Source: Argopecten irradians (lineage: Eukaryota > Mollusca > Bivalvia > Pectinida > Pectinidae). Taken from it: DNA of 64,000 nucleotides. The stretch lies in contig NC_091135.1 in the NCBI RefSeq assembly GCF_041381155.1, positions 8,609,620-8,673,619 of the forward strand, written 5' to 3'. Under the pieces are notes generated by a model. That model was not told the origin of the DNA, did no database searches, and saw only the letters and a program-made list of their open reading frames with translations. Made by a program: the position numbers and the translations under genes. Positions 1 to 64,000 of the stretch are shown piece by piece. Numbering within the stretch: the stretch's first letter is position 1; each line of letters starts with the position of its first letter.

Positions 1-3000
1 TTAGTGATATTTGTAGCATGCTTTGTCATCTAAAATAGTTAATTCTGGGATTTTATTGTGTATTCTCACTATGATGACTGTGTAATGTTAATATTATCTT
101 TTCTTTCAATGTACAGATTCCAGGCATTTGTTCAGCATTTCGACGTTACCCCACAAACCACCACTGTCGCTCCAGCCAAGAGGGCTTTGAATCCCTTTCT
201 GCAATCAATCTGTAAGTATCTGCTTATAAAATCGTATCATTTAATTTGGCGATAACCACTTTAGAGAAAATTCCTAAATGATGCATTACCAAATATTGCC
301 GAAAGAAAGAAGAATACTGTTTCAAGTACAGTATCAAAGATAACTAATTTAACAGATCGTCCTAGATATAAACATAAAGTTCACATCTAAAACTGAGACT
401 AGTAAAGAGCTAAGAGTAATAAGAATGTGTAGTTGTAGTTTGCTTGATTTATATCGCATACAGATATCGAAAACGTTATCCATGTGGTCTTCTGGCTTTG
501 CATGCCCATTACCATTACCATTCAGTTTGCATACCGTGCTTATTTTTGTATTTATTTTTTTTGATAAGTGAACGTGTTCCACGCTGATGAGGTCAAGATG
601 CTCGTCACAAATCTGTACCACAAATTGGGATCTGATGATAATGTAGCCCTGTGCACGAATGAGTGTAACACACTAGTCGATGGTCAGACCTCTGGCTCCA
701 TTAACGTCCTAGGCCACTCGGGTTGTCCTTTGATCTGCAACTCGTAAGTAATGTTGGTTTAAAGGGATGTTGTTTGCTGGTTGTATGGACTTTACATCTA
801 ATTGGTTTTACTTTACCTTTTAATAAAGGTTAATTTAGGAAGGCTTCTCCTGCATGTGGTCCGTAGCGTGTGAGAAAGTCTACACGACTTTAGGAACTGG
901 AGTATATTCGAATGTCTCTTTGCAAAAGTGCAATCTCCAGCTGCCAATTAAATGCTGCTGTAAATTATTAAAGGACACCGGACAGCACACCCCATCTGGT
1001 CTTGTTATCATGTTCTTGCCATAATGGAACTTTTGCCCTTTTTAGGTGATATTTGTAGCATGCTTTGTCATCTAAAATAGTTAATTCTGGGATTTTATTG
1101 TGTATTCTCACTATGATGACTGTGTAATGTTAATATTATCTTTTTCTTTCAATGTACAGATTCCAGGCATTTGTTCAGCATTTCGACGTTACCCCACAAA
1201 CCACCACTGTCGCTCCAGCCAAGAGGGCTTTGAATCCCTTTCTGCAATCAATCTGTAAGTATCTGCTTATAAAAATCGTATCATTTAATTTGGCGATAAC
1301 CACTTTAGAGCAAATTCTTAAATGATGCATTACCAAATATTGCCGAAAGAAAGAAGAATACTGTTTCAAGTACAGTATCAAAAATAACTAATTTAACAGA
1401 TCGTCCTAGATATAAACATAAAGTTCACATCTAAAACTGAGACTAGTAAAGAGCTAAGAGTAATAAGAATGTGTAGTTGTAGTTTGCTTGATTTATATCG
1501 CATACAGATATCGAAAACGTTATCCATGTGGTCTTCTGGCTTTGCATGCCCATTACCATTACCATTCAGTTTGCATACCGTGCTTATTTTTGTATTTATT
1601 TTTTTTGATAAGTGAACGTGTTCCACGCTGACGAGGTCAAGATGCTCGTCACAAATCTGTACCACAAATTGGGATCTGATGATAATGTAGCCCTGTGCAC
1701 GAATGAGTGTAACACACTAGTCGATGGTCAGACCTCTGGCTCCATTAACGTCCTAGGCCACTCGGGTTGTCCTTTGATCTGCAACTCGTAAGTAATGTTG
1801 GTTTAAAGGGATGTTGTTTGCTGGTTGTATGGACTTTACATCTAATTGGTTTTACTTTACCTTTTAATAAAGGTTAATTTAGGAAGGCTTCTCCTGCATG
1901 TGGTCCGTAGCTTGTGAGAATGTCTACACGACTTTAGGAACTGGAGTATATTCGAATGTCTCTTTGCAAAAGTGCAATCTCCAGCTGCCAATTAAATGCT
2001 GCTGTAAATTATTAAAGGACACCGGACAGCACACCCCATCTGGTCTTGTTATCATGTTCTTGCCATAATGGAACTTTTGCCTTTTTTAGTGATATTTGTA
2101 GCATGCTTTGTCATCTAAAATAGTTAATTCTGGGATTTTATTGTGTATTCTCACTATGATGACTGTGTAATGTTGATATTATCTTTTCTTTTAATGTACA
2201 GATTCCAGGCATTTGTTCAGCATTTCGACGTTACCCCACAAACCACCACTGTCGCTCCAGCCAAGAGGGCTTTGAATCCCTTTCTGCAATCAATCTGTAA
2301 GTATCTGCTTATAAAATCGTATCATTTAATTTGGCGATAACCACTTTAGAGAAAATTCCTAAATGATGCATTACCAAATATTGCCGAAAGAAAGAAGAAT
2401 ACTGTTTCAAGTACAGTATCAAAAATAACTAATTTAACAGATCGTCCTAGATATAAACATAAAGTTCACATCTAAAACTGAGACTAGTAAAGAGCTAAGA
2501 GTAATAAGAATGTGTAGTTGTAGTTTGCTTGATTTATATCGCATACAGATATCGAAAACGTTATCCATGTGGTCTTCTGGCTTTGCATGCCCATTACCAT
2601 TACCATTCAGTTTGCATACCGTGCTTATTTTTGTATTTTTTTTTTTTTGATAAGTGAACGTGTTCCACGCTGACGAGGTCAAGATGCTCGTCACAAATCT
2701 GTACCACAAATTGGGATCTGATGATAATGTAGCCCTGTGCACGAATGAGTGTAACACACTAGTCGATGGTCAGACCTCTGGCTCCATTAACGTCCTAGGC
2801 CACTCGGGTTGTCCTTTGATCTGCAACTCGTAAGTAATGTTGGTTTAAAGGGATGTTGTTTGCTGGTTGTATGGACTTTACATCTAATTGGTTTTACTTT
2901 ACCTTTTAATAAAGGTTAATTTAGGAAGGCTTCTCCTGCATGTGGTCCGTAGCGTGTGAGAATGTCTACACGACTTTATGGAACTGGAGTATATTCGAAT

Positions 3001-6000
3001 GTCTCTTTGCAAAAGTGCAATCTCCAGCTGCCAATTAAATGCTGCTGTAAATTATTAAGGGACACCGGACAGCACACCCCATCTGGTCTTGTTATCATGT
3101 TCTTGCCATAATGGAACTTTTGCCCTTTTTAGTGATATTTGTAGCATGCTTTGTCATCTAAAATAGTTAATTCTGGGATTTTATTGTGTATTCTCACTAT
3201 GATGACTGTGTAATGTTAATATTATCTTTTCTTTTAATGTACAGATTCCAGGCATTTGTTCAGCATTTCGACGTTACCCCACAAACCACCACTGTCGCTC
3301 CAGCCAAGAGGGCTTTGAATCCCTTTCTGCAATCAATCTGTAAGTATCCGCTTATAAAATCGTATCATTTAATTTGGCGATAACCACTTTAGAGAAAATT
3401 CCTAAATGATGCATTACCAAATATTGCCGAAAGAAAGAAGAATACTGTTTTCAAGTACAGTATCAAAGATAACTAATTTAACAGATCGTCCTAGATATAA
3501 ACATAAAGTTCACATCTAAAACTGAGACTAGTAAAGAGCTAAGAGTAATAAGAATGTGTAGTTGTAGTTTGCTTGATTTATATCGCATACAGATATCGAA
3601 AACGTTATCCGTGTGGTCTTCTGGCTTTGCATGCCCATTACCATTACCATTCAGTTTGCATACCGTGCTTATTTTTGTATTTTTTTTTTGATAAGTGAAC
3701 GTGTTCCACGCTGACGAGGTCAAGATGCTCGTCACAAATCTGTACCACAAATTGGGATCTGATGATAATGTAGCCCTGTGCACGAATGAGTGTAACACAC
3801 TAGTCGATGGTCAGACCTCTGGCTCCATTAACGTGATAGGCCACTCGGGTTGTCCTTTGATCTGCAACTCGTAAGTAATGTTGGTTTAAAGGGATGTTGT
3901 TTGCTGGTTGTATGGACTTTACATCTAATTGGTTTTACTTTACCTTTTAATAAAGGTTAATTTAGGAAGGCTTCTCCTGCATGTGGTCCGTAGCGTGTGA
4001 GAATGTCTACACGACTTTAGGAACTGGAGTATATTCGAATGTCTCTTTGCAAAAGTGCAATCTCCAGCTGCCAATTAAATGCTGCTGTAAATTATTAAAG
4101 GACACCGGACAGCACACCCCATCTGGTCTTGTTATCATGTTCTTGCCATAATGGAACTTTTGCCCTTTTTAGTGATATTTGTAGCATGCTTTGTCATCTA
4201 AAATAGTTAATTCTGGGATTTTATTGTGTATTCTCACTATGATGACTGTGTAATGTTAATATTATCTTTTCTTTTAATGTACAGATTCCAGGCATTTGTT
4301 CAGCATTTCGACGTTACCCCACAAACCACCACTGTCGCTCCAGCCAAGAGGGCTTTGAATCCCTTTCTGCAATCAATCTGTAAGTATCTGCTTATAAAAT
4401 CGTATCATTTAATTTGGCGATAACCACTTTAGAGAAAATTCCTAAATGATGCATTACCAAATATTGCCGAAAGAAAGAAGAATACTGTTTCAAGTACAGT
4501 ATCAAAAATAACTAATTTAACAGATCGTCCTAGATATAAACATAAAGTTCACATCTAAAACTGAGACTAGTAAAGAGCTAAGAGTAATAAGAATGTGTAG
4601 TTGTAGTTTGCTTGATTTATATCGCATACAGATATCGAAAACGTTATCCATGTGGTCTTCTGGCTTTGCATGCCCATTACCATTACCATTCAGTTTGCAT
4701 ACCGTGCTTATTTTTGTATTTATTTTTTTTGATAAGTGAACGTGTTCCACGCTGATGAGGTCAAGATGCTCGTCACAAATCTGTACCACAAATTGGGATC
4801 TGATGATAATGTAGCCCTGTGCACGAATGAGTGTAACACACTAGTCGATGGTCAGACCTCTGGCTCCATTAACGTCCTAGGCCACTCGGGTTGTCCTTTG
4901 ATCTGCAACTCGTAAGTAATGTTGGTTTAAAGGGATGTTGTTTGCTGGTTGTATGGACTTTACATCTAATTGGTTTTACTTTACCTTTTAATAAAGGTTA
5001 ATTTAGGAAGGCTTCTCCTGCATGTGGTCCGTAGCGTGTGAGAAAGTCTACACGACTTTTGGAACTGGAGTATATTCGAATGTCTCTTTGCAAAAGTGCA
5101 ATCTCCAGCTGCCAATTAAATGCTGCTGTAAATTATTAAGGGACACCGGACAGCACACCCCATCTGGTCTTGTTATCATGTTCTTGCCATAATGGAACTT
5201 TTGCCCTTTTTTAGTGATATTTGTAGCATGCTTTGTCATCTAAAATAGTTAATTCTGGGATTTTATTGTGTATTCTCACTATGATGACTGTGTAATGTTA
5301 ATATTATCTTTTCTTTCAATGTACAGATTCCAGGCATTTGTTCAGCATTTCGACGTTACCCCACAAACCACCACTGTCGCTCCAGCCAAGAGGGCTTTGA
5401 ATCCCTTTCTGCAATCAATCTGTAAGTATCTGCTTATAAAATCGTATCATTTAATTTGGCGATAACCACTTTAGAGCAAATTCTTAAATGATGCATTACC
5501 AAATATTGCCGAAAGAAAGAAGAATACTGTTTCAAGTACAGTATCAAAGATAACTAATTTAACAGATCGTCCTAGATATAAACATAAAGTTCACATCTAA
5601 AACTGAGACTAGTAAAGAGCTAAGAGTAATAAGAATGTGTAGTTGTAGTTTGCTTGATTTATATCGCATACAGATATCGAAAACGTTATCCATGTGGTCT
5701 TCTGGCTTTGCATGCCCATTACCATTACCATTCAGTTTGCATACCGTGCTTATTTTTGTATTTATTTTTTTTGATAAGTGAACGTGTTCCACGCTGACGA
5801 GGTCAAGATGCTCGTCACAAATCTGTACCACAAATTGGGATCTGATGATAATGTAGCCCTGTGCACGAATGAGTGTAACACACTAGTCGATGGTCAGACC
5901 TCTGGCTCCATTAACGTCCTAGGCCACTCGGGTTGTCCTTTGATCTGCAACTCGTAAGTAATGTTGGTTTAAAGGGATGTTGTTTGCTGGTTGTATGGAC

Positions 6001-6366
6001 TTTACATCTAATTGGTTTTACTTTACCTTTTAATAAAGGTTAATTTAGGAAGGCTTTCCTGCATGTGGTCCGTAGCGTGTGAGAATGTCTACACGACTTT
6101 AGGAACTGGAGTATATTCGAATGTCTCTTTGCAAAAGTGCAATCTCCAGCTGCCAATTAAATGCTGCTGTAAATTATTAAAGGACACCGGACAGCACACC
6201 CCATCTGGTCTTGTTATCATGTTCTTGCCATAATGGAACTTTTGCCCTTTTTAGTGATATTTGTAGCATGCTTTGTCATCTAAAATAGTTAATTCTGGGA
6301 TTTTATTGTGTATTCTCACTATGATGACTGTGTAATGTTAATATTATCTTTTCTTTTAATGTACAG
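1..6366 (+). repeat. Tandem array of ~1,042-bp units (six full units plus part)
   Basis: B-exon starts are spaced 1043, 1042, 1043, 1040, 1042 and 1040 bp. Introns (about 357 bp B to A and 416 bp A to B) are as conserved as exons, so the copies are very recent or homogenised. Differences are scattered single bases and poly-T length before exon A. Units 1 and 5 share GAT in exon A and the same variant in the downstream intron; units 2 and 6 share a different intron variant. This hints at a partial four-unit higher-order pattern. Confidence 0.93.
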
Positions 6367-6460
6367 ATTCCAGGTATTTGTTCAGCATTTCGACATTACC
6401 CCACAGACGGCTGTCGCTCCGGCTACTGGTACCAGCGCCAGGGACACCTCACTTTACTGA
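117..6460 (+). CDS. Secreted four-cysteine tandem-module (polyprotein-like) gene, 5' end outside window
   Basis: Family not recognised. Thirteen exons are visible, alternating B (95 bp) and A (175 bp). B: 117-211, 1160-1254, 2202-2296, 3245-3339, 4285-4379, 5327-5421, and terminal 6367-6460 ending in TGA. A: 569-743, 1613-1787, 2655-2829, 3696-3870, 4737-4911, 5779-5953. Every internal exon has an AG acceptor and a GTAAGT donor. A enters in phase 1 and leaves in phase 2; B does the reverse, so any number of A-B pairs stays in frame and each pair adds 90 residues. A encodes a helix-prone segment starting NVFHADEVKML with a C-x3-C-x19-C-x3-C pattern (CTNEC, CPLIC). B encodes FQAFVQHFDV, a Thr/Pro/Ala linker, Lys-Arg, then ALNPFLQSI. 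The terminal B exon loses the KR part and ends ...SARDTSLY. The signal-peptide exon must lie left of the window. Inferred: a secreted precursor cut at Lys-Arg into ~88-residue peptides. Exon calls are strong; processing is inference. Confidence 0.8.
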
Positions 6461-7145
6461 ATTATGTTATATATCTTTAAATGTCCGTTTACTTAACTGA
6501 TAAACACGTGTGTTTACTTAGTCCTTTTGTTTGTCTTTTCTTACGATTCTAATTATCTCATTTGGCCTGAAGGGCCGTTGAGCATATGTTATGGTGCAGC
6601 GTCCATTGTCCGTCTGTCAACATTTCTTTCATTTGCTACTTGCTAAAGTACTGTAGGGATTATATCCAATTTTGTTCAGTTACAATCTACAGAAAAGGCC
6701 AACAGAATTGATTTAAATGTTAGCTTCAATCCCCCTGAGGCTGGAAGGGCGGGCCCAATAAAGGTTGAGATTGTAACAAATGTTGTTCAATAACAATCTT
6801 GAGGAAAGGACAACATAGTTTATTTAAATCTTAGCTCCGATCCCCCTGTGGCTGGAGGGGCGGACCCAATAAAGGTAGAGATTGTAATCAATCTAGCAAA
6901 AGGTAAATCTTAGCTCCGAGATTGTAATCAATTTTTTCAGCAACAAACTTGAGGGAAAGAGAACGGTGTTTATGTAAATCTTAGCTCCGATTACCATGTG
7001 GCTGATGGGGCGGGGCTCCATAAAGGTAGAGATTGTAACCAATTTTGTTCAACAACAAACTTGAGGGAAGGAGAACGGTGTTTATTTAAATCTTAGCTCC
7101 GATTACCATGGGGCTGAAGAGGCGGGGCTCAATAAAGGTAAGGAG
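6461..7145. repeat. 3' flank of the array gene, then diverged ~110-140-bp tandem repeats
   Basis: After the stop codon there is about 100 bp of AT-rich sequence without a clear AATAAA. From about 6,560 a block recurs four times (near 6722, 6831, 6968 and 7089): TTAGCTCCGAT, then a C-rich stretch, GGGGCGG and CAATAAAGGTAGAGATTG. It looks like the tandem core of a bivalve dispersed element, and related scraps recur near 10,300-10,520. No coding signal is seen. Confidence 0.6.
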
Positions 7146-7319
7146 GTAAATCGCTACTAGTCATGCAGTTGTGGATGGGATGTAACACAAGAGATCCCCA
7201 AAGAATGATGTCTATATCTGACAGTGGACAGAGGGTCTGACAAAATTCAAGATGGCTGCATGTCGACTCCATAATGCCATATGCACAACTAGGACCTATA
7301 TGGTGTTCAGTATGTAACA

Positions 7320-7560
7320 GTTATATCATACATCAGCACACAACTCATTCATCATCTTCATTCACTCATTCATTATCATCATCAGCATACATATACCCAC
7401 TCCATAAAAAAATCATCATTCAGTAATCATGATATCCAGATCATATTTAATTATCATCATCATCATCATCACTCAATAAACATAATCACTATAGCTACAG
7501 TTATGCACATTAACATAATTACTCAGTTTGCATCATCATTACCATGATCATCACCACTCT
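7320..7560. repeat. Imperfect TCA/ATC-rich simple-sequence tract
   Basis: The stretch is dominated by ATCATC and TTCATC words broken by short unique sequence. The purest run lies near 7,453-7,474. It has no coding meaning. Confidence 0.75.
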
Positions 7561-7742
7561 GTCAAAATATCATCGCTACATGTATTTTAAAGTTATCTGT
7601 GCCGTAACTGGGCGATAATTTTGACATACTATTTTTTATCATTAATTTATTATTGTAAAAATGTGTAATGAGATTGTAGACCACAATTTGGCTTCATGGT
7701 CTCACCGTAAAAAACTCATTTCACTTCACTATTGATGTAAAT

Positions 7743-7776
7743 AAATGATTTTTGGCAGTACTGCCAAAAATCATTT
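7743..7776. repeat. 34-bp perfect palindrome
   Basis: The 17-base half AAATGATTTTTGGCAGT is followed directly by its reverse complement, with no spacer. The DNA could extrude as a cruciform. No TIR or target duplication around it was found. Confidence 0.85.
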
Positions 7777-8084
7777 TCAGCTCTTATTTTTACATGTAAA
7801 ATTAAAAACTATGCATTTAAAGCACTGTAATTTTCAGAAAGTTGGTATTTTTTGGTGATGAATAACATATTAAAAGCTCATCGTGATTCGTGAGTATGAA
7901 AAATACGGCACATATAACTTTAATACATTGTATCATCAACATTATCACTTATATAATATTGTCATCAAACATAACGTGTTTACCCGTATATATGATATCA
8001 TCACCCGCATCAACATAATCCATAATAATGATGATAATTAAACATGGCCATATCGTATTTGAGATATATCCCTTTAGCACTCTG

Positions 8085-8760
8085 ATATAAAGCGGGAACA
8101 AACTTCAACTATCAAAATCCAAGATGGCGGCATATCGGTCACTTTGTTGACTTCTTTGTTTGTTTGAAAAATAAACTTCCTATTAACAGTCGGGGTCATA
8201 TAAGGACGGCCTTCCATGTTTGCAGTGTGTAGTGTGTTTATGAACTGCATGGTGTGTGATTTGGGATACTGCGGTATATTCGTGTTGTGTCTTATTGTAA
8301 AGTGGAGCTCTTGCCCTTTTTATAGAGTTATATTACTGGAGCATGCCGCCGAGGACATCCAACCCGGTATCCGGCAGAACCAGCCGTCCCACTCCCTTAA
8401 TGCTGAGCGCTAAGCAGGAGCAGGAACTACAACTTTTAAAGACTTTGGTGTGTCTCGGCCAGAGCCTACCTCAAAAGGGCGAGCGCTCAACAGAAAGCCA
8501 AAAGTAAGGCGGTGTCAAGGGAGACGTTAGGAAGAACAATGCTATTTAGGAAGAAATTTAGACGCCGTTTACGATCATGCAATAGGGGCAGCAGGTACAA
8601 CTCACTCTAACGCTCGATATGCAGAGCCGACTTTGTTGACCTTTTGGTCCTAAAATGCAATATGCATAAGATATTGAGACTCATTTGTATATTCTGAGAA
8701 ATAGTGTTAACAAACTTCACTTATCGAAATTTAAGATGACGGCATGTCAGTACTTTCTGA
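8085..8760. mobile_element. Decayed bivalve dispersed repeat
   Basis: It contains the phrase CCTATTAACAG followed by GGGTCATATAAGGACGGCC (about 8180-8212), shared with the 3' region of the SINE at 61.5 kb. The near-duplicate phrase AACAAACTTCAACTATCAAA plus AAGATGGCGGCAT occurs at about 8099-8135 and again, diverged, at about 8708-8745. This suggests two fragments of one element. Open frames of 60-70 codons here are not convincing. Confidence 0.45.
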
Positions 8761-8879
8761 GAAATGAAGTACTTTTTTTGAGAAATAGCTATAACAAACG
8801 TTATCAGATGGTGCGCTGTAAAGGAAGGGTTTCAAAACCTGCCCACGCTCCTTTTTTTAATTTTGCAGTGTGAAAGGTC

Positions 8880-10300
8880 CAGGTTCATAACTACTTTTTA
8901 TGTGCTTTTTATCTATTTTGTATTTTTTAAAAGGGCATTTGCTTTCTGGCAGTACTTTTGGTATGTGGCAAGGGGACCCTTTCTGCCCATCTTTTGAGCA
9001 TATGATTTTTATTTGTTTTTGTTAATAAAAAATACTTCGTTCTTTATTTAATACCAATTCATAATGGTATGTACTAATGATTTTTATTAAAACTTGAATT
9101 TCAAGCAAAAAACTATTTTTGGCAAGACAAAAATTGAGGATATTGCGTTTGCTCGACATGTTTGACATGTTATCGATTTTGTCCACACTTTAAATCGTTT
9201 TTATATGTATAATCTTATAACAGATACCTTTCAAAAAATGGAAGCCGGGACAATAGCATTTTATAGGCAGAAATATTTGTCCTAGATGACTGTAAATTCA
9301 AAATTTATCATAGACACCATAATAAAACAACAGTAAGTAACATTTTTTTGTAAACTAACATATATACTCTAAAATTAGTGCATTTTTATACTTGTATTTT
9401 TCCTAACAGTACAAAAAAACCTAACAACTAGATATGATCTTGAGTGAAACAAAACCCATATGAACCAATTTTCACTTAATAATATATATAATAATATCAT
9501 TTCTAAATTTCAGAGGCCTCCATTTTGTTTCCATATGGCAACCATTTTTTAAAAAGTAAATATGCAATAAGTAAATTTAAACCAATCAGAGGCCTCCATT
9601 TTGTTCTCATGGCAATCAATATTTTCACAGGTGTTTCGATGACATTTAGCACCTAAAATTATTACTGTACATTAATTGTCACTTAAATCGGACTCTTGAA
9701 TCATAAACTGGAAACGAATGGCTAGGTATACTAACAAAGACGTTGTCGTTGCTACCCGCACTCTCTATTTTCAATTCACTCAAAAACTGTTTTCCCGGAT
9801 TTAAATTTCGAAACTAATTTACACATAGTCTGAAAATGTCATAAGAATATTTTAATAGAGGGTCAAATTATGGACAAAACCCGTTACCGGGTGAAATGAG
9901 ATGACAAAGAGCAATGTTTTGTTTTCGTTTTTTCCAAAAATGAATTTTTCTTAAAAAAGATTATTTCAAACAAAATTTTCCATTAAAATCTAAAAGAAAT
10001 GACTTTAATAAAAGGTATACGATCTACTCAAATGGCTTATGTATAAAAATATAGAATAATCAACAAAGACTAACCTTTTTTGGCATGTTTAATTTTGTGC
10101 AGGTAGTTTTAATGAAAATGAATACGAAGAATTCAGGCCATTGGGCTTTTCTAAAATCACAAAAGGAAAAATGTAGTGTCAATTTAAAGGGACAACTAGT
10201 AGTACTTTCGATATGCAAAGTTTTAAGAAAATTGGGTTGTTGGCAGTTTCTATGAGATTTTAACATTAGCTTGAGCACTACCTTTGGCCAGATATGTATA
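8880..10300. other. AT-rich intergenic stretch, no gene seen
   Basis: No exon with plausible splice sites and no long frame. A short motif, CAGAGGCCTCCATTTTGTT, occurs twice (9511-9529 and 9586-9604), about 75 bp apart, as in an old tandem or dispersed repeat. Confidence 0.6.
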
Positions 10301-10940
10301 AATATTGGCCCTGAGCCCCCTGAGGCAGGGTACGGTGCCTAAAAGTGATAAACAACGTTAAATCCTTTCATTTGCTATTCATCAGTTATATACAGTAAGT
10401 ATTGAAACAAAATTTGTCAGAAATATCCATGGCGGGAAGGGGAACAGTATGTTTAAATTCTGACTCCGATCATTAGGACAGGATGGATGGAACCCAATAG
10501 GAAAATTAGAGATACAATATATAGATATTGGCATTGCAACAGGATAGCGACATAGACCTCTTGGGTCTCTTATTAAATCACCTTGCCCGAAAGGTCGGTT
10601 AGTTTCCGCCGTGGCATGGCTTTCGTCGTCCGTCCGTTTGTCGTCATCCGTCCAACAATTAATATTTTCTTTTGTAAAGATGGACGAGCTCGGTAATGCA
10701 CATATGCTTAGAAATGATAACAAGACTGTTATACATCATATACAAAATGTTTTAGAGGTTTTCCTTACGTACGTAAACCTAGATCACTGTTTTCATAAAT
10801 CACACATATGATACAATATTATATAAAAGAACATATGAGTAGAAACAGAGATATCGAAAGCCTGGTTTCATTGTCCTATGTTAAACAACTTTTTTTAGAT
10901 TTTGTTTGAGCAGCCAGCCCGCGCCCTCCATTTCCTTTCA
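10300..10940. repeat. Fragments of the dispersed repeat seen at 6.6-7.1 kb
   Basis: Short pieces (CTGAGCCCCCTGAGGCAGG near 10312; CTCCGATCA plus AACCCAATAGG near 10464-10501) resemble the 6.6-7.1 kb repeat core. A GC-richer segment with CGTCGTCCGTCCG at 10625-10637 resembles the ends of common bivalve elements. No gene is supported. Confidence 0.4.
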
Positions 10941-10943
10941 CTG

Positions 10944-11610
10944 TTATATTAAATTGTGTATCATTCTCACCAACAGGAAACAAATGTGAAGAAAATTCCA
11001 CAAATGCGTTGTTAAAATTTTGTTCCGAACTTTGTCTGAAACATTGAAACCTAACGTTAAAGTTTGAGTTAACAGGTGACCTGAGTTTCTTTGACCCAGG
11101 ATAGCAGCTGTTGTATTTGGTAAGTTCTGCACACTATTACTGATATGTCCATCATCACTGGAAGCATATCCGTCATAATTAGGTGATGTATTAGTCTCAT
11201 CTGTTGTGCTGCTGGATTGTGTGAGAGCTGAAATGGTAATGGGGCTCGCACTTGTTGGTTGAGGTACATTTTGTATGCTCATGTCAGCTTTGAACTTCTC
11301 CATGGCCTGAGCCATAGCTGTAGTCACCATGTCCGAAGTTTTTGTCATAATGTGAGCAACAATAGTTTTGACCTTGCCACTGTTTACATCTGCGTCACCA
11401 GAGGGTTGTACCGATGACCTTTTGTTCTCGAGCTCTGTGTTAGATGTCGCCACTGGATCGGTGCTTCTATTTTCATGAATATGAATATGTGGCCTCTTTC
11501 TGGGTGGTGTTTTAGAGGATGATGAGGTCTTAGAAAACCTGTTTTGGTGGCAGGGCCAATCTTCTATTTCGGCCTTCTGGGCATTGTACTGTGTACTTGT
11601 GAAGATTCTG
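10944..11610 (-). mobile_element. Gag-like fragment of a retroelement (DIRS/Ngaro-like), fossil
   Basis: The minus strand encodes a Ser/Thr-rich region with a basic PPRKRPHIH stretch, then a segment ending LGFNVSDKVRNKI. That ending resembles the conserved gag-like motif I recall from tyrosine-recombinase (DIRS/Ngaro-type) retroelements of marine invertebrates. No reverse transcriptase or recombinase is visible nearby, so this is an isolated broken remnant with at least one break, probably old. A strong polypyrimidine-AG lies just upstream of the segment. The family call is tentative. Confidence 0.4.
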
Positions 11611-11989
11611 AAAAATAAAAATAAAATAAAGGAAAAGAAATAAAGATTAATATTGCAATCACCATTATTTTCCATAACTCTCCTTAAATTGGTCATGAAT
11701 AAACAGTTAAATGAACATTATCCAAATATCTATTAAGCCTATATGACTAGGGTTAAAATAAGAAAGAATAATTCCTTCTCATGAAAACTGAATGCAAAGC
11801 TAGGCCAGATGTGCTAATTTTTGTGTTGTTATATACCATAGAGAAAGTTAAAATCAATAAAAATGATATAATTGTCGATATACTTCTTATGTAATTGAAA
11901 CAGGACAGGATATCTGAACATAAAATGATGTAGCATTGTAAATTGGGAGCCCAGCTCAACACCCATACCCAGTTTTCAAAATTCAGTAG

Positions 11990-12235
11990 AAATACCACTG
12001 CAACAATATTGAGTAGCAATCAAATCAATATCAGGGTAAAAAAACCACTGAAACAATAATATATAGGTGAAAGACAAGCTCACCACCTAAACCAAACTGT
12101 GTTAGATAGTAAAATATCACTACAACAATTACGCAGGGAGCTGTTATCAATCAATCAATATCAGGGTATAAAACCCTAAAACAATAATGTATAGGTGAAA
12201 GCCTAGCTCACCACCCAAATTAAGGGGATTTGAAA
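11990..12235. repeat. Two-copy tandem repeat of ~128 bp
   Basis: The phrases CAATCAATATCAGGGTA, AACAATAATRTATAGGTGAAAG and CTAGCTCACCACC-like words occur in the same order at about 12021-12090 and 12149-12218. It is diverged and non-coding. Confidence 0.65.
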
Positions 12236-12815
12236 GTTTTAAAGATATGCAAAATATAGCATCTTGGCAAACGTTTACCTTGGGATTGCCATATTTTAAA
12301 GAAGAATGAACCTTGAATCTGAATGGCTGCTGACGACGGAATGTTATAGTAATTTTTTTGTGTACAAACGTTGATTGTTTTTGAACCACGAATAAGAAAA
12401 CGAAATTTATCCTGCAACTGCCACACACAATGAAGGATAACTACTGCCGGATAAACTTGTTCTTTATCTGTCAATACGAAATGCTTGCTCCGTCAATACG
12501 ATCACGTGGATTTGTTCCAAATCTGATGATTTTTTTCCAACTTGACGCTGAATTTTAACCTTCCGATGAATGAATGGCATGATATTACACACTGCACAGA
12601 ATTACGGGAACTGTTTGTGAATGCGCATATCTATTTCCCACGGTAGTAAAATGGAGAACACTCTCATTCGGTTTAACGAACGAGAATGAATCTTTTCTTT
12701 TGCGTCGAAGTTTCTCGCTTAGACCAAAACCAAGTAAATAATCAGCAATTTGATTTTGTTTTCAATGCCATCTATAAGTAAATGGCGCAGAATAACAGAA
12801 ATAAATAATTCTATT

Positions 12816-13617
12816 AGCTCGCCTATTCGAAGATTAGGGGGAGCTAATGTTGTCACGTCGGCGTCGGCGTCAGCGTTGGCGTCCCATTTCACGTTAAAGT
12901 TTCTGACCAAGTTTCTGTTTCGTCAATTGTTTAAGCTTAAGTCATCATAAATGTTTATGATTTTATTTTCCTAATATGTATGGATGCTGAATGTGATAAT
13001 ACAACCAATTTGGGGCCCTTTAGGAGTTTTTTGAGTCGGTTAATTTGTCATATTTCCATGTTAAAGGTTTTGAGCAAGTTTCTATTTTGTCTATTGTTTA
13101 AGCTTAAGTCATCATAAATGTTAATGATTTTATTTTCCTAATGTGTATGGATGCTGAACATGATGATACAACCAATTTGGGTCCCTTTAGGTTTTTTTTG
13201 AGTCGGTTAATTTGTCATATTTCCATGTTAAAGTTTTTGAGCAAGTTTCTATTTTGTCAATTGTTTAAGCATAAGTCATCATAAATGTTTATGATATTAT
13301 TTTCCTAATATGTATGAATGCTGAACGTGATAATACAACCAATTTGGGGCCCTTTAGGGGTATTTTTGAGTCGGTTAATTTGTCATATTTCCATGTTAAA
13401 GTTTTTGAGCAAGTTTCTATTTTGTCTATTGTTTAAGTTTAACGCATAAGTCATCATAAATGTTTATGAATTTATTTTCCTAATGTGTATGGATGCTGAA
13501 CGTGAGAATACAACCAATTTGGGGCCCTTTAGGTTTTTTTTGAGTCTGTTAATTTGTCATATTTCCATGTTTAAATAGTAAATACTTGAACATCAACTTC
13601 TTCTGAGTAGGCGAGCT
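12816..13617. mobile_element. Non-autonomous element (MITE-like) with an internal ~168-bp minisatellite
   Basis: The ends are inverted: AGCTCGCCTATTCGAAG at the left and the reverse complement of AGCTCGCCTACTCAGAAG at the right. Inside, a GGCGTCGGCGTC stretch is followed by four ~167-174-bp tandem units starting near 12894, 13061, 13228 and 13396, each holding AAGTTTCTATTTTGTC, a TCATCATAAATGTT word and CAACCAATTTGGGGCCC. No transposase frame is present. The class is not certain. Confidence 0.7.
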
Positions 13618-13807
13618 TTGCTGTTCTCCAACAGCTCTTGTGAAAATCTTATAGCCCAACAAAGAATATTTCTACCAAGGAAATACGTTGCACTTTTCAA
13701 ACCACAAAAAAAATATACTTTTTTAAAATTTTATACAGTTCTTTGCATTGACATTTTTTCAGAGCTCATAGTGAATTTCAAATAATAATCTATATGTCGG
13801 GCGTTTG

Positions 13808-15130
13808 GGGTGGCTAATTTAATTTCACAAAGTTCTATGTAAGTTAACTTAACCTCATTTTGGTCATGATATCGACGGTAGATATTGAATCAAGTGTCCG
13901 TCTATGTTTTAGGGCTGTTTAAATACTCGTCCGAGATAAATTCTTTGTATCATGATTAAACAGTCAACGTCTTTCAGGAAGGCCAGGTCATTGGCATTTT
14001 ATCGGTCGTGAACTCTCTGTTAGATAGAAAGTTTATTTCTAAACTGAAATTACCATGGGAGTTCCCGCTTTGTCATGATTTTATATCATTTTATTTTGAA
14101 ACCTTTCCATAAATTATTAATGGTACTCTTGTATGTCATAATTTTTTTTATTAAAATACTGTATAATAATACATAAATTAACTGTATCACAATAATGATA
14201 TATAGTGTTTGAAAACAAAATATTGTATTGAAAACCTTTTATGGCTTATTGATTAAAAAAAACGTATTTCTTGTCCATGGTGGCAAGCATATGTAACGAT
14301 TTGGATTAATAAAGCTAAAAGGAACCAAATAGATCATATTTAATAGTATTTTCACTTCATGAATTTCCTAACAAATCTTGCATGTGTGTCTGTATGTATA
14401 TCCGAAAGTGGTCCATGCAGAGTTTACCCGCTAACCATTTACATTTTTAATATTGTTATGCATCAACACATTTTGCCAGCACAATACTGTAAGAGTATTA
14501 GTGTAATATGGTATTACCTAAGTATTTCATTTTGTCAATTTTGAAGTTTGAGTTCATTGTCGGGGTTACATTAATTTTCAGGATATTTGGACACGATCTT
14601 AATTTGCATAAGCTACAGTTTTAAGAACTCAAACTTCAAAATTGACAAAACACGATCAAGATCACGATCTGATCAAGACGGCAAATGTCTGTATATTATA
14701 TCTCGAGTTTATAGCAACGATTAGGCACTAATGACGTCAATATTTACCTCACTGACGTATGTTTTGTTTTTCTAGATATGACGTCACATTGTTTATAACG
14801 CAATTAACGGAGTAAAATATAAGTATTGTCCTTATTACCATTGGTCAACGAAAACAACCATGTATTTGTAAAATAAATATTATATAGTCAACGAAAACAA
14901 GCATATATTTGTAAAACAAATTTTATATTGAGTGCAAATTAAACAATATGGCTAACCGTCAAATAATGCAGCCATTTATGGTGTTCCCGCACATACAGAT
15001 ATTTTTGGTAGAATCCAAAAAAATATACATTTTCCTTATACAATGTAAGAGAGATATACGTGCGTGTTATGCGAGTGGGTTGTAATGGTCTATGACATTA
15101 CGATGGCGTTGTATAAATGATTTTAAACAG
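13808..15130 (+). repeat. Left arm of a large inverted repeat around the peptide gene
   Basis: This segment matches, in reverse complement, 21580-22505 plus 24318-24626. Clear matched landmarks are GGCATTTTATCGGTCGTGAA (near 13996 here and, inverted, near 24460-24480), the GTTTGAAAACAAAAT word (14209) and the TGCGAGTGGGTTGTAATGG word (15069). The arm is about 1.3 kb with moderate divergence and the gene lies in the ~6.5-kb interior. Confidence 0.75.
14530..14650. repeat. 25-bp perfect hairpin inside the left arm
   Basis: Positions 14530-14554 (core TTTTGTCAATTTTGAAG) are exactly reverse-complemented at 14626-14650, with a 71-bp loop. In the right arm the corresponding region reads straight through, so the loop plus second stem here looks like a local inversion or snap-back event. 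Confidence 0.8.
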
Positions 15131-16147
15131 TGAGAACGGTATGTATTTTTGGCGGAACACCCTTGTTCATTTTACGTTAATGTATGTGTAGAAACAGTGG
15201 AACTACAATTTTCATCTTCAATTTAAAATACACTTCATATACCAATTTGTGTATTTACTACTTATTACTGCTGATGCGCTTTGGCGTTTGTGTTTTTTTT
15301 AAATATCTATTTCATTCATAGAGTATATATATATGCAATTGTGTTTAAGTTTACGTGTTTTTCTAATTTATTCTGATATACGTGTATATATAGATATGTT
15401 TCTAATATTGACAAGGCGACAAAGTCTTATGCAACTTCACATTTTCTGGAAATGACGTTATAATCATTATGATGGTTTAATGTGAGTTTAATCCTCGATT
15501 AACGTTTTTGATAGACATTTGAACAACCGGTTCCTGGTTGAGTTGTATGTCAAATAATTTTGATATTTACAGTAATGATTATTTACCTTTACCAATTTCA
15601 CGTATACACTCAATGTTGAAGAATCAATTTGTATAAAAATTACTTTATATAAAGGTACATACAAGAATGTATTTCAATGACAAAGAACATATGTTCTTCT
15701 GTCTATCTAAATATTGCTTCATGTTACTGTATTATGTTGTCAATAGTGTGTCACAAACAGTGTTATTGGCATGAAAGTCAAAGACAATTGCATTCGCCTC
15801 ACATCAACATTCCAAAACGATGCAACAACAGCATAAAACTCTGTATTCATTACCCCTTTCTCCAGCAACAGTGATACTTCAAGCTACCGAATTTGTATTC
15901 GAATATTTACAGGTGGTTAAGAATTTTATATAATTTATCAAGTGATTGCATTAGAGTTGAAATGCGTAATGCATCACGGAATGTATCCGATGTATGTGGG
16001 GCGAGATAGGATTAATGCATAAGGTCAGGTGGAGAACATATATGTATTTGTTAAATGTATCAAATACAAACATAGGTAAAAGGAGATAATATAGTATTGT
16101 ATTCCATCACAGATGTTTTCTTATCTATAGGAGTGCTTTGACCTTTT

Positions 16148-16235
16148 TGACATATATGTCATGGATACCGACTTCTATATAAACTGGACAGTCGATCCTC
16201 TCGATCTAAACGCCTGCTAGTCACATAGGTCAGAG
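16148..16235 (+). promoter_or_regulatory. Core promoter and non-coding first exon of peptide gene copy 1
   Basis: A TATATAAA box lies at 16176-16183. A perfect 14-bp palindrome, TGACATATATGTCA, sits 14 bp upstream at 16148-16161. A transcript starting near 16205 would hold a short untranslated exon ending at 16235 (CAGAG before GTAAGC). The arrangement is repeated exactly in copy 2. The transcription start is inferred from TATA spacing. Confidence 0.6.
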
Positions 16236-17048
16236 GTAAGCTTACATGTGCTTTTTAAATTTCGTTTTCTGTTCTATATGTTAAAGTTTTGCATTTTAAC
16301 TCACCATGTATTTGTCTCGAAATTTTGATCTGTTAGATTATAGACATAGAATGATTGATTGACTTCATTTCAAATTTTCTTTACGCTGTTGGTGTCTTCG
16401 TCTAACCGATCAATCTTTTGAATAATCCCACACTTTATGTCATGTGATTTAATCCAGACAAAAGTAAATTCAGCAATTAAATACATTGTGCTGTCTTACT
16501 TTGGGGTTTTGGTGGATAGAGGAACATTCAAAAGTATAATGCGATGTTTTTTTATGTACCAAACGAAAAGATTCTATTTCCATTTGTCTTATGTTTCTCT
16601 TCTTGCATTTGACATTTCGATTATTCACGTATTTACTTTGATTTCGTATATTTAATATTATCTCTTAAGACTTATACTCATAATTTGAGATTGAATCCTT
16701 GCATTGACCTATTTCTTCATTTTCAATATTTAATATTTACTTATTTATCTTTTTAGCATCTATGTATTCCTCTTGTTCATGTCTCAATAGGAACAATTGT
16801 ATATCAGTATATAAGGATAGATATTACCACATGAGAATGATGAAATGGTTTGAATATGTTTCTACACCCAATACAACCAAATCGTAACATAGAATCTTTG
16901 AAATAAGAAAAACAATCGCTGAAACGACAATATACAAATGTGTTTTCTAAACATACACTTTACATAGACATAAATGCGGTTCATTGTTTTATTCAGATTT
17001 AATTACACCATGTTTCTGTATTATAGCCTGTTCACTCTACCCAACATC

Positions 17049-17964
17049 ATGAAATTCGCACTTTTCCTCGTTATTGCATTACCTTTGGTAATGTCAGCAC
17101 CCAATAAGAAGGCTTTTGATTTCGGCTCAAACCCGTTCATAAACAGTCTGCGTGAGTATTAAAACCTATATATATATATTTGTGTACCCTACTATCTCTT
17201 CATTTCTCAGAAACATTTGCATTGTAACTGTTTTTGTTTATATCATATGTACCCTTTTATTTTGACCACGATAGTTTGCATCAGCTTACATCAAAGCAAA
17301 TGCTAAATCAGTAGGTATCCGGCTAAATTAAAGCCAATTGTTTATGTACGAAAGTCTATCATAAAATGTTCTTTTGTAACGAATTACAACATTTTACTAT
17401 TTTATTTTAAGGAACAGCTGATTCTACGACCGTCAATAAGATGCTTATGTATATATAAATATTGATTACTCTAACATATTGCTTTTTAGTGGACGTCTTC
17501 CATGCTGACGAGCTCAAACAGCTGGTTACAGACTTGGTTGATAATCTTGGATCTAATGCTAGGTTGAACGAATGTCAGTCAAAGTGTAACGGTTTGGTAG
17601 ACACCCAGTTTTCTGCTGGGACTGTCAACACACTGTCTCACAGCGCTTGTCCTTTAGCTTGCCATTCGTAAGTAGCCATTTAGAAAATTAAAGAATAAAG
17701 ATAGCCTTGATTTCTTTTACATCTTTTGTACATTTGTTTGTACACATGTACTGTTAATAAAAAACAGTTTTTGATTTGAAGGTTTTTTTTATAAACCATC
17801 AATCTAGTTTGAATGAATATGAATGAAAACGTTTATAAAGAATGGTAGTTTTGTATCAATGATATTTATTTCTCTGAAAGGTTTATCTATATATTTGTAG
17901 GCTTCAGGAGTTGGCGCACTTTTTCCATGTCAAACCAACAACTACTGCTGCTCCAGCCGTGTAA
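17049..17964 (+). CDS. Secreted four-cysteine peptide, copy 1 (114 aa)
   Basis: Family not recognised. Coding exons: 17049-17151, 17490-17667 and 17901-17964 (345 nt with stop). The start Met opens a clear signal peptide, MKFALFLVIALPLVMSA, and lies 22 bp after an acceptor (TATAG, exon from 17027). An in-frame ATG at 16974 falls in the preceding intron and was not used. After the signal peptide comes PNKK, a possible dibasic site, then AFDFGSNPFINSLLDVFHADE, here given only in part as a motif region. The middle exon carries C-x3-C-x20-C-x3-C (CQSKC, CPLAC); the last exon encodes LQELAHFFHVKP and a Thr/Ala/Pro tail. AATAAA is at 18004. Exon order and phases match the array gene at 1-6.5 kb, so this is the one-module form. 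Role unknown; an extracellular peptide is likely. Confidence 0.85.
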
Positions 17965-18377
17965 ACTTTCCCGATGGACTTTGTGTAGAATAGCGATGAT
18001 CGGAATAAAATAAAATAACCAGATGAAATAGCATTATTCTTGTTTCTTTCCGACTTCTCATCAATAGTTCTGGTTTCCGCCATATTTACTATCGACTGAT
18101 ACAACAACTTAATTTATATTTCCCTTGAACCACTGTAAACATCTTCAGAATTGGATATAAAAAGGATGTTGTGTTCTACTGAGAAAAACAATCAGGATTA
18201 GCTTATAAAATATTATGGTTGTCTTACATGGTACATATTGAAATTTGTGCGGGATATACGACCGTAAAATAGTTAAATTGATCACAGCAATTATATCTTT
18301 TACATGGATAACAGAAGGATACTGTCCATTGTGTAGTGTCAGTATAGAAAGGCCATGTTAAGTCAGTCACTCCTTGC

Positions 18378-18828
18378 TGAACCAACTAAATAATTTTCCA
18401 TAGACCCCAATATTAAAGTTTGTTAAAGTTTTTTATGTATTATTAAAGCAACTGAATATTAGTTAGCTACTGTGTTCTATAATTAAAGTCTAGGTTCTCA
18501 GACAACACTAGATAGAAAAAAGTTTGGGTCCTTCAGCTCAAATTCCAACCAGGGTAGCCATTTTGAAATAAGGTGCATTTTGCACTGAAGATCCTGAAAT
18601 GCTAATGTTTGTACCTATCCATTATCAAAATTTTGAACCTTAATTTCAATTTGGATTTCCAAATTCATATTTTTGTTATCCAGGAATAATTACCTGTCAG
18701 AAAACATTTTTAATTTTGAAATTTATAGTTAACAAGCCAATAAGGGACCGGGTAAAATTTCTATTCTTGGCGCAATCTTGTATACACAGGGACGTTTCGA
18801 TGGCCTTTATTCGTTTACTTGGTTGTTC
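18378..18828. mobile_element. TA-type MITE, older copy (duplication 1)
   Basis: It starts GAACCAACTAAAT and ends TTACTTGGTTGTTCC, degenerate forms of the terminal inverted repeats seen intact at 23849-24316. The interior is alignable along its length (TTTGGGTCCTTC, ATTCCAACCAGGGTAGC, TCTTGTATACACAGG). Confidence 0.75.
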
Positions 18829-19339
18829 CATGAAGGGAAAGGTTGATCGCCATGGTGACCATGTGCTAACCATCAGTATTAAACTCTTTTGTCAATATAT
18901 ATTCAAGATGAGTAACTCGATTGGTCTGATAAATCATCCAATTTTTGTGTAAAAGAGTTTGTGAAATAACGGTTGAAGTTTTGCGGCTGACATTAGTCTC
19001 GATTGAATGACAGATAACGTGTCTTTAATGTGCCATATAGTTCACCATATACCGTAATGTAGAATTGTTGGAATATTCAATGAAACATCGAGAAATTGTT
19101 TTTGGTTTGTCGGGCACTCATTTGTAAGGTGCATAACACGACATGACTCTAGTGGAAAACTTCACTACGAGTAGATGTCAACGCCAGTCCTTCCAGAATC
19201 AGATTAAATGCCAACAAAGTAATACAATTGAACATACGCAGATTTAAAGCAAATTCAAAACAAATATTATAAATTCTTATTGAAACATCGAACCCACTCA
19301 TATTTGACTTACAAGAAATTATGTGAAAAGAAAGCACCA

Positions 19340-20175
19340 ATCTCCGACAATTCACAGTCTACAATAATAGTCCAACAACTTGAGGTAGGGCATTAGATGC
19401 TAAATCGGCGGGCGTACATACACACGTCCCTAATATACACATACAACTCAATACCACAATACAGGTTGTTGCCATTAGTGCAACTCTTCACAGACGATTC
19501 ATTGTCTGTTCTATTTATCTACCTTTAAATAACATTTTGTTGTGATGTACAAAACAACATTGTATCGGATCTTCCAGTGCCGTTCATCTTTATGAGCGAC
19601 TACAATGGATACAACAGTTTCTGGGGTTCACCGATCACTGACGATATATGTAGACGCATTGAAAAGTTCATTTATAAAATCAACTTAAGTCTGTTCATCG
19701 CCTCTGCCCCATCCTGCCTCTGGTTCGCTTACTCAACTTGACCTAACGTTGTGCCACTCAGTACTAGATAATAATTGGAGGGTCAACAATGATTATGTGG
19801 AAGCTAGTATGTGGGTTCTATTCCAACACTTACGCGCCAAACAGTTCATCGATGATAAATTTAAGAAACCCTTTAGTTATGACCCGATAAAAATCTTCAC
19901 AAGTGCGCTTATTTCAATCACAACAAACAAGTATTCTTAAATCCGTTCAAAAACATGAAAATTTTCATTAGGGCTGCCAGAACTGCTTGAATGCCTCGGG
20001 AAATTAAACGTTTCAACAGCTGGCCCAGATGATATTCCCTACTAGTACTTAGACAATTATCAGAATCACGATGCCTTTTAAATATATTCAAACAAATTTA
20101 TGGAAAGGGTCAATCATTATACCTATTCTGTAGCCTGGGAAGGATGCTAACTGTAACTTCCTATTTCGCTCACGT
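19340..20175 (+). mobile_element. Decayed LINE (Jockey-like) endonuclease to RT start
   Basis: Conceptual translation from 19571 gives LPVPFIFMSDYNGYNSFWGS, the GDxNGHNxxWGS region of the apurinic endonuclease with Ser-Asp in place of Gly-Asp. Further on, in shifting frames, come TDD, a KPFSYDP region, GPDDIP and WEGSIIIPIL with PGKDA, the usual entry to the reverse transcriptase. Many stops and shifts; clearly dead. Clade call is by motif memory. Confidence 0.65.
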
Positions 20176-21580
20176 CTTAACTTTTCTAAGAATATATTCT
20201 ATGAAGCGCGTTAGTACCGCATTTTGAATATATTCTTAGAGCATGGTTAACACAAAAGGGAAATCGAATCCCTATATTTACACTCACGCGACTTTTTATC
20301 TATATTTTATACAATATACTCGTCATTTGAAAGTGTCGTAATTATTCAATAAAAATCGGTCATAAGTGGGAGGAGCTTACTCAATTGAACAGCCAATGGG
20401 GACTCTTCACATACGGTCGAATTATTCATCTGCGACGACAAAAAGTGTATTTTAGTGTGAAATAAACATGAAAAAATAAAACTTTCAGAGATAATTTCAT
20501 TTAATCAGATTATACATTCAAATACGTATTAATTTTTAGTAACAGTAACATATAGCGTAATTACATAAAATATAAATTACTCGACCACATATGTAAGCTC
20601 GTTAATCGTTGTGCAGCAAGGCGAATCTGACTGTTTTACAGTCACTGAAATTTACCAAGTTGACGTTGAAGGTTCACCCGAGGAACAAGCTGTTGGTCAA
20701 AACACTTGAGTTTCACTAGTTAGGTGTGCTTCGAGAATGTCGTGTGATTATCTACAGTAGTATCAACGTTTTATTTACCGATTAATGGAACAACTTTAAT
20801 CATTAAATTCGCAAAAGTCAAGAGGTAATGTTTATAACTGACCTCTGTCAGAGGGCCTCACATCGATCCCCCCAAAAGTCAGAGGAAGAAGACTACAGAG
20901 ATCATGTTTACATTTGACATCCATCATTTTGGACAAAAATGAAAGTATTGCATCTTGGGATATTTTTTCCGTTTCTTTATTACAATTGTTAATCTTTTTT
21001 TTTTAAGTTTACATTTTTTTTCGGAAATTATATGACAAACAACACCTACGTGTATTATCCATCAAAATGTAAACAATGCCATGTGTTTCTTACAAAAGTA
21101 GTCCCTATATGTGGTATAAAACATTTTCATACGCAAGTTCAAAGATCAATGTTTCCATGCAAATACATGTATGGTAAACAAATATGTTCAGTATTGTATA
21201 GTGTCCAAGAACAGCAAGATATTTGCCTGCAGCTCGGCTCGCAGTTCCTATCTACAGATTCTTGACTATATAAGGGTCCAAGGGTTCAATCTTGTTCTGT
21301 ACCCGGAGCTTTTCGAACAACACTCATGAAGATGACGAGACATATCTAGATGATCGACGGAAGAAAATAACATTACAGTTTACTGATACAAGACCACACT
21401 CAATCAATTTGATACAAATTTGAAACTATCATGCACTGATATATAGCCTTTAATTCAACCATTGTCAATATATGTGGTCAAAAAATAAACCTTTTTTTTA
21501 AAATAAATCCTATACTTAAACCTCATTTGTCCAGTCTAAGAGATCGTAGAGAGGAAGTTGTCCTTTCTCATCTGGTCCTA
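20175..21580. other. Interior of duplication copy 1 downstream of the LINE, no gene supported
   Basis: It holds a 15-bp inverted repeat (20185-20199 with 20226-20240), a CCAAT-like word (20393) near GGGAGGAGC, and AT-rich sequence. A 77-codon frame at 21032-21265 lacks family features. On the minus strand near 20830-20990 a frame reads QDAILSFLSKMMDVKC; its homologue in copy 2 is open, but no domain is recognised. Confidence 0.45.
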
Positions 21581-22506
21581 CCGTTCTTAATGTTTTAAAA
21601 TCATTTATACAACGCCGTCGTAATGTCATAGACCACCACAACCCACTCGCATAGCATATATATATCTATTATAAGAGAAATGTATACTTTTTGGATTCTA
21701 CCAAACGCATACATGTATGTAGCCGCGGGGAAACCATAAGAGGCTGTATAATTTGACGGTTAACCGTATTGTTTAATTTTGCATCAATATGAAATTTATT
21801 TTACAAATACATGCTTGTATATTTCTTTTCGTTGACTACTAGAAACAAGAATAATACTATTTGACTCCGCTTATTGCATTATAAACAGTGTGACGTCATA
21901 TCTAGGATAATTACGTCAGTTAGGTAAATATTAACGTCATTAGTGAATGTAAACTCAAGATATAATATACTGGCATTTGCACATTGGTAACATATGATTA
22001 TTCACGAAGTGACCTTCACTGTCAGTTACATATGCAGTTAATAGTCTTGTCGAATCATTAACATTCAGGATATTAGGACACGATCTGAATTTGCATAAGC
22101 TACAATTTTAAGAACTCAAACTGCAAAATTGACAAAATAAAATACTTATATGTGTTTCCATATTACACTTATTCTCTAACAGTATTGTACTGGCAAAAGG
22201 TATGGATAGCGGGTAAACTTAGAAATCCTCATGGACCATTTTGGATATACATACAGACACACATACAAGGTTTGTTAGAAAAACCTTGAAGTGAAAATAC
22301 TGTTGTATATAATCTATTTGGTTCTTCATAGCTTTATCAATCCAAATCGTTACATATGCTAACTACCATGGGCATGAAATAATGTTGTTTTTAAATCACT
22401 AATTCATAAAAGGTTTTCAATATCACATTTTGTTTTCAAACGCCATTTTTAATTTTTGTTGATACATTTAATTAAAAAAAAAATTGAAATATTATATGGT
22501 GCTTGA

Positions 22507-22617
22507 AATTCATGATTAGCCAGCCAATCAGCGGCCGGGTTTAATATTATCCTGGGCTCAATCTTGTATACACAGGGGCCATTTCGAAGGTCTTTTTTTA
22601 TTTAGTTGGTTGATCCC
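22507..22617. mobile_element. TA-type MITE, 3' fragment
   Basis: It matches the last ~110 bp of the 23849-24316 element, from GAAATTCATGATTAGCCAGCC to the end ATTTAGTTGGTTGATCCC followed by TA. The equivalent site in copy 2 (32125-32603) keeps the whole element, so copy 1 lost its left part. Confidence 0.75.
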
Positions 22618-22659
22618 TATAGCAGAAATTAAAATTCTAATACTCACCTATGATGTAAA

Positions 22660-23815
22660 GTGTATTTCGGCTGTATGTCAAATCTGTAATATTAACTTAA
22701 TCGGTCAAGTGGTTTGTCCAGGACAGGGCTTCACCTTCGGACAGTCACCCGCGGAGTAATTCTGAAAACATGAAATGTTGAACTTACACACTGTGTTGAT
22801 TAATTGCAAATTATGTATTAAATATTGAAATAGTATTAATGTTGTTTAAGTTAATTATTAGTTACATGATTAAACTTTCTGAATATAATGAAAAATAGGA
22901 AAAGTCCCCAGCCAAGGGGAGATAATCCATTACATAATCAGGTACCCCTATAATATAGAAAATGTCAAGATTTTGGAAGAAAACTAGATATACCAAACCT
23001 TTTTCACATTCAAATTTACCAGGAACATGGTTCCAGAGCCTTTCTGTTTAAAATAAACAAATTAAACAAAGATCAAACCTGTAATGAGCACGAAAGATGC
23101 ATGTCTTTGTCCATGACTGGAATCTGTGCAACCAACACATATTTCCGGAAATCTTGAATGACCCTGAAACACCATTAATATGTTTCATTAAAGGAAAAAA
23201 TATTCACAAAATGGTATTTTTCATCATTATAACATAAAATGCATACTTTTAATAAACTAATTAGCCCTAATATTACAATTAATCAGTACAATTAGTTAAA
23301 TTAGCTTACCTGAGATGACTCCCCCCCCACCCCCCCCCCCCTCCCACCAATGATACCTGGCAGGTCTAAATACCACACCCCAAACTAGACATTATGTAAT
23401 ACCATGTAATTGTCTCCCCTTAATGTTACCAATTTCAAATGTATAAGCTGTAACTTATGTTTTATACCTTTATGGCTCCCGGCACTCCAATATGGCAGAG
23501 ATGACTGACCCCCCAATTTCTTGATTTGACCGCTAATTCCTGGTTCACCTAAACTGGAACATGCATACAGTTCTGTAAACTAAATTCTGACAACTGAGGA
23601 GACCATGCATCGCGCACCCATGTGATCGTACCCATCTGATGTTAAACGCACATGTCACACGTTTACAGCCGTGCTAATTACCTGAATCTACGTTATATGT
23701 ACCATTAACTTACTGGCCAATTCTAAATAAACTGCATGCATAGTCACAGTGACACATATTATTCTAAAACTTGGCGACTTACCTTTGTATCCATGGACTC
23801 ACTCGGCTCCAGTGA
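22660..23815 (-). other. Possible small spliced gene or element interior on minus strand (weak)
   Basis: This MITE-to-MITE spacer has exon-like islands read on the minus strand: ATGGATACAAAG before GTAAGT (near 23785-23795); a segment after TTAG ending AAAG-GTATAA (about 23470-23550) that would read VNQELAVKSRNWGVSHLC; and GTTTCAG before a segment encoding GHSRFPEICVGC, with an ACAG-GTTTG donor (about 23080-23165). No protein family is recognised and the exon phases do not all join neatly. It could be captured host exons, or chance. A C-rich run lies at about 23320-23343. Confidence 0.2.
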
Positions 23816-23848
23816 CTGACTCTTATACTTCCGGTTGCGTTCGCTATA

Positions 23849-24316
23849 GAGAGCAACCAACTAAATGATTTTACATAGACCACAGTGTTAAACTTTGTTA
23901 AAGTTTTGTACTGTATTATTAAAACAAAGAATTATTAGTTAGGTATTGTGTTCTATAATTAAAGTCTAGGTTCTCATATAACACTAGATAGAAAAAAAAG
24001 TTTGGGTCCTTCTGCTCAAACTCCAACCAGGGTAGCTTTATTGAAATCAGGCGCATTTTGCACTAAGATATCCGGAAATTCTATGGTTTTTACCTATTCA
24101 TTATCTAAATTGATATTTTGAACCTAAATCTCAATATGAAATTCCAAATTGATATTATGGTTTTCTAGGAATAATTACCTGTCAGAAAACATTTTTACTT
24201 TTGAAATTCATGATTAGCCAGCCAATCAGCGGCCGGGTTAAAATTCTATCCTGGGCTCAATCTTGTATACACAGGGGCCATTTCGAAGGTCTTTTTTTAT
24301 TTAGTTGGTTGATCCC
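23849..24316. mobile_element. TA-flanked MITE, full copy (468 bp)
   Basis: The ends are GAGAGCAACCAACTAAAT and the complement of GGGATCAACCAACTAAAT; TA lies on both sides (23847-23848 and 24317-24318), as expected for Tc1/mariner-type insertion. No transposase. Relatives lie at 18378, 22507, 27988, 32125, 33817 and 38254. Confidence 0.8.
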
Positions 24317-25755
24317 TAATAAAATATGATTTATGACTTACAAGATTACCATCAATAATTTATGGAACGGTTTCAAAATAAAATGATATAAAATCATGAC
24401 AAAGCGGGAACTCCCGTGGTAATTTCAGTTTAGAAATGAACTTTATATCAAACAGAGAGTTCACGACCGATAAAATGCCAATGGACTGGTCTTCCTGAAA
24501 GATGCTGACTGTGTAATCATAATACAAAAAATTATCTCGGACGTATATTTGAACAACCATGAAACATAAAATGAGATTAAGTTAACTACTCTTACACAGA
24601 ACTATATGAAATTGGAATGGCCACCCGAAAAAAATATACATTTTCCTTAAACAATGTAAGAGAGATATATGTGCGTGTTATGCGAGTGGGGTGTAATGGT
24701 CTATGACATTACGATGGCGTTGTATAAATGATTTTAAACAGTGAGAACGGGATGTATTTTTGGCGGAACACCCTTGTTCATTTACGTTAATGTATGTGTA
24801 GAAACAGTGGAACTACAATTTTCATCTTCAATTTAAAATACACTTCATATACCAATTTGTGTATTTACTACTTATTACTGGTGATGCGCTTTGGCGTTTG
24901 TGTTTTTTTAAATATCTATTTCATTCATAGTGTATATATATATGCAATTGTGTTTAAGTTTACGTGTTTTTCTAATTTATTCTGATATACGTGTATATAT
25001 AGATATGTTTCTAATATTGACAAGGCGACAAAGTCTTATGCAACTTCACATTTTCTGGAAATGACGTTATAATCATTATGATGGTTTAATGTGAGTTTAA
25101 TCCTCGATTAACGTTTTTGATAGACATTTGAACAACCGGTTCCTGGTTGAGTTGTATGTCAAATAATTTTGATATTTACAGTAATGATTATTTACCTTTA
25201 CCAATTTCACGTATACACTCAATGTTGAAGTATCAATTTGTATAAAAAAATACTTTATATAAAGGTACATACAAGAATGTATTTCAATGACAAAGAACAT
25301 GTTCTTCTGTCTATCTAAATATTGCTTCATGTTACTGTATTATGTTGTCAATAGTGTGTCACAAACAGTGTTATTGGCATGAAAGTCAAAGACAATTGCA
25401 TTCGCCTCACATCAACATTCCAACACGATGCAACAACAGCATAAAACTCTGTATTCATTACCCCTTTCTCCAGCAACAGTGATACTTCAAGCTACCGAAT
25501 TTTTATTCGAATATTTACAGGTGGTTAAGAATTTTATATAATTTATCAAGTGATTGCATTAGAGTTGAAATGCGTAATGCATCACGGAATGTATCCGATG
25601 TATGTGGGGCGAGATAGGATTAATGCATAAGGTCAGGTGGAGAACATATATGTATTTGTTAAATGTATCAAATACAAACATAGGTAAAAGGAGATAATAT
25701 AGTATTGTATTCCATCACAGATGTTTTCTTATCTATAGGAGTGCTTTGACCTTTT

Positions 25756-25843
25756 TGACATATATGTCATGGATACCGACTTCTATATAAACTGGACAGT
25801 CGATCCTCTCGATCTAAACGCCTGCTAGTCACATAGGTCAGAG
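25756..25843 (+). promoter_or_regulatory. Core promoter and non-coding first exon of peptide gene copy 2
   Basis: Same layout as copy 1: palindrome TGACATATATGTCA at 25756-25769, TATATAAA at 25784-25791, and first-exon donor CAGAG before GTAAGC at 25843/25844. Confidence 0.6.
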
Positions 25844-26656
25844 GTAAGCTTACATGTGCTTTTTAAATTTCGTTTTCTGTTCTATATGTTAAAGTTTTGC
25901 ATTTTAACTCACCATGTATTTGTCTCGAAATTTTGATCTGTTAGATTATAGACATAGAATGATTGATTGACTTCATTTCAAATTTTCTTTACGCTGTTGG
26001 TGTCTTCGTCTAACCGATCAATCTTTTGAATAATCCCACACTTTATGTCATGTGATTTAATCCAGACAAAAGTAAATTCAGCAATTAAATACATTGTGCT
26101 GTCTTACTTTGGGGTTTTGGTGGATAGAGGAACATTCAAAAGTATAATGCGATGTTTTTTATGTACCAAACGAAAAGATTCTATTTCCATTTGTCTTATG
26201 TTTCTCTTCTTGCATTTGACATTTCGATTATTCACGTATTTACTTTGATTTCGTATATTTAATATTATCTCTTAAGACTTATACTCATAATTTGAGATTG
26301 AATCCTTGCATTGACCTATTTCTTCATTTTCAATATTTAATATTTACTTATTTATCTTTTTAGCATCTATGTATTCCTCTTGTTCATGTCTCAATAGGAA
26401 CAATTGTATATCAGTATATAAGGATAGATATTACCACATGAGAATGATGAAATGGTTTGAATGTGTTTTCTACACCCAATACAACCAAATCGTAACATAG
26501 AATCTTTGAAATAAGAAAAACAATCGCTGAAACGACAATATACAAATGTGTTTTCTAAACATACACTTTACATAGACATAAATGCGGTTCATTGTTTTAT
26601 TCAGATTTAATTACACCATGTTTCTGTATTATAGCCTGTTCACTCTACCCAACATC

Positions 26657-27574
26657 ATGAAATTCGCACTTTTCCTCGTTATTGCATTACCTTTGGTAAT
26701 GTCAGCACCCAATAAGAAGGCTTTTGATTTCGGCTCAAACCCGTTCATAAACAGTCTGCGTGAGTATTAAAACCTATATATATATATTTGTGTACCCTAC
26801 TATCTCTTCATTTCTCAGAAACATTTGCATTGTAACTGTTTTTGTTTATATCATATGTACCCTTTTATTTTGACCACGATAGTTTGCATCAGCTTACATC
26901 AAAGCAAATGCTAAATCAGTAGGTATCCGGCTAAATTAAAGCCAATTGTTTATGTACGAAAGTCTATCATAAAATGTTCTTTTGTAACGAATTACAACAT
27001 TTTACTATTTTATTTTAAGGAACAGCTGATTCTACGACCGTCAATAAGATGCTTATGTATATATAAATATTGATTACTCTAACATATTGCTTTTTAGTGG
27101 ACGTCTTCCATGCTGACGAGCTCAAACAGCTGGTTACAGACTTGATTGATAATCTTGGATCTAATGCTAGGTTGAACGAATGTCAGTCAAAGTGTAACGG
27201 TTTGGTAGACACCCAGTTTTCTGCTGGGACTGTCAACACACTGTCTCACAGCGCTTGTCCTTTAGCTTGCCATTCGTAAGTAGCCATTTAGAAAATTAAA
27301 GAATAAAGATAGCCTTGATTTCTTTTACATCTTTTGTACATTTGTTTGTACACATGTACTGTTAATAAAAAACAGTTTTTGATTTGAAGGTTTTTTTTTT
27401 ATAAACCATCAATCTAGTTTGAATGAATATGAATGAAAACGTTTATAAAGAATGGTAGTTTTGTATCAATGATATTTATTTCTCTGAAAGGTTTATCTAT
27501 ATATTTGTAGGCTTCAGGAGTTGGCGCACTTTTTCCATGTCAAACCAACAACTACTGCTGCTCCAGCCGTGTAA
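26657..27574 (+). CDS. Secreted four-cysteine peptide, copy 2 (114 aa)
   Basis: Coding exons 26657-26759, 27098-27275 and 27511-27574; the acceptor for the first coding exon gives an exon start at 26635. The protein matches copy 1 except one visible change, Val to Ile in the helix-prone part of the middle exon (LVTDLIDNLG). Signal peptide, PNKK site, both CX3C motifs and the Thr/Ala/Pro tail are intact, as are all splice sites. Introns are as similar as exons, so the duplication is recent or is an allelic copy placed in tandem by the assembler. Function unknown. Confidence 0.83.
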
Positions 27575-27987
27575 ACTTTCCCGATGGACTTTGTGTAGAA
27601 TAGCGATGATCGGAATAAAATAAAATAACCAGATGAAATAGCATTATTCTTGTTTCTTTCCGACTTCTCATCAATAGTTCTGGTTTCCGCCATATTTACT
27701 ATCGACTGATACAACAACTTAATTTATATTTCCCTTGAACCACTGTAAACATCTTCAGAATTGGATATAAAAAGGATGTTGTGTTCTACTGAGAAAAACA
27801 ATCAGGATTAGCTTATAAAATATTATGGTTGTCTTACATGGTACATATTGAAATTTGTGCGGGATATACGACCGTAAAATAGTTAAATTGATCACAGCAA
27901 TTATATCTTTTACATGGATAACAGAAGGATACTGTCCATTGTGTAGTGTCAGTATAGAAAGGCCATGTTAAGTCAGTCACTCCTTGC

Positions 27988-28438
27988 TGAACCAACTAAA
28001 TAATTTTCCATAGACCCCAATATTAAAGTTTGTTAAAGTTTTTTATGTATTATTAAAGCAACTGAATATTAGTTAGCTACTGTGTTCTATAATTAAAGTC
28101 TAGGTTCTCAGACAACACTAGATAGAAAAAAGTTTGGGTCCTTCAGCTCAAATTCCAACCAGGGTAGCCATTTTGAAATAAGGTGCATTTTGCACTGAAG
28201 ATCCTGAAATGCTAATGTTTGTACCTATCCATTATCAAAATTTTGAACCTTAATTTCAATTTGGATTTCCAAATTCATATTTTTGTTATCCAGGAATAAT
28301 TACCTGTCAGAAAACATTTTTAATTTTGAAATTTATAGTTAACAAGCCAATAAGGGACCGGGTAAAATTTCTATTCTTGGCGCAATCTTGTATACACAGG
28401 GACGTTTCGAAGGTCTTTATTCGTTTACTTGGTTGTTC
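27988..28438. mobile_element. TA-type MITE, older copy (duplication 2)
   Basis: Counterpart of 18378-18828 at an offset of 9610 bp, nearly identical. Confidence 0.75.
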
Positions 28439-28949
28439 CATGAAGGGAAAGGTTGATCGCCATGGTGACCATGTGCTAACCATCAGTATTAAACTCTTTT
28501 GTCAATATATATTCAAGATGAGTAACTCGATTGGTCTGATAAATCATCCAATTTTTGTGTAAAAGAGTTTGTGAAATAACGGTTGAAGTTTTGCGGCTGA
28601 CATTAGTCTCGATTGAATGACAGATAACGTGTCTTTAATGTGCCATATAGTTCACCATATACCGTAATGTAGAATTGTTGGAATATTCAATGAAACATCG
28701 AGAAATTGTTTTTGGTTTGTCGGGCACTCATTTGTAAGGTGCATAACACGACATGACTCTAGTGGAAAACTTCACTACGAGTAGATGTCAACGCCAGTCC
28801 TTCCAGAATCAGATTAAATGCCAACAAAGTAATACAATTGAACATACGCAGATTTAAAGCAAATTCAAAACAAATATTATAAATTCTTATTGAAACATCG
28901 AACCCACTCATATTTGACTTACAAGAAATTATGTGAAAAGAAACCACCA

Positions 28950-29790
28950 ATCTCCGACAATTCACAGTCTACAATAATAGTCCAACAACTTGAGGTAGGG
29001 CATTAGATGCTAAATCGGCGGGCGTACATACACACGTCCCTAATATACACATACAACTCAATACCACAATACAGGTTGTTGCCATTAGTGCAACTCTTCA
29101 CAGACGATTCATTGTCTGTTCTATTTATCTACCTTTAAATAACATTTTGTTGTGATGTACAAAACAACATTGTATCGGATCTTCCAGTGCCGTTCATCTT
29201 TATGAGCGACTACAATGGATACAACAGTTTCTGGGGTTCACCGATCACTGACGATATATGTAGACGCATTGAAAAGTTCATTTATAAAATCAACTTAAGT
29301 CTGTTCATCGCCTCTGCCCCATCCTGCCTCTGGTTCGCTTACTCAACTTGACCTAACGTTGTGCCACTCAGTACTAGATAATAATTGGAGGGTCAACAAT
29401 GATTATGTGGAAGCTAGTATGTGGGTTCTATTCCAACACTTACGCGCCAAACAGTTCATCGATGAGATGATAAATTTAAGAAACCCTTTAGTTATGACCC
29501 GATAAAAATCTTCACAAGTGCGCTTATTTCAATCACAACAAACAAGTATTCTTAAATCCGTTCAAAAACATGAAAATTTTCATTAGGGCTGCCAGAACTG
29601 CTTGAATGCCTCGGGAAATTAAACGTTTCAACAGCTGGCCCAGATGATATTCCCTACTAGTACTTAGACAATTATCAGAATCACGATGCCTTTTAAATAT
29701 ATTCAAACAAATTTATGGAAAGGGTCAATCATTATACCTATTCTGTAGCCTGGGAAGGATGCTAACTGTAACTTCCTATTTCGCTCACGT
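28950..29790 (+). mobile_element. Decayed LINE (Jockey-like), duplication 2 copy
   Basis: Counterpart of the copy at 19340-20175, with the same decayed endonuclease (MSDYNGYN) and RT-entry words. It carries the same stops, so it decayed before the duplication. Confidence 0.63.
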
Positions 29791-31189
29791 CTTAACTTTT
29801 CTAAGAATATATTCTATGAAGCGCGTTAGTACCGCATTTTGAATATATTCTTAGAGCATGGTTAACACAAAAGGGAAATCGAATCCCTTTATTTACACTC
29901 ACGCGACTTTTTATCTATATTTTATACAATATACTCGTCATTTGAAAGTGTCGTAATTATTCAATAAAAATCGGTCATAAGTGGGAGGAGCTTACTCAAT
30001 TGAACAGCCAATGGGGACTCTTCACATACGGTCGAATTATTCATCTGCGACGACAAAAAGTGTATTTTAGTGTGAAATAAACATGAAAAAAATAAAACTT
30101 TCAGAGATAATTTCATTTAATCAGATTATACATTCAAATACGTATTAATTTTTAGTAACAGTAACATATAGCGTAATTACATAAAATATAAATTACTCGA
30201 CCACATATGTAAGCTCGTTAATCGTTGTGCAGCAAGGCGAATCTGACTGTTTTACAGTCACTGAAATTTACCAAGTTGACGTTGAAGGTTCACCCGAGGA
30301 ACAAGCTGTTGGTCAAAACACTTGAGTTTCACTAGTTTAGGTGTGCTTCGAGAATGTCGTGTGATTATCTACAGTAGTATCAACGTTTTATTTACCGATT
30401 AATGGAACAACTTTAATCATTAAATTCGCAAAAGTCAAGAGGTAATGTTTATAACTGACCTCTGTCAGAGGGCCTCACATCGATCCCCCCAAAAGTCAGA
30501 GGAAGAAGACTACAGAGATCATGTTTACATTTGACATCCATCATTTTGGACAAAAATGAAAGTATTGCATCTTGGGATATTTTTTCCGTTTCTTTATTAC
30601 AATTGTTAATTTTTTTTTTTAAGTTTACATTTTTTTTTCGGAAATTATATGAAAAACAACACCTACGTGTATTATCCATCAAAATGTAAACAATGCCATG
30701 TGTTTCTTACAAAAGTAGTCCCTATATGTGGTATAAAACATTTTCATACGCAAGTTCAAAGATCAATGTTTCCATGCAAATACATGTATTGGTAAACAAA
30801 TATGTTCAGTATTGTATAGTGTCCAAGAACAGCAAGATATTTGCCTGCAGCTCGGCTCGCAGTTCCTATCTACAGATTCTTGACTATATAAGGGTCCAAG
30901 GGTTCAATCTTGTTTCTGTACCCGGAGCTTTTCGAACAACCCTCATGAAGATGACGAGACATATCTAGATGATCGACGGAAGAAAATAACATTACAGTTT
31001 ACTGATACAAGACCACACTCAATCAATTTGATACAAATTTGAAACTATCATGCACTGATATATAGCCTTTAATTCAACCATTGTCAATATATGTGGTCAA
31101 AATATAAACCTTTTTTTTTAAATAAATCCTATACTTAAACCTCATTTGTCCAGTCTAAGAGATCGTAGTGAGGAAGTTGTCCTTTCTCA

Positions 31190-32118
31190 TCTGGTCCTAC
31201 CGTTCTTAATGTTTTAAAATCATTTATACAACGCCGTCGTAATGTCATAGACCACCACAACCCACTCGCATAGCATATATATATCTATTATAAGAGAAAT
31301 GTATACTTTTTGGATTCTACCAAACGCATACATGCATGTAGCCGCGGGGAAACCATAAGAGGCTGTATAATTTGACGGTTAACCGTATTGTTTAATTTTG
31401 CATCAATATGAAATTTATTTTACAAATACATGCTTGTATATTTCTTTTCGTTGACTACTAGAAACAAGAATAATACTATTTGACTCCGCTTATTGCATTA
31501 TAAACAGTGTGACGTCATATCTAGGATAATTACGTCAGTTAGGTAAATATTAACGTCATTAGTGAATGTAAACTCAAGATATAATATACTGGCATTTGCA
31601 CATTGGTAAAATATGATTATTCACGAAGTGACCTTCACTGTCAGTTACATATGCAGTTAATAGTCTTGTCGAATCATTAACATTCAGGATATTAGGACAC
31701 GATCTGAATTTGCATAAGCTACAATTTTAAGAACTCAAACTGCAAAATTGACAAAATAAAATACTTATATGTGTTTCCATATTACACTTATTCTCTAACA
31801 GTATTGTACTGGCAAAAGGTATGGATAGCGGGTAAACTTAGAAATCCTCATGGACCATTTTGGATATACATACAGACACACATACAAGGTTTGTTAGAAA
31901 AACCTTGAAGTGAAAATACTGTTGTATATAATCTATTTGGTTCTTCATAGCTTTATCAATCCAAATCGTTACATATGCTAACTACCATGGGCATGAAATA
32001 ATGTTGTTTTTAAATCACTAATTCATAAAAGGTTTTCAATATCACATATTGTTTTCAAACGCCATTTTTAATTTTTGTGATACATTTAATTAAAAAAATC
32101 GAAATATTATATGGTGCT
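31190..32118 (-). repeat. Inverted-arm segment in duplication 2
   Basis: Equivalent of 21580-22505 and reverse complement of part of 13808-15130. It ends where the MITE at 32125 begins. Confidence 0.72.
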
Positions 32119-32124
32119 TTAATA

Positions 32125-32603
32125 GAGAGCAACCAACTAAATGATTTTACATAGACCACAGTGTTAAACTTTGTTAAAGTTTTGTACTTTATTATTAAAA
32201 CAAAGAATTATGTAGTTAAGTATTGTTGTTCTATAATAAAATTTCTCGGTTCTCATATAACGACTAGATAGAAAAAAAAGTTTGGGTCCTTCTAGCTCAA
32301 ACTCCAACCAGGGTAGCACTTTATTGAAATCAGCAAGCGCATTTTTGCACTAAATATTCCGGAAATTCTAAGTTTTTTTACCTATTCATATTATCAAAAT
32401 TGATATTTTGAACACTAAATCTCAATATGAAATTCAATTGAATATAAGTTTTCCTAGGAATATATTACCTGTCAGAAAACATTTTTACTTTTGAATCATG
32501 ATTAGCAGACCATCAGCGGCCGGGTTTAAAATTCAATCCTGGGGCTCAATCTTGTATACACAGGGCCATTTCGAAGGTCTTATTTTTATTTAGTTGGTTA
32601 ACC
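32125..32603. mobile_element. TA-type MITE, full length but with many small insertions
   Basis: It starts GAGAGCAACCAACTAA after TA and ends TTTAGTTGGTTAACC. Compared with 23849-24316 it shows frequent one- or two-base additions and losses, unlike the clean neighbouring sequence. Confidence 0.7.
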
Positions 32604-33816
32604 TAAAGCAGAAATTAAAATTCTAATACTCACCTATGATGAAAAGTGTATTTTTCGGCCTGTATGTCAAATCTGTAAATATTAACTTAAAGCGGTCATT
32701 TGGTTTGTCTCATGGACAGGGCTTCACCGATCGGGACAGTCCACCAGCTCGGAGTAATTCCTGGGAAACATGAAAAGGATGAACTTACACACACACTGTG
32801 TTGATTTAATTGCAAATTATGTATTAAATATTGAAATAGTATTAATGTTGATTTCGTGAATGTATTAGTTACATGAGTAAACTATACAGAATATAAAGAA
32901 AAAATATGAAAAGTCACCAGCCAAGGGGAGATAATCCATTACATCAAACAGGACCCCGATAATATAGAAAAATAGTCAAGAATTTGGAAAGAAACAATGA
33001 TATACCAAAACCTTTTACATATTCAAAATTTACCCGGGACATGGTTCCAGAGCTCTTTCTGTTTAAAAATAAAACAAATTAAACAAAGTTCAAACCTGTT
33101 AATGTGCACGTAATGATGGCATGTCTTTGTCTAAAATCCAAGACAGAATCCCCCAACACCCCTCCCTGAATCACCAATGATACCTGGCATTAAAGGAAAA
33201 AAATTACAAAATGGTACATCCCCATAACATAAAACATTATGTAAAATACTAATGCCTAATTGTCTCCCCTTAATCAGTTACCAAAGTTCAATTATGTACC
33301 TAAGCAGTCCCCCCACTTATGTTTCTAAATACCACACCCCAAACTAGACATTATTATAGGCATGTAATTTTCTCCCCTTAATGTTACCAATTTCAAATGT
33401 ATAAGCTGTAACTTATGTTTTATATACCTTTAGTATGCTCTCGGCACTCCAATATGGCAGAGATGACTGACCCCCCCAATTTCTTGTATTTGACCGCTAA
33501 TTCCTGGTTCACCTAAACTGGAACATGCATACAGTTCTGTGAACTAAATTCTGACAACTGAGGAGACCCATGCACCGCGCACACCATGTGATCGTACCCA
33601 TCTGATGTTAAACGTACACATGTCACTCGTTTACAGCCGTGCTAATTACCTGAATCTACGTTATATGTACCATTAACTTACTGGCCAATTCTAAATAAAC
33701 TGCATGCATAGTCACAGTGACACATATTATTCTAAAACTTGGCGACTTACCTTTGTATCCATGGACTCACTCGGCTCCAGTGACTGACTCTTATACTTCC
33801 GGTTGCGTTCGCTATA

Positions 33817-34281
33817 GAGAGCAACCAACTAAATGATTTTACATAGACCACAGTGTTAAACTTTGTTAAAGTTTTGTACTGTATTATTAAAACAAAGAAA
33901 TATTAGTTAGGTATTGTGTTCTATAATTAAAGTCTAGGTTCTCATATAACACTAGATAGAAAAAAAAAGTTTGGGTCCTTCTGCTCAAACTCCAACCAGG
34001 GTAGCTTTATTGAAATCAGGCGCATTTTGCACTAAAATATCCGGAAATTCTAATGTTTTTACCTATTCATTATCAAAATTGATATTTTGAACCTAAATCT
34101 CAATATGAATTTCCAAATTGATATTATGGTTATCTAGGAATAATTACCTGTCAGAAAACATTTTTTACTTTTGAAATTCATAATTAGCCAGCCAATCAGC
34201 GGCCGGGTTAAAATTCTATCCTGGGCTCAATCTTGTATATACACAGGGGCCATTTCGAAGGTCTTTTTTTTATTTAGTTGA
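33817..34281. mobile_element. TA-type MITE, counterpart of 23849-24316
   Basis: The left end is intact after TA (GAGAGCAACCAACTAAAT). The right end is frayed (TTTAGTTGATTACC) and runs directly into inverted-arm sequence. Confidence 0.72.
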
Positions 34282-36902
34282 TTACCATCAATAATTTTGA
34301 TCCTATATAGCGGGAACTTCCCGTGGTAATTTCAGTTTAGAAATGAACTTTATATCAAACAGAAGAGTTCACGACCGATAAAATGCAAGGGACTGTCTTC
34401 CTGAAAGATGCTGACTGTGTAATCATAATACAGAAAAATATCTCGACGTATATTTGATGCCAACCATGAAACATAAAATGAAGATTAAGTAACTACATAA
34501 ACACAGAAAAACTAATAATGAAATTGGAATGGCCACCCGAAAAAATTTATAACTAGTTCCTTAAATACAAATAAGAAGATATATATGTTCCAGTTTATAG
34601 CGAGTTTGTAATTGTCTATGACAATACGATGCGCGTTGTATAAATGATTTTAAACAGTAACGGGGATGTATTTTTGATCACCCTTGTTTTCATTTTACGT
34701 TAATGTGTAGAAACAGTGGTGGTAACGAACATATTTTCATCTTCAATTTAAAAATACACTTAATATACCAATGTTGTGTATATTACTACTTTATTATCTG
34801 GTGATTGCGCCTTTGGCGTTTGTGTTTTTTTTTTTGAAATATATCATATTCTCTTTTCAATATGTGTTAAATATATAACTCAGCTCAATGTGTTATAAGG
34901 GAAGTTTTAGTGTTTTTTCTTATTTTTTATTCTTCGTAGTTATAAGTCTTGTATATTAGTTTTTGATATGTTTTCTCCTAATATTGACTGTATGCGGTCA
35001 ATGTATTATGCTACGTATTCTATTTATCGCGATTAATGTCGTTATAATCATTTTGTATGGATTATAAATGAGACTGTTGTCAATCCTCGAAATATTAAAT
35101 ATACGTATAGATAAGACATCTGTTTGAACATCAACACACGGGTTCCTGCGTTGAGTTGTAACTGTCAAAATAATTATTGAAATTAACTGTAATGAGATTA
35201 TTTACCTATTAACATAATTTCAGATTTAACACTCAATGTTGACAGTATCAATTGGTAAAACAAAAATTAATTTATATAACAGGTACTTACAAGAAGGAAT
35301 TTTCAAATGACAAAGAACTTTATGTTCTTCTGTCTATTAAAATATTTGCTTCATGTTTTTATGTTTAATTGTGTACACAATCTAGTGTGTTCACAAACAG
35401 TGTGAATGGCATATTATGTGACAATTGTTGTCAAGACTAATTGCACATTCGCTCTTCACAATCAACATTTACCAACTACGATTGAAACAATCAGAATAAA
35501 TAACCGCTGTATTCAATACAACCTGTCTCCGGCCAACAGTGTTACATCAAGGAGATACCGACATTTCTTTTCCTCGGATTTCATCTTACAGGGTGGTTAA
35601 AGGAAACATCTTCATATGATTTAATCAAGATTGATTTGCAATTGAGTTAGAAATTGCGTAATGCATCAGCGAAATGTATTCGATGTATGTATGATAAGAG
35701 TGGGCGGCTTATGACAGATCGCAATCAGAGCGTCAGTGGAGAACATATATGTATTGTTATTATGTGCGTTAAGGATTCAAATGTGTGGTAGGCAAGCACA
35801 CATATGCTATTTGTATTTAAAAGTAGGAACATATCAATCCATAGGTATAAAGGATGTTGTATAGTCAGCTCATTCCAATCGTAAAGATGTTGTACATTTC
35901 CATTTGGAGTGCTTTGACCTTTTGACTGGGCATTTATCGTTCATGGATATCCGAACTTTCTTATAAATCTGGACAGTGCGATCTCGTATCGATCTAATAC
36001 GCGCTGCTAGGCACTTAGGTCCAGAGGTTAAGCTTACATGTGCTTGGCATTTAAAAATTCGGTTTTCTGTTTCTACTATATGTTTAGTTCTTAGCGCTTA
36101 TTATTTAAAATGGTTCCTCTCATTGTATTTGTCTACGAAATTTTGATCATGATCAGATTATCAACACTAGAATGATGCATTGGCTACTTTCATTTCAAAA
36201 TTTTCTAATTAACGAACTTTTAAGTTGGAGTCATGTTATACATGTCATAACAGTAACAATCTTTCTTGAGATAATCCCACACTTCTATGTCCGCTGTGAT
36301 TAACCAGACAAAAGTCAAAATCAGCCATTAAATACGCATTGTGCTGTCTTACTTTGGGGTTTTGTGGTGGATAGAGGAACATTCAAAAGTATAATGCGAT
36401 GTTTTTTATGTACCAAACGAAAAGATTCTATTTCCATTTGTCTTATGTTTCTCTTCTTGCATTTGACATTTCGATTATTCACGTATTTACTTTGATTTCG
36501 TATATTTAATATTATCTCTTAAGACTTATACTCATAATTTGAGATTGAATCCTTGCATTGACCTATTTCTTCATTTTCAATATTTAATATTTACTTATTT
36601 ATCTTTTTAGCATCTATGTATTCCTCTTGTTCATGTCTCAATAGGAACAATTGTATATCAGTATATAAGGATAGATATTACCACATGAGAATGATGAAAT
36701 GGTTTGAATGTGTTTCTACACCCAATACAACCAAATCGTAACATAGAATCTTTGAAATAAGAAAAACAATCGCTGAAACGACAATATACAAATGTGTTTT
36801 CTAAACATACACTTTACATAGACATAAATGCGGTTCATTGTTTTATTCAGATTTAATTACACCATGTTTCTGTATTATAGCCTGTTCACTCTACCCAACA
36901 TC

Positions 36903-37826
36903 ATGAAATTCGCACTTTTCCTCGTTATTGCATTACCTTTGGTAATGTCAGCACCCAATAAGAAGGCTTTTGATTTCGGCTCAAACCCGTTCATAAACAG
37001 TCTGCGTGAGTATTAAAACCTATATATATATATTTGTGTACCCTACTATCTCTTCATTTCTCAGAAACATTTGCATTGTAACTGTTTTTGTTTATATCAT
37101 ATGTACCCTTTTATTTTGACCACGATAGTTTGCATCAGCTTACATCAAGCAAATGCTAAATCAGTAGGTATCCGGCTAAATTAAAGCCAATTGTTTATGT
37201 ACGAAAGTCTATCATAAAATGTTCTTTTGTAACGAATTACAACATTTTACTATTTTATTTTAAGGAACAGCTGATTCTACGAACACCGTCAATAAGATGC
37301 TTATGTATATATAAATATTGATTACTCTAACATATTGCTTTTTAGTGGACGTCTTCCATGCTGACGAGCTCAAACAGCTGGTTACAGACTTGATTGATAA
37401 TCTTGGATCTAATGCTAGGTTTGAACGAATGTCAGTCAAAGTGTAACGGTTTGGTAGACACACCAGTTTTCTGCTGGGACTGTCAACACACTGTCTCACA
37501 GCGCTTGTCCTTTAGCTTGCCATTCGTAAGTAGCCATTTAGAAAATTAAAGAATAAAGATAGCCTTGATTTCTTTTACATCTTTTGTACATTTGTTTGTA
37601 CACATGTTACTGTTAATAAAAAACAGTTTTTGATTTGAAGGTTTTTTTTTTATAAACCATCAATCTAGTTTGAATGAATATGAATGAAAACGTTTATAAA
37701 GAATGGTAGTTTTGTATCAATGATATTTATTTCTCTGAAAGGTTTATCTATATATTTGTAGGCTTCAGGAGTTGGCGCACTTTTTCCATGTTCAAACCAA
37801 CAACTACTGCTGCTCCAGCCGTGTAA
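36903..37826 (+). pseudogene. Secreted four-cysteine peptide, copy 3 (frame broken as assembled)
   Basis: Exon positions by homology: 36903-37005, 37346-37525 and 37762-37826. The signal-peptide exon is identical to the other copies. The middle exon has two one-base additions relative to copies 1 and 2 (near 37420 and 37461), which lose the frame across both CX3C motifs; the last exon has a third addition (near 37791). Splice sites are intact. The additions sit in a stretch with many others in non-coding sequence, so they may be sequencing or assembly errors rather than true mutation. The promoter region is also noisy: no clean TATATAAA or 14-bp palindrome, only TTATAAAT near 35961. Confidence 0.6.
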
Positions 37827-38253
37827 ACTTTCCCGATGGACTTTGTGTAGAATAGCGATGATCGGAATAAAATAAAATAAACCAGATGAAATAGCATTAT
37901 TCTTGTTTCTTTTCCGACTTCTCATCAATAGTTCTGGTTTCCGCCATATTTACTATCGACTGATACAACAACTTAATTTATATTTCCCTTGAACCACTGT
38001 AAACATCTTCAGAATTGGATATAAAAAGGATGTTGTGTTCATACTGAGAAAAAACAATCAGGATTAGCTTATAAAATATTATGGTTGTCTTACATGGTAC
38101 ATATTGAAATTTGTGCGGGATATACGACCGTAAAAATAGTTAAATTGATCGATCACAGCAATTGATATATCTTTTACATGGATACATTTACAAAGGATAC
38201 TGTCCATTGTGTAGTGTCAGTATAGAAAGGCCATGTTAAGTCAGTCACTCCTT

Positions 38254-38712
38254 GCTGAAACCAACTAAATAATTTTCCATAGACCCCAATATTAAAGTTT
38301 GTTAAAGTTTTTTATGTATTATTTTTAAAGCAAACTGAATATTAGTTAGCTACTGTGTTCTATAATTAAAGTCTAGGTTCTCAGACAACAACTAGATAGA
38401 AAAAGTTTGGGTCCTTCAGCTCAAATTCCAACCAGGGTAGCCATTTTGAAATAAGGTGCATTTTGCACTGAAGATCCTGAAATGCTAATGTTTTGTACCT
38501 ATCCATTATCAAAATTTTGAACCTTAATTTCAATTTGGATTTCCAAATTCATATTTTTGTTATCCAGGAATAATTACCTGTCAGAAAACATTTTTAATTT
38601 TGAAATTTATAGTTAACAAGCCAATAAGGGACCGGGTAAAATTTCTATTCTTGGCGCAATCTTGTATACACAGGGACGTTTCGAAGGTCTTTATTCGTTT
38701 ACTTGGTTGTTC
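38254..38712. mobile_element. TA-type MITE, older copy (duplication 3)
   Basis: Counterpart of 18378-18828 with several small insertions. Confidence 0.7.
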
Positions 38713-39229
38713 CATGAAGGGAAAGGTTGATCGCCATGGTGACCATGTGCTAACCATCAGTATTAAACTCTTTTGTCAATATATATTCAAGATGAGTAAC
38801 TCGATTGGTCTGATAAATCATCCAATTTTTGTGTAAAAGAGTTTGTGAAATAACGGTTGAAGTTTTGCGGCTGACATTAGTCTCGATTGAATGACAGATA
38901 ACGTGTCTTTAATGTGCCATATAGTTCACCATATACCGTAATGTAGAATTGTTGGAATATTCAATGAAACATCGAGAAATTGTTTTTGGTTTGTCGGGCA
39001 CTCATTTGTAAGGTGCATAACACGACATGACTCTAGTGGAAAACTTCACTACGAGTAGATGTCAACGCCAGTCCTTCCAGAATCAGATTAAATGCCAACA
39101 AAGTAATACAATTGAACATACGCAGATTTAAAGCAAATTCAAAACAAATATTATAAATTCTTATTGAAACATCGAACCCACTCATATTTGACTTACAAGA
39201 AATTATGTGAAAAGAAACCACCAATCTCC

Positions 39230-40095
39230 GACAATTCACAGTCTACAATAATAGTCCAACAACTTGAGGTAGGGCATTAGATGCTAAATCGGCGGGCGTA
39301 CATACACACGTCCCTAATATACACATACAACTCAATACCACAATACAGGTTGTTGCCATTAGTGCAACTCTTCACAGACGATTCATTGTCTGTTCTATTT
39401 ATCTACCTTTAAAATAACATTTTTTGTTGTGAATGTACAAAACAACATTGTATCGGATCTTCCAGTGCCGTTCATCTTTATGAGCGACTACAATGGATAC
39501 AACAGTTTTCTGGGGTTCACCGATCACTGACGATATATGTAGACGCATTGAAAAGTTCATTTATAAAATCAAACTTAAGTCTGTTCATCGCCTCTGCCCC
39601 ATCCTGCCTCTGGTTCGCTTACTCAACTTGACCTAACGTTGTGCCACTCAGTTACTAGATAATAATTGGTAGGGTCAAAACAATGATTAGGTGGAAGCTA
39701 GTATTGTGGGTTCTATTACCAACACTTACGCCGCCAAACAGTTCATCGATGAGAAGTGATAAATTTAAGAAAACCCTTTAGTTATGACCGATTAAAATCT
39801 TTCACATGTGCGCTTGATTTCAATCACACACAAACAAGGTATTCTTTAAATCCGAGTCAAAAACACATGAATATTTTCATTAGGGCTGCAAGAAACTGCA
39901 TTGAAGGCCTCGGGAAATTAAACGTTTCAATCAGCTGGCCCAGATGATATTCCCTTCTAGTACTTAGACAATTATCAAGATTCACGTTGCCTATATTATA
40001 TATATTCGAATCAAACAAATTTATGGGATAAAGGGTCAATCATTATACCTATTCTGTTCTAAGCCTGGGAAGGATGATAACTGTAACTTCCTATG
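39230..40095 (+). mobile_element. Decayed LINE (Jockey-like), duplication 3 copy
   Basis: Counterpart of 19340-20175, recognisable by the same endonuclease and RT-entry words, with extra small insertions. Confidence 0.58.
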
Positions 40096-40169
40096 TTCGC
40101 TCACGTCTTAACTTTTCTATCGAATATAATTATATGAAGTCGCGTTTGTACAGCATTTTTGAATATCAC

Positions 40170-40585
40170 TTCTAATAGCAATCACTTTGATTTTGCAGTG
40201 TTTTCTTGTTAGATAAGCTTACTGCACAAACTTACAAGTTGCAAACACGTTTCTTGATCATTTGTTTAATCACTGATTCACAGTAAAATGAATATGTATG
40301 TACACAATTTACATAAACATATCGATGTCAAAGCAATAATGATATGAACGATAACTATGATATTAATGTTTATCATGTCATTATAATTGAACATCCCCAC
40401 CTATCAATTATCAGTAACACTCATTAGTTAAAAGAACTAACAAATGGTCTTTGAAATCCATACCCTAGGAGTCCTGCAACCAGGTCACAATATTGTTCCA
40501 ATTCACAATATTGTTCCAATTCCATATGAAATGGTTTTTTTTTTATCCTCAGTTTTGACAACACATGCTGGTAATTTCAATACCA
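40170..40585. other. 3' flank of the MRH gene
   Basis: AT-rich. It holds a small direct repeat of CACAATATTGTTCCAATT (about 40486-40521). No gene seen. Confidence 0.5.
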
Positions 40586-43500
40586 CTATATTCTATCATA
40601 AACTGTCGTTTTCCTTCCACATGTGAACACGAATCTAAAACCATCCTGAAAGAAATGAATATTTCTTTGTTTATGAAAAGTTTAAATTTTGCACTTGAGC
40701 AAAGTAAAGTATATTTATTTGTAAAATCAAAATTTTCTGACAATTGAAGAAACGTATTTGAAATGCAGCGCACATTTATTCAACAAAAATAAGAATTTGT
40801 AAAGTTGATTGAAAATTGTAAAGGGAAATAAATTTGAGAGCCATTTATTTTGCATAACTATTTACAAAAACATTGCGTATAGAAATACTTTTCTAGCTCT
40901 AAATTATGCATAACATGAAAACAAATTAATGAATATTCATCTCTTAAATTACTGATCAATATTCATTGTTTTCATTCATTGATTTATAAATATAAACATA
41001 ATATTCTTACTTTAACTAGCCCTGGCATTGCTATCCAAAGCGACGCATTAGGCAGCCTTTCTATACCAATGTGCTTCCTATAGAAGATGTTTATCGACAT
41101 ACCCAAAGCTAAATATACAAAGGCTATGACAAAAATACTGAAACAGAAACACCATAATTACAGTTTTGTTAGCCATTTACGAAAGTCGAAGGCGAAACAA
41201 TGATAGCCTGCATTAAAATCCATTTTCGAAAATCGTAGTAAGAACATGTAAGATATATTGGCAACTGGTCTATTGCAAGTTAATATTTACAAGCACATGA
41301 ACACATTGGAAAATATAAAAAAAAATGTATTCGACAAAATACATTGACGAGCATTGAAACATTTTACCGTATGTTCTTCATTAATATAAGTTTGCTTTGT
41401 TTTCATAGTAAATCATACATTCTAATTAGCTAAATTTCGCATCAATAACCCTAACAAAAATCGCAAAAAAAAAGTTATCCTGGCGCAACAATATATCGAC
41501 CGGGACAATTATAACGCCGTTACTGCAGGACAGAAATTAGAAAATAGTAAAATAAATGCCTAAGTATACGTGATAAGAAAAGCGATGAATGTTGGCAGGT
41601 TTTGAGAATTTGCGTAAATGTCTACTTGTTGACATGACTTTATCTGAGACTTGATAAATTTATCATTCCATATACATGTATATAGATAGTCAAAGGTTGG
41701 AATATACCCCCTGTTTCTCTTGTATCAAATTTTAAAACATTAAACATAATTAACCAGGCGTTATTGGTGATATTAAATTCACTCATAACTCATGTTACCA
41801 TGTTATATCATTTACAATAGAAACGTATAGATACATTACATGTTACTTACGCTATACATATTATGGAACCTGCAGATATACCGCCGCCACCCTTAGAAGA
41901 ACCTGGGCTTGTAGGACAAGCATATCTACTGTTTAGTCCGAAATACTGAATGTAAAAGTGATAAAACAAAAACATATTTAGATATTTATTTTTTCAAAAT
42001 GGAAACAATATAATGGAGATTCGCAATAAAATAAAGTGTCTTTCCATACAGACGAAACATGGGAGAGTAAACACAAAAAAACCCAAAAAACACGGGTACG
42101 GACTACAACGCCGACGCCTGGTAAATTCTAACTATTAAAACAGAAACAGACGAATCAGTATTTTACTTCAGTAACAAAAGTTACTTACTTCTTAGCTATT
42201 ACCATAATTCAAACTTTTGAGCTTCTGTTTTACTTCAGAGTAAAAGTACATTATTGTGTAATTAAAATTGCATCTCGCAAATCAATCTATGACACCTATG
42301 TTCTATATGTGTTATTTAAATTTATATATATACACGATTAAACAATTTATTGTCTAAATGGTAAATGCTGTGTATGCTTTGTCGGCGATGTGCCGTGTTT
42401 GATAATAATGACTGGAAACGAATGCATCATAAGGGTTTAACAACTAGGTGTGATATCAATTAAAACTGTACACAGTAGTTGTCTTGGTGTAAAAAATGAA
42501 ATGAAGTTTATATTTATTCTATTGAAATGATTTGAACCCATATGCTGGTTGCACAGTCTGTAACCAGCTTACGTGTGTGTGTGTGTGTGTGTATGTTTGA
42601 TAGTGGATACACTTACGTAATCTGGACTAGAAGGATCGGGTTGTGGTCCCTGCGCTGTCAGTGCACCGTCCTGTGATTGGTCACATGAGAGGAGGATGTG
42701 GGAGTTACTGTAACAAACACAGGTTAAATATTATCCAAAATGTACAAGTTATATAGATTTCATTCAATTCTTTTATTGGTTTTTGGTCAATGGCCCATCA
42801 CGACAAAAGTAATTACACGTATACATATTGTGCAAAACATGCAGTATAACAAAAATAACAATTTAAATTACAAAAATAGTTATCTTATTAATAATAAATA
42901 CAGAAAGAGAGTCATCATTTGATGTTATAAATTTGTACAAATATTGATATATTTTAATGACTACTTACAAAAAATAGAATACAATATATATCAGCTTTAA
43001 CTTAAAGGCGATGCTTCCGATCAGAGGAATGATGAAAATAGACAAGACAACATATTAATATTTTTTATATCATCACATATCGCGTTTACAAGAAACAATT
43101 TCCATTAAAAGGAAACTAATCCACTATTCTGAAGCATCACATATGCCGCTGAAAGTGTTGATTTAATGCCAATGGCTTGTAGAGTAAATGACTCTAGATA
43201 CATTCGTGTCTCGTGCTGCATCGTTAGGAAAAGTCATTCTTCAAACCTAACGTTATCGACACATGCCGTACCTACATGTATTAGGTAAAATCCTGCACAA
43301 AACACAATTCGAAGATGTAGTCTCTTTGATTATCCGCCAAACGCTATGGCATTGTGGAATATTGATGTGTACTGATTATAATTCCATGATTTTATCAGAC
43401 ATTCCAAATAAAGGCCTGGATATGTATGATTAGTGATTGAAGATTGCAAATTTCAAGCACACGTGATGTCAAATGATGATGTCCATTAATCAAATATCAC

Positions 43501-46500
43501 TGTCCCATGTGGAGTTTACTTGGTCGATAAGTTGACCACCCCAACAATTATCGACAGATGTAGATAATAGGGGTATAAATCTATATTGCATACAGTACCA
43601 CAGAGGGATGAATCAATGACCTGATGTAGCGGTGTGTACAGGTATATAACATTATTACAAGGAGCGGTATTTACATAGTAAATTATCATTCAGTAATATA
43701 CTGACATATCTGAACCAATCGACCCCACCAAGCTGACCTAGTGCATGACCATGATATAGGCAAATATTAAATACACAATCACCTAATTTTTGGATATATT
43801 TAATTTATCTTTATACTATAAATATTTAAAGATGCTCCATCGCCGACAAAGCATAAACGATATTCATCATTTGAACAATAATTGGTGTTAAATCGTGTAT
43901 TTATATGTTTAATTAACAAAAAAATACTATAAAAAATAATTCATGTTGCCTTTGATGCATGCGCAATCAGGACTTCATTCCATGTAGGATATAATGCCAT
44001 GGAATTTTTTCGGGATGCAATTAATTATTTTTTATATTTTTAACTTAAAGTAAAATTAGAAGCTCAAACTTTTCAATGGTGGTAATGGTATAAAGTAAGT
44101 AACTTTTGGGACTGATGAAAGATACTTATCATCTGTTCCTATTTTTGATAGTGAAAAAATAAACCATTTGTCAGCGGTGGAGCATCTTTAATATATAATA
44201 AATAAATATGATAAAATAATAGAATAAATAGATGATCTAACATTAGTGGCTATGTGATATATAATTTATCAAACGAGTTCAATAATTTGATATGCCACGA
44301 GCCTTTCGGCGAGTTGCATATGCTATTCCTTTAACGAGTTTGTTAAATTTCATATCGCATACATGTAGTCAGGAGTACAATATTCTATTGATCACATAAC
44401 TTTTAATAATAGAAAATATAACTTAAACTTCAAATGTCGTTACTATTAAAAACAGTAGAAATCCGGCTCGGATTTGACGTTTCTGCCTACTAAAACATTC
44501 ATGCGACATCATATTTATGACGTTAAAATTACATATGACTTCATAATAGAGAAATTACTCATGTGTCTTACGATATTTTTAACATGGCTGAACGGACCAG
44601 TTATGTGTTAAATTTTAATATCGCTTGGAGAAGATGCCATCTCCTATTTGATGCTAATCCGCGTATTTCTCAATTTCTGACATGAACAAGCTACATGGTT
44701 ATCATACTTATCACCATTTCTATTTTATTTGTGAGTATTTAAATTCGCGGAAATCAACTCCACTTTGTATATAACAAAATTGAATTACCGCAAATAAAAA
44801 AATCTGTACAGTAACTGATTTAATTTATGAAACAATTATAGGCAATGACATTTTAATTACATGTAGCTTCTAAATGAATATCCTGTGTATCCTATATAAA
44901 ATATAAAATGTGGGAGTCATGTATTTAAGCTACAAACACCTACCGTTGTACTGTTGGTGTACCAGCTTGTGTATATTGATATGATATCGTCACTGCTCCT
45001 AAATCGTCAGTTGTATAAGATACAGAGTCAGTGGTTCCCAGATTGAAGTATTCCGCGTTAGGTAGATTTTGATGTATATTGCAAACCTGAAATTTCAAAG
45101 GAAATATAAAGCCAACAGTTCCACAATTACAAGACACAACACGAATATACGGCAGCCTCCCAAAACACGCACTGTACACCATATAACACGCCAAACATCG
45201 AAGACCGTCCTTAAATGGCCCTTGCTGTAAATTGGACGATAATTTGAAGGAATCAAGAAAGTATGTGGCATAGAAGAAAGAAAGAGAAAGAGTGAAAGTT
45301 CTAAATATGTTTCCAAATGGCATTGAAACGAATATCACCGATTTGTTTATAGTAACGTTTAACCAATCAAGCTTAAAGACATACTATTCCTTTCTACAAC
45401 GTCGTTATATTGCACGCATTATTACTAATAAGCAGTTGACTCATAGACACTCTATATACGATAATGTATAATAAGTAAGTACGTATTCTCTATCAGCTAA
45501 GACCAAGAAATACATCTGTTTAGGGTTACATTGGCAAAAAAATAGGGTCGATAGGTCGAGATTTTTTAGTGTCTTTCACTCTAAAATAATTGCCGTAACC
45601 GGAGTCTGAGATCGAAATCCCTACTTTTCATTTTTTGTAGAAAAGTGGAAAAAACAGGGTCTTGAGAAAAAAAAAGTATGGTCGGTCGGGTAAACCTAAA
45701 CAGAATTTTGTTTTTGTTTGGCCTAATAATCAAAATAAAAGATATATAGACTAAATGCCGTAATCTAGCGTGTTTGTATCATGTTAAAACGATTTGTAGT
45801 AATGCAAAGGGAACATGTAGGATAAAACCTGCACAATATTTTGCTTTCACGAAAGTTTTTCAAACAGCACCTAATGGTTGTGTGTGTATTAACAAACATA
45901 AAATAGATAAATATTCTCTGATTTTGCGGAGTCTAGGTTTTGATGGAAAAGTACAAACAGGTTTGTTTCTGGAAATATCGAGATGAAAAGTATTCATGAA
46001 AAATGGTTTACATACCGCTACGTTTTGACAATTATCTGGTCCTTCCGAGAAGTCAGCACAAGGATTCCACGAGTAAAGCTCACTTGTAGAAGCTCCTGGA
46101 ATATCCATGAAACTAGAAAAGGAGAAATGCTGAATAACATATATTAATGTATTTGGTTGTAACTTTTCATTCAAACGACTTCTTTTCAATAACCGAAAGG
46201 CCCAGGGTACTGATATTTGGCCTGTAGCATGCTGGGATGAAGGGCTACCAAGTTTGTCCAAATGAATGACATTGACCTTCATTCAAGGTTACAGGGGTCA
46301 AGAAGACTAAAATCTTTAAACGCCTTCTTCTCTAAACCCTGATAGCCCAGGGTACTGATATTGGGCCTGTAGCAAGCTGGGATGAAGGGCTATCGGGTTT
46401 GTTCAAATGACCTTGACGTTTATTTAAGGTCACAGGGGTCAAATAGGCTAAAATCCTGTAAACAACATTTTGTGAATAACGAAGAGGCCAAGAGAACTGA

Positions 46501-47282
46501 TATTAGGCCCGTGACATGCTGGGATGAAGGTTTTGAAAGATGAAAGTTTGTTCAAATGAATTACCCTGATCTTCTTTCAAGGTGACAGGGGTCAAAAAGG
46601 CTAAAATCTTTGAACGACTTCTTGTGAATAACTAAGAGGGCCTAGATACTTGATATTGGGCATATGACATGCTGGGATTCAATCAAAGTCACAGGGTTGT
46701 CAAATAGGCTAAAATCTTTAAACGACTATGTTTTATTGTGTTAATAGTCAGATAACCGTCAAGGCCCATGGGCCTCTTGTTCAAAATTTGAGGTCTTTAT
46801 ACAGGTGAAAATGGAATAGCGTTTAAAGATATATACATTAACAGTCTACATTACTGCTAAATCAATGGGGCGCACTACTTTAAACAATTCAACGGTATGG
46901 TAAAGAACAGTAACATTCAGAAAAATCATGTGATTAAAAGGTTGAATTCATCTATATAGAATACTGTTACATGTACAAAGGCTCGTCAATAATTCATCGA
47001 TAACTAAATAATTTTATAGAAAAAGTAACAAAGTATTTAGAAAAAAATATTAACATCTTTAACGAGACGTTATACCATTTTTAAACCTGATGAAAATACT
47101 TACGTCGGGTTGTTCACATCTGTGCTGGACAAAGGAGTTAAATCAATTATTTGTCCATCCGAAAACTGACACGAGCATGGCCCTGTTTTAACACAATCAA
47201 AAGCCGTGATGGATTTTGTCAACACCAACAACACGGAAATCAATGTTAAAGAACACTTTCCAAACGCACTCGAGCAAGGCAT
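40586..47282 (-). CDS. MRH-type type I membrane protein, M6P receptor/Atg27-like (263 aa)
   Basis: Seven exons, all with consensus sites and compatible phases: 47104-47282, 46016-46112, 44944-45086, 42617-42707, 41851-41945, 41011-41137 and 40586-40645 (792 nt with stop). Residues 1-27 form a signal peptide (LTLISVLLVLTKSITA). The luminal part has cysteines at about 30, 36, 38, 78, 88, 94, 148 and 180, with GPCSCQFSDGQIIDLTPLS, typical of the mannose-6-phosphate-receptor-homology fold. YFGLNSRYACP and a Gly-rich stretch precede a membrane segment at about 197-221. The short cytoplasmic tail has GIERLPNASLW and LVKDGFRFVFTC, resembling the PN-x-FW and LVKDG motifs of cation-dependent M6P receptor and Atg27 proteins. 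By family it would cycle between Golgi and endosomes as a cargo receptor or sorting protein. Sugar binding is not shown; the critical sugar-contact residues were not verified. Confidence 0.85.
42150..42400. mobile_element. Degraded inverted relative of the TTAA MITE
   Basis: In an intron of the MRH gene. In reverse complement it shares the AGAAGCTCAAA, GTAATGG and GTAAGTAACTTTTG words and the end word CGCCGACAAAGC with the element at 43830-44186. Confidence 0.55.
42571..42594. repeat. (GT)n microsatellite
   Basis: About eleven GT pairs in an intron of the MRH gene. Confidence 0.85.
43830..44186. mobile_element. TTAA-flanked MITE (357 bp)
   Basis: The ends are AGATGCTCCATCGCCGACA and the complement of AGATGCTCCACCGCTGACA. 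TTAA lies on both sides (43826-43829 and 44187-44190), as for piggyBac-type insertion. It has no transposase and sits in an intron of the MRH gene. Confidence 0.78.
44245..44620. mobile_element. Foldback-type repeat, shorter copy
   Basis: Shares with 58862-59585 the ATTTGATATGCCACGAGCC and GGCGAGT core, the GACGTCAT/TGACGTT-rich middle and the CCAGTTATGTG end. It lacks part of the middle. It lies in an intron of the MRH gene. Confidence 0.65.
45516..45703. mobile_element. 188-bp MITE-like repeat
   Basis: Begins CTGTTTAGGGTTACATTGG and ends GGTAAACCTAAACAG, an inverted pair. The core words TAGTGTCTTTCACTCTAAA and GTCGGTCGGGTAA recur at 62775-62958. Confidence 0.7.
46180..46790. repeat. Diverged ~145-bp tandem repeats of a bivalve dispersed element
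   Basis: Four copies, in intron 1 of the MRH gene, carry CCCAGGGTACTGATATT, a GCATGCTGGGATGAAGG-like word, TTCAAGGTTACAGGGGTCA and GGCTAAAATCTTTAAACGAC. The block closes with AAGGCCCATGGGCCTCTTG. A tandem core with such an end resembles the Pearl-type/rolling-circle-related non-autonomous elements reported in bivalves; this assignment is from memory. Confidence 0.6.
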
Positions 47283-47289
47283 CGTCGAC

Positions 47290-48110
47290 CTTTGTTACTT
47301 TTTGGATTAATACTAAATATTGACACCCAGGACCATCTCTGATTCGTCTTACTGACTGTTTAGTGTCATATGATTTGTTATCGATGTACTCACTCCCACA
47401 ACCGATATAGCTAGAGCAATGGTTGACGATTAAATATATCCACTCAGTATTCACTACAGTGGGGTTTATTATCAGTAAGTAAACGACATGTAAAGGCGTG
47501 TTTACATGTACTTACTGTTGAGGTAAGTCGTGTCATCATTCAATTTTCATGTTGCTATTTATCAGATAAAATATAACTTAAATTATTTTGATCGTCATGT
47601 TTCTTTGTTTATTTCTTCTACTGCCGTACATTCTGCCCGATAACTACTGCCGTATAAACTTTATCCGTCATTTACGATTCACGTGTATATATTCCACATT
47701 TAAAGTAACGTCCTATTAAAAGACTTCGACCTTAAGCCTTTCGTTGATAAAAACCTCATTAAAATCCGCAAAAACGTGACGTCACATTCACCGGAATGAC
47801 GTCATTTTTTTCTTGGTTTATGCCAGTGATATTACATTCTGAATTTAAAAAAACAGGATTACTGGAACTGTTTACAAAGGCGCTCTATATAGTTCCCATG
47901 GCAATAAATTGGATTACACTGTCATTCAGGTACATTTCCCTGCGCAACAAAGTAGCGTCTTTGTGCATTAAATAAATTCCATAGATGGACATCATGTATT
48001 TCTAATGTATGGAATTCTTCAACACGGAATGTTGGTTGCATATTTTCTAATACGTAAAATGTACTTCCCAATGATTCAATGAATCAAATACAACTCAATT
48101 GCGTATGAAA
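47290..48110. other. Upstream region of the MRH gene
   Basis: Any promoter of the minus-strand gene lies here. No clear TATA was chosen. Two TGACGTCA-like words (47778-47785 and 47799-47806) are CRE-like sites. No other gene seen. Confidence 0.4.
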
Positions 48111-48164
48111 CGTGACAGATGTGATTAAGTTTGTTAATACGTACCAGTCCTTTGTTCTCCATCA

Positions 48165-48222
48165 TCGTCTTAATCATCATCAACACACATTATCATCATC
48201 ACATCATCATCATCATCCTTGT

Positions 48223-48261
<39 letters not shown>

Positions 48262-48430
48262 TCATCAAACATCATTATATCTTCATCCGCATCATTGTCA
48301 TGATCATAATCATCAAAAAGAACATCATCATCATCAACTATATGTAGTTATACTCAAAAATTAGTCACATTATCTTCATCTACATAAACAACATCATCAT
48401 CAAATCAATTATCATCTTCATCATCATCAG
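48165..48430. repeat. (ATC)n microsatellite
   Basis: Long runs of CATCAT, purest at about 48228-48261. The His- or Ile-rich frames it creates are not genes. Confidence 0.95.
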
Positions 48431-48534
48431 CCATATTCATTGTTTTTTTATTTGACATACACAACTCTATACTACCACATCCACACACCGATTCAAAAAC
48501 ATACATTCAATAATATATATACAAAAGAGAGAAG

Positions 48535-48538
<4 letters not shown>

Positions 48539-48624
<86 letters not shown>

Positions 48625-48641
48625 GAGAGAGAGAGAGAGAT
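48539..48641. repeat. (GA)n microsatellite, ~100 bp
   Basis: Uninterrupted GA pairs except one GGG near 48613. The Arg-Glu frame it creates is not a gene. Confidence 0.97.
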
Positions 48642-48757
48642 AATGATTATATTATAGATTCTATAGCTGGAGGTTGCAGTTATGTAAACTTTTGTATAAA
48701 TACTTAATGAAGTGTGTTAAAATAATTTTGTAATAAAGTATATTTTATCTCATACTG

Positions 48758-49175
48758 TCAGGGATTTAGTGAAGTTTCTATAAGTTTAATCCATTTTTTC
48801 CAATTACGGTTAAATTTTTCTATGTATTTATTACCTTTACCAATACTTATATATTTCTGTATATCGTCATTTTCCTTTAGATTTTAATGATGCTACAGAC
48901 AGGTTTTGTTGAAGACACCTAGATCTATAAATGTACTGTTTCATGATTAGTAAAATCAGATTATCAATTATTGAAGGAAAAAGGAATTAGTAATGCATCA
49001 AGTAAAAATTCAAAGTGTTCAAAAAAAGTTGTACTTCGCTGCATTCCCAAAATAAATGTGTTATTGTTTCTATCTCTGTCTTACAGAAAAAGCAGTGTGG
49101 ATTTTCAGATAAACCAATTTTAAATAAATATGAGTTTGTTGTAAGGATAAACGATAAACGATCTCTTTAGAGATT
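48758..49175 (-). mobile_element. LINE 3' end (RT zinc-binding domain), decayed
   Basis: The minus strand encodes NPHCFFCKTEIETITHLFWE, the CxxC...HxxxxC motif of the zinc-binding domain found after the reverse transcriptase in L1/Tx1-like LINEs. Closer to the end it reads NRNWKKWIKLIETSLNP then stop, a usual C-terminal tail. Only this end is present and the two parts are separated by decayed sequence. Confidence 0.72.
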
Positions 49176-49221
49176 TATGTTTATTACACATTACGATGAA
49201 ATTATTTATTACATAATTTGT

Positions 49222-49900
49222 TTACACTGATCTATATATGACGAAATACAATATTTACAACTATTATCCCGACTGTTCAATAAAACCTTGTTATATTACA
49301 CAGTTCGAAGTTATATTGCACGCTTCCATGGAAACGTTTTATTGCACGGCTCTAGATGTTATATTGCACGGCTTTAGGAACACCTCGTTGTTGTTGTTGT
49401 TTAGTTTTGTAGAAATATTCCGAGGAATCGCGCGTAACAGTAAGTTACGTTATTATGACGTCACAAAGGCTCACGCTCAATTTCGCGCTAGCTTTATAAA
49501 TCTCAAACCAGACACGCCATGCAAACGTTTATCGAGTAGAGGACTGACACGGCGAATGTATTTGATTAAAAGGCTGCATGCAGGTCAAATAATGTTAAAG
49601 AAGACAATAAGACATCCAAACCGGAGTTACAATGTGACGTACGTGGATTATACGTCAATCTTCAATATGACTTGAAGCTTCTCCGTACGGTACGGTGCTG
49701 ATGATTTTGTTAAGTGATTGTCTTATTATTTTATAAAAATATTCAACAAAAAAGCTGGTGATTATGTAATAAAACAAATATTTCATGGGTTACTGTGCTC
49801 TAGTTCATAATATTTACCCCTCGGTGGTGGTAATCAACAAATATTATATTGCACGAGGCCGAAATTTGTTGTTTACCACCACCTCGATTTAGATGAATCT
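49222..49900. repeat. Non-coding repeat with TTATATTGCACG words and a hairpin
   Basis: GTTATATTGCACG-like words recur at about 49309, 49335, 49357 and 49847. A hairpin joins CGGTGGTGGTAATCAACAAAT (about 49819) with its near-complement ending ACCACCACCTCG (about 49886). The 145-codon frame at 49238-49675 spans these words, has no domain or signal peptide, and is not called. Confidence 0.45.
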
Positions 49901-50700
49901 CGATGTAGATTTAACCTACATTACAGTCAAATTCCCTCCGAATGGAATATGATTGATTTCAAAGTATGTTTCACTATCGATTGTTGTACTACCGTGCTAC
50001 ATCTATATGTATTATGTAATATACATTTTATATGCAAACTTAAAGACGCATTGTGATGGTAATTTTCATAATTAAATTAGAATTTAGACAGTTCTTTTTT
50101 CACATATCTTATGATGTATCTATGAATTATCTTTAAGATCAACAAATTTAAAAAAAAAAAAAATTGCAACAAAAGATTTTTGCGAGGAATATTGAAGGAG
50201 GACCAATGTACTCTATTGTACTTCAAAGCGATAGTGTATACTGTTTCAAGTCAAGTAGAAATCTGACCTTAAAATTCAGACAGACCGAATACTTATAATT
50301 ATCCCGCCTCAGAGAAGTATCTTGTATTCCTATTGGTTAAAATGACGTCACGTGATATCCAAGATTAAAATAATCGTATCAGGTTAGTAGAGATCGTATC
50401 AGGTTTAGACGATAGAGTTATCGTTCTTTGCCCATAACGTCATTAGCAACACGCGATGACGGCACTCAAAGAGATGAAAACAAAATGTTTGAATAATAGC
50501 GCTGATGACCACATTCAAAGCAAACCGAAATCGGCAACACTTATTTAGGATTAAACTTAACAGAAATGAACCATGACAACCCATTCGAATAATTCAATGA
50601 GGTGAAAATTGCTTAAGCTTTGAATTGTTTTGGTTTCCATACTCAGTACATAATGCATTTTGCAGTAACTAAATGGAAAGGGTCTTCAACGAGATAAATT
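49900..50700. other. Intergenic, no gene seen
   Basis: AT-rich. A twice-repeated word, ATCGTATCAGGTT, is at 50373 and 50393. Confidence 0.45.
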
Positions 50701-50701
50701 C

Positions 50702-50791
50702 GTTACACAGTTTTTTAGTGACCTAATACGGAAAAATATTGGGTTTAGACCCAATATTTTTCCATATTAGGTCACTAACAAACTGTGTAAC
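50702..50791. repeat. ~43-bp-arm near-perfect hairpin
   Basis: The arm beginning GTTACACAGTTTTTTAGTGA is mirrored by an arm ending TCACTAACAAACTGTGTAAC, with a few mismatches and a loop of about 6 bases around TTTAGA. It is likely a snap-back insertion or a minimal foldback element. Confidence 0.85.
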
Positions 50792-51232
50792 TAATAGTAT
50801 CACATACAATATATCTAGAAAAATAGAGTAACATATAATGTTCTCGAGACAAACGATTGATAGATATTATTTGCACGTGCATTAACAGTGTTTGATACTC
50901 TTTATTCCAGCGTGTATACTTGTTTAATGCATCGCCATGTTTTCATATTTCATTCTTTACCACTTCACTATGGAATTTCCGTTGTCATTTCCATGTCCTT
51001 AATGTATAGTTGGAATATCAATCCAAATGATCTTATACTTTTATCATAATTTTTAAAATTATACCATTTTCTTTAGTGTCTTGAATGACCAATATGGTGG
51101 TCCGGATTTCCCTGACAATAGTTTGGTTTGTTCCACAGGGTCAATACTCAAAAACGTGTAAAATGACATCCACATACTACACGTGCTCAGAATCACACTG
51201 TAAACCATTATCGCGCATTTGAAAGGACCTGT

Positions 51233-52564
51233 CTACTCGTCTTTGTTACTTCCGTTATATCCACCGACAAACAATGCAACTGTTGATACATTAACCACAA
51301 ATAAGAACACCCAGAAACACAAAAAGTCAATCGCAGACGTCACATCCGGCCACGTGATTTTGTCGTCTCTACTCGGAGGTATCGGTATAGGCGACAAGCG
51401 TTCCTCAGCAGACACGGTTACGCTTTGTATTTTGATTTTCTCCGTGTCCTTCAAAGCTTGAATTTGTCCTGTTGAACGACATTGCAGCCGTATACAACAT
51501 CTCACTAAGCTTTTAACACAGTTCGGGATTTCACGGAAGTTGTCCCTGTAATGTAAGCGTAGTTGCAGAGCCGTTATCATGATGATTGTCGTTCCTATAC
51601 TTAAAAGTACCACAAGATATGTCGATAGTAACGACATGGTTCCGCTTTCTGGAAGTGACGAACTCACAATGGTCAGAAAAACAGCAAAGGCAAGATAAAG
51701 AGTCATCGCATAGCTCATCTTCTCGCCGCTTTCTATCGGGATAAGGAAGGTAAATACTGCCAGTATGGACAGCAAAAGAATAGGAAACACAATGCTTACC
51801 ATGATATAATGGGGATTTCTTTTCATCGTTATCGAAAACGTAACAAGCGATTCACTATACACTGAAAGCGAGGCCACAGCCGACGTATTGACAACATCCC
51901 ATTGGCCGTTAGACTGATAGTCGTCAAGCTGTATGCCTTTGGATCCAGCTTGAACATCAATGATGTCCACAGTGCTCATCCATACTCCTACAATGATAGA
52001 ACAGGTCTGCTGGTCGAAAGGGAAGTATTGAATATCAATCGAACATTTCGTTTCAAAAACTTCGAACGGGAGCCAATAAACGTATCCATCGTCATCAACC
52101 CGCATTAGTATAAAGTCATCCCCGAGTTGCTTAAGTCTTGTAAATCCATTTTGAAGAGCAACGTCTGGTTTCCAAATGTCTGACTGTGGTACAAGGATGT
52201 GATCTATATCGTTAAACATAGAAGGAGTCCATTTTAAGTTGTTATCATACCAACTAATGGACAGGTAGGCGGTAGTGGTCATTCTTTCCTGTACTTCATC
52301 CACACTGTTGATCCCTATCAGATACAGGTCAATGTTCACTATCAATGCATCATCCTGGTATTCAATAGGTCTTATCTTCCTGTTGTACGTCTTATTCTTG
52401 AACAGGTAGTTGTGTAGTTCCTTTGTATCGTTGTAGGATATTGCTTCAGTCCATATTGGTAATATTGCAGAACAGAACACAAGTTTTATTGCGGTGCAAA
52501 ACATGCCCAATCCACTGACACCATACACTGGATATAGAGTTCTGCGGTGAGTTTTTAAGAGCAA
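51233..52564 (-). CDS. Cys-loop ligand-gated ion channel subunit, nicotinic acetylcholine receptor-like (443 aa, intronless)
   Basis: A single uninterrupted frame. The likely signal peptide begins at Met21 (MFCTAIKLVFCSAILPIWTE), so translation may start at 52504 rather than 52564. The extracellular domain has WKPDVALQN (loop A region, 131-139), the Cys-loop C174-C188 with FPFD, and VGVWMST (loop B region, 192-198). The vicinal Cys-Cys pair of alpha subunits is absent near 225-245, so this is non-alpha-like. Four membrane segments: about 252-277 (PHYIMVSIVFPILLLSIL), 282-304 after GEKMS (a cation-selective type of entrance), 313-335, and 411-434 ending near the C-terminus. The M3-M4 loop is short (about 75 residues). 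By family it would be a subunit of a pentameric channel at the plasma membrane. Bivalves have many intronless receptors of this type, usually explained by retroposition. Ligand not predictable. Confidence 0.93.
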   Translation of the reverse strand: MLLKTHRRTLYPVYGVSGLGMFCTAIKLVFCSAILPIWTEAISYNDTKELHNYLFKNKTYNRKIRPIEYQDDALIVNIDLYLIGINSVDEVQERMTTTAYLSISWYDNNLKWTPSMFNDIDHILVPQSDIWKPDVALQNGFTRLKQLGDDFILMRVDDDGYVYWLPFEVFETKCSIDIQYFPFDQQTCSIIVGVWMSTVDIIDVQAGSKGIQLDDYQSNGQWDVVNTSAVASLSVYSESLVTFSITMKRNPHYIMVSIVFPILLLSILAVFTFLIPIESGEKMSYAMTLYLAFAVFLTIVSSSLPESGTMSLLSTYLVVLLSIGTTIIMITALQLRLHYRDNFREIPNCVKSLVRCCIRLQCRSTGQIQALKDTEKIKIQSVTVSAEERLSPIPIPPSRDDKITWPDVTSAIDFLCFWVFLFVVNVSTVALFVGGYNGSNKDE

Positions 52565-52569
52565 TTGTT

Positions 52570-53290
52570 GACGTTCACACTTTTATGTTCAGAATGCTCT
52601 CTGACAGAGCCAGATACAATTATGATATTTGAATCGTATATCTATAAAGTTTTGTCCTGGGAAATAATGCCGGTTTTGCATACCATTACATCGGAAAATA
52701 TTTCGCTGCTAGCTATAACTTTACGCGACATCATGGTCACAAGGGATATGTCCTTTGAACTGTAACTTTTATTGTAATTACGAATGGTACGTCAATGATA
52801 TGATACTTTATTGTCTCTGCCTGTAGGGTCATGGACCTCATATTTTATTTACATGTTAAGTATCACTGATTTGTTGTAACCGATGCGTCATGAAATCATA
52901 ATGTTGATAGGCCCTTTGCCAAATGGTAATGTCAGCCAGAATGTTTATTATTACTAGAATGTTTCACCACAATGCCCCGATGATGACACCAGTAATTAAG
53001 GATATGTATGTGCTTTTTTATTTATTTATTGAAATCTAACATTACTTTTCAGTTAATGAGAGGCATCTGTCCATGCTGGTGATTTATGGATGAAAGACAT
53101 TTTTGCTAATGAGTATCGCAATGTTTGACATGCTTCGCACAACCTAAACATTAAATCATATATCAGTTGCGCATTGATCAATGTTCAAATGAGATAGTCG
53201 ACCTTTTACGAAGTAAAGAGTGACCTTAGCACCTCTAAATTTAAACAATCTGAGCTGCAATATATCAAATGTGAACTTTTTCTGAACACA
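52570..53290. other. Intergenic between receptor gene and minisatellite, no gene seen
   Basis: Upstream side of the receptor gene. No convincing exon. A 66-codon frame starting at 52565 has no family features. Confidence 0.5.
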
Positions 53291-53296
53291 GAACAC

Positions 53297-53415
53297 TAAT
53301 CCTCTCTGTGGTCTCTGTGGCTGGCTCACCTGGTAACGCGTGTTCTCTGTGGCTGACTCACCTGGTAACGCGTGTTCTCTGTGGCTGACTCACCTGCTGC
53401 TAGCTGGTAACGTCA
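53297..53415. repeat. Three-copy ~40-bp minisatellite
   Basis: TCTGTGGCTGACTCACCTGG followed by TAACGCGTGT is repeated about three times; the last copy is altered (CCTGCTGCTAGC). Confidence 0.8.
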
Positions 53416-53419
53416 TTTA

Positions 53420-55437
53420 CAGAGGATAGGTAGAACTAGGATGTTTACCGGGGTCTGGGTAAGGAAGGTTTATGTTGTGGACTGGGAATCAATCGATTTT
53501 TAGCTTCAAATAATTACACGAATTTGCTTTTAGGCATTATATAACATTTGATAAACGCAGTAATAGAGTGTGACAAAAGTCTGGGCCACTTTTCTTATAA
53601 AATGATTTTGACAAACCAGGTAAACTCGTTTTGTACGTGTTATTACCTACAGTCTTGACGTGAATTATGGTAGATGTCACATAATCGAACTCGTATTGCT
53701 TCATGTGATCACATTAATGTAAAATGTAAGGTTAAGTCTTCAATACTAAATTTTTTGATGAAAGTTATATAAAAACCGCTATCACATTTGTAAATTTGTT
53801 CTATAAGATTTTTCTGTAGTATTAAATTTTGCCTTCCAACTTACCTTTTGCTCGCAGTCTTTTAACTCCGGAGCATGTCATATTTTCGCAAAATTATCAT
53901 AAAAATCGATGCAAATTATATTATTATATTGTGTAAATAACAATACTTTGGCTAGACTTAATCAGATTTTGTCTCTGCTCCAACCAATTGTATATATAGT
54001 GATCCTAAATAATGATATTTCGTATCGATTTTCTATGATAATTTTTTTCTAAAACATTTAGAACTAGATATGCGCAGAAACGTGTTTAACTATTTGTACC
54101 ATTTGCTAAATACATTGCTGAAATGTCAATTGAAGCTACGCTTTCATCAGCAGAGCATTTTATGTATTTTATATGGATTTCGCTGCCTACCACGGTTTGG
54201 ACATTGTTTGTATTCTCTCCTGCTTTATTATTTTTATGTACAACTTTTCGAAGCCAGCACATAGAATGATTTATTCACCAGAACAGTATGAAGTCAATTA
54301 TCACTATTTGTATATTACGTTTGTATGTGACTGCTGTCAATGCGCTACATCCTAATGTCTTCATAGTTACATAGACTGAGCGACATTGTAATAATATTTA
54401 CAGCGATGCAATTTTACTCTAAAGTAAGTGATTAAAATCGCCGTTTCGCATTTAAAATCAACGCTACTGCTATAAAGCTTATAACTGAAAAATACAATAG
54501 AACAAAATACACCATTGCACAGTGGATTAACTATTCATATAAAAGATACATTATACTTTTTCATTTCAACATATCTTATTGACGAGATCGTATGTCAAAA
54601 TGATAGAATAATAGGCGAAGCCTATATAAATTCTTTCCTTATACTTCACATTGCCACAGTTGAATGTAAGTCTGTTGAGCATTGGTTATCTGTGACATGC
54701 ATTGGTGTGTTAAACACTATCGAATGTCAAGAATGTAACAACCAATGTTTTTAATTACATTTAAATTGGTCATAACCATTTCAAAGACAAAATAGTTAAG
54801 GTATGGAAATAAAACTTCTGTATAGACAAAAATATGATTTGATGAAACAGCTTATAATCTTATGAAAAAATATGAATTTAATTAATACAATACTCCCACT
54901 ATTCTGTTATGCTCTATGATCTATAAGATAGTTTGATGGAGCCTAACGACAATAAAGAAAAGTATATGTAAATTTTGATCGTTATCTATATCTGATGTTA
55001 CTGCAAACTTTCATTCGCGGTTACTAAATTTCGCTATTTCAAATTTAGAGTTTATTTGTGGTGATTAAGTTTCGAGGTTTAAAATTGAAATTGAAATATT
55101 TTTCGAATTAATCGTTGGAAGATACCTATTCGCTAAGATGAACTTTCGCAAACTATCATTAACTTCGAAATTCGAAAAAATAAATTATGCGCGAAAAAAA
55201 ATGAATAACAGTATGTACCTATCGATAATGTTATTAATGACTACAATTGATGCAGGGTTTTAATCTATTGCAATGTTGTTTCCACATGCGTTTACGTATT
55301 GTACTCATTTTAGGGACTGTACGGACATTGGTAAACCCTACACGTGTCAGGTCCTGTCACGTCGAGTAATGACTTGTTTTCATAACTTGTATCTATTCAA
55401 GATTTTATTTATATGTCACTGTTTGTTCACCGTTTAG
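53420..55437. other. Intergenic, no gene seen
   Basis: The region was searched for upstream fibrinogen-domain exons (GGGWTV, NxWxxYxxGFG-type words); none was found. Short frames near 54070-54754 have no domain features. Confidence 0.5.
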
Positions 55438-55691
55438 TAGATGCAATGAACAACCATAACCATCAATTTTTCTCTACCTACGACCGAGACAAGCACATGG
55501 GAGACGATTTTCAGTGTGCCAGAATGCGTCATGGAGGCTGGTGGTATAAATGGTGCTATCGTGCTAACCTCAACGGCAGATACATGAGAGATGATGGAGC
55601 GGATTTATCTACATCAATGAACTGGTGGTATTTTCCTAATGCGGGGACAGTTACCACATTTCTAAGGAAATCAAAGATGATGATCCGATAA
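55438..55691 (+). CDS. C-terminal exon of a fibrinogen-related domain protein
   Basis: The exon begins after TTTAG (phase 1) and runs to TAA. It encodes DAMNNHNHQFFSTYDRDKHM, then ARMRHGGWWYKWC, ANLNGRY, and ends TTFLRKSKMMIR. These are the C-terminal third of the fibrinogen-like fold: FST-x-DRD with a calcium-binding Asp cluster, GGWWY-x-x-C, NLNG and the closing KMMIR. In molluscs such domains occur in FREPs, ficolin-like lectins and tenascin-like proteins that bind surface carbohydrates outside the cell. The upstream exons with the first two thirds of the domain were not found. AATAAA-like sequence lies at 56122. It may be a gene with very distant exons, or a stranded fragment; the frame itself is intact. 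Confidence 0.8.
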
Positions 55692-55699
55692 TTACAAAC

Positions 55700-56740
55700 A
55701 GATTCAGATTTATTACACAGAAATGGAAAAAAATCAATTTAGGTTTAAATTGATATTAGTCCATCAGACGTGAGGGAGTTGTGTAAATTATAATGCCTTG
55801 TATAGTTTTGGTATCGATGACAAACGCACAGTTCCATTCAGTAGTAGTTAATGATCAGTGTATACAGTTGCAAGAAGTAAAATTTATGACATACGGGACA
55901 TTATATTCGCTATTGCATTTTACAAACTTGTACACCTAGCTACGAAGTTGTTGGTGTAACGTAATGTATATTTATGATTTGTCCTTGATATTGGATGAGT
56001 ATGTCATGTAGTATATTGACGATCATCTCCTCCGAGATGTACTAGACTTTATAAGTGAAACTTAAAGGCTGATGATAATATGATGTAAACTGAAAGTGTT
56101 AGCGATGAACAGATGTTTTGAATAAAAATTGATCAGAAAAAACCAACATCTAAACATATCATAGCGTGAATGTCAGATGAATGTCAAACACCGCCCTATG
56201 CTAAATTGATCTATAAAACTAAAAACCGCCATTGGGCGTTTGATTTCGGCTAAATAAGCATTATGTTCTCACTCATGTTTAGTTTGGTTCGTTAGAATTT
56301 ATTGTTCTCGAAAATGGCGGTATTTCTGATCTATGGTATTTTGCAAATTGAGGATCTCACATGAGTGGCTATATGATATGAAATTTATTAAACTCGTTCA
56401 ATAATGTGGTATATCATGTGCCTTTAGTTGTGAAAATTAGTTTCGTCATCTGCATTTTTGTCTTGTCTTCTAAAAATACATTGTTAAGAGATACCTAGAA
56501 TAAGTAAATGATGACATCTGAACAATCCCCAATAGAATCACAGATTCCATAAATAGCATAAATAAATTTATTCATTGACAAGAACAAATTAGATTGAAAT
56601 AACAAGAGATACATGTGACAGTAACATACAGAAGTGACAAAATATCCGAGACAGGACCATGAGGTACAATACAATGGCAAGAGCATACATATAAATTAGT
56701 AACATGGTGTCAAATGGTAATGGTTGTTTTTTCCCTAATC
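55700..56740. other. Intergenic, with a small repeat scrap
   Basis: A piece at about 56345-56440 resembles the end of the foldback repeat at 58.9 kb (CACATGAGTGGCTATATGAT, AAACTCGTTCAATAATGTGG). No gene seen. Confidence 0.5.
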
Positions 56741-56744
56741 AAAT

Positions 56745-57232
56745 ATCACAAAAAGAAAATGTATTTCAATACTAGATTGAGTTGACTACAACAAAATACA
56801 TTTAAAAACAAGTTACAGTAGAATAATAGAATATGTATTTCAATACTAGATCAAAGAAGACTATAAGAAATTGTATTTTAATACAAGATAGAGTAGAATA
56901 CAAGAAAACGTATTTTAATACTAGATAGAGTAGAATACAAGAAATGTATTTTAATACAAGATAGAGTAGAATACAAAAAAATGTATTTTAATACAAGATA
57001 GAGTAGAATACAAGAAAATGTATTTTAATACAAGATAGAGTAGAATACAAGAAAATGTATTTCAAAACAAGATAAAGTAGAATACAAGAAAATGGATCTT
57101 AATACAAGATAGAGTAGAATACAAGAAAATGTATTTTAATACAAGATAGAGTAGAATACAAGAAAATGTATTTCAAAACAAGATAGAGTAGAATACAAGA
57201 AAATGTATTTCAAAACAAGATAGAGTAGAAAA
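56745..57232. repeat. 37-bp minisatellite, about a dozen units
   Basis: The unit contains AGAGTAGAATACAAGAAAAT then GTATTTTAATACAAGAT. Early copies near 56760-56900 are diverged; the core from about 56890 to 57230 is regular. There is no unique spacer between units, so it is not CRISPR-like. Confidence 0.92.
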
Positions 57233-57234
57233 CA

Positions 57235-58860
57235 ATATTTTTAAATCACTAGAGACACAAAGAAGACACTTATACGTAGCTGCTCGCATTGTATGGCTAG
57301 ACCATAGTTCAATTCGTGAAGTATTCAAAATCTAGAAAAGTCCATAAGTCAAGTCCTGCAATACTTCTGGTTAATCATTTCCCTGATAATTACCCTCAAA
57401 CGCATGTACGACACCCTAGATTATGGTCATAATGTTACGTTTGGCAAAATTTTGCAGGAAAGGTATTTATAAACGTAACATAACATATTGTACCGGCAAT
57501 AAGCCCCTCTCCTGTTTATTATGTACATAATTATGCATTATGTACATGTACTGACTATTGTTCAACTTTAGTATTATAAATTAACAACACATAGAATCTA
57601 TGAAACTTGATTCGCGGGATATTGGTGAGGATGAAGTGAAGACTTTGGAATCAAGATCACACTTTTAGATCATTGTTCATATGTAAGGTTATATTAAACA
57701 ATAAAATGATAAAAGTAGCTGTTCATAATTATATTAACTTGTATCATTTTCGTATGAGATTTGGAGATTGGTGTAGTTGCTAAACGCTCAACCCAAATAA
57801 GTCGGTAATAAATAATTTTAATATACTAACATATCACAGAAAGTTGATTCACTAAAATGTAATTTTTCGTATTAAATCAAAATCATGACAATGTTGACGC
57901 ACAAAAAAATCTGTAACTAGCTAAACAGTGATAACAATTATGATTTGTGTGTCTTTTGGTGAACGAGAGGAAAAAATATTTATGTATATCAAATAATACA
58001 ACAGATTGTCAGTGATTTTACCCTGGGCTTGTAATTTGCCTTTGCACATGTATCTATTAGTATTTTATGGCCTACTCGTAAGTATTTTTTGCAGCTTCGT
58101 AGGGCAGGAAATCTATTGCGTTGCCATGACTACAACTATAACAAATGTTGTCAGGACACTATGTGACATTGAGATTGAGAACTGTGTGACAAAATGGTGA
58201 CCTCTATTGTATCTATCTGTTGTATATTTTGACATTGAAATGTTTTGTATTTTATTACATTAATCAAAAGTATATTATATTTGTGTTAGCTTGTAATATG
58301 CAATTAAATCTTATTCATAATTTTGAAATTCTAATTTTACAGGCAAAAGGTCTCAAAATTTTAAACGACTTGTCAAATTACTAATTTTTTTAATTGATAC
58401 ATTGAAATTCATACAGGAAATGAACACTGATTCAAAGTATTATCTGTATATTATTTAAATTAATAGATTTTATTTTGTTGAAGTTATGAGGGTATAATGA
58501 TAATGTTACATAAAATTTAGTCCATGTCTGTGTCAGTGCTAACTGTAAATATTTGTGACTGGAAATAAAGTGTATGTATACATCGATATATCTAGTATGT
58601 AAACATACTGGAATATTAATATATGAATGAGCAACTTTAGTTTATGGATCAATACATTAAATATTTTGCATTCAGTGAAAAAAACCATATGAATCAATAA
58701 ACTAAATGTCATTATCATTATACATACGAAAATAAAGTTTTATGATGCATATACAAAATTAAGGACTTGTTCTAGATCACAATCACATTTTTGTTATATT
58801 TTCTTTGTTAGTGTAAAATTTATATAATTATATTAATATGATTTCACACGGAGAAATAGA
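57235..58860. other. Intergenic, no gene seen
   Basis: AT-rich with only short frames; the 64-codon frame at 58006-58200 has no recognised domain and no promoter or splice context. Confidence 0.45.
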
Positions 58861-58861
58861 G

Positions 58862-59585
58862 GATCTTACATGAATAGCTATGTATATGAAATTTATCTAA
58901 CCAGTTCAATAATTTGATATGCCACGAGCCTTAAGGCGAGTGGCATATAAAATAATTTCACGAGTTGGACAAATTTCATATTACATAGCCACGAGTGTAA
59001 GATTTTATTTGTCATACATTTTATTAATAGAATTAAAGTGAACAGTTGGGCAAGGATGGCTAAAGTCTGTAAAAATGGTGTGAATGTATCCAGTATAATT
59101 TCTTATGAAATAGAAAAATAAAATCTCTCGCCAAAATCTGTCTGCGTATGAAGAAATTAATTTAAAGTATAGGAATCCTTAAACGTCCTCCCGGCTGACT
59201 ATGTCCGTGGTTACATTTACACGCAGTCTCGCTTTCAATGCTTTCAACTTTTCTTTACTTTAATGGTCAGAACTGGGAAACGTAAGCAGAACTTGGCCGT
59301 CGTATTAATATTTGAGAACTTTTGGAAGGCCAATGAACGCATTTAGACTGGTTTTCTTTGCCCGACTATTCACTTTAAAAGTGAAACTTTTAATTTCGTC
59401 TATATATAAAACAGTAGAAAACCAGCTTGGATGTGACATTTCCATCTACTGAGACAATGATGCGACGTCATATATAGATTATGACGTCAAAACTACATGT
59501 GACATCATAATAGTGTTATTACATATGTGCCTTATGATATATATTTATGACATGACTAGACAGGCCAGTTATGTGATAGATAACA
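58862..59585. mobile_element. Foldback-type repeat, longer copy (~720 bp)
   Basis: It opens with a long imperfect hairpin (about 58868-59015) centred on GCCACGAGCCTTAAGGCGAGTGGC; the arms carry CTTACATGAATAGCTATGTA and the complement of a similar word. The remainder holds several GACGTCAT words and ends CCAGTTATGTGATA, matching 44245-44620. Confidence 0.65.
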
Positions 59586-59589
59586 ATTA

Positions 59590-60215
59590 TAGGTTATGAA
59601 ATTAGTATTCGTGTCAGGAATGTTTATATTTGAGGGTTTTATACAAGTCACATCCATGATAGCATGTTCAACTGAACATACACAGGTTATTCAAATATTG
59701 GCAAAATTTGACATTGTACATTGTTCCCCATCTACCAGTGTATCACAGCCAGAACTTGATCATATTCCCTGAAAATTAGGTGTGATTTTCTTCATCAACA
59801 CCATGAAAAGAAACCGATCAATTAATAATCAAGTACTAGATAAACATTATATACAACCATAGATAAAATATTGCATTTCAAATATAAAAAAAAGAGAAAA
59901 GAAATCAAAGACAATTGAATGCCTGTAACCATAATAAAGCTTCATATGATAATGATTTTCCACTCTTTGAAAATAAGGCAAATTTATTCTTTCATTCCAA
60001 AGATTTTGATTTAGTCTGACAAATACCTTGCTGTATCAGTTTTAAGCAAACAAAAACTTTGAAACATGCTATGCTTCAATCAATTACAATTAATAATACA
60101 TGGAGTTTGGATAATAAAAGTAACTTTTCAGTCTTTTTGTGACAATAAATCAAAGATACCCTGGAGTGTTTGAGCAAAAGAATTAGCCATGGAAGCAGTC
60201 ACAAGTATTTGTAGT
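59590..60215. other. 3' flank of the acid phosphatase gene
   Basis: AT-rich; the minus-strand 3' UTR probably ends in this stretch. No other gene seen. Confidence 0.4.
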
Positions 60216-60219
60216 TTGA

Positions 60220-62651
60220 TCAAAATTTTCTGAATCCCTCATTTCCTTTTCGAGCTCGTAAACATGTGACTACCAAAGCTATGAGGCTGATTAGAAGGAT
60301 TCCACCAAGGACGATCGACATGATAGTAGCTACAAACAGACAAAAAAACAAGAATCAAATGTTTTACAGCAGTCAAATTCTGTCTTTACATATTACAGAG
60401 TTATCTGCCCTTGCAGGTAAGTAGTGATTGCAATGACATCTGCTTGCGAGTGTAGCATCATACTTTTAAGAGAAAATGACTAGAGTTTCATTCACAAAGC
60501 AATGATGTCACAATGGATACCTTCCAATAAGGGCAATAACTCTTTAATATGCAAAGGCAGAATATACCTGTTAAACTCAACATCATTTTTGCACGCTAGA
60601 TTAAATCGCAGGATACACATTTTCACATAATTTTGTGTTCAGTTCAAGTGCCAATTCAAATAAGTGAAATGAATGACCTATGTCTGTATGAGCCCTGATG
60701 ATCGTAACATTATTGTATTTGCAAATGGTATGTTGAAAATAATGAAATGTCTTATCTTATCTAAATAACTTAAACGTTTTTGTTACCTGTCTCTATATAA
60801 ATGTAAATAAAGTAATTTCGACAATTGACCGGTCAATAGTTTGAGTGTTGACCAGTGCAGAATGTTTGCATGCGCTTTATTGTTGACGTCATAATTAATT
60901 GTTGACGTCTTAAACACGGGTGCGCTGGGTCGACCCAAATACCAATACGCGTTCGGCGAAAGTCTATCTCACCATAAGCTCAGTGATAAGTTTAAGATTG
61001 CGGTTCAGGTAAAAAAAAACCAGTTGTTTCATGCCTTTGCAGTCAACAGTCAAAACTATTTCCCCTCAGTGTTGGGACCAACCCTATCAACTGTTTCCCC
61101 ATCTCCGGCCTCGGGAAACAGTTCATCAGGTTGGTCCCAACACTTCGGAAAAAGAGTTTTGACTGTTGACTGAAAAGGCATGAGACAACTGTTAAGTAGT
61201 ATAAATATACAGAATTGTATGTACAGCAAAATTAGCTGCATGCATATAGCCGATAAACATTCAATGTTTTGTTATGATTGTAGAGAACTTACCGATGGTA
61301 AAGATCTTTTTCTTTTTGTTTCCGGAGTCATCATCTAATCCACACTCTTTTTTCCAATCAGTTGGAATCTTGTTCTTGGTCAAAGTGAGGAACGTGTCAT
61401 AAGGACAATCTGCTTGACAACCTGAAATTGACATTTTATCATTAAATTTACATTTTGTTTAGATATTTGGTTTGGTTTGTTTATTTTTACGTCCTATTAA
61501 CAGCCAGGGTCATGTAAGGACGTGCCAGGTATGTTGGTGGAGGAAAGCCGGAGTACCCGGAGAAAAACCACCGGCTAGCTGTCAGTACCTGGCAACTGCC
61601 CCACATGGGATTCGAACCCGCATCCCAGAGGTGGAGGGCTTGTGGTAATATGTCGGGACATCTTAACCACTCGGCCACCGCAGCCCCCTTGTTTAGATAA
61701 TAAAGAATACAAGCACTGAAGCATAAAAAAAAATAAAAAATAAAAAATAACATATATTTGGCAGTTGCTTTATGTTTACAAACAATGAAAACACAATTAT
61801 GTAATGATGAAGTTTGTGTTTGTATTATTTTGTTTAGATAATAAAGAATACAAACACAAACTTCATCATTACATAATTGTGTTTTCATTGTTTGTAAACA
61901 TAAAGCAACTGCCAAATATATGTTAACTTTTTTATGCTTCAGTGAGTTAATCATGCATAAACAGAGCTTAAAATCATACAATAATAATGAATTTGCATGA
62001 CCACACCATTTTAAATTTTTCTTATTTCATTTGTGTTGAAATATTGATTAATATTCTTCATCTGTAATAGAATAAGCTATGATGTGCAATGTGAAAAATA
62101 GTCAATTTTCATTTACCAGTAACTTATCTATCAGAAAGACCATATATAAACATTATTCAGCATTGGACATCTAATAGATTAAATATATACTACAACTGTT
62201 AGTAAAATAGCGTCCGATAAAAATAGGCTGAACTTTGTCCTACCATGGAATGAGAGTAAATACATAGGTATGCAGCTATATCTCATTAACACAAAGACCC
62301 GTTATCTTTTTTATGCTATATGTATTTTACTTACATTTATAGCAGATATATGCTATCAAATTTAAAATCAAACATTCAGCTCCATGTACTCTTATTAATA
62401 CATATCAAAAGACGTTATTATGAAAGATAATAGTTTAACAATACATTAAATCTGTACAATTGCAATTACTTACCAGGAATAGTTAATTTGTAAACTGTGG
62501 TAGAGGTATTTTTATACAAGACGTTAACAAAATATTGACGAGTTGTCGGGTTCTGTCTAAGCTCTACAGATACCATTGCAGCATAAGGTGGACTTTTTCC
62601 ATGTTCAAATAGGCCAAGAGCTGTTAAAAGGGCTGCTACAGTGGTATCATG
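60220..62651 (-). CDS. Membrane-anchored histidine acid phosphatase, last three exons
   Basis: Exons 62474-62651, 61293-61421 and 60220-60329, in phase with consensus sites; the 5' part lies beyond the right edge. The first visible exon starts exactly at CAT-GAT, giving HDTTVAALLTALG, the C-terminal catalytic His-Asp motif of histidine-type acid phosphatases (the Asp is the proton donor). It continues with PPYAAMVSVEL and YFVNVLYKN. The next exon encodes CQADCPYDTF and IPTDWKKEC, the usual disulfide-rich end. The last exon adds a membrane segment (IVLGGILLISLIALVVTC) and a short basic tail ending GFRKF. This matches lysosomal/prostatic-type acid phosphatase (ACP2/ACP3-like), which hydrolyses phosphomonoesters on the luminal or outer side. 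The N-terminal RHG motif is not in the window. Confidence 0.9.
61021..61191. repeat. ~80-bp-arm foldback in an acid phosphatase intron
   Basis: The left arm 61021-61100 (CAGTTGTTTCATGCC at its tip) mirrors the right arm 61113-61191 (GGCATGAGACAACTG). The loop is about 12 bases and mismatches are few. Confidence 0.85.
61466..61688 (-). mobile_element. tRNA-headed SINE (molluscan V-SINE/RUDI-like)
   Basis: On the minus strand it begins GGGGCTGCGGTGGCCGAGTG, with an A box TGGCCGAGTGG (61667-61677) and a B box GGTTCGAATCC (61608-61618). The body carries a GGCACGTCCTTACATGACCC-like domain and CTGTTAATAGGACG near the tail. The conserved body is shared with 8.2 kb. The family name is by memory of molluscan V-SINEs. 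It sits in an acid phosphatase intron. Confidence 0.75.
61714..61944. repeat. ~100-bp-arm near-perfect palindrome beside the SINE
   Basis: 61714-61826 and 61847-61944 are inverted copies differing mainly in the length of an A-rich run. The 20-bp loop region (TTTTGTTTAGATAATAAAG) directly repeats sequence just left of the palindrome (61688-61706). This is the signature of a template-switch snap-back. Confidence 0.88.
61950..62465. other. Intron of the acid phosphatase gene, nothing further seen
   Basis: AT-rich intronic sequence without recognisable element. Confidence 0.5.
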
Positions 62652-62679
62652 CTGTGGAAGATAAGTCAAGAACAGAATC

Positions 62680-62736
62680 TGGTCATGGTGTTTATGGATT
62701 TTCCAGAATCTGGTCATGGTGTTTATGGATTTTCCA
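62680..62736. repeat. Short tandem duplication
   Basis: CAGAATCTGGTCATGGTGTT and TATGGATTTTCC occur twice in direct succession, just upstream of the HDTT exon on the minus strand. Confidence 0.9.
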
Positions 62737-62774
62737 CAGTTACTCTTTGGTTCATAAGGCCAAATAAAAAAGGT

Positions 62775-62958
62775 CTGTTTTGGGTTGCATTGGCAAACAA
62801 AATAGGGTCAGTAGGTCGTGAAGATTTTTTTTTTTTTAGTGTCTTTCACTCTAAATTAATGGCCAGAACCAGAATCTGAGATTGAAATCCGGCCTTTTAA
62901 TTTTTTTGCTTAGAAAAGTGGGGAAAAAAATTAGGGTCGGTCGGGTAAGCCAAAACAG
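62775..62958. mobile_element. 184-bp MITE-like repeat, second copy
   Basis: Begins CTGTTTTGGGTTGCATTGG and ends GGGTAAGCCAAAACAG, an inverted pair; same family as 45516-45703. Confidence 0.7.
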
Positions 62959-62959
62959 G

Positions 62960-64000
62960 CATTCTTTTTTTTTGGCCTAATACTGTACAATGTATATCGC
63001 TATATTTCGAAAGTGGTTCATTTTCAGTATATTTGTATTTCCATTGAAATCCAAGAATTTTCAACACCAATGAAATATTCAGAAAACCATTAACATACCT
63101 AAGAAACAACAGTATAGTATATAGATTCACAAATTGTAGGGATAAGTTAACCGCTTAATTTAGCCTCTGCAAAGAATGTGTCCCTTATAGAAACCACGAA
63201 ATACTGACCTAGAAAATGTTAAGCCCTATACAGTAAGTAACCTTCGGCATTGTCATACACAGTAAGATGAGCACTTATGAGTCTGCAATCGCTCCCAGGG
63301 TGCATTGCGGTTCTCTAAATATCACCTCTGTAAACAGCCCAGCGAAATTTTAAGATTCTTGAAAAACGTATTTCGGACACATACTAAATTCTCAAATACA
63401 TATTGTTAGGTGCCATATGTATCATTTTCCTGTAAACGACTGTGAGTTCTGACATTATATAATTTGATCACTCAATATCAAACCAAACAATAATGGATTC
63501 TTTTGCGGATACACTAGTTTTACTTGTAGGTAAATAGTCATGATTTGCATACGACGTCCTCCGTTTCAAAAACACTCACTGTGACGTCATATGAAAAAGA
63601 GGCCCCACGTATTAAACAATCGTCATGACATAATATTCTGTGACCTGAGGTCAACAGACGGTCAGTCCGTGAGTTGACAGAGGTGAATGTGGGGACCGCA
63701 ATGAACCCTGGGAGAGACTGATGGGTCTGTGACGTAAATTACAGCAAATATGGGGTTTACACTGGCTGAAAATTTGCATGAAAAGGATGACATGCAATAG
63801 AAACGTGTATAGGATCAATATTTTAAAAAAAAATTTGTCACTCTAACTGTTTATTTACCAAAAAAATATTGTCGGAGTCTATTTTGAAATTTTCTTGAAA
63901 TGATAAAAAGCTTGTAAAACAATATAATAACCAAACAAAGCTTTAATACTTGCAAAGAAATCATTCTAATATAATGTAGATATACAATTTAGGTATTGTT
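62960..64000. other. Intron or upstream sequence of the acid phosphatase gene, no exon seen
   Basis: No further exon with catalytic-domain words was found on the minus strand, so the next upstream exon is probably beyond the window. Confidence 0.45.

What the first reader, a model, noticed from the sequence alone, without database searches (positions are those of the whole stretch)
117..6460. A secreted-peptide gene grown into a polyprotein by tandem exon-pair duplication
Seen: alternating 175-bp and 95-bp exons with reciprocal phases (1 to 2 and 2 to 1), repeated at 1.04-kb spacing and ending in a distinct terminal exon with a stop. Each pair adds exactly 90 residues and one Lys-Arg site between modules. 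Inferred: a secreted precursor released as a series of near-identical four-cysteine peptides. I do not recognise this family or architecture.
Basis: partly seen in the sequence, partly recalled or inferred. Interest (0 to 1): 0.85.

Follow-up and report, generated by a model that had tools for sequence, protein, structure and literature searches.

The report
Polyprotein gene born by exon fusion
An animal, probably a clam-like mollusc, carries two neighbouring genes that each encode a secreted chain of nine or ten near-identical small four-cysteine proteins separated by cutting sites, and the simple one-unit genes and the fused exon that suggest how such a chain is built lie beside them.

Summary
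The gene begins 4.0 kb upstream: a signal-peptide exon, nine 175-nt module exons, eight 95-nt linker exons and a stop-bearing last exon form one 838-codon frame over 18 GT-AG introns. A second, ten-module polyprotein gene (943 codons) lies about 105 kb further upstream, and five intact one-module, three-exon genes (two in the window) share the 163-kb cluster; protein searches of the 846-Mb genome found no match elsewhere. Two pairs of array-2 units differ by 13-14 silent changes and no amino acid, so internal units are selected as protein. The linker exon is best read as a chimera of the last and first exons of a one-module gene, which carried the dibasic pro-site into every junction. I read it as a tandemly repetitive polyprotein cut at Lys-Arg into 88-residue, acidic, helical, four-cysteine proteins. 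Cleavage, expression and function are inferred. No Pfam or PDB-sequence relative was found; a low-confidence fold of the module exon matched nothing. The kind is known (nematode polyprotein allergens, profilaggrin); the family and the intron-bearing, exon-fusion architecture appear new.

The parts
117..211 (+). linker exon B3 of 8 (95 nt, phase 2 to 1; last-exon-like half + Lys-Arg + first-exon-like half)
569..743 (+). module exon A4 of 9 (175 nt, four Cys)
1160..1254 (+). linker exon B4
1613..1787 (+). module exon A5
2202..2296 (+). linker exon B5
2655..2829 (+). module exon A6
3245..3339 (+). linker exon B6
3696..3870 (+). module exon A7 (one Leu-to-Ile variant)
4285..4379 (+). linker exon B7
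4737..4911 (+). module exon A8
5327..5421 (+). linker exon B8
5779..5953 (+). module exon A9
6367..6460 (+). last exon T with stop; no dibasic site
17049..17151 (+). one-module paralogue 1, exon 1 (signal peptide, Ala-Pro-Asn-Lys-Lys)
17490..17667 (+). one-module paralogue 1, module exon
17901..17964 (+). one-module paralogue 1, last exon with stop
26657..26759 (+). one-module paralogue 2, exon 1
27098..27275 (+). one-module paralogue 2, module exon
27511..27574 (+). one-module paralogue 2, last exon with stop
36903..37005 (+). broken one-module paralogue 3, exon 1
37346..37525 (+). broken one-module paralogue 3, module exon with frame disruptions (likely pseudogene)

Best explanation
It is a tandemly repetitive polyprotein gene of a secreted-protein family for which I found no name. 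Shown from sequence: signal peptide (by eye), nine modules (ten in the sister gene), one dibasic site between each pair of modules, none inside modules, intact frames, purifying selection on array-2 units, and one-module three-exon paralogues next door. Inferred, origin: the ancestor was a three-exon gene (signal peptide plus Ala-Pro-x-Lys-Lys pro-site; module; last exon). A recombination between the last exon of one copy and the first exon of the next, perhaps within short Ala-Ala-Pro or Ala-Pro coding stretches found in both, dropped the stop and the signal peptide and left a chimeric linker exon carrying the pro-site. Unequal exchange then copied linker-module pairs, very recently in the window gene. 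Inferred, action: the precursor enters the secretory pathway, each module folds as an acidic helical unit held by two disulfides of a CxxxC...CxxxC pattern, a Kex2/PC-type convertase cuts after Lys-Arg, and many copies of one ~88-residue, ~9.4-kDa protein are released. I think it most likely serves as an abundant extracellular carrier or binding protein made in bulk, as nematode polyprotein allergens are; this last step is the weakest (about 0.35).
For: Full gene: 19 exons, 18 GT-AG introns, 838 codons, one stop at the end. Sister gene: 21 exons, 943 codons, one stop. Dibasics: 9 in array 1 (8 linkers plus exon 1), 10 in array 2 (9 linkers plus exon 1), against 1.6 and 2.8 expected by composition; the site persists through codon and K/R changes (AAG AGG, AAA CGC, AGG CGA, AAA CGG). 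Array-2 units 2v4 and 3v5: 14 and 13 silent, 0 replacement changes in 88 codons, with introns 49-93% alike among units 2-5. Chimera: tail of the first linker of either array against the tail of exon 1, anchored at the splice donor, 0-1 of 100,000 permutations as good; DNA 24-27 of 43 identical with 0-1 of 100,000; linker head matches the last exon. Three predicted helices in the module exon (low confidence). Predicted mature unit 88 aa, 9,443.5 Da, pI 4.86.
Against: No RNA or peptide data. The chimera signal is weak for the diverged array-2 linkers B6 and B8 (248-403 and 1,283-4,772 of 100,000), and the introns after exon 1 and after the linker do not align, as would be expected of an old event but leaving it unproven at DNA level. 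Four of the six pairs among array-2 units 2-5 do carry 6 replacement changes, and units 7v8 carry 8. Silent/replacement counts are uninformative within the window array (units 2-8: 4 variable exon columns of 270, 22 of 777 intron columns). A one-unit gene could also arise by contraction of a polyprotein; no outgroup was available. Function has no direct support.
Confidence: 0.72

Rival explanations
1. The precursor is not cut: it is a secreted nine- or ten-domain protein with Thr/Pro-rich linkers, used as a multivalent structural, mucus or adhesive protein.
For: Linkers are Thr/Pro/Ala-rich; cleavage was not observed. Multi-domain globins show that tandem domains can stay in one chain (PMC4503718, passages).
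Against: Dibasic site at 17 of 17 linkers of the two genes and none in a module, kept while flanking residues and linker length change; a dibasic in the same place follows the signal peptide in the one-module genes, where it separates no domains.
Confidence: 0.2
2. It is a hormone, pheromone or neuropeptide precursor, the units being signals and not bulk protein.
For: Signal peptide, dibasic-flanked repeats and KR rather than RxKR sites are the anatomy of prohormones; multi-copy bivalve neuropeptide precursors are known (PMC4200219, passages).
Against: Units of 88 residues are long for that class (recalled); no Gly before any linker dibasic, so no amidation; many near-identical copies of a four-Cys unit suit dose better than signal. 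None of these is decisive.
Confidence: 0.2
3. It is an antimicrobial or other defence peptide released in bulk.
For: Small, secreted, cysteine-bearing and tandemly amplified.
Against: Net charge -5 (window-array units) and -9 (array-2 units and the one-module form), pI 4.86, opposite to most such peptides (recalled); purifying selection in array 2 rather than diversification.
Confidence: 0.08
4. The array is recombination debris or an assembly artefact, and only a one-module product is made.
For: Units of the window array differ by only 0.4-1.7%, introns included; one-module relatives with frame breaks exist nearby.
Against: Two separate arrays are intact over 838 and 943 codons; in 8 compared pairs among array-2 units 2-6 there are 10-15 silent and 0-6 replacement changes; units carry private differences, so the assembly told them apart.
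Confidence: 0.04

Closest known systems
Nematode polyprotein allergens (ABA-1 type), Pfam PF16469
   Same: Tandemly repetitive chain of similar helical, disulfide-bearing units with basic cutting sites between them, released as many copies of one small protein (PMC3079579, sections 4 and 19 read and passages).
   Different: No NPA hit for 5 of 5 proteins scanned at E up to 10, none over cut-off in the exon-by-exon genome search. Four Cys in CxxxC...CxxxC, not two. [quoted passage not shown] KR, not K/R-x-K/R-R.
Profilaggrin
   Same: Giant repetitive polyprotein cut into many copies of one monomer (PMC5053269, start of abstract in the listing).
   Different: 37-kDa keratin-binding monomers of skin cells; no resemblance was looked for beyond the Pfam scans.
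Multi-domain globins of invertebrates
   Same: Tandem domains arisen by unequal crossing-over (PMC4503718, passages).
   Different: Domains stay joined (recalled); a 'bridge intron' is named in a title in that paper's reference list, whereas here a chimeric exon joins the units and also supplies a cutting site.
Fungal KEX2-processed repeat proteins
   Same: Precursors with several peptide cores flanked by KEX2 sites (PMC9769878, outline and abstract).
   Different: Fungal, linear peptides; here four-Cys modules, each encoded over two exons.
Multi-copy bivalve neuropeptide precursors (e.g. APGWamide)
   Same: Signal sequence, dibasic sites, repeated product (PMC4200219, passages).
   Different: Short amidated peptides; here 88-residue units, no amidation Gly.

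Membership tests
Tandemly repetitive polyprotein (as described in PMC3079579) | One open frame of many similar or identical units | tested here: met
   9 units in 838 codons, 10 units in 943 codons
Tandemly repetitive polyprotein (as described in PMC3079579) | Regularly spaced proteinase sites | tested here: met
   KR or RR at 17 of 17 linkers; site in sequence only
Tandemly repetitive polyprotein (as described in PMC3079579) | Post-translational release of the units | not testable with these tools
   needs mass spectrometry
Tandemly repetitive polyprotein (as described in PMC3079579) | Very small or no introns in the repeats (stated there as a fact about them, not as a definition) | tested here: not met
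   two introns per unit, 356-358 and 413-416 nt in the repeated part of the window gene
Nematode polyprotein allergen family | Match to Pfam PF16469 | tested here: not met
   no NPA hit for 5 of 5 proteins scanned at E up to 10 (filters drop most hits above 0.1); genome search: one match below cut-off, on another contig (0 of 14 controls rang)
Nematode polyprotein allergen family | Two absolutely conserved cysteines, seven-helix unit | tested here: not met
   four Cys in 18 of 18 modules listed and 12 of 12; three helices predicted in the module exon (pLDDT 65.8; linker-encoded parts not modelled, so helix number is open)
Neuropeptide/prohormone precursor | Signal peptide plus dibasic-flanked copies | tested here: met
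   signal peptide judged by eye, no predictor run
Neuropeptide/prohormone precursor | C-terminal Gly for amidation before the dibasic (common, not universal) | tested here: not met
   residue before the dibasic is Ala, Val or Asn in 17 of 17 linkers
Alpha-hairpinin-like fold (recalled) | CxxxC...CxxxC helical hairpin | tested here: inconclusive
   pattern present, spacing CxxxC-x19/20-CxxxC; model of low confidence, no fold match

The most novel reading that the evidence does not exclude
A previously undescribed bivalve secreted-protein family in which the stages of the birth of a tandemly repetitive polyprotein survive in one 163-kb cluster: three-exon one-module genes, a chimeric last/first exon that turned the signal-adjacent pro-site into a reusable cutting site, an older ten-module gene whose internal units are held alike by purifying selection, and a very recent nine-module expansion that may still vary in copy number.
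Probability: 0.58. Interest if true: 0.68.

Novelty: new variant of a known kind. Interest (0 to 1): 0.6.

Why it matters
Tandemly repetitive polyproteins are called rare, their adaptive value mysterious, and the authors of PMC3079579 ask why more proteins are not made this way (sections 4 and 19). Here one protein family exists as one-unit genes and as nine- and ten-unit precursors side by side, with introns in every unit. That makes the origin step (fusion of last and first exon, the cutting site coming along with it) and the dose argument directly testable in one animal, and it counts against the idea that such repeats must be intron-poor.
Full report
What is there. The window is G000:C2:8609620-8673619 of an 845.8-Mb assembly in 1,508 contigs. 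Fetching the neighbouring DNA showed that the window cuts the gene. Its first coding exon, at window coordinate -4013 to -3929, encodes MQWFGILLLAVVMAAPERKSSNPLLGAI: a signal peptide by eye, then Ala-Pro-Glu-Arg-Lys. Joined in order, 19 exons give 2,514 nt, 838 codons with a single stop at the end; all 18 introns are GT-AG; the other two frames hold 55 and 63 stops. There are nine modules, eight linkers and a last module that ends TGTSARDTSLY without a dibasic. Introns are 866 and 921 nt at the 5' end and then alternate between 356-358 and 413-416 nt.

A cluster. tblastn over the 263-kb stretch C2:8430001-8693000 and two protein searches of the whole genome (39 of 39 and 42 of 42 reported matches; the tool calls its counts lower bounds) place the relatives between 8484 and 8647 kb on C2. 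A DNA search with one unit (which did not list the window's own array) gave 15 of 16 matches in the second array; the sixteenth, at C2:37.92 Mb (72%, E 2.1e-5), falls in the intron part of the query and was not followed. The cluster comprises a second polyprotein gene (E1 at 8484074, T ending 8500773, about 105 kb upstream of the first; 21 exons, 943 codons, ten modules), five intact three-exon one-module genes (module exons at 8525, 8533, 8543, 8627, 8636 kb; spliced frames checked), two one-module genes with disrupted module exons (8510 and 8647 kb) and lone first-exon copies (8531, 8541 and 8549 kb). Two intact and one broken one-module gene lie in the window.

It is under selection as protein. 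In array 2, units 2 and 4 differ by 14 silent and 0 replacement changes in 88 codons, units 3 and 5 by 13 and 0; in 66 codons units 3 and 6 differ by 12 and 0, units 5 and 6 by 10 and 0. The four other pairs of units 2-5 show 12-15 silent and 6 replacement changes, and units 7 and 8 show 17 and 8 in 95 codons. Introns of units 2-5 are 49-93% alike. Of 21 module pairs chosen for (module exon plus nine codons), dN/dS is 0 in five, 0.06-0.46 in eleven, and not given in five (four saturated, one with no silent change). In the window array the units are too young to tell: 0.4-1.7% different, with 4 variable exon columns of 270 and 22 of 777 intron columns for units 2-8. DNA similarity between the two arrays covers the exons plus at most about 60 nt of intron, with one further match of 38 columns.

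Cutting sites. Array 1 holds nine dibasic pairs, array 2 ten; each is at a linker or just after the signal peptide, none within a module. In array 2 the linkers change in length and sequence (APAKRALNP, TGTSAKRSFGS, TGTNVRRSLGS, STNKRALNP) while the dibasic stays, spelled with different codons. This is the best sequence evidence that the units are cut apart; it is not proof.

How the linker exon arose. The one-module genes have exon 1 (signal peptide, then AP[H/N]KKA, five residues on to NPF and [N]SL), a module exon, and a last exon (LQELAHFFHV..., mostly ending APAV, stop). A linker exon of array 2 reads FQELVHHFDINQQTAAAPA|KRALNPFLSSI: last exon, then first exon. Anchored at the splice donor and without gaps, the linker tail matches exon 1 of the two polyprotein genes better than all but 0-1 of 100,000 permutations for the first linkers of both arrays, 3-7 for array-2 linker B9, 248-403 for B6 and 1,283-4,772 for B8. 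With gaps allowed, four exon-1 tails of the one-module family (two of them identical) gave 0 of 3,000 permutations as good for the first linkers of both arrays, 0-1 for B9, 1-33 for B6 and 110-711 for B8, which thus does not match. At DNA level 24-27 of 43 bases agree (0-1 of 100,000). Exons of both kinds carry a short Ala-Ala-Pro or Ala-Pro coding stretch at the point of fusion, which suggests, but does not show, that recombination used it. The phases (2 in, 1 out) follow from the parents' splice sites. So the pro-site next to the signal peptide became the cutting site between units.

Growth. In a small unrooted FastTree of 19 modules (4 of the 9 of array 1, all 10 of array 2, 5 one-module genes) array 1 is one clade (support 0.981); array 2 is not: its modules 7, 8 and 10 fall nearer to array 1 and the one-module genes than to its other modules (0.947). 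The last exon of array 1 also resembles linkers B6-B8 of array 2 (TAVAPATGT). So the window gene may descend from a gene like the 3' part of array 2. Its lengthening is its own and recent: module 1 is the outlier (dS 0.26, dN 0.08 to module 2; 78% DNA match against 98.7-100% for the eight full units). Copy number may vary among individuals; this was not tested.

What it may do. The mature unit would be 88 residues, 9,443.5 Da with two disulfides, pI 4.86; net charge is -5, and -9 in array 2 and the one-module form. The module exon alone is predicted as three helices at low confidence with no fold match. Cys are CxxxC-x19/20-CxxxC and invariant in 12 of 12 aligned modules. Acidity argues against a cationic defence peptide; size and sameness of the units argue for bulk supply over signalling. 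I therefore favour an abundant extracellular carrier or binding protein, at low confidence.

Known kinds. Tandemly repetitive polyproteins are described as rare, best known from filaggrin and the nematode allergens, with very small or no introns in the repeats, and of unexplained value (PMC3079579, sections 4 and 19). This gene works like them in architecture but is no member of the nematode family. Its introns and the chimeric exon set it apart. Multi-domain globins (PMC4503718, passages) share the crossing-over origin.

Animal. At least 150 C1q domains over cut-off fit a bivalve by recalled knowledge.

Noticed in passing
window 15017-22504 and 24628-32119: A 7.5-kb segment holding a one-module paralogue is duplicated at 99.3% identity; a third, partial copy (35795-40180, about 94%) holds the broken paralogue.
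   Followed up: partly
window 51236-52582, minus strand: 449-codon open frame of a neurotransmitter-gated ion channel (Neur_chan_LBD E 1.6e-47); the membrane domain matches only to position 88 of 233 in the best stretch.
   Followed up: no
window 55386-55688, plus strand: Open frame with the end of a fibrinogen C-terminal domain (E 6.2e-15).
   Followed up: no
window 62469-62807, minus strand: Weak histidine-phosphatase match (E 1.5e-4, 21.8 bits, under the curated cut-off of 23.6).
   Followed up: no
window 56753-57235 and 12886-13571: Tandem repeats of 37 nt (13.1 copies) and 167 nt (4.1 copies).
   Followed up: no
window 6653-7140: Imperfect repeats of about 111 nt, starting some 190 nt behind the last exon.
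   Followed up: no
C2:8531150, 8541469, 8548969: Lone first-exon copies of the one-module family with no module exon found behind them by the searches.
   Followed up: no
C2:37922006-37922112 (outside the window): A 72% DNA match (E 2.1e-5) to the intron between module and linker exon; perhaps a dispersed repeat.
   Followed up: no
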